Source: Planctomycetota bacterium (lineage in GTDB: Bacteria; Planctomycetota; UBA1135; UBA2386). From it: a stretch of 49,434 nucleotides of DNA. Shown piece by piece: positions 1 through 49,434 of the stretch (position 1 is the stretch's first letter; the number at the start of each line of letters is the position of its first letter). The translations under genes were made by a program, and so were the position numbers. The notes below the pieces were generated by a model. The model saw only the letters and a program-made list of their open reading frames with translations. It searched no databases and was not told where the DNA came from. The stretch spans positions 1 through 49,434 of the forward strand of contig JAGQRB010000280.1 in NCBI GenBank assembly GCA_020425925.1. Direction: 5' to 3'.

Positions 1-2318
1 CCCTCGGGGGCCGCGGGACCGTCGCCGGCCGCACCCTCGAGCAGTGCCTTGCGGCTGAGCTTGATCTTGCCGAAGTCGTCGATCGCGATCACCTTGACCT
101 TGATCGTGTCGCCGATGCGGACGACGTCGGTCACGGCGCGGATGAAGTCGTTGCTGAGCTCCGAGACGTGCACCAGGCCTTCCTGGCCCGGCAGGATCTC
201 GACGAACGCGCCGAACTCCTTGATCGCGCTGACCCGCCCTTCGTAGACCGCACCGAGTTCGACCTCGGCCGTCATCGCGGAGATGTACTGCATGCAGGCG
301 TCGACCTTCTCACCGACGACGCCGGTGATCGTGCAGAGGCCGCTGTCCTCGATCGAGATCTTGCACTCGTACTGTTCCTGCAGCATGCGGATGTTCTTGC
401 CACCCGGGCCGATCACGGTGCCGATCTTGTCCGGCGGCACCTGCACCGACACGAGGCGCGGCGCGTTCGGGCTGAGCTGCTCGCGCGGCCGGTCGAGCGA
501 CTTGAGCATCTCGCGCAGGATGTGCAGTCGACCCTGGCGGGCCTGCTCGAGCGCCTCGGCGAGGATCTCGCGCGTCAGGCCTTCGCACTTGATGTCCATC
601 TGCAGCGCGGTGATACCGCGGCCGGTGCCGACGACCTTGAAGTCCATGTCGCCGCAGGCGTCCTCGCTGCCGAGGATGTCCGACAGGATCGCGTACTTCT
701 TGCCCTCCATCACGAGGCCCATCGCGATGCCCGCGACCGGCTGCTTGATCGGCACACCGGCGTCCATCATCGCGAGCGTGCCACCGCACGCGGTCGCCAT
801 CGACGAGCTGCCGTTGGACTCGAGGATATCGCTGGTCACGCGGATCGTGTAGGGTAACTCCTCCTTGCTCGGCAGCGCCGGCTCGAGGCCGTGCTCGGCG
901 AGCGCGCCGTGACCGATCTCGCGGCGACCGGGCGCCAGCATGCGCTTGGTCTCGCCGACCGAGAACGGCGGGAACGCGTAGTGCAGCAGGAAGCGCTTGC
1001 GCGGCTCGGGCATCAGCCCGTCGATGATCTGCTGGTCGTCGGTGCCGCCGAGCGTGACGACGCCGAGCGCCTGGGTCTCACCGCGGGTGAACAGCACCGA
1101 GCCGTGCGTTCGCGGCAGCACGCCGACGTCGATCGTGATCGGTCGGATCACGTCGGTCGAACGGCCGTCGGCGCGCACGCCCTTCTGCAGGATCGAATCG
1201 CGTTCGGCCTGCTTGACGATGCCGGTAACGATGTCCGAGACGGTCGTGTCGTGGACCTTCTTGGCCTTGTCGTCGAGGTTCGCGGGCGCCGGGAACGCGG
1301 CCTTGGCCTCTTCGCGCGCGGCCTTGGTCGCCGCGCCGCGCACCTGCTTGGTGCCGGGCGTCAGCGGCGCCTCGCGCAGCGCCTTGCCGAACTGCTTCTC
1401 GATCGCCTTCTGCAGCGTCTCGTCGACCTTCGGCGGCTCGAAGTCCATCTTCGGCTTACCGGCCTTGGCGACGAGCTCCTCGATCATCTCGACGATCTCG
1501 CGGATCGTGTCGTGCGCCAGTTCGAGCGCCTCGAGGATGGTGTCCTCGGAGACCTCCTTGGCGCCGGCCTCGACCATCGCGATCGCGTCCTCGTGGCCCG
1601 CGACGGTCAGGTTGAGCCGGTTGTCGTCGCCCTGCAGCTGCGTCCACGTCGGGTTGACGACGAGCTCGCCGCCGACCATGCCGATGCGGACCATGCCGAG
1701 CGTGCGACCGTGCGGCAGCGAGCTCAGCGCCAGCGCCGCGAACGACGCGACCGCGGCGAGGATGTCGCCGTCGTTCTCGCGATCGGACGCGATCACCTGC
1801 GACAGCACCTGGACATCGCGACGGAAGCCGTCGGGAAACATCGGCCGGATCGACCGATCGATGATGCGGCAGGCGAGGATCTCCTTCGTCGTCGGCCGGC
1901 CCTCACGCTTGAAGAAGCCGCCCGGGATCATGCCCGCGGCCGCGGTCTTCTCGCGGTAGTCGACCGTCAGCGGGAAGAAGTCGATCCCGTCCGGTGCCTT
2001 GCTGCTGTTGACCGCGGCGAGCACCATCGTGTCGCCGTAGCGCGCGACGCAGGCGCCGTCGCTGAGCTTCGCCATGCGCCCGGTCTCGAGCCGCAGCGTG
2101 CGGCCGCCGATCTCGCGCTCGACGACGACCATGTTGGGATAGCGGGGGTCCGGGGAACTCGTCGACGAGCTCGCCGACGGCTTCGCCGACTTCTTGGCGG
2201 CCTTCTTGCCACCGGCCTTCGCGGCCTTGGCGGCCTTGGCGGGCGCCTTCTTGGCGCCGGCCTTGCGCGGGGAGCGCGTGGTTGCAGTTGAGGATGCGGC
2301 CTTCTTCTTCGTAGCCAT
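1..2318 (-). CDS. pnp: Polyribonucleotide nucleotidyltransferase (PNPase), 3' end cut by window edge
   Basis: Phosphorolytic 3'-5' exoribonuclease of mRNA decay. The frame from the ATG at 2318 is open to the window edge (772 complete codons). It shows the first RNase PH domain from about residue 63, an alpha-helical linker, the second RNase PH domain, a KH domain near residue 640 with GPGGKNIR, and an S1 domain (about 685-757) ending in KLSRKALL. Only a short C-terminal tail is missing. Oddity: residues 1-62 are a lysine/alanine-rich, histone H1-like extension (KKAPAKAAKAAKAGGKKAAKK) ahead of the usual PNPase start. An internal ATG at 2132 (M63) would remove the tail but has no Shine-Dalgarno; the upstream ATG has only a weak purine-rich leader. 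It lies downstream of rpsO, the common bacterial rpsO-pnp order. Confidence 0.95.
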   Translation of the reverse strand, partial: MATKKKAASSTATTRSPRKAGAKKAPAKAAKAAKAGGKKAAKKSAKPSASSSTSSPDPRYPNMVVVEREIGGRTLRLETGRMAKLSDGACVARYGDTMVLAAVNSSKAPDGIDFFPLTVDYREKTAAAGMIPGGFFKREGRPTTKEILACRIIDRSIRPMFPDGFRRDVQVLSQVIASDRENDGDILAAVASFAALALSSLPHGRTLGMVRIGMVGGELVVNPTWTQLQGDDNRLNLTVAGHEDAIAMVEAGAKEVSEDTILEALELAHDTIREIVEMIEELVAKAGKPKMDFEPPKVDETLQKAIEKQFGKALREAPLTPGTKQVRGAATKAAREEAKAAFPAPANLDDKAKKVHDTTVSDIVTGIVKQAERDSILQKGVRADGRSTDVIRPITIDVGVLPRTHGSVLFTRGETQALGVVTLGGTDDQQIIDGLMPEPRKRFLLHYAFPPFSVGETKRMLAPGRREIGHGALAEHGLEPALPSKEELPYTIRVTSDILESNGSSSMATACGGTLAMMDAGVPIKQPVAGIAMGLVMEGKKYAILSDILGSEDACGDMDFKVVGTGRGITALQMDIKCEGLTREILAEALEQARQGRLHILREMLKSLDRPREQLSPNAPRLVSVQVPPDKIGTVIGPGGKNIRMLQEQYECKISIEDSGLCTITGVVGEKVDACMQYISAMTAEVELGAVYEGRVSAIKEFGAFVEILPGQEGLVHVSELSNDFIRAVTDVVRIGDTIKVKVIAIDDFGKIKLSRKALLEGAAGDGPAAPE

Positions 2319-2596
2319 TGTCTTCTTTCTTCTTAGCTGCGAGCCGCGCTGGCGCTGCCGCCCCTACCTGGGGCCCGAGCAGAGCCGAAACGTCGGCCGG
2401 GCGGACACGCGCGCGGGCCGCAGCGAATCGGCTGCGGCAAGGCGGGCGCGGCGGCCCTCTGGTCAGCGACTCTGACGCCTCCTGCGCCGGTCGCTCGATG
2501 ATGGTCGCGCCAGCGCACGGTGCACTGTCGCGTGGGGTGGCGCGATCGCCGGGTTTCGAGTTTGGGTAACGTTCTCCGAGACGGGGATGGTGACCC

Positions 2597-2612
2597 GCCG
2601 CCCTCGGACGGC
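2597..2612 (-). terminator. Hairpin just after rpsO stop
   Basis: On the minus-strand transcript a 6-bp GC-rich stem (GCCGUC/GGCGGC, one G-U pair) with loop CGAG begins 4 nt after the rpsO stop. There is no U tract, so it may be an attenuating or RNA-processing structure between rpsO and pnp rather than a full terminator. Confidence 0.3.
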
Positions 2613-2616
2613 CGCC

Positions 2617-2886
2617 CTATTTGCGGAGGCCGAGCTTGGCAGCGAGTTCGGTGTAGCGAGCCGGGTCGACGCGGCGCAGATAAGCGGAGAGCTTGTTGCG
2701 GCGGTTGACCTTCTTCAGGAGACCGTGCCGGCTGTGGTAGTCCTTCGGATGGCGCTGCATGTGACCGGTCAGCTCTAGGATCTGAGCGGTCAGCAACGCG
2801 ATCTGGACGTCGGCGGAACCACTGTCTCTGTCGTGGCGCCGATTGTCTTGGATGATCTGGGTCTTGGTTTCGCCGGCAACGGTCAT
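2617..2886 (-). CDS. rpsO: 30S ribosomal protein S15
   Basis: Primary 16S rRNA-binding protein of the small subunit platform. The 89-residue product has the S15 length and signature: TGSADVQ-like segment (DSGSADVQIALLT), HMQRHPKDYHSRHGL and LVNRRNKLLDYL-like LKKVNRRNKLSAYLRR. Start is the ATG at 2886, preceded by AGGAG (2894-2898) at a 7-nt spacing. The gene precedes pnp, as in many bacteria. Confidence 0.97.
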   Translation of the reverse strand: MTVAGETKTQIIQDNRRHDRDSGSADVQIALLTAQILELTGHMQRHPKDYHSRHGLLKKVNRRNKLSAYLRRVDPARYTELAAKLGLRK

Positions 2887-2952
2887 CCCTGCACTCCTAT
2901 AGGTATCGTCAGAACCAGCGTGCCAGAACAGGGTCTCCGGCGGCGCGGTCGG

Positions 2953-2975
2953 CCCGTCGGCACGTTGCCGTCGGG
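2953..2975 (-). other. Imperfect inverted repeat in rpsO leader region
   Basis: Two 10-nt arms (cccgtcggca / tgccgtcggg) with one mismatch flank a 3-nt loop, about 67 nt upstream of rpsO. It could be a leader structure (S15 is known to bind its own mRNA leader in several bacteria) or the end of the upstream unit. No U tract was seen. Confidence 0.3.
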
Positions 2976-3173
2976 CGTAGGGTCAGACTTTCAAGGCGGG
3001 GAGGATAGCGAGCGGCATCGCCAGCGCAACCCCGCTCAGCCAACCGGAGCCGAGGAATCCGGCATGACCGGACGAGAGGGGAGGGGCGCAGCCAGAACCC
3101 GGACGCAACCGAAGCAGCGCGTCGCGGACCGGACCAGCTCGCCGCACCAACCAGCTCGCCGAACGACCCCGCC

Positions 3174-3815
3174 TCAGTGCGGACTCGGCAGCCGCAGCAG
3201 CAGCTGTCGGATCGCGATCTCGGCGCAGCTCCGCGCCATGTAGTCGCGGTCGCGCGGCGCGGCGCCGGCGCCGCCGGCCTTGACCTCGCCGCTCAGGGTC
3301 CCGTACCAGAGCTGCTGGCCGTCCTTGCCGACCAGCGAGGCCTGGAACTGGAAGTAGACCCGGCGGTTGATCAGCAGCTTCGACTCGTCCCAGCGATCGA
3401 TCCGCAGCGCCAGCGCCGCATCCTCGGCAGCCCTGCCGACGACCCGCCGCAACCACGTCGGATCGAGCACGGAGCTGCGCGACCCGGCCGCCTCGGCCGC
3501 GCCGACGCCGCCCGTCCCGCGCAACGCGGTGTCGACCGCCTGCGAGCTGATCGGGGTGTAGAGCCGATCGACCAGCTGCCGCATGACCTCCTGCCGCAGG
3601 AAGACCAGGTGCCGCTCGGCGGCGCGATCGTCGGTGCCGTCCTCGACCGGCAGCACCGCGATCTGGGTCGGCGCCTGCGCCGCGAGCGCAGGGGCGACCG
3701 TGAACGAGGGATACACCGTGACGGGCTCGGCGGTGTGACAACCGCCCGCGACCGCCGCGAGCAGGAGGCAGAGCACCGAGGCTCCTCCCGGAACGACGCT
3801 TCTCGACGTGACCAT
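3174..3815 (-). CDS. Putative lipoprotein, GNA1162/DUF799-like
   Basis: A 213-residue envelope lipoprotein. Residues 1-26 are a type II signal peptide ending in the lipobox AVAGGC (C26). The mature part opens with a beta strand/helix segment (TQIAVLPVEDGTDDRAAERH) followed by a region with IDRWDESK and LVGKDGQQLWYGTLSGE. This resembles GNA1162/DUF799 and other small outer-membrane assembly lipoproteins, but the match is by general pattern only. The ATG at 3815 has AAGGA 7 nt upstream. An upstream reading frame continues open but is GC-rich shadow of the neighbouring gene. Function unknown. Confidence 0.75.
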   Translation of the reverse strand: MVTSRSVVPGGASVLCLLLAAVAGGCHTAEPVTVYPSFTVAPALAAQAPTQIAVLPVEDGTDDRAAERHLVFLRQEVMRQLVDRLYTPISSQAVDTALRGTGGVGAAEAAGSRSSVLDPTWLRRVVGRAAEDAALALRIDRWDESKLLINRRVYFQFQASLVGKDGQQLWYGTLSGEVKAGGAGAAPRDRDYMARSCAEIAIRQLLLRLPSPH

Positions 3816-4074
3816 GACCGTTTCCTTCGCGTGGACCGCGCCTGACCGGACGCAGCCCCCACTAGCAGCGATTTCGGTGGCACCATAGCCACGCCCGGGA
3901 CCGGATTCCAGGCAATGGCGCTCGTCTACCTCGCCCAATCCATCCCCCGACACGCCGCACAACGAGAACCGTGAAGAATCGCGAGGGCCCGTGGCCAGGT
4001 CCCGCACGCCGCGGCGGGGCCCAACCCGCCAATCCGCCCCCGGCGTTCCCCGCCCTGCGGCGTGCAGTATTGCC

Positions 4075-4127
4075 GGTATTGCCGCGGTAGCGGCAAGCCT
4101 CCGGCTTGCCGCTAGCGCGGCAATACC
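4075..4127. terminator. Long palindrome spanning the stop codon of the 711-aa secreted protein gene
   Basis: Two 25-nt arms (4075-4099 and 4103-4127) are complementary except for one position and enclose a 3-nt loop (tcc). The minus-strand stop codon (4112-4114) lies inside the 3' arm. There is no T run on either side. It could act as a bidirectional transcription stop or mRNA 3'-end protector, or be a copy of a dispersed palindromic element. Confidence 0.55.
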
Positions 4128-6247
4128 GCCCACCACTCCGCATCCAGCCAGTTGTTCGGGCCGTTCGGCACGACGTCCTGGAGGATGTTGTCGCAGCGGG
4201 TCACGAGGCCCGGGTAGAGGCCGGTGTGGACCTCGCGGCAGATCAGCACCGCCGGCAGGATCCACGGCCAGAAGTTGATGCCGACGTGCACGTCGGGGCT
4301 GCCGGTGTAGTAGCGGTTCGCCGCCATCGCGTCGCCTTCGCTGTCGCCCTCGAGGTAGCGCACGGCGGTGGCGGCGACCCAGTGGTTGTTCTCGCGGAAG
4401 ACGCAGTGGTTGACGATCATGCGCGAGATCTCGCGCGCCATCTGCAGGAAGCGCTGGTCGCCGGTGGTGCGCCACGCGGCATAGAACCCCATCGTCGCGA
4501 TGCTGTGCTCCCAGACGATGATCGCCCGCACGCGATCCTGGGTGCCGGGTTCGAGGAACGAACCGTCCGAACCGGTCTGCAGCACGCGCACCGGCTTCGC
4601 CGGGTTGCCGGCGAACTGCCGCCCGAGCCAGCTGTTCTGCACCGTCTGGATGCGGTTCAGCATCGTCTGGCGCAGCGCCTGCCGCTGCTGCGGGTCGCTG
4701 TCGAGCAGCAGCATGTTGGCCCAGGCCATCATCAGCCGGCCCTCGCCGCGCGGCGAGTCCATCCAGTTCGGCACCATCGCCATGTCGACCTCGACGAGGT
4801 CGCGAAGCTGGTCGTCGAGCGCGTAGCGGCCGGTGAGCGCGAGCAGCGCGTTGAAGTTGTTCTGCGAGCGGTGCTGGTCGTCGTAGGTCGACCAGCCGTT
4901 CGTCGACCACACGTACGGCAGCGGACACGGCAGCCCGAGGGTGTCGGCGGTGGTCTTGCAGTTCGGCCGCTGGCTGAAGCACTGCAGCCCCTGGTGCGAG
5001 CCGAAGCGCATCGGCGAGCCGTCGACCTCGCGGTAGTGGAAGCCGCGCATCGCGACCGCGGCGACCGAGTAGCCGGCGTCGATCAGCCAGCGCGGGTCAC
5101 CCACGGTCACGGCCTGGGCGCCCTTGCAGGCGCCGAAGTCCTCCTGCGCGCCGCTGGTGCCGGCGTACTTGTTGAGACCGCGCGGCCGGGGGGCGAACAC
5201 GTCGGACGGCTGCTGCATCAGGTTCACGAAGCCATTCCAGGTCGCATCCGCATCGGACCGGCCGTTGTCGGAGCGGAACGGCGCCGGCACCTCGGGCACC
5301 ATGCCGAATGCCAGCCACTTGTCCTGCCAGTGCTTCCAGATGCCGACCGTCGGCTTGTCGTGGCGCGCGAACAGGCCGTCGACGCGATCCGCGATCGACC
5401 AGTTCAGCCCCATCCCGTGGGTGAAGTAGCTCATCGGGGTGGCCTGGCGACCGGGCGACACGAAGCACTGCATCGAGCCGCGCACGGCGATGCCCTCGCC
5501 CCGACCGATCGCCGCCGGCCCCGAGATCGGCTGCATCCAGCGGCCGTGACCGCTCGAGTTGGGGTCGTAGTTGATCTTGGGCTCGGACAGGCCGAGGCGC
5601 TCGCGGTAGTCGAGTCGCATGTACTCGCCGCTCTCGAGCCAGACTCCGACGAACGAATAGCTCATCGTGTCGAGTCGTGGATCCGAGCACGTGAACGTGC
5701 ACTCGACATCGACCGAGTCCTGGGCGGCGTAGATGTAGAGGTAGGCGTCGAACACGAACGCGCTCGTGCCGATGCGGCCGCCGAGGTGGAACACGCGGCG
5801 GGCCGGCGAGACGTCCTCGACGATCTCGAGCGTCGGCTGCTGCAGGCGGTGCTCGACGAAGTCCGTGTCGACGACGACCGGCAGCGGCAGCACCGCGAAC
5901 GTGTTGTCGCTCACCCAGTCGGACATCCCCCACGGCGGCAGGCTCGCGGCGTTGTTGGTGACGGGCGCGAGTCGACCGGAGAAGTAGCTCCGCGCCGGCA
6001 TGTCGGCGAGCACGTGGAACATCACCGAATGCTCGCCGACGGTGCGACCGCGGTAGGCGATCCACCCGTTCGGCTCGAATCGGCAGAGGCGCGGCAGCGA
6101 TGCGGCGTCGATCGCGGGAACCGCCACGTCGACCCACTGCTTGCGCGCGACACCGGTCGGATTCCGCAGCACGACATCCTGGGCACGGAGACAGCCGACG
6201 GCGAGCGCGAGCCCGAGGACGGCAACGATGGGTCGAGCGTGGGTCAT
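4112..6247 (-). CDS. Large secreted protein of unknown function
   Basis: A 711-residue protein with a signal peptide (MTHARPIVAVLGLALAVGCLRAQ, cleaved near residue 23). The N-terminal ~350 residues are beta-rich; the rest carries helical segments with conserved aromatic and acidic residues (LTGRYALDDQLRDLVEVDMA, LMMAWANMLLL, IVWEHSIATMGFYAAWR), suggestive of an alpha/alpha-barrel as in polysaccharide lyases or glycoside hydrolases. I cannot name a family. Start at ATG 6247 is supported by the signal peptide; GAAGG lies upstream at a long spacing. It is divergent from the large plus-strand cluster. Confidence 0.8.
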   Translation of the reverse strand: MTHARPIVAVLGLALAVGCLRAQDVVLRNPTGVARKQWVDVAVPAIDAASLPRLCRFEPNGWIAYRGRTVGEHSVMFHVLADMPARSYFSGRLAPVTNNAASLPPWGMSDWVSDNTFAVLPLPVVVDTDFVEHRLQQPTLEIVEDVSPARRVFHLGGRIGTSAFVFDAYLYIYAAQDSVDVECTFTCSDPRLDTMSYSFVGVWLESGEYMRLDYRERLGLSEPKINYDPNSSGHGRWMQPISGPAAIGRGEGIAVRGSMQCFVSPGRQATPMSYFTHGMGLNWSIADRVDGLFARHDKPTVGIWKHWQDKWLAFGMVPEVPAPFRSDNGRSDADATWNGFVNLMQQPSDVFAPRPRGLNKYAGTSGAQEDFGACKGAQAVTVGDPRWLIDAGYSVAAVAMRGFHYREVDGSPMRFGSHQGLQCFSQRPNCKTTADTLGLPCPLPYVWSTNGWSTYDDQHRSQNNFNALLALTGRYALDDQLRDLVEVDMAMVPNWMDSPRGEGRLMMAWANMLLLDSDPQQRQALRQTMLNRIQTVQNSWLGRQFAGNPAKPVRVLQTGSDGSFLEPGTQDRVRAIIVWEHSIATMGFYAAWRTTGDQRFLQMAREISRMIVNHCVFRENNHWVAATAVRYLEGDSEGDAMAANRYYTGSPDVHVGINFWPWILPAVLICREVHTGLYPGLVTRCDNILQDVVPNGPNNWLDAEWWAVLPR

Positions 6248-6532
6248 TCCGAGTTGCGCCTTCTACGCGCTGAAGCTCCCATGAGGTCGGGGAAACCTCG
6301 TCAGGTCTTCGCAATGCTGCGGGCCCTCGAACGCCCTCACGTATCCGAGAACCGCTCCGACGCATTGCGACCGCTCACCCGGGCCACCGCTGCGCGAACG
6401 ACCGCAACTGTGATACGGGCGATAGCAAGGGCGCCTGATCCGTTGGAGATTTTCCACCTTCAGTCCCCCATCCCGCCACCCGAAAGCTCAGGACGCTGTC
6501 CGCGCTCGGCGCGACGGCTCAGGGGAATTCCG
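6248..6532. other. Divergent intergenic region (promoters expected)
   Basis: This 285-nt gap must carry promoters for the minus-strand secreted protein and for the plus-strand cluster. A TGTGATAC at 6411-6418 resembles an extended -10, but no convincing -35 element accompanies it. No operator or long inverted repeat was seen. Confidence 0.35.
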
Positions 6533-7527
6533 ATTCGAAAGCTACGGGAGATCGCGTTCGCGGCCATGGCGGTGGCCGGCGTGGCGTCGGCGCAGGGCGT
6601 TTCCGACGCCCGCTCCGTCACGGACATGGTGTTCTCCGCGTTTCCCGAGGCGGACACCATCCGCAACATCGTCCGCGACATCGACCGCGACACCCGCCGG
6701 CGCATCGAGCAGACGCTGCCGTTCAAGATCCACTTCCAGGAGCTCGGCGAGCACAAGCTGCACGTCGCGTTCCGTGGCAACCGACCGGTCGGGCTGATGT
6801 ACGTCCGCACCGAGCAGATGGAGTGGGGCATCGCCGAGATCGGTTGGGCGCTGTCGCTCGAGTGCCGCGTGCTCGGCTTCGCGTTCGCGAACAGTCGCAG
6901 CGACGACACCCGCGAGCTGCCGCGCTCGGCGTTCGCCAAGACGCTGATCGGCTGCGACTACGCCGCGCTGCACGCGCTGCACGAGAGCCCGGCTCCGGCC
7001 GGCGAGGCCGACACACGGAACGCCGGACCGGCACGCACCGTGCTGCGCTCGGCGATGAAGGCCACACTCGTCGTCGACCTGGTCTGGGTCGATCAGGTCT
7101 CCAAGCTCGCCGATCTCGCGATGCTCTACGACGAGCTGCCGTTCGCGACGCCCGGGCGACGGCACGTCATCCGACCGGAGCCCCGGCTCGGCACCGAACA
7201 GCACCTGCTGGCGCTGCACGTGATCGAGGCCCGCGGCGAGGCCGGCTTCCCGCTCGGCCGCGTCGCCCGCACCCGGATCACGCTCGGCGGCAGCGGCACC
7301 GGCGGCGCGGAACGTGAGATCGAGCTGCGCTGGGTCATCGACCCCGCCGGCCGCATCCTGCGGGTGACGCCGGCGGCGTCCTGGCCGGACGAGCAGCTGC
7401 GGCTGATGTGCAGCGCGCTGCGCGGGCGGCCGCTGGTCGATCCGGCGCTGCCGGGCAACCCGCTCGCGGCGGTCGCGCGCGAGATCTCCGCCGAGCTCAC
7501 GCAGCTCGCCGGGAGGCGGCCCGGGCG

Positions 7528-7531
<4 letters not shown>
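6533..7531 (+). CDS. Secreted FMN_bind-like protein, probable ATT start
   Basis: First gene of the 17-kb cluster, 332 residues if started at ATT 6533. That start gives an ideal signal peptide (MRKLREIAFAAMAVAGVASA, cleaved before Q) and has AGGGGA at 6521-6526 with 6-nt spacing. The first ATG (6566) would leave only 10 residues of signal with no basic n-region, and a TTG at 6443 has only a distant AAGG. Residues about 25-140 (FPEADTIRNI, RPVGLMYVRTEQMEWGIAEI, WALSLECRVLGFAF) resemble the FMN_bind domain of RnfG-like proteins, but the match is weak and no flavinylation motif was seen. The second half is unrecognised. Its stop overlaps the next gene's start (ATGA), implying coupled translation with the kinase. 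Confidence 0.7.
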
Positions 7532-10275
<2,744 letters not shown>

Positions 10276-10283
10276 TCCAAGAC

Positions 10284-13200
10284 ATGACCGACGACGCGAT
10301 GACGAACGAGAGGATCGTGGCAAAGGCCGCCAAGGCGACGCTCGGCGGCGAGACCGTCGAGCCGCGCATCCTGCTGTCGGCGAGCTGGCTCGCCGACACC
10401 CTGGGGCTCTTGACCGCGCCGCTCGGCAGCGACACCGGCGGCGCCGGCGACGACTACCTGGTCGGCACGGCCGGTTCCGACACGCTCGACGGCGGCGGCG
10501 GCGACGACGTGCTGCAGGGTCTCGGCGGCGACGACACGCTGATCGGCGGCGCCGGTACGCACGACGTCGCCGACTACAGCGCCGCGACCGCCGGCGTGAC
10601 GGTCGACCTCTCGGCCGGCACCGCGTCCGGCGGCGCCGGCAACGACACGCTGTCGGGCATCGAGGCGGTCTCCGGCTCGGCGTTCGACGACACCTTCGCG
10701 TTCACCGCGGCGCAGGACGGCGACGTCTTCAGCGTACTCGGCAACGGCGGAGACGACGTCATCGACCTCAGCGGCTACCGCTCGTCGGCGATCACGTTCG
10801 GCGACGGCGAGGTCACGGTCGACCTCGGCGCCGGCAGCTCGTTCAAGATCGAGTACGCCGACATCGACCACATCACGTTCGGCGACATCGACGCCCACCT
10901 GCTGACCGGCGACGTCGACCAGACCAGGTGGAGCGGCCACGCGATCTGGGTCGACGGCGCCCAGGCCTTCGAGCTCGAGGTCGGCGGCAGCGGCACGATC
11001 GACTGGAGCTACGACGCAGCGACCGACTCGCTGAGCATCACCGACCAGAGCGGCACGAGCGCCCGCACCGATATCGTCGTCACCGACCTCAACGGCCAGG
11101 ACCTCGCGATCACCGACGTCACGGTCGCGCGCGACCTCGGCTCGCTGACGACCAACGTCGACATCGGCACGGTCTCGATCGGTGCCGGCAACGCGACGAT
11201 CCACACCATCACGATCGACGGCGGTGCCGGTCGGCTCGACAACTTCCTCGCCGGCGCCGGCAGCATGTCGGGCGACACCACGATCCACGCCGACGTCGGC
11301 ACGATCCTGCTGTCGCAGGACCTCAACGCCGACTTCACGGTCGACGGCGACGTCGGCGCCGCCAGCCTCAACGTGCTGAAGAGCGGCCAGACGCTGCACT
11401 TCACCGGCGACCTCGGCGCGCTGAACGCGACCACGATCAACGGCGACGTCACGATCGACGGCAACCTCGGCACGCTGAATGCGACCAGGCTCAACGGCAC
11501 GCTCACGGTCGGCGGCGACGTCGGCACGCTCGCCATCACCGACGTGCGCGGCGACGTCGCCGTCGCCGGCGACCTCGACAACGCGAGCTTCGGCACGGTC
11601 GACAGAGGCGCGACGGTGAGCGCCGGCAACGTCCAGGGCGCGGTCGATCTCTCCGTCGGCGGCACCCAGCTCGGTCGCACCGGCGGCGCCGACGCGAAGC
11701 TGACGCTCGACGGCGCGACGATGTCGGTCACCGCCGCGGCGCCGAACTCGGTGCCGATCGCCGACGCCGGGCTCGACCTCATCGGCGCGACCGGCGACCT
11801 GCTCACGCTCGACGCCGGCGCCAGCTCCGACGCCGACAGCGACGCGCTGACCTACAAGTGGGTACAGACCGGCGGTCCGGCGGTCACGCTCAGCGATCCG
11901 TACGCGGTGCAGCCGACGTTCTCGGCGCCCGACGTGCTGCACCCGACGACGCTCGAGTTCACCGTCACGGTCGGCGACGGCACGGCCACCGCGACCGACA
12001 CCGTGCTCGTCCTGGTCAACCCGGCGAACCTGCTGGCGAACTGGTCGTTCGAGGGCAGCGGCCAGACCGTGACCGACGTCAGCGGCAACGGCAACGACGG
12101 CATGCTCGGTGCGCTCACCAGCGCCGAGGCCGCCGACCCGACGCGGGTCGTGGACCCCGAGCGCGGCAACGTGCTGCACTTCGACGGCGGCGACGTCGTC
12201 GGCTTCGCCGGCACCGGGCCCGCCGGCAACTTCTCGGTTTCGGCCTGGGCCAAGGACGACGGCACCGGCAGCGGCAACCAGACGATCTACGCCACCATGG
12301 GCGCCGAGATCTGGCTGCGCACCGACGGCAGCAAGGTGATGCTCAACGTCGGCGGCTACGGCAACTACGTCGAAACCGCGGCCGGCACCTGGAGCGCCGG
12401 CGAATGGCACCACGTCACCGGCACCTGGGACGGCACGACCGCGCACATCTACATCGACGGCGTCGACATGGCGCTCACGACGGTCGGCACGCCGAGCGAC
12501 CCGGTCGCCGCGGTCGGCGGCATCGGCAACCTCGCGTTCCAGGGCTGGACCGGCGAGATCGACGACGTGCGGGTCTACGGCGAATCGCTCGGCGCGAGCA
12601 CGGTCACCGCGCTGTTCGACAACCTGGTGCCGCTGGCCAACGCGGGCATCGACCAGGCGGTCGGCGAGGACACCGTCGTCACGCTCGACGCCGGCAGCTC
12701 GTACGACCCCGAGGGCCGCACGCTGACCTACACCTGGACCCAGATCTCGGGCCCGGCGGTGGTGCTCAGCGACACCGGCGCGGCGCAGTCGACGTTCACC
12801 GCGCCGCAGACCACGGGCAGCACGACGCTGCAGTTCCAGGTCGAGGTCAGCGACGGCGTCAACGTCAGCGTCGACACCGTCGACGTGACGGTGGCCGGCA
12901 TCAACGACGTGCCGATCGCCGAGGCCGGCCCGAACCAGCAGCAGAGCGAGGGCGGCCTGGTGACGCTCGACGGCCGCGGCAGCATCGACCCCGACGGCGG
13001 CTCGCTGACCTACTCGTGGCGGCAGATCTCCGGCCCGACGGTCACGATCGTCAACGCCGACCAGGCGGTCGCCGGCTTCGTCGTGCCCGAGGGCCTGACG
13101 AACTCGCCGGCGCGATTCGAGCTGACGGTCTCCGACGGCGTCAACCGCAGCGTCGACGTGGTGCAGATCCTGATGCGCGCCGACAACGACGCGCCGACCG

Positions 13201-14864
13201 CGAACGCCGGCAACGACCAGATCGTCAACGAGGGCGACACTGTGCGGCTCGACGGCCGCGGCAGCACCGACCCCGAGAACCAGACGCTGACCTACTCGTG
13301 GCGGCAGATCTCCGGGCCGACCGTGACGCTCGACGATCCGACCGCGGCCCGGCCGCGCTTCACCGCGCCCGAGTTGCTGACGAACACGCCGATCCGCTTC
13401 GAGCTCACCGTCAGCGACGGCACCAACACCAGCACCGATTCGGTGCTGGTCCTCGTCGGAGCCGACAACGACCGGCCGGCGGTCGACGCCGGCGCGGATC
13501 TCAGCGTCGGCGCCACGCAGGTGGTCGCACTCGGCGCCACCGCCAGCGACCCCGAGGGCCAGGGCCTGACCTACATCTGGACCCAGGTCTCCGGCCCGAA
13601 GGTCACGCTGACCGGCGCCGACACCGCGAACCCGACGTTCACCAGCCCGGTCGGCACCGGCGAGACCCTGGTGTTCGCGGTCGCAGCCTCGGACGGCGTC
13701 AACACCTCGATCGACACCGTGGCCGTGCACATCGAGAACACCGCACCGGTGGTCGTGACCGCCGGCAACAGCGCGACGGCGACCGCGGGCGACCCGGTCG
13801 TGCTCGGCGCCAGCGCCTCGGACGTCGACGGCGACGCCCTGACCTACCGCTGGAGCCAGGTCGGCGGCCCGTCGGTGATGCTCGGCGCCGACGATCAGGC
13901 CCAGACGTTCTTCCAGGCGCCGAAGGTCACCACCACCACCCAGCTGATCTTCCGCGTCGAGGTCAACGACGGCGACGCCGTGACCAGCCAGCTCGTCACG
14001 ATCACGATCGAACCCGATTCGGACCCGGGCACGGTCGGCGCCGACGATCCGGGCACGAGCGGCAGCGGCACCCCCAACCGCGGCAGTGCGAACGCGACCA
14101 CCGGCGGTACGACCTCGGGCGAGACCTCGGGCAGCACCACCGAGGAAGGCACCGGCAGCGGGCAGGAGAGCAGCGCCGCCGGCAGCGGCAGCGAGGCCGA
14201 CCCGAACGCCGACAGCGAATCCGGCAGCGAGCTGCTGACCGACCCGTTCGCCAGCGAGTCCGACGAGTCCTCGACCGGCGAGACGCAGGGCGACACCGGC
14301 ACCGGCCGGCAGGCCGAGCTGCCGGACGACGAACCCGCCGGCAGCGATTCGGCCAGCGACGCAGACGGCGATGCCGATTCCGACGAGTCGAGCAAGGACC
14401 GCCAGGGCGACGACGCGGGCGAGTCGAATGGCGAAGCCCACGCGATGGTCGCGGCAGCGGGCAGCGAGGTCGAGGTCACGCCGCTGCTGGCGTTGCCGAG
14501 CCAGGGCCTCGAAGACGTGCAGTACGTCTGGAAGCAGCTCTCGGGCACCGAGGTGAGGATGCAGCAGGGCAGCGGCCCGGAGCTGCGCATCGAGCTGCCG
14601 GAGACGTTCACCGCCGAGGAGCTCGTCTTCCAGGTCGAGATGATGATCGACGGCGAGGTCAGGATCGAGGAGGTCACCGTGCAGATCCAGCCGGTCGACG
14701 GCCAGACCAAGGCCGGCCCGGTGCACGTCGAGCGCGGCGGCCGGCTCGACTTCGGCAACGACCACGGCGGCTTCGAGGCGCAGCGCGGCATCGGCAAGCT
14801 CTGGGCTTCGCTGGTCGCGTTCTCGAGCTCGGGGTCGCTCCGGATCGGGAAGGTGAAGGCATGA
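10284..14864 (+). CDS. Giant VEPR/RTX/LamG/PKD surface protein A
   Basis: A 1526-residue protein, probably exported to the cell surface. In order: short basic N-terminus with the LEPR-XLL-type motif VEPRILLSASW (V25-W35); glycine/aspartate RTX-like calcium-binding repeats (GGDDVLQGLGGDDTLIGG, about 50-135); a beta-helix-like segment of repeating GDVGxxxx units (about 295-470); one PKD/REJ-like domain; a LamG-like sandwich (about 585-785); five more PKD/REJ-like domains (about 785-1245); a Ser/Gly/Asp/Glu-rich linker (about 1246-1388); a divergent last PKD-like domain; and a C-terminal tail IGKLWASLVAFSS. Starts at ATG 10284, 8 nt after the kinase stop (ATG 10299 is an alternative); no clear Shine-Dalgarno. 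Adhesion or matrix role is inference. Confidence 0.9.
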   Translation: MTDDAMTNERIVAKAAKATLGGETVEPRILLSASWLADTLGLLTAPLGSDTGGAGDDYLVGTAGSDTLDGGGGDDVLQGLGGDDTLIGGAGTHDVADYSAATAGVTVDLSAGTASGGAGNDTLSGIEAVSGSAFDDTFAFTAAQDGDVFSVLGNGGDDVIDLSGYRSSAITFGDGEVTVDLGAGSSFKIEYADIDHITFGDIDAHLLTGDVDQTRWSGHAIWVDGAQAFELEVGGSGTIDWSYDAATDSLSITDQSGTSARTDIVVTDLNGQDLAITDVTVARDLGSLTTNVDIGTVSIGAGNATIHTITIDGGAGRLDNFLAGAGSMSGDTTIHADVGTILLSQDLNADFTVDGDVGAASLNVLKSGQTLHFTGDLGALNATTINGDVTIDGNLGTLNATRLNGTLTVGGDVGTLAITDVRGDVAVAGDLDNASFGTVDRGATVSAGNVQGAVDLSVGGTQLGRTGGADAKLTLDGATMSVTAAAPNSVPIADAGLDLIGATGDLLTLDAGASSDADSDALTYKWVQTGGPAVTLSDPYAVQPTFSAPDVLHPTTLEFTVTVGDGTATATDTVLVLVNPANLLANWSFEGSGQTVTDVSGNGNDGMLGALTSAEAADPTRVVDPERGNVLHFDGGDVVGFAGTGPAGNFSVSAWAKDDGTGSGNQTIYATMGAEIWLRTDGSKVMLNVGGYGNYVETAAGTWSAGEWHHVTGTWDGTTAHIYIDGVDMALTTVGTPSDPVAAVGGIGNLAFQGWTGEIDDVRVYGESLGASTVTALFDNLVPLANAGIDQAVGEDTVVTLDAGSSYDPEGRTLTYTWTQISGPAVVLSDTGAAQSTFTAPQTTGSTTLQFQVEVSDGVNVSVDTVDVTVAGINDVPIAEAGPNQQQSEGGLVTLDGRGSIDPDGGSLTYSWRQISGPTVTIVNADQAVAGFVVPEGLTNSPARFELTVSDGVNRSVDVVQILMRADNDAPTANAGNDQIVNEGDTVRLDGRGSTDPENQTLTYSWRQISGPTVTLDDPTAARPRFTAPELLTNTPIRFELTVSDGTNTSTDSVLVLVGADNDRPAVDAGADLSVGATQVVALGATASDPEGQGLTYIWTQVSGPKVTLTGADTANPTFTSPVGTGETLVFAVAASDGVNTSIDTVAVHIENTAPVVVTAGNSATATAGDPVVLGASASDVDGDALTYRWSQVGGPSVMLGADDQAQTFFQAPKVTTTTQLIFRVEVNDGDAVTSQLVTITIEPDSDPGTVGADDPGTSGSGTPNRGSANATTGGTTSGETSGSTTEEGTGSGQESSAAGSGSEADPNADSESGSELLTDPFASESDESSTGETQGDTGTGRQAELPDDEPAGSDSASDADGDADSDESSKDRQGDDAGESNGEAHAMVAAAGSEVEVTPLLALPSQGLEDVQYVWKQLSGTEVRMQQGSGPELRIELPETFTAEELVFQVEMMIDGEVRIEEVTVQIQPVDGQTKAGPVHVERGGRLDFGNDHGGFEAQRGIGKLWASLVAFSSSGSLRIGKVKA
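10440..10700 (+). repeat. RTX-like Gly/Asp repeats in surface protein A
   Basis: DNA rich in ggcggc/gacgac units encodes tandem GGxGxDxLxG nonapeptide-like repeats, the calcium-binding beta-roll signature. The same organisation recurs in surface protein B (15004-15260). Confidence 0.75.
12631..14020 (+). repeat. Five tandem PKD/REJ-like domain repeats in surface protein A
   Basis: Units of about 275-285 bp, each coding for the pattern ANAG-D ... LDGRGSxDPE ... LTYSWRQISGPTVTL ... FTAPE ... FELTVSDG. Stretches around LTYSWRQISGP are nearly identical in DNA between the units at 12905-13185 and 13190-13470, showing recent duplication or homogenisation. A sixth related unit (11741-12030) lies ahead of the LamG domain. 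Confidence 0.85.
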
Positions 14865-17800
14865 GCGCACGCGACAAGAAATCCGGCCGCCCCCGGAGGG
14901 CGAGCTTCCGCGGCGAAACCGTCGAGCCCCGCATCCTGCTGTCGGCCAGCTGGCTCACCGACCTGCTCGGTGCGCTGCCGCCGGTCACGCCCGGGCTGGT
15001 CGGCGACCTCGGCGACAACCTGCTGTCGGGCACCAGCGGCGACGACGTCATCGACGGCGGTGGCGGCAACGACATCCTGCGCGGCCACGGCGGCAACGAC
15101 ACGTTGATCGGCGGCACCGGCACCGACACCGCCGACTACTCGCTGGCGAGCGCCGGCGTGGTCGTCGACCTGACGCAGGGCACGGCGTCGGGCGGCGACG
15201 GCAACGACACGTTGACCGGCATCGAAGCTGCGATCGGCTCGGCGTTCGACGACACGTTCTCGTTCGCGTCGGCTGCCGACGGCGACGTCTACACCGTCGT
15301 CGGTGGCACCGGCACCGACGTGCTCGACCTGTCCGGCTTCGCGTCGGCGAACGCGACCTTCAGCGACGGCCGGATCACGATCGACCTCGGCAGCGGCCAC
15401 TCGTTCGCGATCGAGTACGCCGAGGTCGAGAACATCACGTTCGGCGACACCGCCGCTACCGTGCTGGCGTCGGACTGGGCCTCGGACTCGTTCAGCGGCA
15501 CGCAGCTGTTCGTCGACGGCGGCCACGCGTTCGAGATGTCGTTCACCGGCGCGGGCTCGGCGAGCTGGTCCTACGACGTCGACACCGACACGATCGCCGT
15601 GCTCGGCACCGCCGGCGGCAACTCGGCGTCGACGCTGTGCATCGACGATCTCGGCACCGGCGGGCTGCACGTCGGCTCGATCCACCTCGACCACAGCATC
15701 GGCGCGGTGGTGAGCTCGGTCGACGTCGGCACGATCGACCTCGGCAACTTCGCGCCCGACTCGATCGTAGTCGGCGCCGGCAGCGGCACGATCGGCAGCG
15801 TCACAGGCATGAACCTGACGCACGACGTCGCGATCCAGGCGAACGTCGGCTCCTTCGATCTGTCGCAGAACCTCAACTTCCACCTCGGCATCAGCGGCGA
15901 CGTCGGCAGCATCGGTCTCAAGAACCTCAACGGCTCGCTCGACATCGGCGGCTCGGTCGGCATGTTCGCCGCCGAGAACGTCCACGCCGCGGTCGTGATC
16001 CACGGCGACGTCGACGCGATCGACGTCAACGGGTTCAACGACGCCGGCTCGCTGACGGTGCACGAGCCGAACGGCCAGGTCCAGCTGACGATCAACGGCA
16101 ACCTGCGCTCGTTCGACCCGGTCGGCCGCGCGTTCACCTGGGTCGGCGCCACCGACTCGATCGACTGGGCGCCGAGCGCCGACGCCGGGCTCGACATCAC
16201 GGTCGAGGTCGGCGACGTCGTCACGCTCGACGCCGGCGCCAGCACCGACCCGGAGAACACGGCGCTGACCTACACCTGGGTCCAGACCAGCGGCCCGGCA
16301 GTGACGCTCGACGACCCGAACGCGATGCGGCCGACGTTCGTCCCGTCGGGGACGGGTGTCGTCGAGTTCGAGGTCACGGTCTCGGATGGCCGTCACACTT
16401 CGGTCGACACGGTCCAGATCACGATCGATCCCGCCAACCTGCTGCCAATCGCGAACGCCGGCGTCGACCTGCTCGCCGACGAGGGCGACGTCGTGACGCT
16501 CAACGCGACCGCGAGCTACGACCCCGAGGGCCAGACCCTGACCTACACCTGGGTCCAGGTCAGCGGCCCGGCGGTGATCCTCAGCGACCCGCACGCCGCC
16601 TCGCCGACGTTCACCGCGCCCGAGGGCCTCACCAACTCGACGATCCGCTTCGAGCTCACCGTCAGCGACGGCAGCAAGACCGCGATCGACACCGTCGACG
16701 TCACGATCCACGCGACCAACGACGCGCCGACCGCCAACGCCGGCGGCAACCTGGTCGCCAACGAGGGCGAGGTCGTGACGCTGAACGCAACCGGCTCGAC
16801 CGACCCCGAGAACCAGCCGCTGACCTACAGCTGGGTCCAGGTCGGCGGCCCGGCGGTGATCCTCAGCGATCCGCACGCGGCGCGGCCGACGTTCGCCGCG
16901 CCGGAGGGCATCAGCAACACCGCCGTGCGGTTCCAGCTGACGGTGAGCGACGGCACCCACACCAGCATCGACACCGTCAACGTGCTGGTGAACGCCGACG
17001 ACGATGCCCCGACCGTCGACGCCGGCCCAGACCGCATCGTGCACTCGCTCGATACGGTGACGCTGACCGCCAACGCGCAGGACCCCGAGAACCGCGCGCT
17101 GACCTACCACTGGGTGCAGGTCTCGGGCCCGCACGTGACGCTGACCGGCGCCGACAGCGCGACGCCGTCGTTCACGACGCCACCCGGCCACGTCGGCGAA
17201 GCGATCGTGTTCGCGGTCGCGGTCTCCGACGGCAACACGACGGTGCACGACACCGTCGCGCTGCAGATCGAGAACACCCCGCCGCGCCTGATCGCTGGCG
17301 GCAGCGGCAACGTCACCAGCGGCGAGAACGTCCAGCTCGGCGCCGCGGCACAGGATCGCGACGGCGACGCGCTGACCTACCGCTGGTCGCAGATCGGCGG
17401 CCCGATGGTGGCGCTCGGCGGCAGCAACCAGGCCACGGCGTCGTTCGCGGCCCCGACCGTCGGCAGCTCGACCCAGCTGGTCTTCCAGGTCGAGGTCAGC
17501 GACGGCACCGCGACCACGATGCGGACCGTCACGGTCACGGTCGAGCCGGCGGCCGGCGCCGGCAACGGCAACGGCAACAGCGTCACCGAAGTCGACCCGG
17601 CGGGCACGGTCGAGCCGAACCTGCCGTCGATCGACCCGTCCACGGCGACCGCGCTCGGCAGCGGCACGAACGGTTCGGAGAACGCGGTGCCGTCCGGCAC
17701 GGCGACGACGGTGGCCACTGCGTTGGCAACGGCGACCGACCCGGGCGCCGCCGGCGCGAGCGATAGCGACGACGGGCTCACGACCGGCGCGCCGACCGCG

Positions 17801-18340
17801 ACCGATGCCGACGCAGACGGCGAGTCGCGCGAGCCGGCGAGCGACGGCGACGAAGCGAAGGAACCGGGCGACGAGTCCAACGACCTCGACGCCACCGGCG
17901 ACGGCGTGCCGCGGGTCGGCGAGCACCCGCCGGTCATCGCGGCGGCCGGTTCCGAGGTCGAGGTCGCGCCGATGCTCGCCGCGCTGCCGGCCGAAGGCGT
18001 CCAGTACAGCTGGACCCAGCTCTCCGGCACCGAGGTCCGCGTCGCGAACCCGAGCGCGCCGGCGCTGCGCATCGAGGTGCCCGAGACCTTCGCGCGCGAG
18101 GAACTCGTCTTCCAGGTCGAGGTGATGATCAACGGCGAGACCCTGGTGCAGGAGATCACCGTCGAGGTGAAGCCGGTCGATGCCGCGACGCGCGCGCCGG
18201 TCGGCCAGCAACCGCGATTCGAACGCCTGCAACAGCTCGACGACGCCGACTCGTTCGTCGAGCAGCGCGGCGTCGGCAAGGTCTGGGCCTCGCTGGTCGC
18301 GTTCTCGAGCTCGCTGCCGGTTCGACCGGGTCGCCGCTGA
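14861..18340 (+). CDS. Giant VEPR/RTX/PKD surface protein B (paralogue of A)
   Basis: An 1159-residue paralogue of the preceding protein. Same order without the LamG domain: basic N-terminus with VEPRILLSASW (V21-W31), RTX-like repeats (about 50-135), a beta-helix-like segment (about 285-425), five PKD/REJ-like domains (about 437-898), an acidic Ser/Thr/Asp-rich linker, a divergent terminal PKD-like domain (VEVAPMLAAL onward), and the C-terminal tail VGKVWASLVAFSS. ATG 14861 overlaps the previous stop (ATGA) and is preceded by GGAAGG at 7 nt. N- and C-termini are better conserved between the paralogues than the linker, suggesting they are recognised by common export or anchoring machinery. 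Confidence 0.9.
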   Translation: MSARDKKSGRPRRASFRGETVEPRILLSASWLTDLLGALPPVTPGLVGDLGDNLLSGTSGDDVIDGGGGNDILRGHGGNDTLIGGTGTDTADYSLASAGVVVDLTQGTASGGDGNDTLTGIEAAIGSAFDDTFSFASAADGDVYTVVGGTGTDVLDLSGFASANATFSDGRITIDLGSGHSFAIEYAEVENITFGDTAATVLASDWASDSFSGTQLFVDGGHAFEMSFTGAGSASWSYDVDTDTIAVLGTAGGNSASTLCIDDLGTGGLHVGSIHLDHSIGAVVSSVDVGTIDLGNFAPDSIVVGAGSGTIGSVTGMNLTHDVAIQANVGSFDLSQNLNFHLGISGDVGSIGLKNLNGSLDIGGSVGMFAAENVHAAVVIHGDVDAIDVNGFNDAGSLTVHEPNGQVQLTINGNLRSFDPVGRAFTWVGATDSIDWAPSADAGLDITVEVGDVVTLDAGASTDPENTALTYTWVQTSGPAVTLDDPNAMRPTFVPSGTGVVEFEVTVSDGRHTSVDTVQITIDPANLLPIANAGVDLLADEGDVVTLNATASYDPEGQTLTYTWVQVSGPAVILSDPHAASPTFTAPEGLTNSTIRFELTVSDGSKTAIDTVDVTIHATNDAPTANAGGNLVANEGEVVTLNATGSTDPENQPLTYSWVQVGGPAVILSDPHAARPTFAAPEGISNTAVRFQLTVSDGTHTSIDTVNVLVNADDDAPTVDAGPDRIVHSLDTVTLTANAQDPENRALTYHWVQVSGPHVTLTGADSATPSFTTPPGHVGEAIVFAVAVSDGNTTVHDTVALQIENTPPRLIAGGSGNVTSGENVQLGAAAQDRDGDALTYRWSQIGGPMVALGGSNQATASFAAPTVGSSTQLVFQVEVSDGTATTMRTVTVTVEPAAGAGNGNGNSVTEVDPAGTVEPNLPSIDPSTATALGSGTNGSENAVPSGTATTVATALATATDPGAAGASDSDDGLTTGAPTATDADADGESREPASDGDEAKEPGDESNDLDATGDGVPRVGEHPPVIAAAGSEVEVAPMLAALPAEGVQYSWTQLSGTEVRVANPSAPALRIEVPETFAREELVFQVEVMINGETLVQEITVEVKPVDAATRAPVGQQPRFERLQQLDDADSFVEQRGVGKVWASLVAFSSSLPVRPGRR
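16170..17555 (+). repeat. Five tandem PKD/REJ-like domain repeats in surface protein B
   Basis: Units of about 275-285 bp coding for ANAGxD ... ASYDPEGQTLTYTWVQVSGPAV-type domains, related to those in surface protein A. The unit boundaries fall near 16445, 16726, 17008 and 17281. Confidence 0.85.
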
Positions 18341-18384
18341 CGCGCCGCCGCCGCCGATTGCGCGCGGCGAACCAGCGGTGCCAA

Positions 18385-18431
18385 CGGGCGGCCGGGCGAG
18401 GGGGCCGATGGCCTCAGCCCGCGGCCGCCCG
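18385..18431 (+). terminator. Intra-operon inverted repeat between surface protein B and the adaptor gene
   Basis: Perfect 10-bp arms (cgggcggccg at 18385-18394, cggccgcccg at 18422-18431) enclose 27 nt that themselves can pair imperfectly (ggggcc/ggcc). No U tract. It sits 45 nt after the stop of surface protein B and may attenuate read-through into the export genes. Confidence 0.4.
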
Positions 18432-18460
18432 GCGACCGATGAACGTTCGGGAAGACACCG

Positions 18461-18480
18461 AGCCGCAACGGGTTGCGGCT
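18461..18480 (+). promoter_or_regulatory. Leader hairpin upstream of the adaptor gene
   Basis: Perfect 8-bp stem (agccgcaa/ttgcggct) with loop cggg, ending 13 nt before the ATG at 18494. No clear Shine-Dalgarno lies between the hairpin and the start, so the structure may affect initiation. Confidence 0.35.
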
Positions 18481-18493
18481 GCACCGAACGATC

Positions 18494-19372
18494 ATGAGCT
18501 CGAGAGTCCTGGGAATCGCCGGAATCCTGTCCGCCGTCGCCTGGGCCGGAGGCAACGCGACGCCGCCGGCCGCGACCGCGACGACGCCGGTCGAGCAACC
18601 GCTGATCGGCGTCACGGTGCCGAGCCGCGCCGCGGCCGTCGCGCCGGAGCAGGCCGGCAAGCTGGTGTCGCTGCCGTTCCGCGAGGGCGACCACGTCGCC
18701 AAGGATCAGGTGCTGTTCCGCCTGAACTCGACGCTGCAAGAGCTCGAGGTCGAGCGCCTGCGGCCCATCGCCGAGTCGAACCTGATCAAGACCCGCGCCG
18801 AGGCCAACCTCGCCTACGAGCAGCGCCAGACCGAACGGCTGCGCGACCTGCGGGCCCAGGAAATCGCCAGCGACGCCGACCTGCAGGAGCAGGAGCACGA
18901 GCTGCTGATCGCGCAGCTCCGGCTGCAGCAGGCCGAGATCGAGCAGGCGCAGGCCGAGAACGAGCTCAAGCAGGCGATCGAGAAGCTCAACCAGCGCTCG
19001 GTCAGCAGCCCGTTCGACGGCGTCGTGACGCTCCGGATGAAAAGCGAGGGAGAGAGCGTCGAGCGCTTCGTGCCGGTGCTCGAAGTGATGAGCTTCGACC
19101 CGCTCTGGGTCGAGTTCGACTGCCCGATCCGCAACCTCAAGGACTTCAACATCGGCACCAGGGTCGTGATCGAACCGTCGCAGAGCCCGGACGACGCCCG
19201 CATCGGCGAGGTCGTGCTGCGCTCGATGAAGGGCAACGCCGCGAGCCACACCGCGATGATCCGCGCCGCGGTGTCGAACGCGGACGCCGGTTGGCGCTCG
19301 GGCCAGAAGGTGCTGATCCGCCTGGCGCCGCCGAGCGGTGAAGGGGCTCGACCGCCGAAACCCGGCAAGTGA
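18494..19372 (+). CDS. Periplasmic HlyD-like membrane fusion (adaptor) protein
   Basis: A 292-residue adaptor. A signal peptide spans about residues 1-27 (MSSRVLGIAGILSAVAWAGG). The first lipoyl half-motif follows (AVAPEQAGKLVSLPFREGDHVAKDQVLFRL), then a long coiled-coil hairpin (about 75-175, rich in QxxE heptads), the second lipoyl half (RSVSSPFDGVVTLRM) and a beta-barrel domain. This is the architecture of RND/HlyD-family adaptors bridging an inner-membrane pump to the outer membrane. No pump or ABC ATPase is encoded next to it; the neighbours are two further HlyD-containing membrane proteins. The start at ATG 18494 was chosen over TTG 18473, which falls in the leader hairpin. Confidence 0.85.
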   Translation: MSSRVLGIAGILSAVAWAGGNATPPAATATTPVEQPLIGVTVPSRAAAVAPEQAGKLVSLPFREGDHVAKDQVLFRLNSTLQELEVERLRPIAESNLIKTRAEANLAYEQRQTERLRDLRAQEIASDADLQEQEHELLIAQLRLQQAEIEQAQAENELKQAIEKLNQRSVSSPFDGVVTLRMKSEGESVERFVPVLEVMSFDPLWVEFDCPIRNLKDFNIGTRVVIEPSQSPDDARIGEVVLRSMKGNAASHTAMIRAAVSNADAGWRSGQKVLIRLAPPSGEGARPPKPGK

Positions 19373-19381
19373 GGAAATCCG

Positions 19382-19783
19382 ATGCATCCCGACTTCGACA
19401 GCCACCGGCTCGCCGATGAACAGGTCGACGACCTGCTCGACGATCTCGAGATCCGCTGCGCCGCCGACGTGACCGCGGCCCGCGACATGGCGACCGTGCG
19501 CCGTCGGGTCCGCGTCGAGGTGCGGCCCGGCAACGCGTCTGAACGGGTCGGCCCGCCGAACTCGGGCGACACCACCGAGCTGCGCAGCCAGGTCGTCACC
19601 GCCGTCACGCCGCTGCCGGTGATGGTCGGCGACGTCTGCCACGTCACGTTCGACCGCGACCAGCTCGACCTCGCCCCCGAGCTCGCGATCTGCGACCGCT
19701 GCACCATGCTCGGCGACTCGCAGTTCGAGGTGCGCCTCAAGTTCGTGCGCGAGATCGCGCTGCCCTCCCACCTCGCGAAGTAA
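19382..19783 (+). CDS. Small PilZ-like protein
   Basis: A 133-residue cytoplasmic protein, 9 nt after the adaptor stop, with GAGGA 6 nt before ATG 19382. After an acidic helix (ADEQVDDLLDDLEI) comes VRRRVRVEV, which contains the RxxxR arrangement of PilZ c-di-GMP-binding domains, and then beta strands (MVGDVCHVTF, FEVRLKFVREI) with PilZ-like spacing. The second PilZ motif (D/NxSxxG) is not clear. Possible c-di-GMP receptor or degenerate PilZ adaptor for the export genes. Confidence 0.65.
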   Translation: MHPDFDSHRLADEQVDDLLDDLEIRCAADVTAARDMATVRRRVRVEVRPGNASERVGPPNSGDTTELRSQVVTAVTPLPVMVGDVCHVTFDRDQLDLAPELAICDRCTMLGDSQFEVRLKFVREIALPSHLAK

Positions 19784-19863
19784 CCGCTCGCCAAACGCGC
19801 CACAACGCCTTGACCGCTTCGGACGACAACGGAGGCACGCGGACTGCGACGCAGCAGAAGGCG

Positions 19864-21666
19864 ATGAGTCTGACCGCGCTCCAGTGCGACCTGCGCGCAC
19901 TGTTCGCGAGTCGGCCGACGAATCGTGCACTGCTCGAGGTGTTGCAGCGCATCGGCGACCGGCTCGGGGCGGCCTACGCGGTCGTCCACGCCCGGCTCGG
20001 CGTGCACCTGTTGTCCGAGGAGTGGCAGCCCGCCGGACACGACGTCGACAACGCCACGCGCGAGTTCGTCAACTCGACGCTCTGGGAGGCGATCTCGGCC
20101 GAAGAAGCGACCTGCACGCGTGTTCCGGGCGGCGACGGCAAGTCCGTGCTGATCACCGCGATCATGTACGACCAGGACATCGAGCCGTCGGGCGGCGCCG
20201 CGCTGGTGATCCGCGACTGCGACAAGAGCCGCGCGCTGCAGGTGCTGGCGCAGCTCGAGGGCGTGCTCGGGTTCCTGTCGCTGTTGATCGGCGGCAGCCA
20301 CTCGGAGGGCCAGCGACTGGCCGAGCGCCGTTCGATCGAGCCGCACGCCGCGGCGAGCCATCCGGTCCGACTGGCCTACGCGCTGATCAGCGACCTCGAG
20401 GCACGCTACGGCTTCGATCTCACGGCGATCGGCTTCGTCGACGACCACCATGTCGAGATCGCGGCGGTCAGCGGCGTCGAAGACCTCAGGGCCTCGAACC
20501 CGGGCATCACCGTGCTGCGCACGGCGATGGAGGAGTGCCTCGATCGCGGCGAGCCGATCGTCTACCTCGGACTCGACGACGGCCAGTCGACCGACGACTG
20601 TCGCCTGCACGCGCAATGGAGCGCCGAGACCAGCGGCAACCCGGTCGCCTCGCTGCCGCTGATCTGCATGAACGAGGTCGTCGCGGTGGTGTCGATGAGC
20701 CAGGGTGCCGGCACCAAGCTCACGGTCGACCAGGTCCAGCTGATCGCCGAGGAGATCGCGGGCTACGCCGCGCTCGTGCCGCTGACACGCGCAGCCTCAC
20801 GCAGCGTCGTCGCCCACGTCCGCGATTCGCTGCGCGCCGGCGCCCGCAACGCGTTCGGCGCCGGCCGCCGCCGCGGCCTGATCGCGCTCGCCGCGCTGCT
20901 CGGCCTCGGGCTGTGGCTGGCCTTCGGCACGCTCGACCATACGTTCACGGTGCCGTGCGTCGTCAAGGCGACCGAACGGCGCACGATCTCGTGCCCGCGT
21001 ACCGGCGTGCTGACCGAGTTGTTCGTCCACCCCGGCGACCGCGTGCGCGCCGGTCAGCTGCTGGCGTCGCTCGATGCCAACGACGAGTTCCTCAAGCGCG
21101 CCGAGCTCGCCGCCGAGATCGAATCGCTCGACGCGCTGATCGACCAGGCCGTGGCCGACCGCGACTCCGGCCAGCGCCGGACGCACGAGGCGCGCAAGCG
21201 CAGCCTGCTCGCCCAGCTCGCGATCGTCGACGCGCTGATCGGCCAGGCCCAGATCCGCGCGCCGCAGGACGGTCTGATCCTCGAGGGCGACCTGCGGGAG
21301 AACCTCGGCAGTCGACTGAAGATGGGCGATCGACTGTTCGAGCTCGCGCGCTACGACCGCGCGTCGATCTCGCTGCGCATCCCGGAGCAGCTCGTGCTGG
21401 CCGCGCACGAGGCCGCCGGCGCCCGCTTCGCCCCGCGGGCGCGACCCAACACGGTCTACGAGATCCACGACCTGCACATCGCGCCCGCGAGCACGGTGAT
21501 CGAGGGGCACAACGTCTTCCTCGGCGAGGGCACCGTGCCGATCGACCTCGATGAGCTGCCGCCCGGCATGGAGGGCACCGCCCACGTCGACGCCGGCCCG
21601 CGGTCGTCGTGGTGGGTGCTCACCCACCGCGTCACCGACTGGCTGCGCCTCAACTTCTGGCTCTGA
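19864..21666 (+). CDS. GAF-GAF-TM-HlyD membrane protein
   Basis: A 600-residue protein joining a cytoplasmic sensory half to a periplasmic adaptor half. Residues about 20-310 contain two GAF-like domains. A single TM (about 339-358, LIALAALLGLGLWLAFGTL) leads to a lipoyl/barrel-sandwich domain (VVKATERRTISCPRTGVLTELFVHPGDRV onward, split by a short helical hairpin) and a beta-barrel domain. Start ambiguous: ATG 19864 has AGAAGG only 2 nt upstream; an in-frame TTG at 19810 would add 18 residues. It is 18 nt upstream of the M50 gene, which carries a similar periplasmic half, so the two probably form a complex. Confidence 0.82.
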   Translation: MSLTALQCDLRALFASRPTNRALLEVLQRIGDRLGAAYAVVHARLGVHLLSEEWQPAGHDVDNATREFVNSTLWEAISAEEATCTRVPGGDGKSVLITAIMYDQDIEPSGGAALVIRDCDKSRALQVLAQLEGVLGFLSLLIGGSHSEGQRLAERRSIEPHAAASHPVRLAYALISDLEARYGFDLTAIGFVDDHHVEIAAVSGVEDLRASNPGITVLRTAMEECLDRGEPIVYLGLDDGQSTDDCRLHAQWSAETSGNPVASLPLICMNEVVAVVSMSQGAGTKLTVDQVQLIAEEIAGYAALVPLTRAASRSVVAHVRDSLRAGARNAFGAGRRRGLIALAALLGLGLWLAFGTLDHTFTVPCVVKATERRTISCPRTGVLTELFVHPGDRVRAGQLLASLDANDEFLKRAELAAEIESLDALIDQAVADRDSGQRRTHEARKRSLLAQLAIVDALIGQAQIRAPQDGLILEGDLRENLGSRLKMGDRLFELARYDRASISLRIPEQLVLAAHEAAGARFAPRARPNTVYEIHDLHIAPASTVIEGHNVFLGEGTVPIDLDELPPGMEGTAHVDAGPRSSWWVLTHRVTDWLRLNFWL

Positions 21667-21684
21667 TCGAACAGCGATGACGGG

Positions 21685-23829
21685 ATGACCGAGATCAGCC
21701 GCAACGAACGCGTGCTCGGCCCGCTCAGGGTCGGGCTTCGCCGGGACATCCACTTCACGCGCCAGGACACGCGCAGCGGGCCGCGCTACATCGCGCACGA
21801 TCCGGTCACGTTCCAGAACCACGCGTTCGGCGTCGCCGACTACCAGGTGCTGACGGCGATCGTGCGCCAGCGCTCGCTGACCGACACCTTCGACCTGCTC
21901 GTGCAGCGCGGCCAGCTCGACGACAACGAACACGATCGCGAGGGCTTCTACCGCTTCGTGCTCTGGCTCCACAGCACCGGCCTGCTGCACCTGCCGATCG
22001 CCAACGGCGACCTGCTCTACGAGCGCCACGTGCGCAGGCAGGCCGGCAAGCGTCCGCCGTGGTACCAGGTCTTCATGAGCTACCGGATCCCGCTCGGCAA
22101 CCCCGACGGTTTCCTCCGTCGCGCGCTGCCGTTCGTCGGCTGGCTGTTCTCGCTCAAGGGACTGCTGCTCTGGGCCGGCCTGATCGCGCTGGTGACGTGG
22201 AAGTGTGTCGGGCGGTTCGACGAGCTGTTCGCGCACAGCGCGACGATGCTCTCGATCGCGAACCTGCCGCTGCTGTGGGGCGCACTCGTGGTCCTGAAGG
22301 CGATCCACGAGTTCGGCCACGCCTTCGCCTGTCGACGGTTCGGCGCAGCGGTGCCCGAGATGGGCATCGTGCTGATCATGATGACACCGTGCGCCTACGT
22401 CGACGCCAGCGCATCGTGGCGTCTGATGAGCCGGCGGCAGCGCGCCGTCGTCGCGCTCGGTGGCATGTACGTCGAGTCGATCGTCGCCGCGTTCGCGGCG
22501 CTGGTCTGGCTCGGCACGCCGCCCGGCTTCGCACACGATCTCGCGTTCAACGTCGTCGCGCTCGCGAGCGTGGTCACCGTGCTCTTCAACATCAATCCGT
22601 TGATGAAGTACGACGGCTACTACCTGTTCTCGGACGTCGTCGGCGTCTTCAACCTGCAACAGCGCGCAGCGGCGTACCTGAACTCGTGGGTCGCCCATCT
22701 GGCGCTCGGCAGCCCTCGTCCACGCGACAGCTACGCGCCCTCCGAACGCCTGCTCTACGCGACCTACGGGCCGGCGACGTTCGTCTACCGCGTGTTCCTC
22801 GCATTCGGCATCACCACGCTCGTGATGCTGCAGTGGCCGGGCGCCGGCTTGTTCCTCGGTGCGGTGTTCCTCTACGCGCTCGCGCTGATGCCGGCGTGGC
22901 GGCTGCTGCGACGGCTCTGGAAGAACGACGAACCCGGCCTGCGCACCCGCAGCCGTCTGGTCGCGATCGGGCTCGCCACGATCCTGCCGATCTGCGTCGG
23001 CATCCTGCCGATCTCGTGGCACGTCACCGCCCCCGGCATCCTCGACCCGCACACCCGCGAATCGGTGCGGGCACCGACCGCCGGCTTCGTCAGGGAGTTC
23101 GGCGTGCGCAACGGCGCGCTCGTCGGCGAGAACGACCTGCTCTGCGAGCTCGGCAATCCCGACCTCGAGGCCCGCTGCGAGGAGATGCGGGGCGAGCTGC
23201 TCGCCGAACGCGAGAGCCTCGACGCCATCGAGCTCGAGGACTCGACGCAGGCGGCGATGCACCGTTCGCGAATCACCTACCTCGAGGCCGGTGTCGAGGA
23301 GCTCGAGCAGCGCCTGCAGGCGATGGTGCTGCGCGCGCCGGTGGCCGGGACCGTGACCAGCGCCGAGGAGCTCGCGTGGCAGGGCCGCTTCCTGCAGCAG
23401 GGCGAGGAGCTGTTCCAGATCCAGACCGGACACCGCTACCTGCGCGTCGTGCTGACCGACGAGGACGTCTCGCGCACCCAGCTCGAGATCGGGTCGCCGG
23501 CCGAGGTCCGCTTCGCCTGCAATCCGGGCATGCCGGTGCACGCCGAGGTCCGCGAGATCCGCGCCGCGGCTTCGCGCGAGGAGATCCCGCTGCCGCTGAC
23601 CATGCTCGCGGGCGGCGAGGTCTACGCCAAGCCGCTCGGCGAGCACAGCGCGATGGCGATCGCCGACCAGCCGTACCTGCACGTGCTGCTCGAGGTCGAG
23701 ACCGCCCCGCTGGCTTCGCAGGGTGCGGGCCTGACCGCACGCGTCCGGTTCGGCGCGCGCGTCGAGCTGTTCGGCTCGTGGCTGCAGCGGCGCGTGCTCG
23801 GATTCCTCAATTCCTGGCGGATGACCTGA
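21685..23829 (+). CDS. PqqD-like/M50 site-2-protease-like/HlyD membrane protein
   Basis: A 714-residue polytopic protein. Residues 1-115 form a winged-helix-like domain resembling PqqD or the N-terminus of YydH-type proteins (ADYQVLTAIVRQRSLTDTFDLL). About residues 140-440 are six or more TM segments with the M50 zinc motif HEFGH (H208-H212) and the distal NPLMKYDGYY with D310, so metal ligands are intact. Residues about 447-620 are a HlyD barrel-sandwich with short coiled coil and second half RAPVAGTVTS. Known relatives are annotated as putative peptide zinc metalloproteases. Here it closes the surface-protein cluster, suggesting processing or translocation of the two VEPR proteins. Converges on pstB1 40 nt downstream. 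Confidence 0.88.
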   Translation: MTEISRNERVLGPLRVGLRRDIHFTRQDTRSGPRYIAHDPVTFQNHAFGVADYQVLTAIVRQRSLTDTFDLLVQRGQLDDNEHDREGFYRFVLWLHSTGLLHLPIANGDLLYERHVRRQAGKRPPWYQVFMSYRIPLGNPDGFLRRALPFVGWLFSLKGLLLWAGLIALVTWKCVGRFDELFAHSATMLSIANLPLLWGALVVLKAIHEFGHAFACRRFGAAVPEMGIVLIMMTPCAYVDASASWRLMSRRQRAVVALGGMYVESIVAAFAALVWLGTPPGFAHDLAFNVVALASVVTVLFNINPLMKYDGYYLFSDVVGVFNLQQRAAAYLNSWVAHLALGSPRPRDSYAPSERLLYATYGPATFVYRVFLAFGITTLVMLQWPGAGLFLGAVFLYALALMPAWRLLRRLWKNDEPGLRTRSRLVAIGLATILPICVGILPISWHVTAPGILDPHTRESVRAPTAGFVREFGVRNGALVGENDLLCELGNPDLEARCEEMRGELLAERESLDAIELEDSTQAAMHRSRITYLEAGVEELEQRLQAMVLRAPVAGTVTSAEELAWQGRFLQQGEELFQIQTGHRYLRVVLTDEDVSRTQLEIGSPAEVRFACNPGMPVHAEVREIRAAASREEIPLPLTMLAGGEVYAKPLGEHSAMAIADQPYLHVLLEVETAPLASQGAGLTARVRFGARVELFGSWLQRRVLGFLNSWRMT

Positions 23830-23869
23830 CGGCGCCGATCGGCCGGGGAACCGTCGGCCCGGGCGACCG

Positions 23870-24701
<832 letters not shown>

Positions 24702-24709
<8 letters not shown>

Positions 24710-25481
24710 AACGACCCTCCAGGTAGTCGACGGTGCGCGAGTCCTCGGCGCTGCGGAACAGCCGCTCGGTCTCACCGGTCTCGACACAGGCGCCACCGAG
24801 GAAGAACGCGGTGCGATCGGCAAGGCGGCGCGCCTGCTGCACGAGGTTGGTCACCAGGATGATCGTCATCTCGCTCTTGAGATCCTTGAGCACCTCCTCG
24901 ATGCGCATCGTCGTCACCGGGTCGACGGCGATCGAGAACTCGTCGAGCAGCAGCAGCTGCGGGTCCTGCGACAGCGCGCGCGCGATCGTCAGGCGTTGCT
25001 GCTGACCGCCGCTGAGCAGTGAACCCAGGCTCTTCAGTCGATCCTTGACCTCGTCCCACAGCGCCGCGCGCCGCAGGCAGCGCTCGACGACCTCGTCGAG
25101 CACGGCGCGACGGCGCTCGCCGGCGAGCCGCGGGGCGAGCGCGACGTTGTCGTAGATCGTCAGCGGCAGACCGACCGGCAGCGGGAACACGACGCCGATC
25201 ATGCGGCGCAGCGCGTAGAGGTTGCGCACCGCGCCGATGTCGCGACCCGCGAACGTGATCGAGCCCTCGACGCGCATGCCGTGCACGAACTCGTCCATGC
25301 GGTTCAGCGACCGCAGGAACGACGACTTGCCGGCGTTGGCGGGACCGATGATGCCGAAGATCTCGTTGCGGCGAACCTCGAGGTCGACACCCTGCAGCGC
25401 GACCTTGTCGCCGTAGCGGATCGTCAGGCCGCGCACCTCGAGCAACGTCTCGGCCGCGAGTTCCGGCGCCGGCGCGCTCAC
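24702..25481 (-). CDS. pstB: Phosphate ABC transporter ATPase with degenerate Q- and H-loops (PstB2)
   Basis: A 259-residue PstB paralogue. Walker A is GPANAGKSS and the signature LSGGQQQR (S157) is canonical. The Q-loop glutamine is replaced by proline (GVVFPLPVG, P100), and the H-loop histidine by asparagine (LVTNLVQQA, N212). Walker B reads LLLLDEFSIAVDP, keeping the Asp-Glu pair but changing the following DEPxSALDP consensus. GTG 25481 overlaps the pstA stop (GTGA). The defects are complementary to those of PstB1, so this is unlikely to be simple gene decay. Confidence 0.92.
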
Positions 25482-26362
25482 CACTTCTTCCTCCCGCGCA
25501 GCCGCATCCGGAAGTAGATCGCGACCGCGTTCATCGACAGCACGACCAGGATCAGCAGCAGCGCGACCGTGAACGGCACGTGCCGCGGCACGTTGGTCAC
25601 CTGGGTCGAGACGTTGAACAGGTGCAGCGACAGCGCCATCGTCTTGTCGAAGGCGGTGCTCGGGAACATCTGCCGGAAGAACACCGCGCCGGTGAACATG
25701 ATCGGCGCGGTCTCGCCGACCGCGCGACAGACGACGAGGATCAGGCCGGTCAGGATGCCGCTGCCCGAGTTCGGCAGCACGATGCGCCAGATCGTCTGCC
25801 AGCGCGTCGCGCCCATGTTCCAGCAGGCGTCGCGGAACGAATGCGGCACCGCCTGCAGCGACTCGCGGGTCGAGACGATCACGACCGGCAGCGTCATGAC
25901 CGCGAGCGTCGCGCTGGCGGCGAGGATCGACTTGCCGAAGCCGGCGAAGTAGACGAACGCACCGACGCCGAACAGCGCGTGCACGATCGACGGCACGCCG
26001 GCGAGGTTGACGATCGCGACGTTGATCGTGCGGGTCAGCCAGTTGTCGCGCGCGTACTCGCTGAGGTAGATCGCCGCGGCGACGCCGAGCGGCAGCGCGA
26101 ACAGCAGCGCGAACGCGGTCAGCCAGACGGTGCCGACCAGCGCGGTCGCGATGCCGCCGGCGGCGCCGTTGTCGCGCGGCTTGGTGGTCAGGAACTCCCA
26201 GGTCAGACCCTGCGCCCCCTCGAACACCAGCACGCCGAGGATCAGCACGGCCGGGATCAGCAGCAGCAGCGTGATCGCGAGGAAGCCGAGCTTCAGCAGG
26301 CGCTGCGTGCCGAGCGCCTTCTGCTCGTGCGGGGTCGCGGAGAACGTCGTCAGCGAGCTCAC
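25478..26362 (-). CDS. pstA: Phosphate ABC transporter permease PstA
   Basis: A 294-residue inner-membrane permease with six predicted TM helices and the EAA-type loop (SFRDACWNMGATRWQTIWRIVLPNS). VSIVHA-like PSIVHALFG and RAVGETAPIMFTG are typical of PstA. GTG 26362 has AGGAG 6 nt upstream and overlaps the pstC stop (GTGA), so translation is coupled. Confidence 0.95.
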   Translation of the reverse strand: MSSLTTFSATPHEQKALGTQRLLKLGFLAITLLLLIPAVLILGVLVFEGAQGLTWEFLTTKPRDNGAAGGIATALVGTVWLTAFALLFALPLGVAAAIYLSEYARDNWLTRTINVAIVNLAGVPSIVHALFGVGAFVYFAGFGKSILAASATLAVMTLPVVIVSTRESLQAVPHSFRDACWNMGATRWQTIWRIVLPNSGSGILTGLILVVCRAVGETAPIMFTGAVFFRQMFPSTAFDKTMALSLHLFNVSTQVTNVPRHVPFTVALLLILVVLSMNAVAIYFRMRLRGRKKW

Positions 26363-27354
26363 GCCGCACTCCTGCGGCCGCGCACGATCCGGTCCGCCAG
26401 CAGGTTGATGAAGAACGTGATCAGGAACAGCACCAGGCCGAGCACGAACAGCACCTGGTAGTGATCGCTGCCGACCGCGGCCTCGCCGAGTTCGGCGGCG
26501 ATCGTCGCGGTCAGCGTCGCGGCCGAGTCGAAGACGCTCTCGGGGATCATCAGCCGGTGACCGCTCGCCATCAGCACCGCGATGGTCTCGCCGAACGCGC
26601 GGCCGACGCCGAGCAGCACCGCGGCCGACAGACCGGGCCGCGCGTGCGGCAGCACCACCCGCCAGATCACCTGCCAGCGGGTCGCGCCGAGCGACTCGGC
26701 CGCCTCGCGGTAGCTCTCCGGCACGGCCTTGAGCGCGTCCTCGGCGATCGTCGCGATGATCGGCGCCGCCATCAGCCCGAGGATGATGCCGGCGTTGAGC
26801 ACGTTGAGGCCGACCTGCACGCCGAAGACGTCCTGGATGACGCCCTTCATCACGTGCAGGCCGATGACGCCCCAGACCACCGACGGGATCGCGGCGAGCA
26901 GCTCGATGCCGATCTTGAGCCACTCGCGCTGCTTGCCGCGCGCGAACTCGCCGATGTAGATCGCGGCGCCGAACGACAGCGGCACCGCGACCAGCATCGC
27001 GACCACGGTGATCCACGCGGTGCCGGCGATCAGCGGCAACGCCCCGTACTCGGGCGGCTCGATCGTCGGCTCCCAGCGGTGGCCGAACAGCAGCTCGGAC
27101 AGTGACAGCCGGTGCACCAGGAAGTCGAAGCCCTGGCTGCCGATGAACACGAAGATCGCGGCGATGAACAGGATCGCCGAGACGCCGCCGACCAGCACGA
27201 TCGCGCGCGCCAGCAGATCGAACTTCCAGGCGCGGTCGCGGCGGTCGAGTGCCGCCGCCCAGTCGGTTGCGGCGCCCGCGGCCCGATCGCCCGGCACGAG
27301 CGTCGGACGGGGCACGGGCAGTTCTGGCTTCGGTTGCATGCGCGGCGCGGTCAT
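26359..27354 (-). CDS. pstC: Phosphate ABC transporter permease PstC
   Basis: A 331-residue inner-membrane permease. An N-terminal cytoplasmic region of about 45 residues is Pro/Arg-rich, then come six TM helices with IPSVVWGVIGLHV, the EAA loop (SYREAAESLGATRWQVIWRVVLP) and GRAFGETIAVLMASGH. ATG 27354 lies 3 nt after the stop of the PhoU-fusion gene. Confidence 0.95.
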   Translation of the reverse strand: MTAPRMQPKPELPVPRPTLVPGDRAAGAATDWAAALDRRDRAWKFDLLARAIVLVGGVSAILFIAAIFVFIGSQGFDFLVHRLSLSELLFGHRWEPTIEPPEYGALPLIAGTAWITVVAMLVAVPLSFGAAIYIGEFARGKQREWLKIGIELLAAIPSVVWGVIGLHVMKGVIQDVFGVQVGLNVLNAGIILGLMAAPIIATIAEDALKAVPESYREAAESLGATRWQVIWRVVLPHARPGLSAAVLLGVGRAFGETIAVLMASGHRLMIPESVFDSAATLTATIAAELGEAAVGSDHYQVLFVLGLVLFLITFFINLLADRIVRGRRSAA

Positions 27355-27357
27355 GGG

Positions 27358-28503
27358 TCAGCTGGGCTGCTCGCCGTACAACCGCTCCATGAGGTCGCGG
27401 ATGCGGGGGGTGAGCTCGCGGTAGACGGCCTCGGGGCGAAGATCGGGGTCGAGACCCCAGACGATCGCAGTCGTGTGGAACGGCAGCTTCGGCAGATGCT
27501 CGCGCGTCGTCGGGTCGAGGCCGACGACGACGTCGTACTGGTCGAGCTGCTCGCGCAGCGTGTCGAGTTCGGTCGGCCACGCACCGCGCAGATCGAGCCC
27601 GACGGTCTCGGCGAACGCGATGTAGGCGGGATCGACGTCCTCGGCGTGCTGCCAGCCGGCGCTGTCGTAGCCGCCGCCGTCGGGGAACGTCTTCTTGGCG
27701 TGGTGTTCGGCGAGCTGGCTCGGACCGGTGTTGCTGGCGTCGACGAACAGCAGGTTGAACTGTCTCTCGCTCTTCACCTTGCCGGTGACGACGAACATCG
27801 TCTCGTCGCAGACGTTCTTGGCCTGATGGATCACGCGCTGGAGCCGATTGAACGTCGCGATCAACGCGAACAGGTCCAGCACCGGGCGCGAGCCGGCCTC
27901 GCCCTCGCGAACCAGGTCGTCGAACACGCGGTCGAAGTGGCGCGCGAACTGCTGCGTGGCGGCGATCGTCGCCTGCGCCTGTCGGGCATCGCGCCGATCG
28001 AACGCCTGCAGCGCGTCGGCGAGCGAACGCCGCGCCTGCTCGGACATCACCTCCAGATCGCGGGCCACGGTCGGCGGCGGCTCGACGGTCAGCTGGCAGG
28101 CGGTGCGGGCGATCGTCGCGGCGTAGTCGCCGATGCGCTCGAGTCCGATGCTCAGACGCAGCACCGAAGACACGTAGCGCAGATGACCGGCGCTCGGCAG
28201 GTGCCTGGCGACGAACGCATGGCACAGTCGATCGAGCTCACGCGTCTGCCGGTTGATCGTGCAGTCGCCGAGCACCGTGTTCGCCGCCCGATCCTTGTCG
28301 AGCTCGAGCACCGCCCGCACCGCGTCGTCGAGGGCCTCGACGATCTGCCGGCCGACGATGTCGATCAGTCGACCGATCCAGTCGAGATCCTGCTGCAGAC
28401 GCTCTTCGTAGTGCGGGGTCACGTCGGGGACGGGCTCGGGTCGAGCGAACGACGAGATGGAAGCCGCCGGCACGGTCGGATTCGAGCGCGAAGCGACCGT
28501 CAT
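27358..28503 (-). CDS. PhoU domain fused to a catalytically dead LMW phosphatase/ArsC-like domain
   Basis: A 381-residue protein. Residues about 30-240 are the two three-helix bundles of PhoU (RQIVEALDDAVRAVLELDKD, LRLSIGLERIGDYAATIART, RLQRVIHQAKNVCDET), the negative regulator of Pst signalling. Residues about 248-375 have the fold pattern of low-molecular-weight phosphatase/arsenate reductase (NLLFVDASNTGPSQLAEHH). In active enzymes this P-loop is CX5R; here Cys is D255 and Arg is P261, so catalysis should be impossible. The domain may have become an oxyanion- or partner-binding module. It lies 19 nt after pstS and 3 nt before pstC, inside the operon. Confidence 0.88.
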   Translation of the reverse strand: MTVASRSNPTVPAASISSFARPEPVPDVTPHYEERLQQDLDWIGRLIDIVGRQIVEALDDAVRAVLELDKDRAANTVLGDCTINRQTRELDRLCHAFVARHLPSAGHLRYVSSVLRLSIGLERIGDYAATIARTACQLTVEPPPTVARDLEVMSEQARRSLADALQAFDRRDARQAQATIAATQQFARHFDRVFDDLVREGEAGSRPVLDLFALIATFNRLQRVIHQAKNVCDETMFVVTGKVKSERQFNLLFVDASNTGPSQLAEHHAKKTFPDGGGYDSAGWQHAEDVDPAYIAFAETVGLDLRGAWPTELDTLREQLDQYDVVVGLDPTTREHLPKLPFHTTAIVWGLDPDLRPEAVYRELTPRIRDLMERLYGEQPS

Positions 28504-28522
28504 CGCCGGATTCGGGCGCAGC

Positions 28523-29392
28523 TCAGAGTTTGCGCAGCGGGATGTATCCCTTCTTCAACAGCACCTGCTGGCCGTCGTCGCTCGCGATCCAGTCGAGGTA
28601 GGCCGCGATGTCGCCCTCGGGCTCGCCGATCGTGTACATGAACAGCGGCCGCGCGATCGGATAGGTCTTGTCGAGCACGGTGTCGATGCTCGGCACCACC
28701 GGCGGCGATTCCGCGGAGGCCGACACCGGCACGATCTTGACCTGATCCGTCGCGTAGGCGATGCCGCTGTAGCCGATCGCGCTCTTCGTCTTGGCGCAGA
28801 AGTCGACCACGTCCTTGCTGCCGTTCAGGTTGTTGCAGCGCATCTTGAAGCGCCCGTTCTCGCCGAGCACGTGCTCGCGGAAGCACTCGTAGGTGCCGCT
28901 GTTGTTCTGCCGCGAGGCCAGCACGACCTCGTTGGCCTCCGGGCTGCCGAAGTCGACGCCGAGGTCCTTCCAGGAGTCGATCTTGCCGCCGTCGCCGAAC
29001 AGCTCCTGGAGCTGCGCGATGGTGATCGACTCGAGCGGGTTCTCCTTGTGCACGAAGATCGCGATGCCGTCGTAGCCGACGACGTGCTGGACCGGGTCGT
29101 GTCCGTGGTTCTTCGCGGCCTCGATCTCCTTCTCCTTGAGCGGCCGACTCGAATTCGCGATGTCGACGTCGCCGTCGATCAGGTTCTTGATGCCGACACC
29201 CGAGCCGCCGCCCGACACCGAGATCGCGATCTCGGGATGCAGCTCGTGGTAGGCCTCGGCGAGCGAACCGGCGACCTCGAGCAGGGTGTCGGAGCCGAGG
29301 TTCTGGATCTCCTTGTGGCCCGAACCAAAGCAGCCGGTCAGGAAGGGGAACGCCAGCGCCAGGCTGAGCGACGGAAGCGAGAGTTTCGTCAC
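28523..29392 (-). CDS. pstS: Phosphate-binding lipoprotein PstS
   Basis: A 289-residue periplasmic substrate-binding protein. The signal peptide ends in lipobox FLTGC (C21). Mature sequence shows the PstS hallmarks: IQNLGSDTLLEV, SGGGSGVGIKNLIDGDVDIANSSR, YDGIAIFVHKENP, NNSGTYECF and SAIGYSGIAYA. Start is GTG 29392, chosen because it gives a compact signal peptide and there is no other start nearby; no clear Shine-Dalgarno. First gene of the pst operon. Confidence 0.94.
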   Translation of the reverse strand: MTKLSLPSLSLALAFPFLTGCFGSGHKEIQNLGSDTLLEVAGSLAEAYHELHPEIAISVSGGGSGVGIKNLIDGDVDIANSSRPLKEKEIEAAKNHGHDPVQHVVGYDGIAIFVHKENPLESITIAQLQELFGDGGKIDSWKDLGVDFGSPEANEVVLASRQNNSGTYECFREHVLGENGRFKMRCNNLNGSKDVVDFCAKTKSAIGYSGIAYATDQVKIVPVSASAESPPVVPSIDTVLDKTYPIARPLFMYTIGEPEGDIAAYLDWIASDDGQQVLLKKGYIPLRKL

Positions 29393-29763
29393 GACGTAAA
29401 TCTGGGACGCGGGGTGCGCCAATCCGAGCGGAGCATGAGAGCGGGCGAGTGTGAAGGTCCACGGTCGGAAATGTGCAGGGATGATGAAGGCAATCCGACG
29501 TGGCCGGATCGAGGCCGTTCGCTCGGGGCGAAAACGCCGAGATGCCGAGCCCGGGCGACCGCGAGCTGCGTAGCGGGCGCACGTGTTGATCCCGACGAAC
29601 GCACCGATCCTCCGCGCCGCCCCCGCGGCGAGGCCCGTTTCCGGCTGACGATACCTCCCACCCCGGAGGCTCGTCCTCCGCCCGCAGAGCCTCGCCCGGT
29701 CGGCCGCGCGAGGCTCCTTCGGTTTTGGCCGCCGTCGTCCGCCCCCCACCAGAGGAAGAACCC
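29393..29763. other. Divergent intergenic region between pstS and the slipin fragment
   Basis: This 371-nt gap carries no credible gene. It must hold the pst promoter; no sequence close to the proteobacterial Pho box was seen. The slipin-proximal half contains three mutually complementary GAGGCTC/GAGCCTC segments (29666-29716), described separately. Confidence 0.6.
29666..29716 (+). promoter_or_regulatory. Three-segment alternative hairpin (attenuator-like)
   Basis: Segment A gaggctc (29666-29672) can pair with B gagcctcgc (29687-29695) over 7 bp, or B can pair with C gcgaggctc (29708-29716) over a perfect 9 bp. The two pairings exclude each other. B:C is followed by cttcggtttt, a weak T run, 48 nt before the slipin-fragment ATG. 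Confidence 0.4.
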
Positions 29764-30438
29764 ATGCTCCGCACCAAGATCCCGCCGCACGAGGTCGGCC
29801 TCGTGTTCCGGCGCGGCGCGCTGCTCCGCGTGCTGGCGCCGGGCACCCACTTCGTACCGGCGCGCCTGCTGCCCGGCACGCGACTCGAACGCGTCGGCAC
29901 GCGCGCGACCCGCTTCCGCCACCGCCTGCTCGATGTCATCGCCGATCGGCCCGGGTTGCGCGAGCGGCTCACGGTCGTCGACCTCGCCGCCGACGAGCGC
30001 GCGCTGGTCTGGCGCGACGGCCGACTCTACGACTTCGTCGCCGGCGGTCGCTTCGCGTATTGGAACGCGCCCTACACCCTGAGGGTCGAGACCTTCCGCG
30101 CCACGACGCCCGGGTTGCCGCCCACGCGCCGCGGCGGCCCGCTCGGACCGTCGATCGAAAGCCAGGCCGGCAGCGCCGGTGACGCCGCCAGACGGCGGGA
30201 CTGGCGACCCGGCGGGCCATCGCGTTTGATGACGCCCGTTCCATGGCCGTCCTCGCCCGCACCGCGCCGCTCGCGCTGCTCGCCGCGCTCGCGGCCCAAC
30301 CGCCAGGACTGCAGCCGGAGCCGCCGCCGATCGACTTCGCGACCGACATCCGGCCGGTGCTCGCGGAGCGCTGTTTCCGCTGCCACGGCGAGCGCAAGCA
30401 GAAGGGCGACATCCGCCTCGACACCCTCGATCCCCTGA
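29764..30438 (+). CDS. Truncated slipin: N-terminal domain only, SPFH domain missing
   Basis: Residues 1-115 match the N-terminal extension of a slipin subfamily (MLRTKIPPHEVGLVFRRG, RVLAPGTHF, LTVVDLAADERALVWRDGRL, GGRFAYWNAPYTLRVETFR). In that family an SPFH/stomatin domain should follow directly, but after about nucleotide 30110 the frame becomes Arg/Pro/Ser-rich and runs out of frame into the PSD gene, stopping at 30438, 196 nt inside it. No SPFH sequence was found in the other frames before 30243. ATG 29764 has AGAGGAAG upstream. Probably a remnant, or a stand-alone domain ending in junk. Confidence 0.6.
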   Translation: MLRTKIPPHEVGLVFRRGALLRVLAPGTHFVPARLLPGTRLERVGTRATRFRHRLLDVIADRPGLRERLTVVDLAADERALVWRDGRLYDFVAGGRFAYWNAPYTLRVETFRATTPGLPPTRRGGPLGPSIESQAGSAGDAARRRDWRPGGPSRLMTPVPWPSSPAPRRSRCSPRSRPNRQDCSRSRRRSTSRPTSGRCSRSAVSAATASASRRATSASTPSIP

Positions 30439-33320
30439 TCGCGACGGCGGCCGCCGGCGAGGCCTGGCGCGCCGCGCTCGACATGATCAACGGCGGCGAG
30501 ATGCCGCCCGCGGACGAGCCCCAGCTGACCGACGACGAGCGGCGCCGGGTCGTCGATTGGTTGACCGCCGCGCTGCGGGCGGCGGCGGCGGCGCAGCGCG
30601 GCGACCGCGCGATCGTGATGCGACGGCTGACGCGCGCCCAGTACTCGAACGCGCTGCAGGACCTGCTGGGCGTCGCGATCGACTTCGCGCAGGACCTGCC
30701 GGCCGACGGCAAGTCGAAGACCGGCTTCTCGAACGACGGCGCGGTGCTGCAGGCGAGCTCGCTGCACCTCGACTACTACCGCCGGATCGCGCGCGCCGGT
30801 CTGCGGCAGGCGATCGCGCCGCCCGAGCAGCCGCCGGTGACGCGCTACCGGGTGACCTTCGGCAAGGGCATCGGCCGCGGCCTGGTCGCGGCCGAGACCG
30901 GTGGCTACCAGTCGGTGCCGCTCGACCGCGACGACTTCCGCATCGAAGTGCTCGGCGACGGGGTGCACCGCGGCGCGCCGACCGACCCGGCGCTCGTCGA
31001 GGCGCTGCAGCGTCGCATCAGCGTCGGCCTGCGCGGCTCCGAGCAGGATCGTTTCCGCGTCGTCGACGAGGGCATGATCCTGCTGTCGGCGCTGCCGCAC
31101 CGCGAACGGGTGCCGAAGGCGTGGCAGGGCCCGTCGCCCAACCTCAAGCTCGAGATGCAGCGCTGCTGGCCGGAGCGCGGCGACTTCGTCATGCGGGTCG
31201 TGGCATCGCGCGGCTACGTGCCACCGCTGCGCCAGGACCTGCTCGTCGGCCTCGACGAGCCGATCGCGCTGGCGCACTGGCAAGACGGTGCGGTCGCGCC
31301 ACCGCCGGGCGCCATGGTCCTGCCGGCGGAGGCCAGCGACCAGCGTCAGAACCTGCGCGTCGACGGCGATCTGCTGGTCGCGGTCGACGTGCCGCAGCAA
31401 AGCCGTGCGCGGTTGCGTTTCGACCTGCCGGCCGACGGCTTCTACCAGGTGGATCTGGTGCACCCGCCGATCGCACCCGAAGCGATGCCGTCGGTCCGCC
31501 TCAGCGTCGCCGGTCACCATCTCGACCAGCGGCCGGTGCTCGGCGCGGAGCAGCTCGCGATGCCGCGGGTCGTGACGCCGCTCGGCGCGATCGGCATGCG
31601 CGCCGGCCGCCACCATCTCGCCGTCGGCGGGCCGTTCTTCCTCGGCTTCAGCCACGTCGTCATCACGCCGCTCGCGCAAGACCACCCGCTGGTGCGGCGG
31701 CTGTCGGCCCGCGCCGACGAGCAGAACGCCGCGGTCGCCGACCTCGTGCCGTCGATCCGCGCGCTGCTCGGTACGCGCACCGACGACGGCATGGACTACC
31801 TGACGTTCGGCGAGCCACAGCAGGTCCGCGCGCCGCTCGGCGAACCGGCGACCTACGAGTTCTTCGGCCGGCTCGAGAACCTGCCGATCCCGGCACCCGA
31901 GTCGGGCGACACCGAGATCCTGTCGGGCTTCCTGCTGCTCGGCCTGTGGAACGACCACCTCGTCAAGTCGCCGCGCGAGACCGGCCCGCCGCTGTTGGTG
32001 CAGTCGATCGAGTTCGAGGCGCCCTACCTGCCGGTGTGGCCGCCGCGGTCGCACAGCGCGATCTTCTTCGACGGCGATCGCTCCGATCTCGAGGCCTACA
32101 CCCGCGAGGTCCTGGCCCGTTTCCTCGCGCGCGCGTTCCGCCGCTCGGTCGACGGCGAAGAGGTCGAGCGCTACCTCGGGTTCTGGCGCGCGATCCGCGC
32201 CGACCACCCGATCTACGAGCAGGGCGTCGCCGAGGTGCTGGTCGCGATCCTGTGCTCGCCGCAGTTCCTCTACCTGGTCGAGTTCGGCGAGAACGGCAGC
32301 CCGCTGTCCGACACGGAGCTCGCGAACCGGTTGTCGTTCTTGCTCTGGAACTCGCCGCCCGACGCCGAGCTGCGCGCGCTGGCCGAGCGCGGTGCGCTGC
32401 ACGGCGAGCACCACGGCGAGCTGCTGGCGCAGACCGAGCGGCTGCTCGACGACGCCAGGAGCGAGCGCTTCGTGCGCGCCTTCACCTACGAGTGGCTGCG
32501 GCTCGACCGCCACGCCGAGATGACGATCGACGTCGACCGCCACCCGGACTACACGCGTTTCGTCAAGCGCGACATGGCGGAGGAGACCTACGCATTCGTG
32601 CAGCAGGTGCTGCGCGAGGACCTGTCGATCTTCACGTTCCTCGACTCCGACTTCGCGATGCTGAACCAGAACCTCGCGGAGTTCTACGGCGTACCCGGGG
32701 TGGTCGGCCCGCAGTTCCGCGCCGTCGCCGTGCGGCCCGAGCAGCGGCGCGGCGGCCTGCTGTCGCAGGGCTCGTTCCTCGTCGGCCACTCCGACGGCAG
32801 CGAGCCGCACCCGATCAAACGCGCGGTCTGGATCAAACAGAAGATCCTCGGCGATCCGCCGCCGCCGCCGCCACCTAACGTGCCACCGCTCGACCCGGAG
32901 ACGCCGGGGTTCGACGAGCTCACGCTGAAGCAGCAGCTCGAGGCCCACCGCGACAAGTCGTCGTGCCGTGACTGCCACGCCGGCATCGACCCGTTCGGCA
33001 TCGCGTTCGAGCGCCGCAGCGCGGTCGGGCGCTACGAGCCGGAGCGCAAGGGTCGACTCGTCGACGCGCTCACCACGCTGCCGGACGGCACCGCGATCGA
33101 CGGCGTCGCCGCGCTGCAGCGCTACCTGCGCGACGAACGCGGCGACGACTTCGCCCGCGCGCTGATCGAACACCTGTTCGCCTATGCGCTCGGCCGCGAA
33201 GTACACTTCGCCGACGAAAGCGAGCTCGACGCGATCCTCTGGCAGGTAAAGTTGGCAGGCTATCGGATGCGCTCGCTGATCCGGGCCATCGTCACCAGCG
33301 ACTCGTTCACCCAGCGCTGA
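30243..33320 (+). CDS. PSD-type planctomycete cytochrome protein (DUF1587/1592/1588/1585)
   Basis: A 1025-residue exported protein. After a signal peptide comes a PSCyt1-like c-type heme motif CFRCH (C44-H48) with MPP (GGEMPPADEPQLT) as a possible distal ligand, then DUF1587 (LTRAQYSNALQDLL), a beta-sandwich middle, DUF1592 (LSFLLWNSPPDAELRALAERG), DUF1588 with a Pro run (residues about 875-885) and a second CRDCH (C908-H912) in CHAGIDPFGIAFE, and DUF1585 at the C-terminus (SLIRAIVTSDSF). This family is expanded in Planctomycetota; electron transfer is suspected but the substrate is unknown. It sits 4 nt upstream of its usual DUF1552 partner. Confidence 0.95.
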   Translation: MAVLARTAPLALLAALAAQPPGLQPEPPPIDFATDIRPVLAERCFRCHGERKQKGDIRLDTLDPLIATAAAGEAWRAALDMINGGEMPPADEPQLTDDERRRVVDWLTAALRAAAAAQRGDRAIVMRRLTRAQYSNALQDLLGVAIDFAQDLPADGKSKTGFSNDGAVLQASSLHLDYYRRIARAGLRQAIAPPEQPPVTRYRVTFGKGIGRGLVAAETGGYQSVPLDRDDFRIEVLGDGVHRGAPTDPALVEALQRRISVGLRGSEQDRFRVVDEGMILLSALPHRERVPKAWQGPSPNLKLEMQRCWPERGDFVMRVVASRGYVPPLRQDLLVGLDEPIALAHWQDGAVAPPPGAMVLPAEASDQRQNLRVDGDLLVAVDVPQQSRARLRFDLPADGFYQVDLVHPPIAPEAMPSVRLSVAGHHLDQRPVLGAEQLAMPRVVTPLGAIGMRAGRHHLAVGGPFFLGFSHVVITPLAQDHPLVRRLSARADEQNAAVADLVPSIRALLGTRTDDGMDYLTFGEPQQVRAPLGEPATYEFFGRLENLPIPAPESGDTEILSGFLLLGLWNDHLVKSPRETGPPLLVQSIEFEAPYLPVWPPRSHSAIFFDGDRSDLEAYTREVLARFLARAFRRSVDGEEVERYLGFWRAIRADHPIYEQGVAEVLVAILCSPQFLYLVEFGENGSPLSDTELANRLSFLLWNSPPDAELRALAERGALHGEHHGELLAQTERLLDDARSERFVRAFTYEWLRLDRHAEMTIDVDRHPDYTRFVKRDMAEETYAFVQQVLREDLSIFTFLDSDFAMLNQNLAEFYGVPGVVGPQFRAVAVRPEQRRGGLLSQGSFLVGHSDGSEPHPIKRAVWIKQKILGDPPPPPPPNVPPLDPETPGFDELTLKQQLEAHRDKSSCRDCHAGIDPFGIAFERRSAVGRYEPERKGRLVDALTTLPDGTAIDGVAALQRYLRDERGDDFARALIEHLFAYALGREVHFADESELDAILWQVKLAGYRMRSLIRAIVTSDSFTQR

Positions 33321-33324
33321 TCCC

Positions 33325-34662
33325 ATGAGCCTCGTCACCCCCATCGACCGGCGGACGTTCCTGCGCGGCGCCGGTGTCTCGGTCGCGCTGCCGTGGCTCG
33401 AAGCGATGGCCGGCCGCCGCACTCGCGGTGAACGGGCGCGCCGGATGGCGTTCGTCTACTTCCCGAACGGCGCAGCCATGCCGGCGCCGCACGACGAGAA
33501 ATGGAGCCACTGGCGCTGGTTCCCGCACCGCGCCGGCGCCGACTACGAGTTCACCGACGTGCTGTCCTGCCTCGAGGCGCACCGCTCGAAGCTGACGCTG
33601 CTCGGTGGCCTGAGTCACCCGCTGAGCCGCGAGCTGCTCGGGCACCTGGCCGGCGACACCTGGCTGACCGCCGGCGACATGCGCGGCGACGTCTACAAGA
33701 ACCGGGTCTCGGTCGACCAGGTCGCGGCGCGCGAGCTCGCCCGGTTCACGCGCTACCCGTCGCTCGTGCTCTCGACCGACGGTGGCGTCGGCTACAAGTC
33801 GCGCGTCGCGACGCTGTCGTTCGATCACAGCGGGCGCCCGATCCCCGCCGAGAACCGGCAGCGGCTGATCTTCGAGCGCTACTTCGCGCCGGGCGGCGGC
33901 GCGTCGACCGCCGAGCGGCGACGCGAGCTGCAGCGCGGCAAGAAGATCGTCGACCTCGTGCTCGAGGACAGTCGCCGCCTGCAGCAGCGCCTCGGCGCCG
34001 GCGACCGTGACAAGCTCGAGCAGTATCTCGCATCGCTCGACGCGGTCGAACGCCAGATCCGCCGCAACGAGCAGTGGCTCGACCGCCCGATGAAGCCGTT
34101 CGATGCCAGCGCGATCGATCTCGACGTCGCGGCCGACGTCGACCCGACCGGCTATCTGCGCGCGATGTACGATCTCATGGTGCTCGCGCTGCAGACCGAT
34201 CTCACACGCGTGATCACGTTCATGACCGGCCGTGAGGACGGCATGGGCTTCGCCGACAAGTTCCCGGAGCGCGCGCTCGGCATCAAGCGCGGCCACCACA
34301 CCATCAGCCACGACCAACACGAGGGTCACTGGGATCAGTGGGGCCGCTACGACCAGTGGCACGCGCGCCAGTTCGCGTACCTGGTGCAGCGGCTCGAACA
34401 GGTCGAGGACGAGGACGGCAAGCTGCTCGATTCGACGATGGTGCTCTACGGCAGCTGCTGCAGCACCACGCACAACGCCCGCAACTACCCGCTCGCGCTC
34501 GTCGGCGGCTCGGGTCTGGGACTGACGCACGGCGCCTACCGCGAGTACGACGAGGCGACGCCGTTCAGCAACCTGTTCGTCGGCATGCTCGGCGCGGTCG
34601 GCGTCGAGACCGAGGCGTTCGCCGACAGCACCGGGTCGCTCGCCGAAGTCTTCGGCGGCTGA
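33325..34662 (+). CDS. Tat-exported DUF1552 (HXXSHH) family protein
   Basis: A 445-residue protein with a twin-arginine signal (DRRTFLRGAGVSVALPWLEA). The body carries the DUF1552 features: RMAFVYFPNGAAMPAP, QVAARELARFTRYPSLVLS, LEQYLASLDAVERQIRRNE, and HHTISHDQH as the HXXSHH-type motif. Members occur beside PSD cytochrome genes and are presumed metal-dependent, alkaline-phosphatase-like or structural partners; the activity is unknown. It probably forms a two-gene operon with the preceding gene. Confidence 0.93.
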   Translation: MSLVTPIDRRTFLRGAGVSVALPWLEAMAGRRTRGERARRMAFVYFPNGAAMPAPHDEKWSHWRWFPHRAGADYEFTDVLSCLEAHRSKLTLLGGLSHPLSRELLGHLAGDTWLTAGDMRGDVYKNRVSVDQVAARELARFTRYPSLVLSTDGGVGYKSRVATLSFDHSGRPIPAENRQRLIFERYFAPGGGASTAERRRELQRGKKIVDLVLEDSRRLQQRLGAGDRDKLEQYLASLDAVERQIRRNEQWLDRPMKPFDASAIDLDVAADVDPTGYLRAMYDLMVLALQTDLTRVITFMTGREDGMGFADKFPERALGIKRGHHTISHDQHEGHWDQWGRYDQWHARQFAYLVQRLEQVEDEDGKLLDSTMVLYGSCCSTTHNARNYPLALVGGSGLGLTHGAYREYDEATPFSNLFVGMLGAVGVETEAFADSTGSLAEVFGG

Positions 34663-34665
34663 GAA

Positions 34666-34694
34666 GCCGATGCGATCGGCGGCTCGATGCCGCC
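34666..34694 (+). terminator. Overlapping hairpins after the DUF1552 gene
   Basis: Two small perfect stems follow the stop at 34662: gccgat/atcggc (34666-34680, loop gcg) and ggcggc/gccgcc (34678-34694, loop tcgat). They share bases, so only one can form at a time. No T run. Confidence 0.3.
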
Positions 34695-34776
34695 CCGCCG
34701 GACGATCAAGGCGGCCCATGGCCGAGCCGATAGGTGGATACCCAAGCCGTTGCAATGAAGCCGGTTGGGACACCAC

Positions 34777-35010
34777 ATGAAGCAGACCGAGATCGACTGC
34801 AGAGGCCTGAAGTGCCCGTTGCCGATCGTGCATCTCGCGCTGGCGTTGAAGGACCTGGAGCCCGGCGCAGAGCTGTCGATCGTTGCCACCGACCCCGCCT
34901 TCGTGCCCGATCTGCGGGCCTGGTCCGAGCTCACGGGCAACCCGCTCCTGGACCTGGTCGAGGACGGTGAGACCAAGCGCGCGACGATCTGCAAGGCGGG
35001 GGCACCGTGA
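34777..35010 (+). CDS. TusA-family sulfur carrier protein
   Basis: A 77-residue protein with the TusA hallmark CRGLKCPLPI (Cys-Pro-x-Pro), whose first conserved Cys accepts sulfur as persulfide in family members, followed by the usual two-layer alpha/beta pattern ending LDLVEDGETKRATICK. ATG 34777 was chosen so that the conserved N-terminal strand (QTEIDCRG) starts at residue 3. Its stop overlaps the next gene (GTGA), and the two DsrE-like genes plus a kinase follow. Confidence 0.93.
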   Translation: MKQTEIDCRGLKCPLPIVHLALALKDLEPGAELSIVATDPAFVPDLRAWSELTGNPLLDLVEDGETKRATICKAGAP

Positions 35011-35543
35011 CCAGCGCGCCGCCGTTGGTGCCGTGCAGCGCGGCGGCCCCGTCCGCGGCGACGAACCGGACCGGACCCGGCGAGGCCACGTTCATCGTCT
35101 TCAGCGGCGAGATGGACCGCCTGCTCGGCGCCCTGACGCTGGCGACGACGGCGGCGGCAACCGGCATGAAGACCACGCTGTTCTTCACGTTCTGGGGCCT
35201 GACCGCGGTGCGCCGCGACAAGCGCAGGAGCCGCGGCAGTCTGATCGACCGCATGTTCGGCTTCATGCTGCCCGCCGGCACCGGCGGCCTGCCGACCTCG
35301 CGCGTCAACTTCCTCGGCCTCGGTCCGCGGCTGTTCCGCTGGCGAATGGCGAAGAAGCGCATGCCCGACCTCGACACCCTCATCGAGCAGGCACGCGCAC
35401 TCGGCGTCCGCATGCTCGCCTGCGAAGCTTCCGCCGACGTGCTCGGCCTCGCCGCCGAGGACCTGCGCGACGGCATCGAGATCGCCGGCGCCACCAGCTG
35501 CCTACGGGACGCGGCCCGCTCGGAAGTCGCGATGTTCATCTGA
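35007..35543 (+). CDS. DsrE2-like (DsrE/DsrF/DrsH-like) protein
   Basis: A 178-residue protein started at GTG 35007, overlapping the tusA stop. Features of the DsrE2 family: an N-terminal strand (ATFIVFSGEMDRLLGALTL), a hydrophobic segment (GMKTTLFFTFWGL), a KRMPDL linker and the conserved Cys region RMLACEASADVLGLAAEDL. Relatives act with TusA in sulfur trafficking and are often membrane-associated. The first about 25 residues are poorly conserved. Confidence 0.88.
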   Translation: MTSAPPLVPCSAAAPSAATNRTGPGEATFIVFSGEMDRLLGALTLATTAAATGMKTTLFFTFWGLTAVRRDKRRSRGSLIDRMFGFMLPAGTGGLPTSRVNFLGLGPRLFRWRMAKKRMPDLDTLIEQARALGVRMLACEASADVLGLAAEDLRDGIEIAGATSCLRDAARSEVAMFI

Positions 35544-35932
35544 TGAGCCAGGCGACGACCAGAGAGGCCCAGCTGCAGGTGCTGCTCAGCGAGGGGCCGG
35601 CCCGCCTGATGCGATCCGAGCTCGCGCTGCAGACCGCGCTCGCGGCAGCGTCCTGCGGCACCGAGGTGACCCTGTTCCTGACCCAGGCGGCGAGCATCTG
35701 GGGCTGCCGCAAGGCACTCGAGGGCGAAGCCGGTCGACTGCAGGACCTGCTCGGCACCCTGCTGTCGCTCGGCGTCCGCATCGAGTGCTGCTCGACCTGC
35801 GCCGAGAAAGCTTGCGCGCCGGCTCCGGACGGCGTCGACGAATGGGGCGGCCTGCGCGACGGCATCACGCCGGTCGGCATGGTCACGTTCGCCTCGCGAG
35901 CGGCCCGCGGCTGTCCGACCTTGACGTTCTAG
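35543..35932 (+). CDS. Small DsrE-like protein
   Basis: A 129-residue protein, ATG 35543 overlapping the previous stop by one base (TGATG). Pattern of the DsrE/YchN fold: LQVLLSEGPARLMRSEL, ALAAASCGTEVTLFLTQAAS, LLSLGVRIECCSTCAEKA, then a C-terminal strand (GMVTFAS). Four Cys cluster at CCSTCAEKAC, more than usual for the family, consistent with persulfide or redox chemistry. Confidence 0.82.
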   Translation: MSQATTREAQLQVLLSEGPARLMRSELALQTALAAASCGTEVTLFLTQAASIWGCRKALEGEAGRLQDLLGTLLSLGVRIECCSTCAEKACAPAPDGVDEWGGLRDGITPVGMVTFASRAARGCPTLTF

Positions 35933-35938
35933 ACGACC

Positions 35939-37612
35939 ATGGCGGACGAGCTCGAGCAGCTGCGGAACGAGGTCGCGGCCCTGCGCGCCGCGAACGAGCA
36001 GCTCCGCGCCGAGGCCCGATCGGTGGCGAGCGCGAACGTCAACGCCGCGCAGCAGATCATGGAGATGAGCCTCGCGCGCCAGCGTGACCTCGAGGCCCAC
36101 AACGAGCGCATCCAGGCCGCGCTCGCTTTCGCGGAGCAGGCGTCGGCCGAGAAGTCGATGTTCCTCGCCAACATCAGTCACGAGCTGCGCACGCCGCTGA
36201 ACGGCATCATCGGCATGGCGACGATCGTGCTCGACGAGGAGGAAGACGCCGAACGTCGCGAGCGACTTCGCCTGCTGCTGAGCTCGGGCCAGATGCTGCT
36301 GCAGATCGTCAACGACGTGCTCGACTTCTCGAAGATCGAGGTCGACAGGCTGGAGCTGGTCGACACCGTGTTCGACGTCTGGCAGACGGCGGAGAGCCTG
36401 GTCGGCCTGCTCAGCGCCGGCAACCGCCGGCACGAGGTCGACATCCGGCTCGAGATCGACCCGCGCGTGCCCCGCGCCGTGCGCGGCGACGAGCTGCGGC
36501 TGCGGCAGGTGCTCACCAACCTCGCGAGCAACGCCGCGAAGTTCACCGAGACCGGCGAGGTCGTCGTGCGGCTCGCCACCGCAGGCCAACGCATCCGCTT
36601 CGAGATCACCGACACCGGCTGCGGCATCGCTCCCGAGGTCCTGGCCCGCCTGTTCGAGCCGTTCACGCAGGGCGACGCCTCGGCGACGCGCCGCAAGGGC
36701 GGCACCGGCCTCGGCCTCGCGATCTCGCGGCGGCTCGTGCGCCTGATGGGCGGCGACATCCGGGTCGATACCGCGCCGGGCCGCGGCAGCACGTTCTGGT
36801 TCGACGTCGAGCTCGAGCTGGTCGACGACGCGCGCGATGCCGCACCCATCGCGAAGGCGCCGTTCCGGGGCGCGATCGTCGTGACCGGGGACGAACGACT
36901 GCAGCGCACCGTCGCGCAACACCTCGGCGCGCTCGGTGTCCCGACCGTCGACGCCGCCGACCGTGCCGGCGGCGATGCGAACGGAGCGGATCCGCTGCTG
37001 TGGTTCATCGACACCGAGTCGCCCGCCGCGGTCGCGGCCAGCCCGAGCGCGTCCGACCGCTGCATCCTGCTGCTCGGTTCCGAGGGCCACGACGCCGGCC
37101 AGTGGCGCGCGCGTTTCCCGCGCGCCCGGATGCTCTACCGGCCACTGCTCCCGACCGCGCTGGCGAAGCAGTGCCTCGATGGCACCGTCCCCGGGACGAC
37201 CACCTCCGCCGCGACCACGGCGGGAGCGCAGCCGCGACCCGGCATGCGCGTGCTCGTGGTCGAGGACAACCCGATCAACACCCGGGTCGCGGTCGCCTAC
37301 CTGACGAAGCTCGGCTGCAAGGTCGACGAGGCCTGCAACGGCGTCGAGGCGGTCGCGGCGGTCGCGCAGCAGCGCTACGACGTCGTGTTCATGGACTGCC
37401 AGATGCCGGTCATGGACGGCTACGAGGCGACGGTTCGCATCCGCGAATCCGAGCAGGGCGGCAACCGGCGGTCCTACATCGTGGCGCTGACCGCGCACGC
37501 GCTCGCCCAGGACCGCGAACGCTGCCTCGCGGCCGGCATGGACGACTATCTCTGCAAGCCGGTCTCGCGCACCGCACTCGCGAAGCTGCTCGGCAGCCGC
37601 GCCGACACCTGA
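35939..37612 (+). CDS. Soluble hybrid histidine kinase
   Basis: A 557-residue cytoplasmic kinase with no TM. Residues 1-70 are a coiled coil (LEQLRNEVAALRAANEQLRAE). HisKA has ISHELRTPLNG with H81, then ATPase motifs TNLASNAAKFT, DTGCGIAP and GTGLGLAIS. A degenerate receiver-like segment (about 305-405) precedes a full receiver with acceptor Asp486 (VVFMDCQMP) and K-containing YLCKPVS. Domain order parallels the membrane kinase at 7528-10275. It starts 6 nt after the DsrE-like gene, so sulfur-relay proteins are its likely input. No separate output regulator is encoded. Confidence 0.92.
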   Translation: MADELEQLRNEVAALRAANEQLRAEARSVASANVNAAQQIMEMSLARQRDLEAHNERIQAALAFAEQASAEKSMFLANISHELRTPLNGIIGMATIVLDEEEDAERRERLRLLLSSGQMLLQIVNDVLDFSKIEVDRLELVDTVFDVWQTAESLVGLLSAGNRRHEVDIRLEIDPRVPRAVRGDELRLRQVLTNLASNAAKFTETGEVVVRLATAGQRIRFEITDTGCGIAPEVLARLFEPFTQGDASATRRKGGTGLGLAISRRLVRLMGGDIRVDTAPGRGSTFWFDVELELVDDARDAAPIAKAPFRGAIVVTGDERLQRTVAQHLGALGVPTVDAADRAGGDANGADPLLWFIDTESPAAVAASPSASDRCILLLGSEGHDAGQWRARFPRARMLYRPLLPTALAKQCLDGTVPGTTTSAATTAGAQPRPGMRVLVVEDNPINTRVAVAYLTKLGCKVDEACNGVEAVAAVAQQRYDVVFMDCQMPVMDGYEATVRIRESEQGGNRRSYIVALTAHALAQDRERCLAAGMDDYLCKPVSRTALAKLLGSRADT

Positions 37613-37632
37613 GATGTCCGCGTCGGTGCGGC

Positions 37633-39375
37633 TCAGTGCGGCCTCGCGGCACCGAGCGTGAGCCGCATGCCGTCGCTCGCCTGCAGCATCGGGTTGGCCG
37701 CCCCGTCGAACCAGAGCGCCTGGAAGTCGAGCATCACCCCTTCGAACGACGGGTCGCTCGGCAGCGCGAACGGCACCACGAACGATGAAGCGACCGCGCT
37801 CGCCAGGAAGATCGCGCTGCCGGTCTGCAGACCGACGTGGTCGGCACCGCTGCCGATGAGACCCGGCGAGGCGAGCACGGGGATGGGCGGCGCGGCGCGG
37901 TCGGCGAACAGCACGGCCAGCGACCCCGACGGACCGTGTGCGACCAGGTCGACGGTCGAGCCGAGGACCGGCTGCGCGTCGTCGACCGTCGCCAGCCGAG
38001 GGTGGTCCGGGCCGGTGCTGCCGCCGAGCTGCGTCTGCGTCGCTCCCGGCATCGCGATGCCGTGGAGCTCCCGACCGACGCTCGGTGAGTAGGCGTTCAT
38101 GAAGACGCGCCCGCGGCAGGTGACGAGACCCTTCGGGCTGGCGTTGCCACCGGGATCGAGCGTGCAGACGTGGGTCGTGCCGGCCGCCGTTCCGTCGGAG
38201 GACCACAGCTCGCCGTTGACGGTCCCCTTGCACACGAACAGCACGCCGTCGCCGCAGGCGACGAACTCGCTCGGGTTCGATCCGAACCCACCCGGCTGGA
38301 TGTCGAGGCAGAGTCGCGTCCCGGCGACGGTGCCGTCGCTGACCCATGGCTCGGCGCCGGCCAGCTGGCCGTTGCCGACGAAGAAGATCCGGCCGCCCGC
38401 CGGTCGGAGGTCGCGCGCTTCGACGCCCAGCGCCATCGAACCGGCGAGCGTTCCGTCGCTGACGTAGACCATGCCGACGCCGGAACCCTTCAGCTCGGTG
38501 AAGAACAGCCGGTCACCCGCGACGACGAGCTCCCCGGGCCCCCACGAGCTGCCGCCGAAGACGTCGCCGATCGGCACGGTGCCGGCCGCGGTGCCGTCGG
38601 TCCGCCAGACCTCCGAACCGATCGTCGGCGAGGTCGCGATGAAGTAGGCGAGGTCACCGAGTCGGACGAAGGCGCGCGGCTCGCTGCCGGTCGTTCCCGG
38701 GTAGAGATCCGCGATCATCTGCGTGCCCGCGGCCGTCCCGTCGCTGATCCACAGCTCCTTGCCGTGCGCAGCCGTGATCGCGGAGAACAACACCCGATCG
38801 CCGAACGCGAAGATCGCCTGCGGCCGACCGTTCCCGACGCCCGGAATGATGTCGACGACCATGTGACTGCCCGCCGCCGTCCCGTCGGAAACGTAGAGCT
38901 CGTCGCCGTGGGTGCCGTCGTTGGCCGAGAAGAACACGCGCTGACCCGCAGCCACCATGTGCTCGATCACGGAACCGTTGGAACCCGGACGGATCTCGGC
39001 GATGCGCATCGTGCCGGCCGCGCTGCCGTCGGTGACGTAGAGCTCGTGGCCGTGGCCGATGTCGAAGGCCGAGTAGAACAGCCGCGGGCCGGCGGCCGTG
39101 CAGCAGGGCACCAGGTCGTAGGGCTGGCTGCTGCCCTGGCCCGGCACCAGGTCGACCACGCGCTGCGCACCACCCGCGGGCGTCCAACGCCAGAGCTCGG
39201 AGCCGTGAGCTGACGTGCGGCCCTGGAAGTAGAGCACGTCGGCGAACGCGCTGGTCAGGTAGGCGATGTGGTTGATGTTCGCGGAACCGGGCTCGAGGTC
39301 GGCGACGAGGCCGCATTGCGCCGCGGCGGAGGCCGCCATCGCCGAGAGGCAGGACACGGTGAGTAACAATCGCAT
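37633..39375 (-). CDS. Secreted ELWxxDGTxxGT-repeat protein
   Basis: A 580-residue exported protein with signal peptide MRLLLTVSCLSAMAASAAAQ. About eight repeats of some 45-50 residues follow the pattern GxELWxSDGTAAGTxxxxDxxPG (e.g. GKELWISDGTAAGTQMIADL), a beta-propeller-like ELWxxDGT family. The last about 115 residues form a separate beta-rich domain (ending in FDGAANPMLQASDGMRLTLG) that resembles C-terminal domains on other secreted planctomycete proteins. Role unknown. It faces the kinase gene end-to-end (20-nt gap). Confidence 0.9.
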   Translation of the reverse strand: MRLLLTVSCLSAMAASAAAQCGLVADLEPGSANINHIAYLTSAFADVLYFQGRTSAHGSELWRWTPAGGAQRVVDLVPGQGSSQPYDLVPCCTAAGPRLFYSAFDIGHGHELYVTDGSAAGTMRIAEIRPGSNGSVIEHMVAAGQRVFFSANDGTHGDELYVSDGTAAGSHMVVDIIPGVGNGRPQAIFAFGDRVLFSAITAAHGKELWISDGTAAGTQMIADLYPGTTGSEPRAFVRLGDLAYFIATSPTIGSEVWRTDGTAAGTVPIGDVFGGSSWGPGELVVAGDRLFFTELKGSGVGMVYVSDGTLAGSMALGVEARDLRPAGGRIFFVGNGQLAGAEPWVSDGTVAGTRLCLDIQPGGFGSNPSEFVACGDGVLFVCKGTVNGELWSSDGTAAGTTHVCTLDPGGNASPKGLVTCRGRVFMNAYSPSVGRELHGIAMPGATQTQLGGSTGPDHPRLATVDDAQPVLGSTVDLVAHGPSGSLAVLFADRAAPPIPVLASPGLIGSGADHVGLQTGSAIFLASAVASSFVVPFALPSDPSFEGVMLDFQALWFDGAANPMLQASDGMRLTLGAARPH

Positions 39376-39435
39376 GATGACTACCCGTGTCCCGGGGTCG
39401 CGCGCCGCGACGCGGTTTTCGGCCGCCGCGCTCGA

Positions 39436-41715
39436 CTACTTCGCGACCGGCACGCTGAGCCGCACCGAACCCTCGAACAGCGGCCCGTCGAGAATCCAGT
39501 CCTGGAAGTGGAAGGTCACCGGATCGAGCCACGACGGCAACGGGAAGTCCCATGTCACCGAGCTGCCGATCCGCAGACCGAGCGTGCCGAGGAAGCCGTT
39601 CACGTTGTCGACCAGCAGATTGCATCCCGGCATCACGCCGGGGCCCGGGATCGGCTGGTTGGTCGTGGTGAGCGACGCCATCAGGAAGTGCAGCGCGTTC
39701 GGAGCGCCGGCCTTGATCGCGTTCACCTTGCCGAACTCGGTGCCGATCTGCTGCGCGCCGACCCAGCGCAGCACCGTCGGGCTGCAGGCCGTTCCCGAGG
39801 TGCCCGCCGGCGCCACCGCGGGGTAGCCGAAGATGCAGCCTTCGACACGGAACGAACTGGTCCAGGCCAACAGCACGTTGCGGTTGCTGCCGTCGAAGGC
39901 ACAGGCACCGGGGAACGCGGTCAGCGACGGCAGGACCGTCAGCGGTCCCTCGGTGACCAGGCCGTCGTAGCCGATCCGGGCGGCGTAGATCCCGGCGGTC
40001 AGCGTGAAGCCGTGATGCCAGGTGACGACGAACATCGACCGATCGGCCCAGTCATAGGTCACGGCCGAGGTCTGCAGCAGGCCGAGCACCTCGGTATCGA
40101 GCTGGACCGGCGCGAGGCTCGTCGCGGCGGTCGCAGCACCGGTCGGCCAGTCGACACGTTGGGCCCAGCCCTGGTCGCCGGTGTCCGGCGCGTGGTTCGT
40201 CGCGGTGACATCCGCGGTGGTGAACGCGATCAGGTAGCGCCCGTCACGGCCGTCGATCGCGGGCGAGAATTCGTGCACCGAGTCGTTGTTGCGCCCCGGT
40301 GAGCTCCAAAGCGCGGTCGACGGCGTGCCGCCGGCGTCGACCTTCCGGCCGCGCACCTCCCAGTCGCCGACGCCCGTGCTCGGCAACAGGATCGAGAACG
40401 CGGTCACCCACTCGCCACCGTCGGTGCGGAACGCGGTCACGCACGGATCCTGGCAGTCGGTGGAACCGCCGCCACCGAGGTGGAACGACGAGCCGAAGGC
40501 GCCGGTCGAGGCGTCGAACAACACGCCGTGCACCTCTGTGCGATTGGTGGTCGCGTAGTTGCCGGCCGTGGCCGCGTTGTCCTCGCGTTCGAACACGATC
40601 AGCGCCTCGGTGCCGTTGTCCCACGCCGCGACGCCGCCGATGGCGGGAGCGGCGTCGTTGAGCGGTGACGGTGGCGTCATGAGACTGACCGCCGTCGAGT
40701 GCGCGGTCGAACCGCTGGCGTGGCGGTGCGCGCGCAGGGCGCTCCGCGTCGGCGTGCTGTTCACGAAGTGGCGCTGGAACACGATGACCCACTGGTCGGC
40801 GCCGCCGACGCAGGCGCAACCACCTCGGAGGCTGTTCCAGGTCGTGTTGATATCGGAGTAGACCAGGAAGGACGGACTCGTGGGGGCGAGATCGGCACCG
40901 GTGAGGTAGGCGAACAGGTCGTAGTCCAGCGCGGAAGCACGGCGATCGAAGACGAACATCGTGTTCGAGGTCGCGACCTCGGCGTTGTGGGCGATCGCGA
41001 CCCGATTGGGGACGTAGGAGTTCGGCGAGCTCGCGAACAGGGTGTGCGTCGCGAGCAACGGATCGACGACGACCGGGAACGCGGCACCGTCGAGCCAGCG
41101 GGCGGGAACGCGCAGGGTGATCCGGTCGTCGACGAGCTCGGTGGTGATCGCCATCCGGTCGCCCGTGGCGTCGATCACCGCAGCCTCGCCGTAGGTCAGG
41201 ATCGGGGTGCCCGCCGGATCGTGGAACGTCAGCGACCGATGCGCCGGTGTCGCTGGCCCGGCGATCAGGTCGGAGGTGAGCCGACCCTCGATGACGATCT
41301 CGCCCTCGCCGAGGCGTTCGGCGAACACGAAGGTCTGCTCGAGCCCCTCGAGCCGCACGTCGTAGGTCTCGGTGACCGCGCCGAAGTCGTACTCGTAGCG
41401 CCGCTCGAACTCGCGTCGGCGCGGTTCCGGGTTCTCGGCGAGCAGCTCGCGACCGCCGACGCGAACCGAGGTCGTGTGCCAGGACCACGGGCGATTGACC
41501 GGGTAGCCGCCGCCGAGATAAGGCACGAACGTCATGTCGCCGTGGAACGACACCTTGTAGTCGGCGCCAGCGGCCCAGATCCCGTAGGGCTGGCCGAGAT
41601 CGTCGGCAGCGGTGTGGATCGGCACGCAGAACCGGGGCAGGACGGGTCCGGCGTCCTGCGCCAGCAGCGACGTGGCGATCAGGACGGGGCCGACGAGAGC
41701 TCGTGAGAGGTCCAT
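39436..41715 (-). CDS. Secreted beta-rich protein of unknown function
   Basis: A 759-residue exported protein with signal peptide (MDLSRALVGPVLIATSLLAQ). Residues about 90-210 include FPVVVDPLLATHT, as in secreted repeat proteins with a propeptide-like prologue. The centre has propeller-like strands (EALIVFEREDNAATAGNY, RYLIAFTTADV, SMFVVTWHHGF, NVLLAWTSSF). The last about 75 residues (GCNLLVDNVNGFLGTLG, FHFQDWILDG) resemble the C-terminal domain of the ELW-repeat neighbour. Family not recognised. Confidence 0.8.
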   Translation of the reverse strand: MDLSRALVGPVLIATSLLAQDAGPVLPRFCVPIHTAADDLGQPYGIWAAGADYKVSFHGDMTFVPYLGGGYPVNRPWSWHTTSVRVGGRELLAENPEPRRREFERRYEYDFGAVTETYDVRLEGLEQTFVFAERLGEGEIVIEGRLTSDLIAGPATPAHRSLTFHDPAGTPILTYGEAAVIDATGDRMAITTELVDDRITLRVPARWLDGAAFPVVVDPLLATHTLFASSPNSYVPNRVAIAHNAEVATSNTMFVFDRRASALDYDLFAYLTGADLAPTSPSFLVYSDINTTWNSLRGGCACVGGADQWVIVFQRHFVNSTPTRSALRAHRHASGSTAHSTAVSLMTPPSPLNDAAPAIGGVAAWDNGTEALIVFEREDNAATAGNYATTNRTEVHGVLFDASTGAFGSSFHLGGGGSTDCQDPCVTAFRTDGGEWVTAFSILLPSTGVGDWEVRGRKVDAGGTPSTALWSSPGRNNDSVHEFSPAIDGRDGRYLIAFTTADVTATNHAPDTGDQGWAQRVDWPTGAATAATSLAPVQLDTEVLGLLQTSAVTYDWADRSMFVVTWHHGFTLTAGIYAARIGYDGLVTEGPLTVLPSLTAFPGACAFDGSNRNVLLAWTSSFRVEGCIFGYPAVAPAGTSGTACSPTVLRWVGAQQIGTEFGKVNAIKAGAPNALHFLMASLTTTNQPIPGPGVMPGCNLLVDNVNGFLGTLGLRIGSSVTWDFPLPSWLDPVTFHFQDWILDGPLFEGSVRLSVPVAK

Positions 41716-41765
41716 GACCTACCCGTTTCGCGACGGCCGCTGCGCGGACAGGTTTTTCGGCGATG

Positions 41766-42791
41766 TCAGCGCATTCGCGGCGGTCGCACGAGCAGATTGC
41801 GCAGCAGGCGGGCATTGCCCGGCGCCTCCGAGATCCAGTCCCACCACAGCGCCGCGCCGATCGTGATCACCTCGCCGCCGCTCTGCGTCCTGGCGTACGC
41901 GACGAACGGGTCTGCGCCGCCGAGGATCGGCAGGTCGACGAGCGACCGCGCGAGGTCACCGTCGGTGATGCGGGTCGGCGACCGCGTGCCGGCGCTGACG
42001 CCTTCGACCCCGACGGTGAGCGGGTCGCGGTGCACGTCGCCGACCGCGCCCGGCGAGCGCGATTCGCGATCGACCATCTCGAGCCCGAACGGCTCGCAGA
42101 CCCGATTGGCCGCCGGCACGGTGCCGACGAAGAACGAGTTCGCGCACAGGACCACGCGGCCGCCGCCGCAGACGAAGCCCTGCAGTCGATCGACGTCGCC
42201 CTGTGAGATATCCCGCAAGCTGCTCTCACCGACGAGGACGACGTCGACTCGCGCCAGCGCCTCGGCGGTGAACGCCCGCACGTTCTTGCGCGTGTAGCGG
42301 TAGTCGACGTCGAACCGGTTGGTCGCGACGAGCGCGCGCCAGACCGCGAACGTCGCCGGATCGTCCGTCGAGTAGGCCTCGAACGGGCTGTCGGCGACCA
42401 GGATCCGGCTGCCGCCCGGGGACGCCGGCGCGACCGTCCAGCTCACCGGGATCGCGACCTGCTCGTCGCCGCGACGCACCGGGATCGTGCGTTCGAAGTG
42501 CCCGGTCTCGTGGGTCGGCACCGCGAAACCGAGGTCGGTTACCGCCTTGTCCTGCTCGCGCACGTAGGTCCGCTGCGAGAGCGGACGCAGGTCCTTCGGC
42601 AGTTCGACCTCGACCTGCACGTCGCCCGGTGGTCGCCCCCAGAAGATCGCCGCGGAGGTCTCGACGACCGCGCCGACCCGCACCTCGCCGAGGTCGATCG
42701 CGGTGGGCTGCACGCGCTCCGCCGCAGGCTGCGGCTCCTGGGCAACTGGCCACAGCGCGAGCAGCAGCAGGGATCCGAGGCACGGCACCAA
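41766..42791 (-). CDS. Periplasmic protein with GATase-like fold
   Basis: A 341-residue protein with a short signal peptide (MVPCLGSLLLLALWPVAQ). An N-terminal Ig-like strand set (IDLGEVRVGAVVETSAAIFW) resembles DUF1573-type domains. A Rossmann/GATase-like part follows (SRILVADSPFEAYS, VDVVLVGESSLRDISQGDVD, LQGFVCGGGRVVLCANSFF, GEVITIGAALWWDWI), as in DUF4350 or ThuA-like proteins; no catalytic Cys is evident. It starts 9 nt after the flavin-reductase-like gene, so probably co-transcribed. Confidence 0.75.
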   Translation of the reverse strand: MVPCLGSLLLLALWPVAQEPQPAAERVQPTAIDLGEVRVGAVVETSAAIFWGRPPGDVQVEVELPKDLRPLSQRTYVREQDKAVTDLGFAVPTHETGHFERTIPVRRGDEQVAIPVSWTVAPASPGGSRILVADSPFEAYSTDDPATFAVWRALVATNRFDVDYRYTRKNVRAFTAEALARVDVVLVGESSLRDISQGDVDRLQGFVCGGGRVVLCANSFFVGTVPAANRVCEPFGLEMVDRESRSPGAVGDVHRDPLTVGVEGVSAGTRSPTRITDGDLARSLVDLPILGGADPFVAYARTQSGGEVITIGAALWWDWISEAPGNARLLRNLLVRPPRMR

Positions 42792-42800
42792 CGCGCCCCC

Positions 42801-43292
42801 TCAGTAGCTGAAGCCGTTCTTGCGTACGTGCACCAGCGGCTCGCGATCGATCACGCCGGTGCCGCCGATCACTTCGCCGCAGACCACGCTGTGGTCGGAC
42901 CAGTCGTCGGCGATCGCGCGCACCCGACAGACGAGATGCGCGTGCGCCGCGGTCGGATACGGCACGCCGACCGCGCTGACCGTGGTCTCGACGCCGTCGA
43001 ACGCCGGCACGCCGGGCTCGAAGCCGCGGGCGAAGTGGCCGAGCAGGTGCTTGCTGTCCTGGTCGAGCACGGCGAGGCAGAACACGCCTTCGCTGCGCAC
43101 CAACGCCTCGATCGGACGCCCCTGCTTGAGCGCGACGATCACCGCCGGCGGCTCGAAGCCGACCTGCTGCACCCACGAGGCGAGCATGCCGGTCGCCGCC
43201 TCGCCGCGGCCGGCGGTGAGCACATAGAGTCCGCTCGGCAGGCGGCCGAGGCCGCGCGCGATCGCTGCCTTGTCGTCGTCGGTTCGGGTCAT
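42801..43292 (-). CDS. Flavin reductase-like FMN-binding split-barrel protein
   Basis: A 163-residue protein matching the flavin reductase-like domain: LPSGLYVLTAGRGEAATGMLASWVQQVGFEPPAVIVALKQ-type start region, then VFCLAVLDQDSKHLLGHFARG, AHLVCRVRAIADDWSDHSVVCGEVIGG. It is the stand-alone form of the module also found at the C-terminus of diflavin flavoproteins. It would reduce or bind FMN with NAD(P)H; the electron acceptor is not evident. ATG 43292 is preceded by a hairpin (43299-43316). Confidence 0.88.
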   Translation of the reverse strand: MTRTDDDKAAIARGLGRLPSGLYVLTAGRGEAATGMLASWVQQVGFEPPAVIVALKQGRPIEALVRSEGVFCLAVLDQDSKHLLGHFARGFEPGVPAFDGVETTVSAVGVPYPTAAHAHLVCRVRAIADDWSDHSVVCGEVIGGTGVIDREPLVHVRKNGFSY

Positions 43293-43298
43293 CGTCTT

Positions 43299-43316
43299 CG
43301 GGTGGTTCGCCACCCG
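43299..43316 (-). promoter_or_regulatory. Hairpin abutting the flavin-reductase-like start
   Basis: Perfect 7-bp stem (CGGGTGG/CCACCCG) with loop CGAA on the minus-strand transcript, ending 6 nt before the ATG at 43292. It covers the usual Shine-Dalgarno position, so the start may be controlled by folding, or the gene may be initiated leaderlessly downstream. Confidence 0.35.
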
Positions 43317-43445
43317 TCTTGTATCGTCCCCGGCCGCCAGGCGGCGCTGCCGGCCGGCGAGAAACCGGAATTCGGACCCGCCGCCGGGAGTATCCGGGTT
43401 GCTCCGACCGTTGCTGCCACCTAGCTTCGGACCCGAAGTGCTCGG

Positions 43446-43928
43446 ATGCCCTCGATCGACGACGACAGCCAGGAACCGGCTCCGCGCCCGACGGGCGCGA
43501 CGTTGCGCATCCTGCTCCGATGGGCAGTCGGCGTCCTTCTGGTGCTCGCCGCCGGCGCACCCGTCGCTGTCCTCGGGTCGAGCGCGCCGAACGCGCCCGC
43601 CCGGACCGGGATCGCAGCGGTGTCGATCGACACATCGCGCCTGCGCGTCCTCGACCCGCTGCCCGCGCGCCTGCCGGCCGAGGAGGCCAGCTGCAACGCG
43701 GCGGACGACGAGCGCCGGGGGCCGCCGCCGCGGCTCGACGATCCCGACGAGGAAGCGACCACGGCGATCGGCGACGGCACCGCCTGGCCGCTGATCCAGA
43801 GCCGTGCCGCCAGCGCGCCCTACCCGGCGGAGCCGTTCGTTTCGGCCCATTGGGTGGTGATCGCGCCGCCTCGCGCCCCGCCGGCAGCCGCCGACCAGGA
43901 CTGCTCGAGGCACCCGGACGCCGCCTGA
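43446..43928 (+). CDS. Small single-pass membrane protein, hypothetical
   Basis: A 160-residue protein with one TM (about 20-43, RILLRWAVGVLLVLAAGAPVAVLG) after a short acidic N-terminus, then a Pro/Ala/Asp-rich periplasmic tail. GC at third codon positions is about 85-90%, as in the real genes here. No family recognised. Two other frames overlapping this stretch look like shadows. ATG 43446 has no clear Shine-Dalgarno. Confidence 0.5.
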   Translation: MPSIDDDSQEPAPRPTGATLRILLRWAVGVLLVLAAGAPVAVLGSSAPNAPARTGIAAVSIDTSRLRVLDPLPARLPAEEASCNAADDERRGPPPRLDDPDEEATTAIGDGTAWPLIQSRAASAPYPAEPFVSAHWVVIAPPRAPPAAADQDCSRHPDAA

Positions 43929-43959
43929 TCGCGACCGTGCCGTAGCTGTCGGCAGGCCA

Positions 43960-43980
43960 CCGCGATCGCGTCGATCGCGG
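43960..43980 (+). terminator. Hairpin after the small membrane protein gene
   Basis: Perfect 9-bp stem (ccgcgatcg/cgatcgcgg) with loop cgt, 31 nt after the stop at 43928 and about 105 nt before the next gene. No T run; the best terminator candidate between the two genes. Confidence 0.4.
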
Positions 43981-44085
43981 CTCGGGCTCACCGCGCTTCC
44001 GAACTCTCGAGCATCGTTCGCCGCCGCCATCCGGTTTCCCGTGCTCCATGCCACGGCCCGCCCGGGCCATCGTCACGTTCGCAAA

Positions 44086-45624
44086 ATGACCAACGGTAAG
44101 ATCCTTCCCACCGCGGCCCTGCTCGCCGCCGGCCTCTGGAGCGGCGCCTGTGCGCCCTACCTCGGTGACGCGGCCGCTCGCGACGTCGACAGGAGTGTGC
44201 CGGCGAGCTTCGGCGCCTTGCAGCCGGACCCGCAGCCGGACCCGCAGCCGGACCCGCAGTCCGACCCGAAGGGCACCGGCGAACAGACCCCGAGCGCGAG
44301 CTCGGCAGAGCTCACGGCAGCGCAGTTCTTCGGCGATCCCAAGCTGCTCGCGCTGGTCGACGAGGCGCTGGCCAACAACCAGGAGCTCAACATCCTCGAC
44401 CAGGAGATCTCGATCGCGCACAGCGAGGTCATGGCCCGGCGCGGCGAGTACCTGCCGCGGCTCGGATTCGGCGCGGAAGGCGGCATCGAGAAGGTCGGCG
44501 AGTTCACCAGCCAGGGCGCGAGCGACGCCAACGACGAGATCACGCCCGGACGGCACGTGCCCGAGAACCTGCAGAACTACGGGCTCGGGTTCTTCGCGTC
44601 GTGGGAGGTCGACATCTGGAGCAAGCTGCGCAACGCGACCAAGGCCGCCGTCTTCCGCGTGATGTCGACCGTCGAGGGCAAGAACTTCGCGGTGACCCGG
44701 CTCGTCGCCGAACTCGCCCGTTCGTACTACGAGCTCATGGCGCTGGACAACGAGCTCGCGGTCCTGCGCCGCAACATCGAGATCCAGAACCAGGCGCTCG
44801 AGGTCGTGCGGAACCAGAAGCAGGCGGCGCGCGTGACCGAGCTCGCGGTGCAGCGCTTCGAGGCCGAGGTGCTGCGCAGTCGCAGTCGCCTGTTCGACGT
44901 GCAGCAGGAGATCACCGAGGCCGAGAACCGCGTCAACGTCCTGGTCGGACGGTTCCCGCAGCCGGTCGCGCGCGCGTCGGACGCGTTCCTCGAACTCTCC
45001 CCCGCCGATGTCGCCGCCGGCCTGCCGACGCAGCTGCTCGAGAATCGGCCGGATCTCAAACAGGCCGAGATGGAGCTCGCGGCGGCGAAGCTCGACGTCT
45101 CGGTCGCGAAGGCGCGGTTCTACCCGTCGCTGAGCATCGACGCCGCCGCCGGTCTCGAGGCGTTCGAGGTCTCGAAGCTGCCGGAGTGGCCGGAGTCGGT
45201 GTTCTACAACGCCTTCGCGAACATCACCGCGCCGCTGCTCAACCGCAAGGCGATCACCGCTGGCTATCGCGCCGCCAACTCGCGGCAGATGCAGGCGGTC
45301 TACCACTACGAACGCACGATCCGCGAGGCCTACGCCGAGACGGCGAACCAGCTCGCGATGATCGGCAACCTCGCGCGCAAGTACGAGCTGAAGTCGCAGC
45401 AGGTCGACATCCTGCAGCAGGCGATCGCGGTCTCGAACCAGCTGTTCGCGTCGGCGCGCGCCGACTACATGGAGGTGCTGCTGACGCGGCGCGACGCGCT
45501 CGAGGCGCAGATGGAGCTGATCGAGACCAAGAAGCGGCAGCTCGACGCGATGGTGAACATGTACCAGGCGCTCGGTGGCGGCTGGCGGGTCGCGCCGCCC
45601 GACGCCGAGAAGGGTGGCGAGTGA
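44086..45624 (+). CDS. TolC/OprM-type outer-membrane efflux lipoprotein
   Basis: A 512-residue outer-membrane channel protein. A lipoprotein signal ends in lipobox SGAC (C22). A Pro/Asp/Gln spacer (about 46-61) precedes two OEP domains of the TolC fold with the typical long helices (LVDEALANNQELNILDQEIS, LVAELARSYYELMAL, LLENRPDLKQAEMELAAAKLDVSVAKARFYPSLSID-type motif, LLTRRDALEAQMELIE). It would pair with an adaptor and pump for efflux or export. None is adjacent; the nearest adaptors are about 20 kb away in the surface-protein cluster. ATG 44086 was chosen for the compact lipoprotein signal. Confidence 0.92.
   Translation: MTNGKILPTAALLAAGLWSGACAPYLGDAAARDVDRSVPASFGALQPDPQPDPQPDPQSDPKGTGEQTPSASSAELTAAQFFGDPKLLALVDEALANNQELNILDQEISIAHSEVMARRGEYLPRLGFGAEGGIEKVGEFTSQGASDANDEITPGRHVPENLQNYGLGFFASWEVDIWSKLRNATKAAVFRVMSTVEGKNFAVTRLVAELARSYYELMALDNELAVLRRNIEIQNQALEVVRNQKQAARVTELAVQRFEAEVLRSRSRLFDVQQEITEAENRVNVLVGRFPQPVARASDAFLELSPADVAAGLPTQLLENRPDLKQAEMELAAAKLDVSVAKARFYPSLSIDAAAGLEAFEVSKLPEWPESVFYNAFANITAPLLNRKAITAGYRAANSRQMQAVYHYERTIREAYAETANQLAMIGNLARKYELKSQQVDILQQAIAVSNQLFASARADYMEVLLTRRDALEAQMELIETKKRQLDAMVNMYQALGGGWRVAPPDAEKGGE
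44221..44268 (+). repeat. Four 12-bp tandem repeats in the efflux lipoprotein gene
   Basis: Unit cagccggacccg occurs three times in perfect tandem and a fourth time with two changes (cagtccgacccg), coding for QPDPQPDPQPDPQSDP just after the lipobox. A slippage-prone spacer whose length could vary between strains in whole codons. Confidence 0.9.
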
Positions 45625-45648
45625 TCCGGGGTTGACGAGCCGGCACCG

Positions 45649-46632
45649 CTAGCGGTACTCGGCGCACGCACGGAGCTCCCAGGGCGCGCCCGTGCGCGCC
45701 TGGACGTTCCGGCCGATGCCGTCGACGATCTCGCCCAGCTCGCGATCGTCGAGCAGGCCATCGATCGTGAGCTCGACGTCGGAGAAGCCTTCGTAGACGA
45801 CGAGCGCGCGACCGATCTCGGCCGACCAGGTCTCGAGATCGCCCGATCCCCGGATCACCGGGTGCAGTCGGGAGCGCAGCCCCGACACCGCGAGAATCGA
45901 CGGATCATCCGGCTCGGCCGAGCACACCGAGAACCGTCGCCGCATCGTCGCCCGCGGCAGGCGTTCCCAACGCCGCTGGCGGAGTTCCAGCCGCCAGGTC
46001 GCGTCGGCACGTTCGAACGCCTCGCCATTCCAAACCTCGCCGCTGCCGACGACAATCGAATGGGTCGCCGCGTCGTAGGACGCCGCGTGCCGGTGGATCC
46101 AGCCCGGCGCATCGCCCTCGGCGTGCACCTTGCGGAACTTCCAGGTCCGGGTGTCGAGCACGAAGATCGGCGTCGTGCCGGGTCGCCGCTGTTCGGGGTA
46201 GCCGACGTTGCCGATCACCCAGATCTGGTCGCCGACCAACGTCGCAGTGTGGAAGTCCGTCGGCGGGAACCGGCTCTCGCCGTAGCCGAACAGCTCGATG
46301 CCGCAGGTCGTCCGCTCGACGTGCTCCTCACCGTCGCGCGGTCTCAGCACGGCGATGTCGTTGTAGATGAAGAAGTCCGGGTCGTAGTAGTCCTCGTGCT
46401 CGCCCGCGATGCAGACGACGCGGCGGTCGTCGAGCCCGGTGCAGCTCATGCCGAAGCGCTGGAAGCACCAGGTCGGCGACTCGGGCCAGGTCTCGAGCCC
46501 GAAATGATCCCGGCCACCGAAGCCACTGTGACCCGTGCGCACCATCCACTCCCAGGCGGCTTCGCGAAAACGCGTCGGGTTCTTCGCGCCGCGTCGCGCC
46601 GCACAGCCGAGCCGGAACGTGTCTCGATCCAC
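45649..46632 (-). CDS. Kelch-like repeat protein
   Basis: A 327-residue protein, probably cytoplasmic (no signal peptide in this form). Kelch-like strands recur: DFHTATLVGDQIWVIGNVGY, TPIFVLDTRTWKFRKVHAEG, HRHAASYDAATHSIVVGSGE, TWRLELRQRRWERL. Start uncertain: GTG 46632 (VDRDTFRLGC) is the most natural because the upstream in-frame part looks non-coding; an ATG at 46803 would give 384 residues and overlap the divergent gene. Binding partner unknown. Converges on the efflux lipoprotein gene. Confidence 0.75.
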   Translation of the reverse strand: MDRDTFRLGCAARRGAKNPTRFREAAWEWMVRTGHSGFGGRDHFGLETWPESPTWCFQRFGMSCTGLDDRRVVCIAGEHEDYYDPDFFIYNDIAVLRPRDGEEHVERTTCGIELFGYGESRFPPTDFHTATLVGDQIWVIGNVGYPEQRRPGTTPIFVLDTRTWKFRKVHAEGDAPGWIHRHAASYDAATHSIVVGSGEVWNGEAFERADATWRLELRQRRWERLPRATMRRRFSVCSAEPDDPSILAVSGLRSRLHPVIRGSGDLETWSAEIGRALVVYEGFSDVELTIDGLLDDRELGEIVDGIGRNVQARTGAPWELRACAEYR

Positions 46633-46769
46633 GGCGATAGCGTAGTTCGGCAGCGCGGGAAGGGGGATCCGACGCCGCGCGGTGTCCGGTTCGGCGAGAC
46701 CTGTCGCTCGTGACCTACGGCTGCGAACGCCCCCCGCAGCCGCCCCATCGCTCCCACCCCGGTAGCTCC

Positions 46770-47909
46770 ATGAAACAGCGAAATCCCCGCGGCCGCTCCG
46801 CACCCGCTGCGCTCGCCACGCTCGCGCTCGCGTCGGCCTGGTCCTCGATCGCGGTCCGCGCGCAGACCGCGCCGCCGCCGATCACCGTGCCTTCCGACGA
46901 CACCGCGATCGCCGGCCCGGCGACGGCGACCGCGCCGACGCTGACCGCCGCCGCCGCCTGGCTGCTGCGGCACCAGCAGCCCGACGGGCGCTGGACCGTC
47001 ACCGCCGACCCCGAAGGCAACGACCAGCGCGACCACAACGAGATCTGCGTCACCGCGCTGGCGATCCGCGCGCTGCTGCCGGGCCTGCGCAACGAGGGAC
47101 TGCCGATCGCGCGCGCCGTGCGCCGTGCCGCGGCGTTCCTCGCGGCGAGCCAGCGGCCCGACGGCTGCTTCGGGCCCGAGGATCCGTTCACCATGATGTT
47201 CGGGCACGCCCACGCGTTGCGCGCGCTGTGCGCGATCCAGCGCGAGTGGCCCGACGAGACCCGCATGCAGCAGATCGAGCGCGGCGTCGAGTGGGCCCTG
47301 CAGGCGCAGAACCCGTACGCCGGCTGGCGCTACACGCCGAAGTGCGGCGACAACGACAGCAAGATCACTGCAACGATGCTGCTCGCGTTGCGCGACTGCC
47401 AGGCGCTCGGAGTGAAGATCGGTGACCGCGCGTTCGCCCTGGGACAGTTGCTGCTCGACCAGCTCCGGGCGCCGAACACCGGCCGCACCGGCTTCACGAA
47501 ACAGGGCGAGACGATGTCGCGCTTCACGTCGAAGAAGGCCGCGTTCCCGGGCGAGCTCTCGGAGGAACCGACCGCACTGCACCTGCTCGTCGATGCCGCG
47601 GCCGGAAAAACGCTCGAGGCGCCCGAGCGCGCGCTCGGCGTCGCGCTCGTGGCCGCGCTGCCGCCCGAATGGGACGCGGCTGCCGGCTCGATCGACCTCG
47701 CCTACTGGCAGAGCGGCGCCGAGCTCATGCAACTCGTCGGCGGCCGCGAGGCCAGACTCTGGCGCGCCAAGCTGCACGCCGCACTGCTGCCGAACCGCAT
47801 CGATACGGGCGGGCTGGCGCATTGGCCCGCGGTCGACGCCTGGAGCCACCCGGGCATGGAGGCCTACACCACCGCGTCCGCGATGCTCGCGCTGCGCTCG
47901 CTGCCGTAG
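46770..47909 (+). CDS. Secreted terpenoid-cyclase-fold (squalene-cyclase-like repeat) protein
   Basis: A 379-residue protein with a signal peptide (about 1-35, cleaved near VRAQ). The mature part shows alpha/alpha-toroid repeats with QW-type motifs (LLRHQQPDGRWTV, FLAASQRPDGCFGPE, WALQAQNPYAGWRYTPKCGD), as in squalene-hopene cyclases, prenyltransferase beta subunits and alpha-2-macroglobulin-like proteins. The DxDD cyclase motif was not found, so catalysis of cyclisation is unlikely; Planctomycetota carry many such secreted toroids of unknown role. ATG 46770 chosen for the signal peptide. Confidence 0.85.
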   Translation: MKQRNPRGRSAPAALATLALASAWSSIAVRAQTAPPPITVPSDDTAIAGPATATAPTLTAAAAWLLRHQQPDGRWTVTADPEGNDQRDHNEICVTALAIRALLPGLRNEGLPIARAVRRAAAFLAASQRPDGCFGPEDPFTMMFGHAHALRALCAIQREWPDETRMQQIERGVEWALQAQNPYAGWRYTPKCGDNDSKITATMLLALRDCQALGVKIGDRAFALGQLLLDQLRAPNTGRTGFTKQGETMSRFTSKKAAFPGELSEEPTALHLLVDAAAGKTLEAPERALGVALVAALPPEWDAAAGSIDLAYWQSGAELMQLVGGREARLWRAKLHAALLPNRIDTGGLAHWPAVDAWSHPGMEAYTTASAMLALRSLP

Positions 47910-47918
47910 ACCGCGGAG

Positions 47919-49434
47919 CTACGCCTTCGCCAACGCGAGCTTCACGGCCAGCCCGGCGCTGCCGATCTTGCCTTCGGCGGTGAACGCATCGGACGCGGGC
48001 GCACCGCTGCCGAACTCGACCGCGAGCACCTGCTCCTTGACGTACTCGGCGAACCCCTCGAGCGCGGTCGCGACTTCGCCGTCGCCCGCGAACGTCAGGC
48101 GGATCCGGTCGCTGACGTGCAGGCCCGCATCCTTGCGAGCCTGCTGCACCAGCCGGACGAAGTCGCGCGCAGCGCCCTCCTGCTCGAGCTCCGGCGTGAC
48201 CGCGGTGTCGAGCGCGATGACGACGTCGTTGGTCGACAGTGCGGCCGCCGTCATGCCGGTGACCGGCACGAGATTGAGCGCGAACTCACCGGGCTCGAGC
48301 GTCACGCCGGCCGCGACCGCGCGATCGCCGTCGATCCGCCAGTCGCCGCTCCTCGTCGCCGCGAGCACGTCCTTCATCTGCTTGCCGAGCTTGGGGCCGA
48401 GCGTCTTGGCGTCGACCTGCAGCCGGAACGAGCCGTAGGCCGCGATATCGGTCGCGAACTCCACGGCCTTGACGTTGAGCTCGTCCTGCAGCAGATGCAC
48501 GTACGGCCGCATCGCCTCGGCGTCGGCACCGGCGAGCGTCACCTTGGGCAGCGGCAGGCGCGTGCGCAGCTTGGCGGCCTCGCGCAGCGACAGCCCCACC
48601 GAGCACGCGTCGCGGGTGCGGTCCATCTGCCGCACGAGTTCGGGATCGTCGGGCCACGACGACACCTCGGGCCAGTCGGCGAGGTGTACCGACTCGCCGC
48701 CGGTGAGCCCGGTCCAGACCTGCTCGCAGAGCATCGGCAGCAGTGGCGCCGCGACCTCGCACAGCGTCACCAGACAGGTGTAGAGCGTGTCGAACGCCGC
48801 GCGCTGGTCGTCGCCACCGGTCTCGCCCCAGAAGCGCGGACGGCTGCGGCGGATGTACCAGTTGTTGAGCGCGTCGAGGTACTCCTTCACGACCTGGCAG
48901 GCGCCGGCGAGGTCGTAGTCGTCCATGCAGCGCTGCACGCCCTCGACCAGCACGCGGGTCTTGCTGAGCGCGTAGCGATCGAGCACCGCGCTCTGATCCG
49001 TGCGCCGCGTCGCCCGCACGCCGTCGGTGTTGGCGTAGAGCGTGAAGAAGTAGTAGGCGTTCCAGATCGGGTTGAGCACGAGGCGAACGACCTCGTGGAT
49101 CTGCTTGCCGTCCTTGCTGATCTGCAGGTCGCCGCCGCGCAGGATCGGCGAGCTCATCAGGAACCAGCGCAGCGCGTCGGCACCGACCTTCTCGAACATC
49201 TCGACCGGATCGGGATAGTTGCGCAGCGACTTGCTGAGCTTGGCGCCGTCGGCATCGAGCACGACGCCGTGACAGATGCAGTTCTCGAACGGCGGCTTGT
49301 CGAACAGCGCGGTCGCGAGCACGACGAGCGTGTAGAACCAGCCGCGGGTCTGCGCCACGTACTCGACGATGAAGTCGGCCGGGAAGTGGCTCTCGAACCA
49401 CTCCTTGTTCTCGAACGGGTAGTGCACCTGCGCG
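47919..49434 (-). CDS. ileS: Isoleucyl-tRNA synthetase, C-terminal part (5' end beyond window)
   Basis: The right edge cuts the gene; about 505 codons remain. The visible part starts inside the Rossmann catalytic core (FIVEYVAQTRGWFYTLVVL) and includes the class Ia motif as KLSKS (DGAKLSKSLRNYPDP), the anticodon-binding helical domain (YALSKTRVLVEGVQRCMDDY, LDALNNWYIRRSRPRFW) and a C-terminal extension of the type seen in the eukaryote-like IleRS2 group (LNVKAVEF, LGPKLGKQMKDVL). The HIGH motif and editing domain lie outside the window. It charges tRNA-Ile with isoleucine in the cytoplasm. Confidence 0.95.
   Translation of the reverse strand, partial: AQVHYPFENKEWFESHFPADFIVEYVAQTRGWFYTLVVLATALFDKPPFENCICHGVVLDADGAKLSKSLRNYPDPVEMFEKVGADALRWFLMSSPILRGGDLQISKDGKQIHEVVRLVLNPIWNAYYFFTLYANTDGVRATRRTDQSAVLDRYALSKTRVLVEGVQRCMDDYDLAGACQVVKEYLDALNNWYIRRSRPRFWGETGGDDQRAAFDTLYTCLVTLCEVAAPLLPMLCEQVWTGLTGGESVHLADWPEVSSWPDDPELVRQMDRTRDACSVGLSLREAAKLRTRLPLPKVTLAGADAEAMRPYVHLLQDELNVKAVEFATDIAAYGSFRLQVDAKTLGPKLGKQMKDVLAATRSGDWRIDGDRAVAAGVTLEPGEFALNLVPVTGMTAAALSTNDVVIALDTAVTPELEQEGAARDFVRLVQQARKDAGLHVSDRIRLTFAGDGEVATALEGFAEYVKEQVLAVEFGSGAPASDAFTAEGKIGSAGLAVKLALAKA

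Follow-up and report, generated by a model that had tools for sequence, protein, structure and literature searches.

A PhoU protein with an inactivated arsenate reductase-like domain in a planctomycete pst operon and its association with an asymmetric PstB1/PstB2 pair

The window analysed here, a stretch of 49,434 nt from a Planctomycetota bacterium (assembly GCA_020425925.1, contig JAGQRB010000280.1), harbors a pst operon on its minus strand with the gene order pstS, phoU*, pstC, pstA, pstB1, pstB2. PstS, PstC and PstA lie above their profile cut-offs and, together with two PstB-like ATPases, make up the gene set of a Pst importer in one operon. From phoU* through pstB1, neighbouring genes overlap or stand a few bases apart. 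The features are:

28523..29392, minus strand: pstS, phosphate-binding protein (TIGR02136, 223.6 bits, above cut-off; GTG start assumed)
27358..28503, minus strand: phoU*, PhoU with a C-terminal pseudo-ArsC/LMWPTP domain, 381 aa (profile matches, AlphaFold2, Foldseek)
27777..28413, minus strand: PhoU part of phoU*, residues ~31-242, two PhoU repeats (profile and structure match)
27361..27759, minus strand: pseudo-ArsC domain of phoU*, residues ~249-381, without cysteine (profile, sequence, fold)
27718..27741, minus strand: dead P-loop D255-A-S-N-T-G-P261-S262 (sequence and alignment)
26359..27354, minus strand: pstC permease (TIGR02138, 276.4 bits, above cut-off)
25478..26362, minus strand: pstA permease (TIGR00974, 261 bits, above cut-off; GTG start, 4-nt overlap with pstC)
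24702..25481, minus strand: pstB1 (LSGGQ and DE present; Q-loop Gln replaced by Pro, H-switch His by Asn)
23870..~24685, minus strand: pstB2 (LSLEEQ in the place of LSGGQ; Walker A, Q-loop, DE and H-switch as in canonical PstB; start approximate)

The open reading frame of phoU* starts at 28503 and stops at 27358; translation of the plus strand over these positions yields a shadow frame, which was rejected as a coding reading. The product matches PF01895 (PhoU) at residues 50-134 and with a second repeat (69 bits, gathering score 23.5), and scores 113.7 bits with TIGR02135, the NCBIfam PhoU equivalog, which is below the cut-off of 130.25. For residues 252-337, the LMWPc profile PF01451 gives 20.8 bits, slightly below its cut-off of 23.2; the same profile reaches E <= 0.001 in 57 of 63 aligned fusion members (best 1.7e-14). 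NCBIfam ArsC models match the protein at E = 3.5e-6, and among solved structures it is arsenate reductases that come closest in sequence to the C-terminal part. An AlphaFold2 model of the 381-aa protein, built on an alignment of 63 relatives, has a pLDDT of 91.3. With Foldseek, its PhoU half was matched to P. aeruginosa PhoU (4q25, TM 0.95 on target) and its C-terminal half to pI258 ArsC (1jf8, TM 0.82 on target). Profiles, model and structure search agree with the original prediction, made for this gene, of a PhoU fused to a dead ArsC-like domain.

The P-loop of the window protein reads F-V-D-A-S-N-T-G-P-S-Q-L-A-E, compared with F-x-C-x-x-N-S-C-R-S-Q-M-A-E in ArsC. D255 and P261 occupy the Cys and Arg positions of the CX5R motif, so that the replacement of CX5R by DX5P, as well as N258, G260 and S262, had been read correctly in the original prediction. 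Residues 246-381 contain no cysteine, and therefore phosphatase and ArsC thiol chemistry are both impossible in this domain, including any role of resolving cysteines. The PhoU half keeps the first of the two PhoU motifs intact (LERIGDYA) and carries QRVIHQA instead of the second ERxxD.

Relatives of the fusion were gathered from the window's order, its phylum, public genomes and Verrucomicrobiota, which resulted in 135 aligned dead fusions from Planctomycetota, Verrucomicrobiota, Acidobacteriota, Myxococcota and others. Record titles of dead fusions also name Lentisphaerae, KSB1, Calditrichaceae, Eisenbacteria, Desulfobacterales and one alphaproteobacterial MAG; most of the records are MAGs, so that individual phylum assignments could be erroneous. 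In the PhoU tree, the halves belonging to dead fusions all group together as one clade (branch support 100/99), which splits into a planctomycete type including the window, with the P-loop Arg mostly lost, and a Verrucomicrobiota/Myxococcota/Acidobacteriota type in which it is often kept. Of the two E-R-x-x-D metal-site motifs of PhoU, the first is kept in all 135 fusions; in the second, Glu remains in 132 and 40 have His for Asp, with the window sequence reading QRVIHQ at this place. One planctomycete MAG contig (L050 / L101) carries a Verrucomicrobiota-type operon, through either horizontal transfer or misbinning. A second fusion copy, 62% identical and with Asp in its P-loop, was found in the same genome (L005:6958-8022, G000:C259). 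It lies outside any pst operon, beside ORFs that by eye resemble PriA and a Ser/Thr kinase, and has its closest relatives in other genera (73% to L011), which would fit either an ancient paralogue or contamination of the bin, estimated at 6.4%.

Across the 135 dead fusions, the column of the catalytic Cys holds Asp in 127, Gly in 6, Glu in one and Ser in one, and never Cys. The Asn and Ser of the P-loop are kept in 112 and 117 members, respectively, and Trp349 is invariant (135/135). For the C-terminal domain, most pairs give a dN/dS of 0.03-0.3 and all stay below 0.65, near the values of the PhoU half, which shows purifying selection on the domain. These data bear on the view that the window gene is a lone fusion in decay, derived from a live PhoU-ArsC whose homologues would mostly keep CX5R. 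Such live fusions do exist, and a single origin of all fusions has an AU p of 0.094. The absence of Cys from 135 of 135 dead fusions and the purifying selection nevertheless led us to reject isolated decay, which we regard as hardly credible.

The P-loop Arg behaves differently from the Asp. It is kept in 51 of the 135 members and is absent throughout the window's family; the Verrucomicrobiota-type clade shows the whole N-[SA]-C-R-S loop, Arg included, in 47 of 78, and most other members, among them the window family, have Ala, Pro, Leu, Val or Trp in this column. This pattern bears on two readings which give the loop a new function. Periplasmic phosphate-binding proteins contain an Asp that accepts a hydrogen bond from HPO4(2-). 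By analogy, the exchange of Cys for Asp could make the P-loop selective for Pi, hydrogen-bonded by HPO4(2-), so that the domain reports cytosolic Pi to PhoU; the P-loop Asn and Ser kept in most members, the Arg-keeping loop of the 47 and the location within a pst operon are in line with this. However, Arg is replaced in most of the remaining members while Asp is fixed, the dianion would be expected to be repelled by a carboxylate at this place, and external Pi is already sensed by PstS, which makes a phosphate sensor quite unlikely. A phosphate-selective Asp is possible in the Arg-keeping sister clade. Alternatively, Asp255 might act as phospho-acceptor and form an aspartyl phosphate in a DX5R loop, given that Asp occupies the nucleophile position and about a third of the members have the Arg. 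But Asp persists where Arg has been lost, in the window as well, and 6 of the 135 have Gly instead; such new chemistry appears very improbable.

A third reading takes the domain as an appendage for structure or oligomerisation, which makes PhoU more stable or fixes the number of its copies at the membrane and has no specific regulatory role. It would explain why a conserved catalytic set is absent and why the positions from Asp255 to Ser262 vary freely, Asn258 excepted. Against this, the conservation of Asp255, Asn258, Ser262 and Trp349 is too specific for filler and the dN/dS is near that of the PhoU half, and we consider an appendage rather unlikely. What remains of the proposed conversion of the domain to binding or signalling is its non-catalytic part, which is well supported by the single clade, the conserved Asp, the kept Asn and Ser and the purifying selection. 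The other part, an intracellular oxyanion sensor, is unlikely for the window protein, with Arg gone from the whole family and a carboxylate at the anion hole.

Live fusions with an intact CX5R are rare; the three found (L204/L229, L205/L230 and L233/L234) lie outside the dead clade, on separate branches of the PhoU tree, although a single origin of live and dead fusions was not rejected. All three are encoded by the last gene of a pst operon with one canonical PstB, and in all three operons a gene for an ArsR-ArsC fusion is found upstream. The arsenic-linked operons at L229, L230 and L234 comprise the genes for the ArsR-ArsC fusion, pstS, pstC, pstA, a canonical pstB and the live PhoU-ArsC. 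Linkage of pst and arsenic genes is already known (PMC3834237). Because the live fusions sit in arsenic-linked pst operons, they hint, short of proof, at an origin of the dead domain from an arsenate reductase that had joined a phosphate/arsenate transporter. The dead fusions share with them the domain order and the pst operon, and differ in the lost CX5R, the PstB pair, the missing upstream ArsR-ArsC and the position of the gene: at all loci read, the dead fusion gene stands before pstC and never after pstB, in a fixed order.

Both ATPases of the window fall below the cut-off of the canonical PstB model TIGR00972 (286.9 and 312.8 bits, cut-off 343.2). PstB1 has the Walker A sequence GPANAGKSS, a Q-loop without Gln (VFPLPVG), an LSGGQ signature, DEFSIAVD with the D-loop FSIAVD, and VTN without the switch His. 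PstB2 has GPSGCGKST, FQRPNP, DEPCSALD and VTH, and a signature of the form L[SQ]LE[EQ]Q replaces LSGGQ (LSLEEQ in the window, LQLEQQ in the other clade). These complementary defects were found at every dead-fusion locus with both pstB genes readable, and PstB1 and PstB2 each form one clade (support 100/100 each). The two proteins are predicted to form a heterodimer, in which one composite ATP site would be canonical and the other degenerate; the canonical site, if they pair, would consist of Walker A, Q-loop and H-switch of PstB2 and the LSGGQ of PstB1.

For a genome-wide view, the PstB2 signature was scored by DNA pattern. Among 392 genomes of Planctomycetota, it was present in 23 of 24 with the fusion and in 7 of 368 without (Fisher p about 5e-30, for rows that share descent and are not independent); in the exception, G002, the fusion operon lies at a contig end. 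Within Verrucomicrobiota, it was found in four of five dead-fusion genomes and in 1 of 236 others (Fisher p 2e-7, likewise for genomes which share descent and are not independent events). The fifth genome has a broken locus (L203, G563:C41), where the reading frame of the fusion passes straight into the C-terminal end of PstB2, apparently through a deletion or an assembly join across the operon. In the seven planctomycete genomes that have the signature but no fusion (loci L181-L187), the pair is accompanied by an ordinary stand-alone PhoU encoded at the operon end, and G679 of Verrucomicrobiota likewise combines the pair with a stand-alone PhoU. The fusion is nested within the lineage of the PstB pair: it implies the pair, and the converse is false. 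The idea that an asymmetric PstB pair requires the fusion was rejected on account of the loci with stand-alone PhoU. Pair and dead fusion each arose about once, and the association therefore represents few evolutionary events despite the many genomes.

We give a little better than an even chance to the reading that the product of phoU* is a PhoU dedicated to one distinct, asymmetric type of Pst importer, PstS-PstC-PstA-PstB1/PstB2, with the pseudo-ArsC domain as a non-catalytic docking or regulatory module. The ArsC-derived domain would have lost its chemistry through the fixed change of Cys to Asp, and the window's lineage would have gone on to lose the P-loop Arg and every Cys. Most likely, the domain aids recognition by PhoU of the PstB1/PstB2 motor with its two presumably unequal ATP sites, one consensus and one degenerate, and its docking would couple the transport state to PhoU signalling. 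Docking or regulation is preferred over oxyanion sensing because the family tolerates loss of the Arg but not of the carboxylate, and an anion site would show the reverse. PhoU-PstB contact has been established in E. coli, according to work cited in PMC12096839. As for the platform for PstB contact that had been proposed as another option, the strict association with the asymmetric pair favours it; contact of the pseudo-ArsC domain with PstB1/PstB2, as well as an effect on transport or signalling, would be predicted on this reading. A bolder version sees an undescribed importer lineage spanning several phyla, with an asymmetric PstB1/PstB2 motor whose pump activity would be set directly by the dead ArsC loop of PhoU, acting as a Pi-selective cytosolic sensor or as a latch on the degenerate ATP site; this we hold to be unlikely.

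PhoU, ArsC, PstB tandems and degenerate ABC sites are each already known. The fusion resembles PhoU (PF01895/TIGR02135), the negative regulator of Pst and the Pho regulon, in its two repeats, the invariant first ERxGD, the TM of 0.95 and the pst operon. It differs in the extra pseudo-ArsC domain, a second motif of ERxxDQA or ERVIHQA, its own clade, a score under the TIGR02135 cut-off and a gene placed before pstC rather than last. With thioredoxin/glutaredoxin-type ArsC and LMW PTP (PF01451) it has in common the fold and the Asn and Ser of the P-loop, and in the sister clade even the loop N-S-C-R-S-Q-M-A-E. In contrast to these enzymes, the nucleophilic Cys is Asp, Arg is lost here, the window domain has no Cys at all and the domain stands behind PhoU. 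Pseudophosphatases such as HD-PTP, IA-2 and the D2 domains of receptor PTPs (PMC2661844) likewise combine a phosphatase fold with conserved catalytic loss, whereas here a bacterial ArsC-type domain is carried on PhoU. A role in regulating Pst and the Pho two-component system would be in keeping with the operon context and with a PhoB-like regulator encoded elsewhere in the genome. Receiver-domain-like stretches that match PhoB models (9442-10263 and 37244-37579) lie outside the pst operon of the window, and two such matches stand in tandem within one 985-aa frame.

Adjacent pstB genes of non-equivalent function in a pst-phoU operon are known from Firmicutes, namely PstB1/PstB2 of E. faecalis (PMC12096839, according to which tandem pstB paralogues were previously unstudied in any microbe). 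Both of those PstBs were treated as likely ATPases with the known motifs, whereas complementary losses were found here in every locus. A consensus and a degenerate site, as predicted here, also characterise the heterodimeric ABC transporters TM287/288 and BmrCD and the type II importers RbsA/NupO (PMC11466899), in contrast to the present type I phosphate importer with a PhoU partner. The literature searched, with subscription papers outside its scope, contained neither a PhoU-LMWPc or PhoU-arsenate-reductase fusion nor a report of an asymmetric or degenerate PstB pair, and a published description of live PhoU-ArsC fusions was not found in it; a PhoU phylogeny of 2026 (PMC13170248) does not use the words 'fused', 'fusion' or 'arsenate'. 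Annotation pipelines may misname both PstBs, which score below the PstB cut-off, and the fusion.

The fusion and its strict association with the PstB pair point to an undescribed kind of control of phosphate uptake. They bear on the way in which PhoU senses what state the Pst transporter is in, in a system whose partner has been marked by evolution. Each ATP site of the PstB pair can be mutated separately, which would tell which site and which PstB face PhoU reads. Furthermore, the family provides a clear example from bacteria of a conserved pseudo-arsenate-reductase, for which the live, arsenic-linked counterparts provide a natural comparison.

Follow-up and report, generated by a model that had tools for sequence, protein, structure and literature searches.

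Bacterial sensing of sulfane sulfur is known mainly from repressors that are modified on their own cysteines. Such repressors include CstR and YrkD, named in sections of one report on Bacillus licheniformis (PMC9918477), and sHdrR and SoxR, named in parts of another on Hyphomicrobium (PMC12423496). Sensing in trans is described for HqsK and VpsS, cytosolic hybrid kinases without a sensory domain that are regulated by H-NOX and NosP, respectively; NosP, the sensor of VpsS, is encoded co-cistronically with it (excerpts of PMC6769237). For the sulfur carriers themselves, excerpts of the work on Metallosphaera cuprina report that DsrE3A and TusA react with tetrathionate, and not with polysulfide or glutathione persulfide, and define DsrE3A by linkage to a dihydrolipoamide dehydrogenase gene and DsrE3B by linkage to genes for lipoamide-binding proteins (PMC4175335). 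In B. licheniformis, yrkE is a DsrE homologue and yrkI a TusA, and sections of that report call the functions of these carriers unknown (PMC9918477). An operon comprised of TusA, DsrE2, DsrE, and a kinase is not described in open-licence PMC papers, among the matches listed.

Such a set of genes occurs in the window, the whole 49,434-nucleotide stretch of planctomycete DNA analyzed here, which holds 33 genes by gene calling:

34777..35010, + strand: tusA-like sulfur carrier (77 aa, DCRGLKCPLPIV; ATG start; PF01206)
35007..35543, + strand: dsrE2-like sulfurtransferase (178 aa; GTG start; PF13686)
35543..35932, + strand: dsrE-like (DsrE3-type) protein (129 aa; ATG start; PF02635)
35939..37612, + strand: soluble hybrid histidine kinase (557 aa; ATG start; Pfam, hydropathy)
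35942..36115, + strand: coiled coil at the kinase N terminus, bearing the conserved VASANVNAAQQI segment (VAxANxxAAxL); the proposed docking region
36152..36340, + strand: HisKA phospho-acceptor domain, His81, SHELRTP (Pfam)
37250..37588, + strand: C-terminal receiver domain of the kinase (Pfam)

These coordinates bear out the layout given in an earlier note on this DNA: tusA and dsrE2 overlap by 4 nt, dsrE2 and dsrE overlap by 1 nt, and the kinase gene follows after a 6-nt gap. A promoter and terminator scan found neither. We think it probable that the four genes form one signaling unit, in which the kinase receives its sulfur input in trans from the carriers. The Pfam scan took in 20 of the 29 other window genes, with families for phosphate transport and PhoU, planctomycete cytochrome/DUF1552, efflux and HlyD, flavin reductase, and a second hybrid kinase; several genes had no family. 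No sulfur-oxidation or tRNA-thiolation family occurs among these 20 of 29, in agreement, over that range, with the earlier statement that such genes are missing alongside, and both processes were set aside as the role of the locus.

The TusA protein (PF01206, 67.9 bits; cut-off 28.6) has its catalytic Cys13 in a CPxP motif (CPLP, residues 13–16), as well as an extra cysteine, Cys8. The active cysteine is present in all 20 linked sets and the extra one in 18 of them; among the named loci, the extra cysteine occurs in 6/6 linked TusA, versus 15/72 in unlinked loci with TusA. Because it scores 33.5 bits against the NCBIfam equivalog NF001423 (cut-off 78), we regard it as a TusA family protein outside that equivalog. 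The DsrE2-like protein, the sole DrsE_2 match in the source genome (PF13686, 129.8 bits; cut-off 25), is related to the PDB entries 3pnx and 2qs7, and its conserved Cys139 is kept in 20/20 linked sets. Its score against NCBIfam SulfCarrDsrE2 (NF047629) is 61.8 bits, below the cut-off of 210, and the name is therefore kept to “DsrE2-like.” The DsrE-like protein (PF02635, 34.1 bits; cut-off 22.7) has an AlphaFold model (mean pLDDT 91.3) for which the closest folds are YchN (1jx7) and 3mc3, with 2hy5 also matched. Its cysteines are Cys83, Cys86, and Cys91, of which Cys83 and Cys91 align in sequence with two cysteines of 3mc3. It has the DsrE fold and two cysteines eight residues apart that characterize the DsrE3 group; since the adjacent genes and the 20 window genes scanned include neither the dihydrolipoamide dehydrogenase nor the lipoamide-binding genes of DsrE3A and DsrE3B, we label it “DsrE3-type” only.

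In the kinase, HisKA (residues 72–134), HATPase_c (183–292), and the receiver (438–550) are the only Pfam families above cut-off, so nothing is named before residue 72 or between residues 292 and 438, and an Hpt domain was not found in this protein. None of the four proteins has a transmembrane-like stretch (the top 19-residue Kyte-Doolittle mean, 1.33, is in the DsrE-like protein). The description of a soluble hybrid kinase with a coiled coil as its only input region is thus upheld, with no Pfam sensor and no transmembrane-like stretch. A cytosolic hybrid kinase without a sensory domain, adjoining the gene of a candidate sensor, is the arrangement of the H-NOX/NosP type; as Pfam finds no heme NO-binding or FIST protein among the four, this set may act like that class without being a member of it. 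No cysteine is invariant in the kinase, and none occurs in 14 aligned coils. In an alignment of 19 full-length or partial linked sequences (including G270), the best cysteine column is residue 487, in the receiver, with Cys in 10/17, and this residue looks generic because 5/5 FIST-paired kinases have Cys there too. With no invariant cysteine, persulfidation of the kinase was rejected as the sensing step, although a modified receiver cysteine stays conceivable.

All four genes occur, in the same order, in 7/7 relatives with a close DsrE-like protein, which is beyond chance, and chance adjacency was set aside. The earlier note had raised the prospect of a kinase unlinked to these genes in other genomes; linkage was instead found in these seven relatives and in sets from a phylum sample, in which G279 and G338 are further four-gene sets. 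The kinase start lies 1–23 nt past the DsrE stop in 10 loci measured, window included, and by eye the flanking genes differ among linked loci, except in the same-genus pair G049/G061. The anticipated conservation of gene order across planctomycetes holds as linkage where the genes are present, but the distribution is patchy: the DsrE-like protein is found in 8/101 relatives and is absent from the one same-genus genome, G001. In 392 phylum genomes there are 23 full-length DsrE2 genes, excluding DrsE_2 matches below 110 bits (partial matches, other DsrE families, and a broken gene in G424); 11 of the 23 lie <1 kb from a signaling gene, and linked DsrE2 occurs in 11/392 genomes. In 12/12 genomes with the system, DsrE2 is single-copy and that copy is linked. 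TusA, DsrE2, DsrE, and kinase show correlated pairwise distances (r 0.62–0.79; 0/5000 permutations) in a comparison without species-tree control. For these surveys, 35 of 65 DsrE profile matches had no locus and were left out of the reading, and L050 and L074 are duplicates of G030 and G279. L059, labeled Armatimonadota, was rejected as a representative of another phylum, as its DsrE2 is 65–72% identical to those of Pirellulales and the contig is probably misbinned. The joint inheritance of these genes in scattered planctomycetes suggests that an internal sulfur state is read through the carriers.

TusA and DsrE2 stay constant throughout the 20 linked sets, and nearly every linked kinase has, at its N terminus, a shared coiled coil with the VAxANxxAAxL motif or a variant of it. 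The coil is retained although the outputs differ, one being a PAS-GGDEF-EAL protein. The pairing of the carriers in G407 with an EAL protein rather than a kinase speaks against the proposed unit. The DsrE-like gene is dispensable, being missing from some linked sets; in five loci (L057, L058, L108, G267, and G422) the kinase is directly 3′ of tusA-dsrE2, and for G267 and G422 no DsrE-like profile match was found among the best ∼11 candidates per genome. An obligatory role for the DsrE-like protein in docking is therefore unlikely, and the proposal that it is the partner of the coil is weakened. This constancy of the carriers while the output differs also bears on a reversed arrangement, in which the kinase detects some other cue and a phosphorelay from the co-expressed operon controls a sulfur-transfer pathway. 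Kinases often adjoin what they regulate, and nreBC of B. licheniformis clusters with yrkE and yrkI and activates sqr-pdo (according to sections of PMC9918477); furthermore, the L057, L058, L108, and L059 kinases have an extra stretch ahead of HisKA, which is weakly GAF-like (under cut-off) in L059 only. Given that the window kinase has no recognized sensor domain and that neither gene adjoining the four-gene set encodes a DNA-binding regulator, both by Pfam, we judge this reversed arrangement unlikely.

The carriers could instead be metabolic, serving sulfide or polysulfide handling or the supply of sulfur to cofactors or tRNA, with the kinase merely co-transcribed. TusA, DsrE2, and DsrE3 traffic sulfur elsewhere (excerpts of PMC4175335), and of the 12 unlinked full-length DsrE2 genes in the phylum sample, six are in long fusion frames (reductase, rhodanese, TusA, and DsrE2 in the two scanned) and three come after a rhodanese/metallo-beta-lactamase gene. 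Such enzymes are absent, however, from the 20 window genes scanned (the flanks of other linked loci were read by eye), there is no second DsrE2 copy in the 12 system genomes, and co-transcription alone hardly explains joint inheritance with a coil-bearing kinase, which makes a purely metabolic role improbable.

Five other sensorless hybrid kinases from the same genomes come after FIST genes and have a different coil, from which the motif is absent. In leave-one-out classing of nine type I coils plus G162 (Pirellulales, L059, and G016 left out), 9/9 type I and 5/5 FIST coils fell in their own class, with close relatives retained in training, and the G162 coil fit neither class. A sixth kinase fetched as a coil control, L230, was dropped as not being sensorless; its N-terminal part is long and looks HAMP-like by eye, and the gene upstream is not FIST-like by eye. 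The coil profile, trained on linked kinases, gave five independent matches, three of them linked (G267, G422, and G424, although in G424 the DsrE2 is broken and TusA gave no match) and two at contig edges (G028:C290 and G270:C549); DsrE2 was not found in the G028 and G270 genomes by searches of which one lacked a positive control. For the variant coil, no carriers were found nearby in 3/6 genomes with matches. These coils for which carriers were not found speak against the proposed signaling unit. One coil search scored the best ∼16 candidates per genome and another the best 80, and the low-scoring matches read (seven loci and four loci) comprised the linked G422, a SpoIIE phosphatase in G190 that holds a weakly similar coil segment, and others unrelated by eye. 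That the coil is a generic signaling linker, adjacent to the carriers through shared ancestry and not function, would fit the weakly similar segments in other signaling proteins, the patchy distribution, and a distance correlation without species-tree control, but is very unlikely when the order is kept over four families (kinase identity roughly 31–44%) in changed surroundings and the motif is missing from the five kinases paired with FIST genes in these genomes.

If the four genes do form one signaling unit, the TusA, DsrE2-like, and DsrE3-type proteins would accept sulfur (as persulfide or thiosulfonate) and hand it on via their conserved cysteines. A DsrE-fold carrier, likelier DsrE2 than the DsrE-like protein, or else a mixed oligomer of both, would then dock in trans on the N-terminal coil of the kinase. 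Its sulfur loading would switch, in one direction or the other, kinase autophosphorylation and phosphotransfer to the receiver, with an Hpt protein or regulator encoded elsewhere as the putative downstream target. As the M. cuprina DsrE3A and TusA are inert to polysulfide, the signal here may not be polysulfide. The earlier suggestion that sulfur carriers report to the kinase is thus favored by the linkage, the shared coil, the varying outputs, and the FIST pairs, whereas contact and signal are parts that we infer. A broader reading, which we hold only tentatively, is that of a sulfurtransferase relay as sensory input: loaded DsrE2, with or without the DsrE3-type protein, would act on a dedicated coil joined to interchangeable outputs (hybrid kinase, double-receiver kinase, or c-di-GMP enzyme). 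This would be one of several “docking codes,” each coil having a trans-acting sensor of its own, of the DsrE type or the FIST type. If true, sulfur carriers reading onto a kinase without invariant cysteines would constitute a different sensing logic, extend the role of TusA and DsrE proteins to regulation, and provide a rule, open to testing, by which sensorless kinases select their partners.

The likeness to H-NOX/HqsK and NosP/VpsS lies in the sensorless cytosolic hybrid kinase, and FIST-kinase pairs of this architecture occur in the same genomes. Unlike in those systems, the sensor here would be a sulfurtransferase set and not a heme protein, the coiled coil belongs to another family, and there are two or three carriers in place of one receptor. 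A likeness in carriers is found in B. licheniformis, the yrkE of which is presumably a DsrE2. Its yrk cluster has DsrE and TusA homologues beside a sulfide-responsive two-component system, but NreBC, as portrayed in sections of that report, differs in its heme-PAS sulfide sensing, its separate response regulator, and the presence of sqr and pdo (PMC9918477). The DsrE3A-DsrE2B-TusA cluster of M. cuprina contains the same three protein families, and its DsrE3A has Cys93 and Cys101 spaced eight residues apart, like Cys83 and Cys91 here, where Cys86 is additional; that cluster lies between dihydrolipoamide dehydrogenase and heterodisulfide-reductase-like genes, in contrast to the kinase at this locus (excerpts of PMC4175335). 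Finally, in the shdr-sox island of Hyphomicrobium (SoxR, sHdrR, and TusA), parts of the report consider TusA to be possibly involved in signal transduction, although the regulators there are ArsR-type repressors, whereas here the regulator would be a kinase (PMC12423496).

The four genes, whose products are all soluble as suggested by hydropathy, lie head to tail on the forward strand (34777-37612). Each passes its Pfam cut-off, and the set is flanked by a cytochrome/DUF1552 pair on one side and by the opposite-strand gene given last here:

34777-35010, +, tusA
35007-35543, +, dsrE2-like gene, GTG start
35543-35932, +, dsrE-like gene
35939-37612, +, hybrid kinase gene (HisKA, HATPase_c, one receiver)
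37633-39375, -, protein of 580 aa in which SDGTAAGT segments recur; no Pfam match

No Pfam family was named in kinase residues 1-71, which read as a coiled coil. The lack of sulfur-oxidation and tRNA-thiolation genes remarked on in the earlier note agrees with the Pfam scan, in which 20 of the 29 other called window genes included no such family. At 35930-35941 the TAG that ends dsrE is in frame with the start of the kinase gene, two codons away, so that read-through would yield a DsrE-kinase fusion. Elsewhere in the window, 10284-18340 encodes two exceptionally long proteins, of 1526 and 1159 aa, both starting with a GETVEPRIL segment and both encoded with 282-bp tandem repeats (12965-13472 and 16450-17122). 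A HAMP hybrid kinase gene (7528-10275) lies on one side of them and HlyD-type genes (18494-23829) on the other, and they are possibly repeat proteins with export genes. A phosphate uptake set (binding protein, two permeases, two ABC ATPases, PhoU) occupies the reverse strand at 23870-29392.

With the DsrE-like protein as query against the window's own genome (G000) and 100 relatives, matches occurred in 8 of the 101 genomes (own and seven others; six genera, four families), and none in G001, the sole genome of the same genus. The operon proposed in the earlier note recurs: all seven relatives with a close DsrE-like protein have the same order of three sulfur carrier genes and a kinase. Kinase identity to that of the window is 33-44% in six relatives (one of these kinases, in G061, is cut by a contig end) and ∼31% in G016, whose kinase has a different core, without HisKA by Pfam. 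Spacing is -11 to +2 nt for tusA/dsrE2 (8 loci), -1 to +27 nt for dsrE2/dsrE (10 loci), and +1 to +23 nt for dsrE/kinase (10 loci), while by inspection the flanking genes vary between genomes, one same-genus pair excepted.

When the eight DsrE-like proteins were made into a profile and searched against 392 genomes of the phylum (E 1e-4), 65 places in 60 genomes matched, with at least 74 bits in eight genomes and at most 58.1 in all others. Loci were obtained for 30 of the 65 places, and 26 new ones were read. Two (G279, G338) have tusA-dsrE2-dsrE-kinase; in G162, dsrE-kinase is divergent from dsrE2 and tusA; and in G407, tusA-dsrE lies on one strand, with dsrE2 and then a 930-aa PAS-GGDEF-EAL protein (Pfam) on the other. 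In all 22 weaker loci TusA-like matches adjoin DsrE, mostly on both sides, and no kinase match lies within 1.5 kb, which, set against the linked loci, indicates two kinds of DsrE, only one of which goes with the kinase. The other kind is also present in the window's own genome, at G000:C573, as a second cluster, TusA-DsrE-TusA (L224, 11948-13675), whose TusA-like domains read, by eye, CGDL and CGSG where CPxP is expected.

Starting from DsrE2 instead (Pfam DrsE_2, with a full-length cut of at least 110 bits that we set), the 392 genomes hold 23 full-length genes, 11 of which have a signalling gene within 1 kb (G338, G279, G063, G267, G422, G162, G407, G088, G134, G000, G074). Six of the remaining 12 sit in long open frames (616-859 aa), two of which were scanned and proved to be fusions of pyridine-nucleotide reductase, rhodanese, TusA and DsrE2; another three come after a rhodanese/metallo-beta-lactamase gene, that of G160 lies between an aminotransferase gene and tusA, and those of G233 and G118 were not assigned a context. 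Each of the 12 genomes that have the system holds a single DsrE2 copy, and that copy is the linked gene. Among the best 80 of at least 576 named DsrE2 loci, six have an adjacent kinase (L050, L057, L058, L059, L074, L108; L050 and L074 duplicate the G030 and G279 loci, and L059, filed under Armatimonadota, is probably a planctomycete contig); the other 74 have none, and tusA adjoins dsrE2 in 72 of them. Weaker receiver-type matches lie 1.3-2 kb off in L061 and L090.

Across linked sets, TusA and DsrE2 are present in 20/20 compared (duplicate L074 counted). The dsrE-like gene is absent, with the kinase straight after dsrE2, in L057, L058, L108, G267 and G422, the last two being outside the 60 genomes matched by the DsrE-like profile. 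Kinase output varies: one receiver in the window, an added Hpt in G162, two receivers and an extra stretch in L057, L058, L108 and L059, no receiver in G422, and PAS-GGDEF-EAL in G407. When matches to the window's kinase are ranked by score within each genome, an order that depends on architecture and not on descent alone, the linked kinase comes first in G030, G074, G049, G088 and G338 but not in G279, G063, G162, G267, G134 and G061 (cut by the contig end), and that of G016 is missing from the matches at 1e-30. The linked kinase frame of G134 (L219, 6459-7388) is short, at 309 aa, and the genome search reads through an in-frame TGA; this kinase is either truncated or one without a receiver. 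Downstream of two Pirellulales kinases are a receiver gene and a receiver-output gene (L108, 8717-10593, the latter HisKA-receiver-guanylate cyclase; L057, 8668-10179, the latter with a phosphatase-like end by eye), which are candidate relay targets.

The recurring element of the linked kinases is the N-terminal coiled coil. Fourteen aligned coils share the invariant alanines of VAxANxxAAxL (type I), the divergent G016 kinase included, and contain no cysteine; in G422 the motif is preceded by an extra N-terminal part. A type I profile matched 13 of the 392 genomes at E 0.001, nine at 45 bits or more, and seven of these nine are linked to carriers. The other two are G270, which begins at a contig end with its upstream genes beyond view, and G424, outside the 20 sets, where the DsrE2 gene upstream of the kinase is interrupted by a stop and the stretch has no TusA match. 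At this locus (L222, ∼4860-5040) the DsrE2 remnant is directly followed by an intact-looking type I coil kinase, possibly a case of carrier decay with the kinase kept. A search of 81 relatives added one strong match, G028 (56 bits, near a contig end), with no recognizable DsrE end in ∼200 nt of upstream DNA and an empty genome DsrE2 search, run without a positive control. Most of the strong matches had served to train the profile; the independent ones are G267, G424 and G422, which are linked, and G028 and G270, without a demonstrated link. A variant coil, AQA[DE]A[IL]V[HN]S (G162, G407, G134), is less specific, occurring in six genomes, three of them training loci; carriers are absent within 1.5 kb in G450, G378 and G438, and from 12-kb stretches in G450 and G438. 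A segment of a SpoIIE phosphatase in G190 is weakly similar to the coil.

For comparison, six control kinases of the same genomes were chosen to which the window's kinase aligns from near its N-terminus; L230 was set aside as a coil control for its long N-terminal part. The remaining five (L226, L227, L228, L229, L231) each directly follow a FIST gene (PF08495 and PF10442), the class to which we take NosP to belong; searches of their stretches turned up neither tusA nor dsrE. Their coils form a separate family, roughly SExxxxQSKRAML. Leave-one-out profiles, on a small, non-random set that includes close relatives, placed 9/9 coils of type I (25-87 bits for the correct class, no more than 7.3 for the other) and 5/5 FIST coils (40-71 bits versus no more than 8.7) correctly, and the G162 coil in neither class (3.0, 8.3). 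FIST genes before sensorless kinases may reflect a general sensor-to-coil pairing.

Cysteines (counts include duplicate L074) are conserved in the carriers: the catalytic one of TusA and one of DsrE2 in 20/20 sets, and a further TusA cysteine, five residues before the catalytic one, in 18/20 (6/6 linked versus 15/72 unlinked named loci). In the DsrE-like protein, Cys83, Cys86 and a third cysteine shortly after them are retained in 14/14, counted by eye; its model (mean pLDDT 91.3) matches YchN, 3mc3 and DsrEFH in fold, and by profile alignment Cys83 and Cys91 fall on the two cysteines of 3mc3. In PMC4175335, 3mc3 is named as the DsrE3A homologue, M. cuprina Cys93 and Cys101 each accept thiosulfate from tetrathionate, and M. 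cuprina DsrE3A and TusA are described as reacting with neither polysulfide nor glutathione persulfide. No cysteine of the kinase is invariant; the position where one is most frequent, in the receiver, has it in 10/17 and equally in FIST-paired kinases.

Sulfur carriers acting in trans as the input of a sensorless kinase are the best explanation, since carriers and coil are kept as a pair across differing outputs. This partly supports the earlier note's view that the carriers report to the kinase, although its proposed partner for the coil, the DsrE-like protein, is less likely to dock than DsrE2: with only TusA and DsrE2 constant, DsrE2 would be the better candidate. Docking, the sulfur species involved, the direction of the switch and the target downstream are what we infer. 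We found no report of the TusA-DsrE2-DsrE-kinase combination in the literature searched. Kinases with trans-acting input have known parallels in HqsK with H-NOX and in VpsS with NosP, with which VpsS is co-cistronic, as described in PMC6769237.
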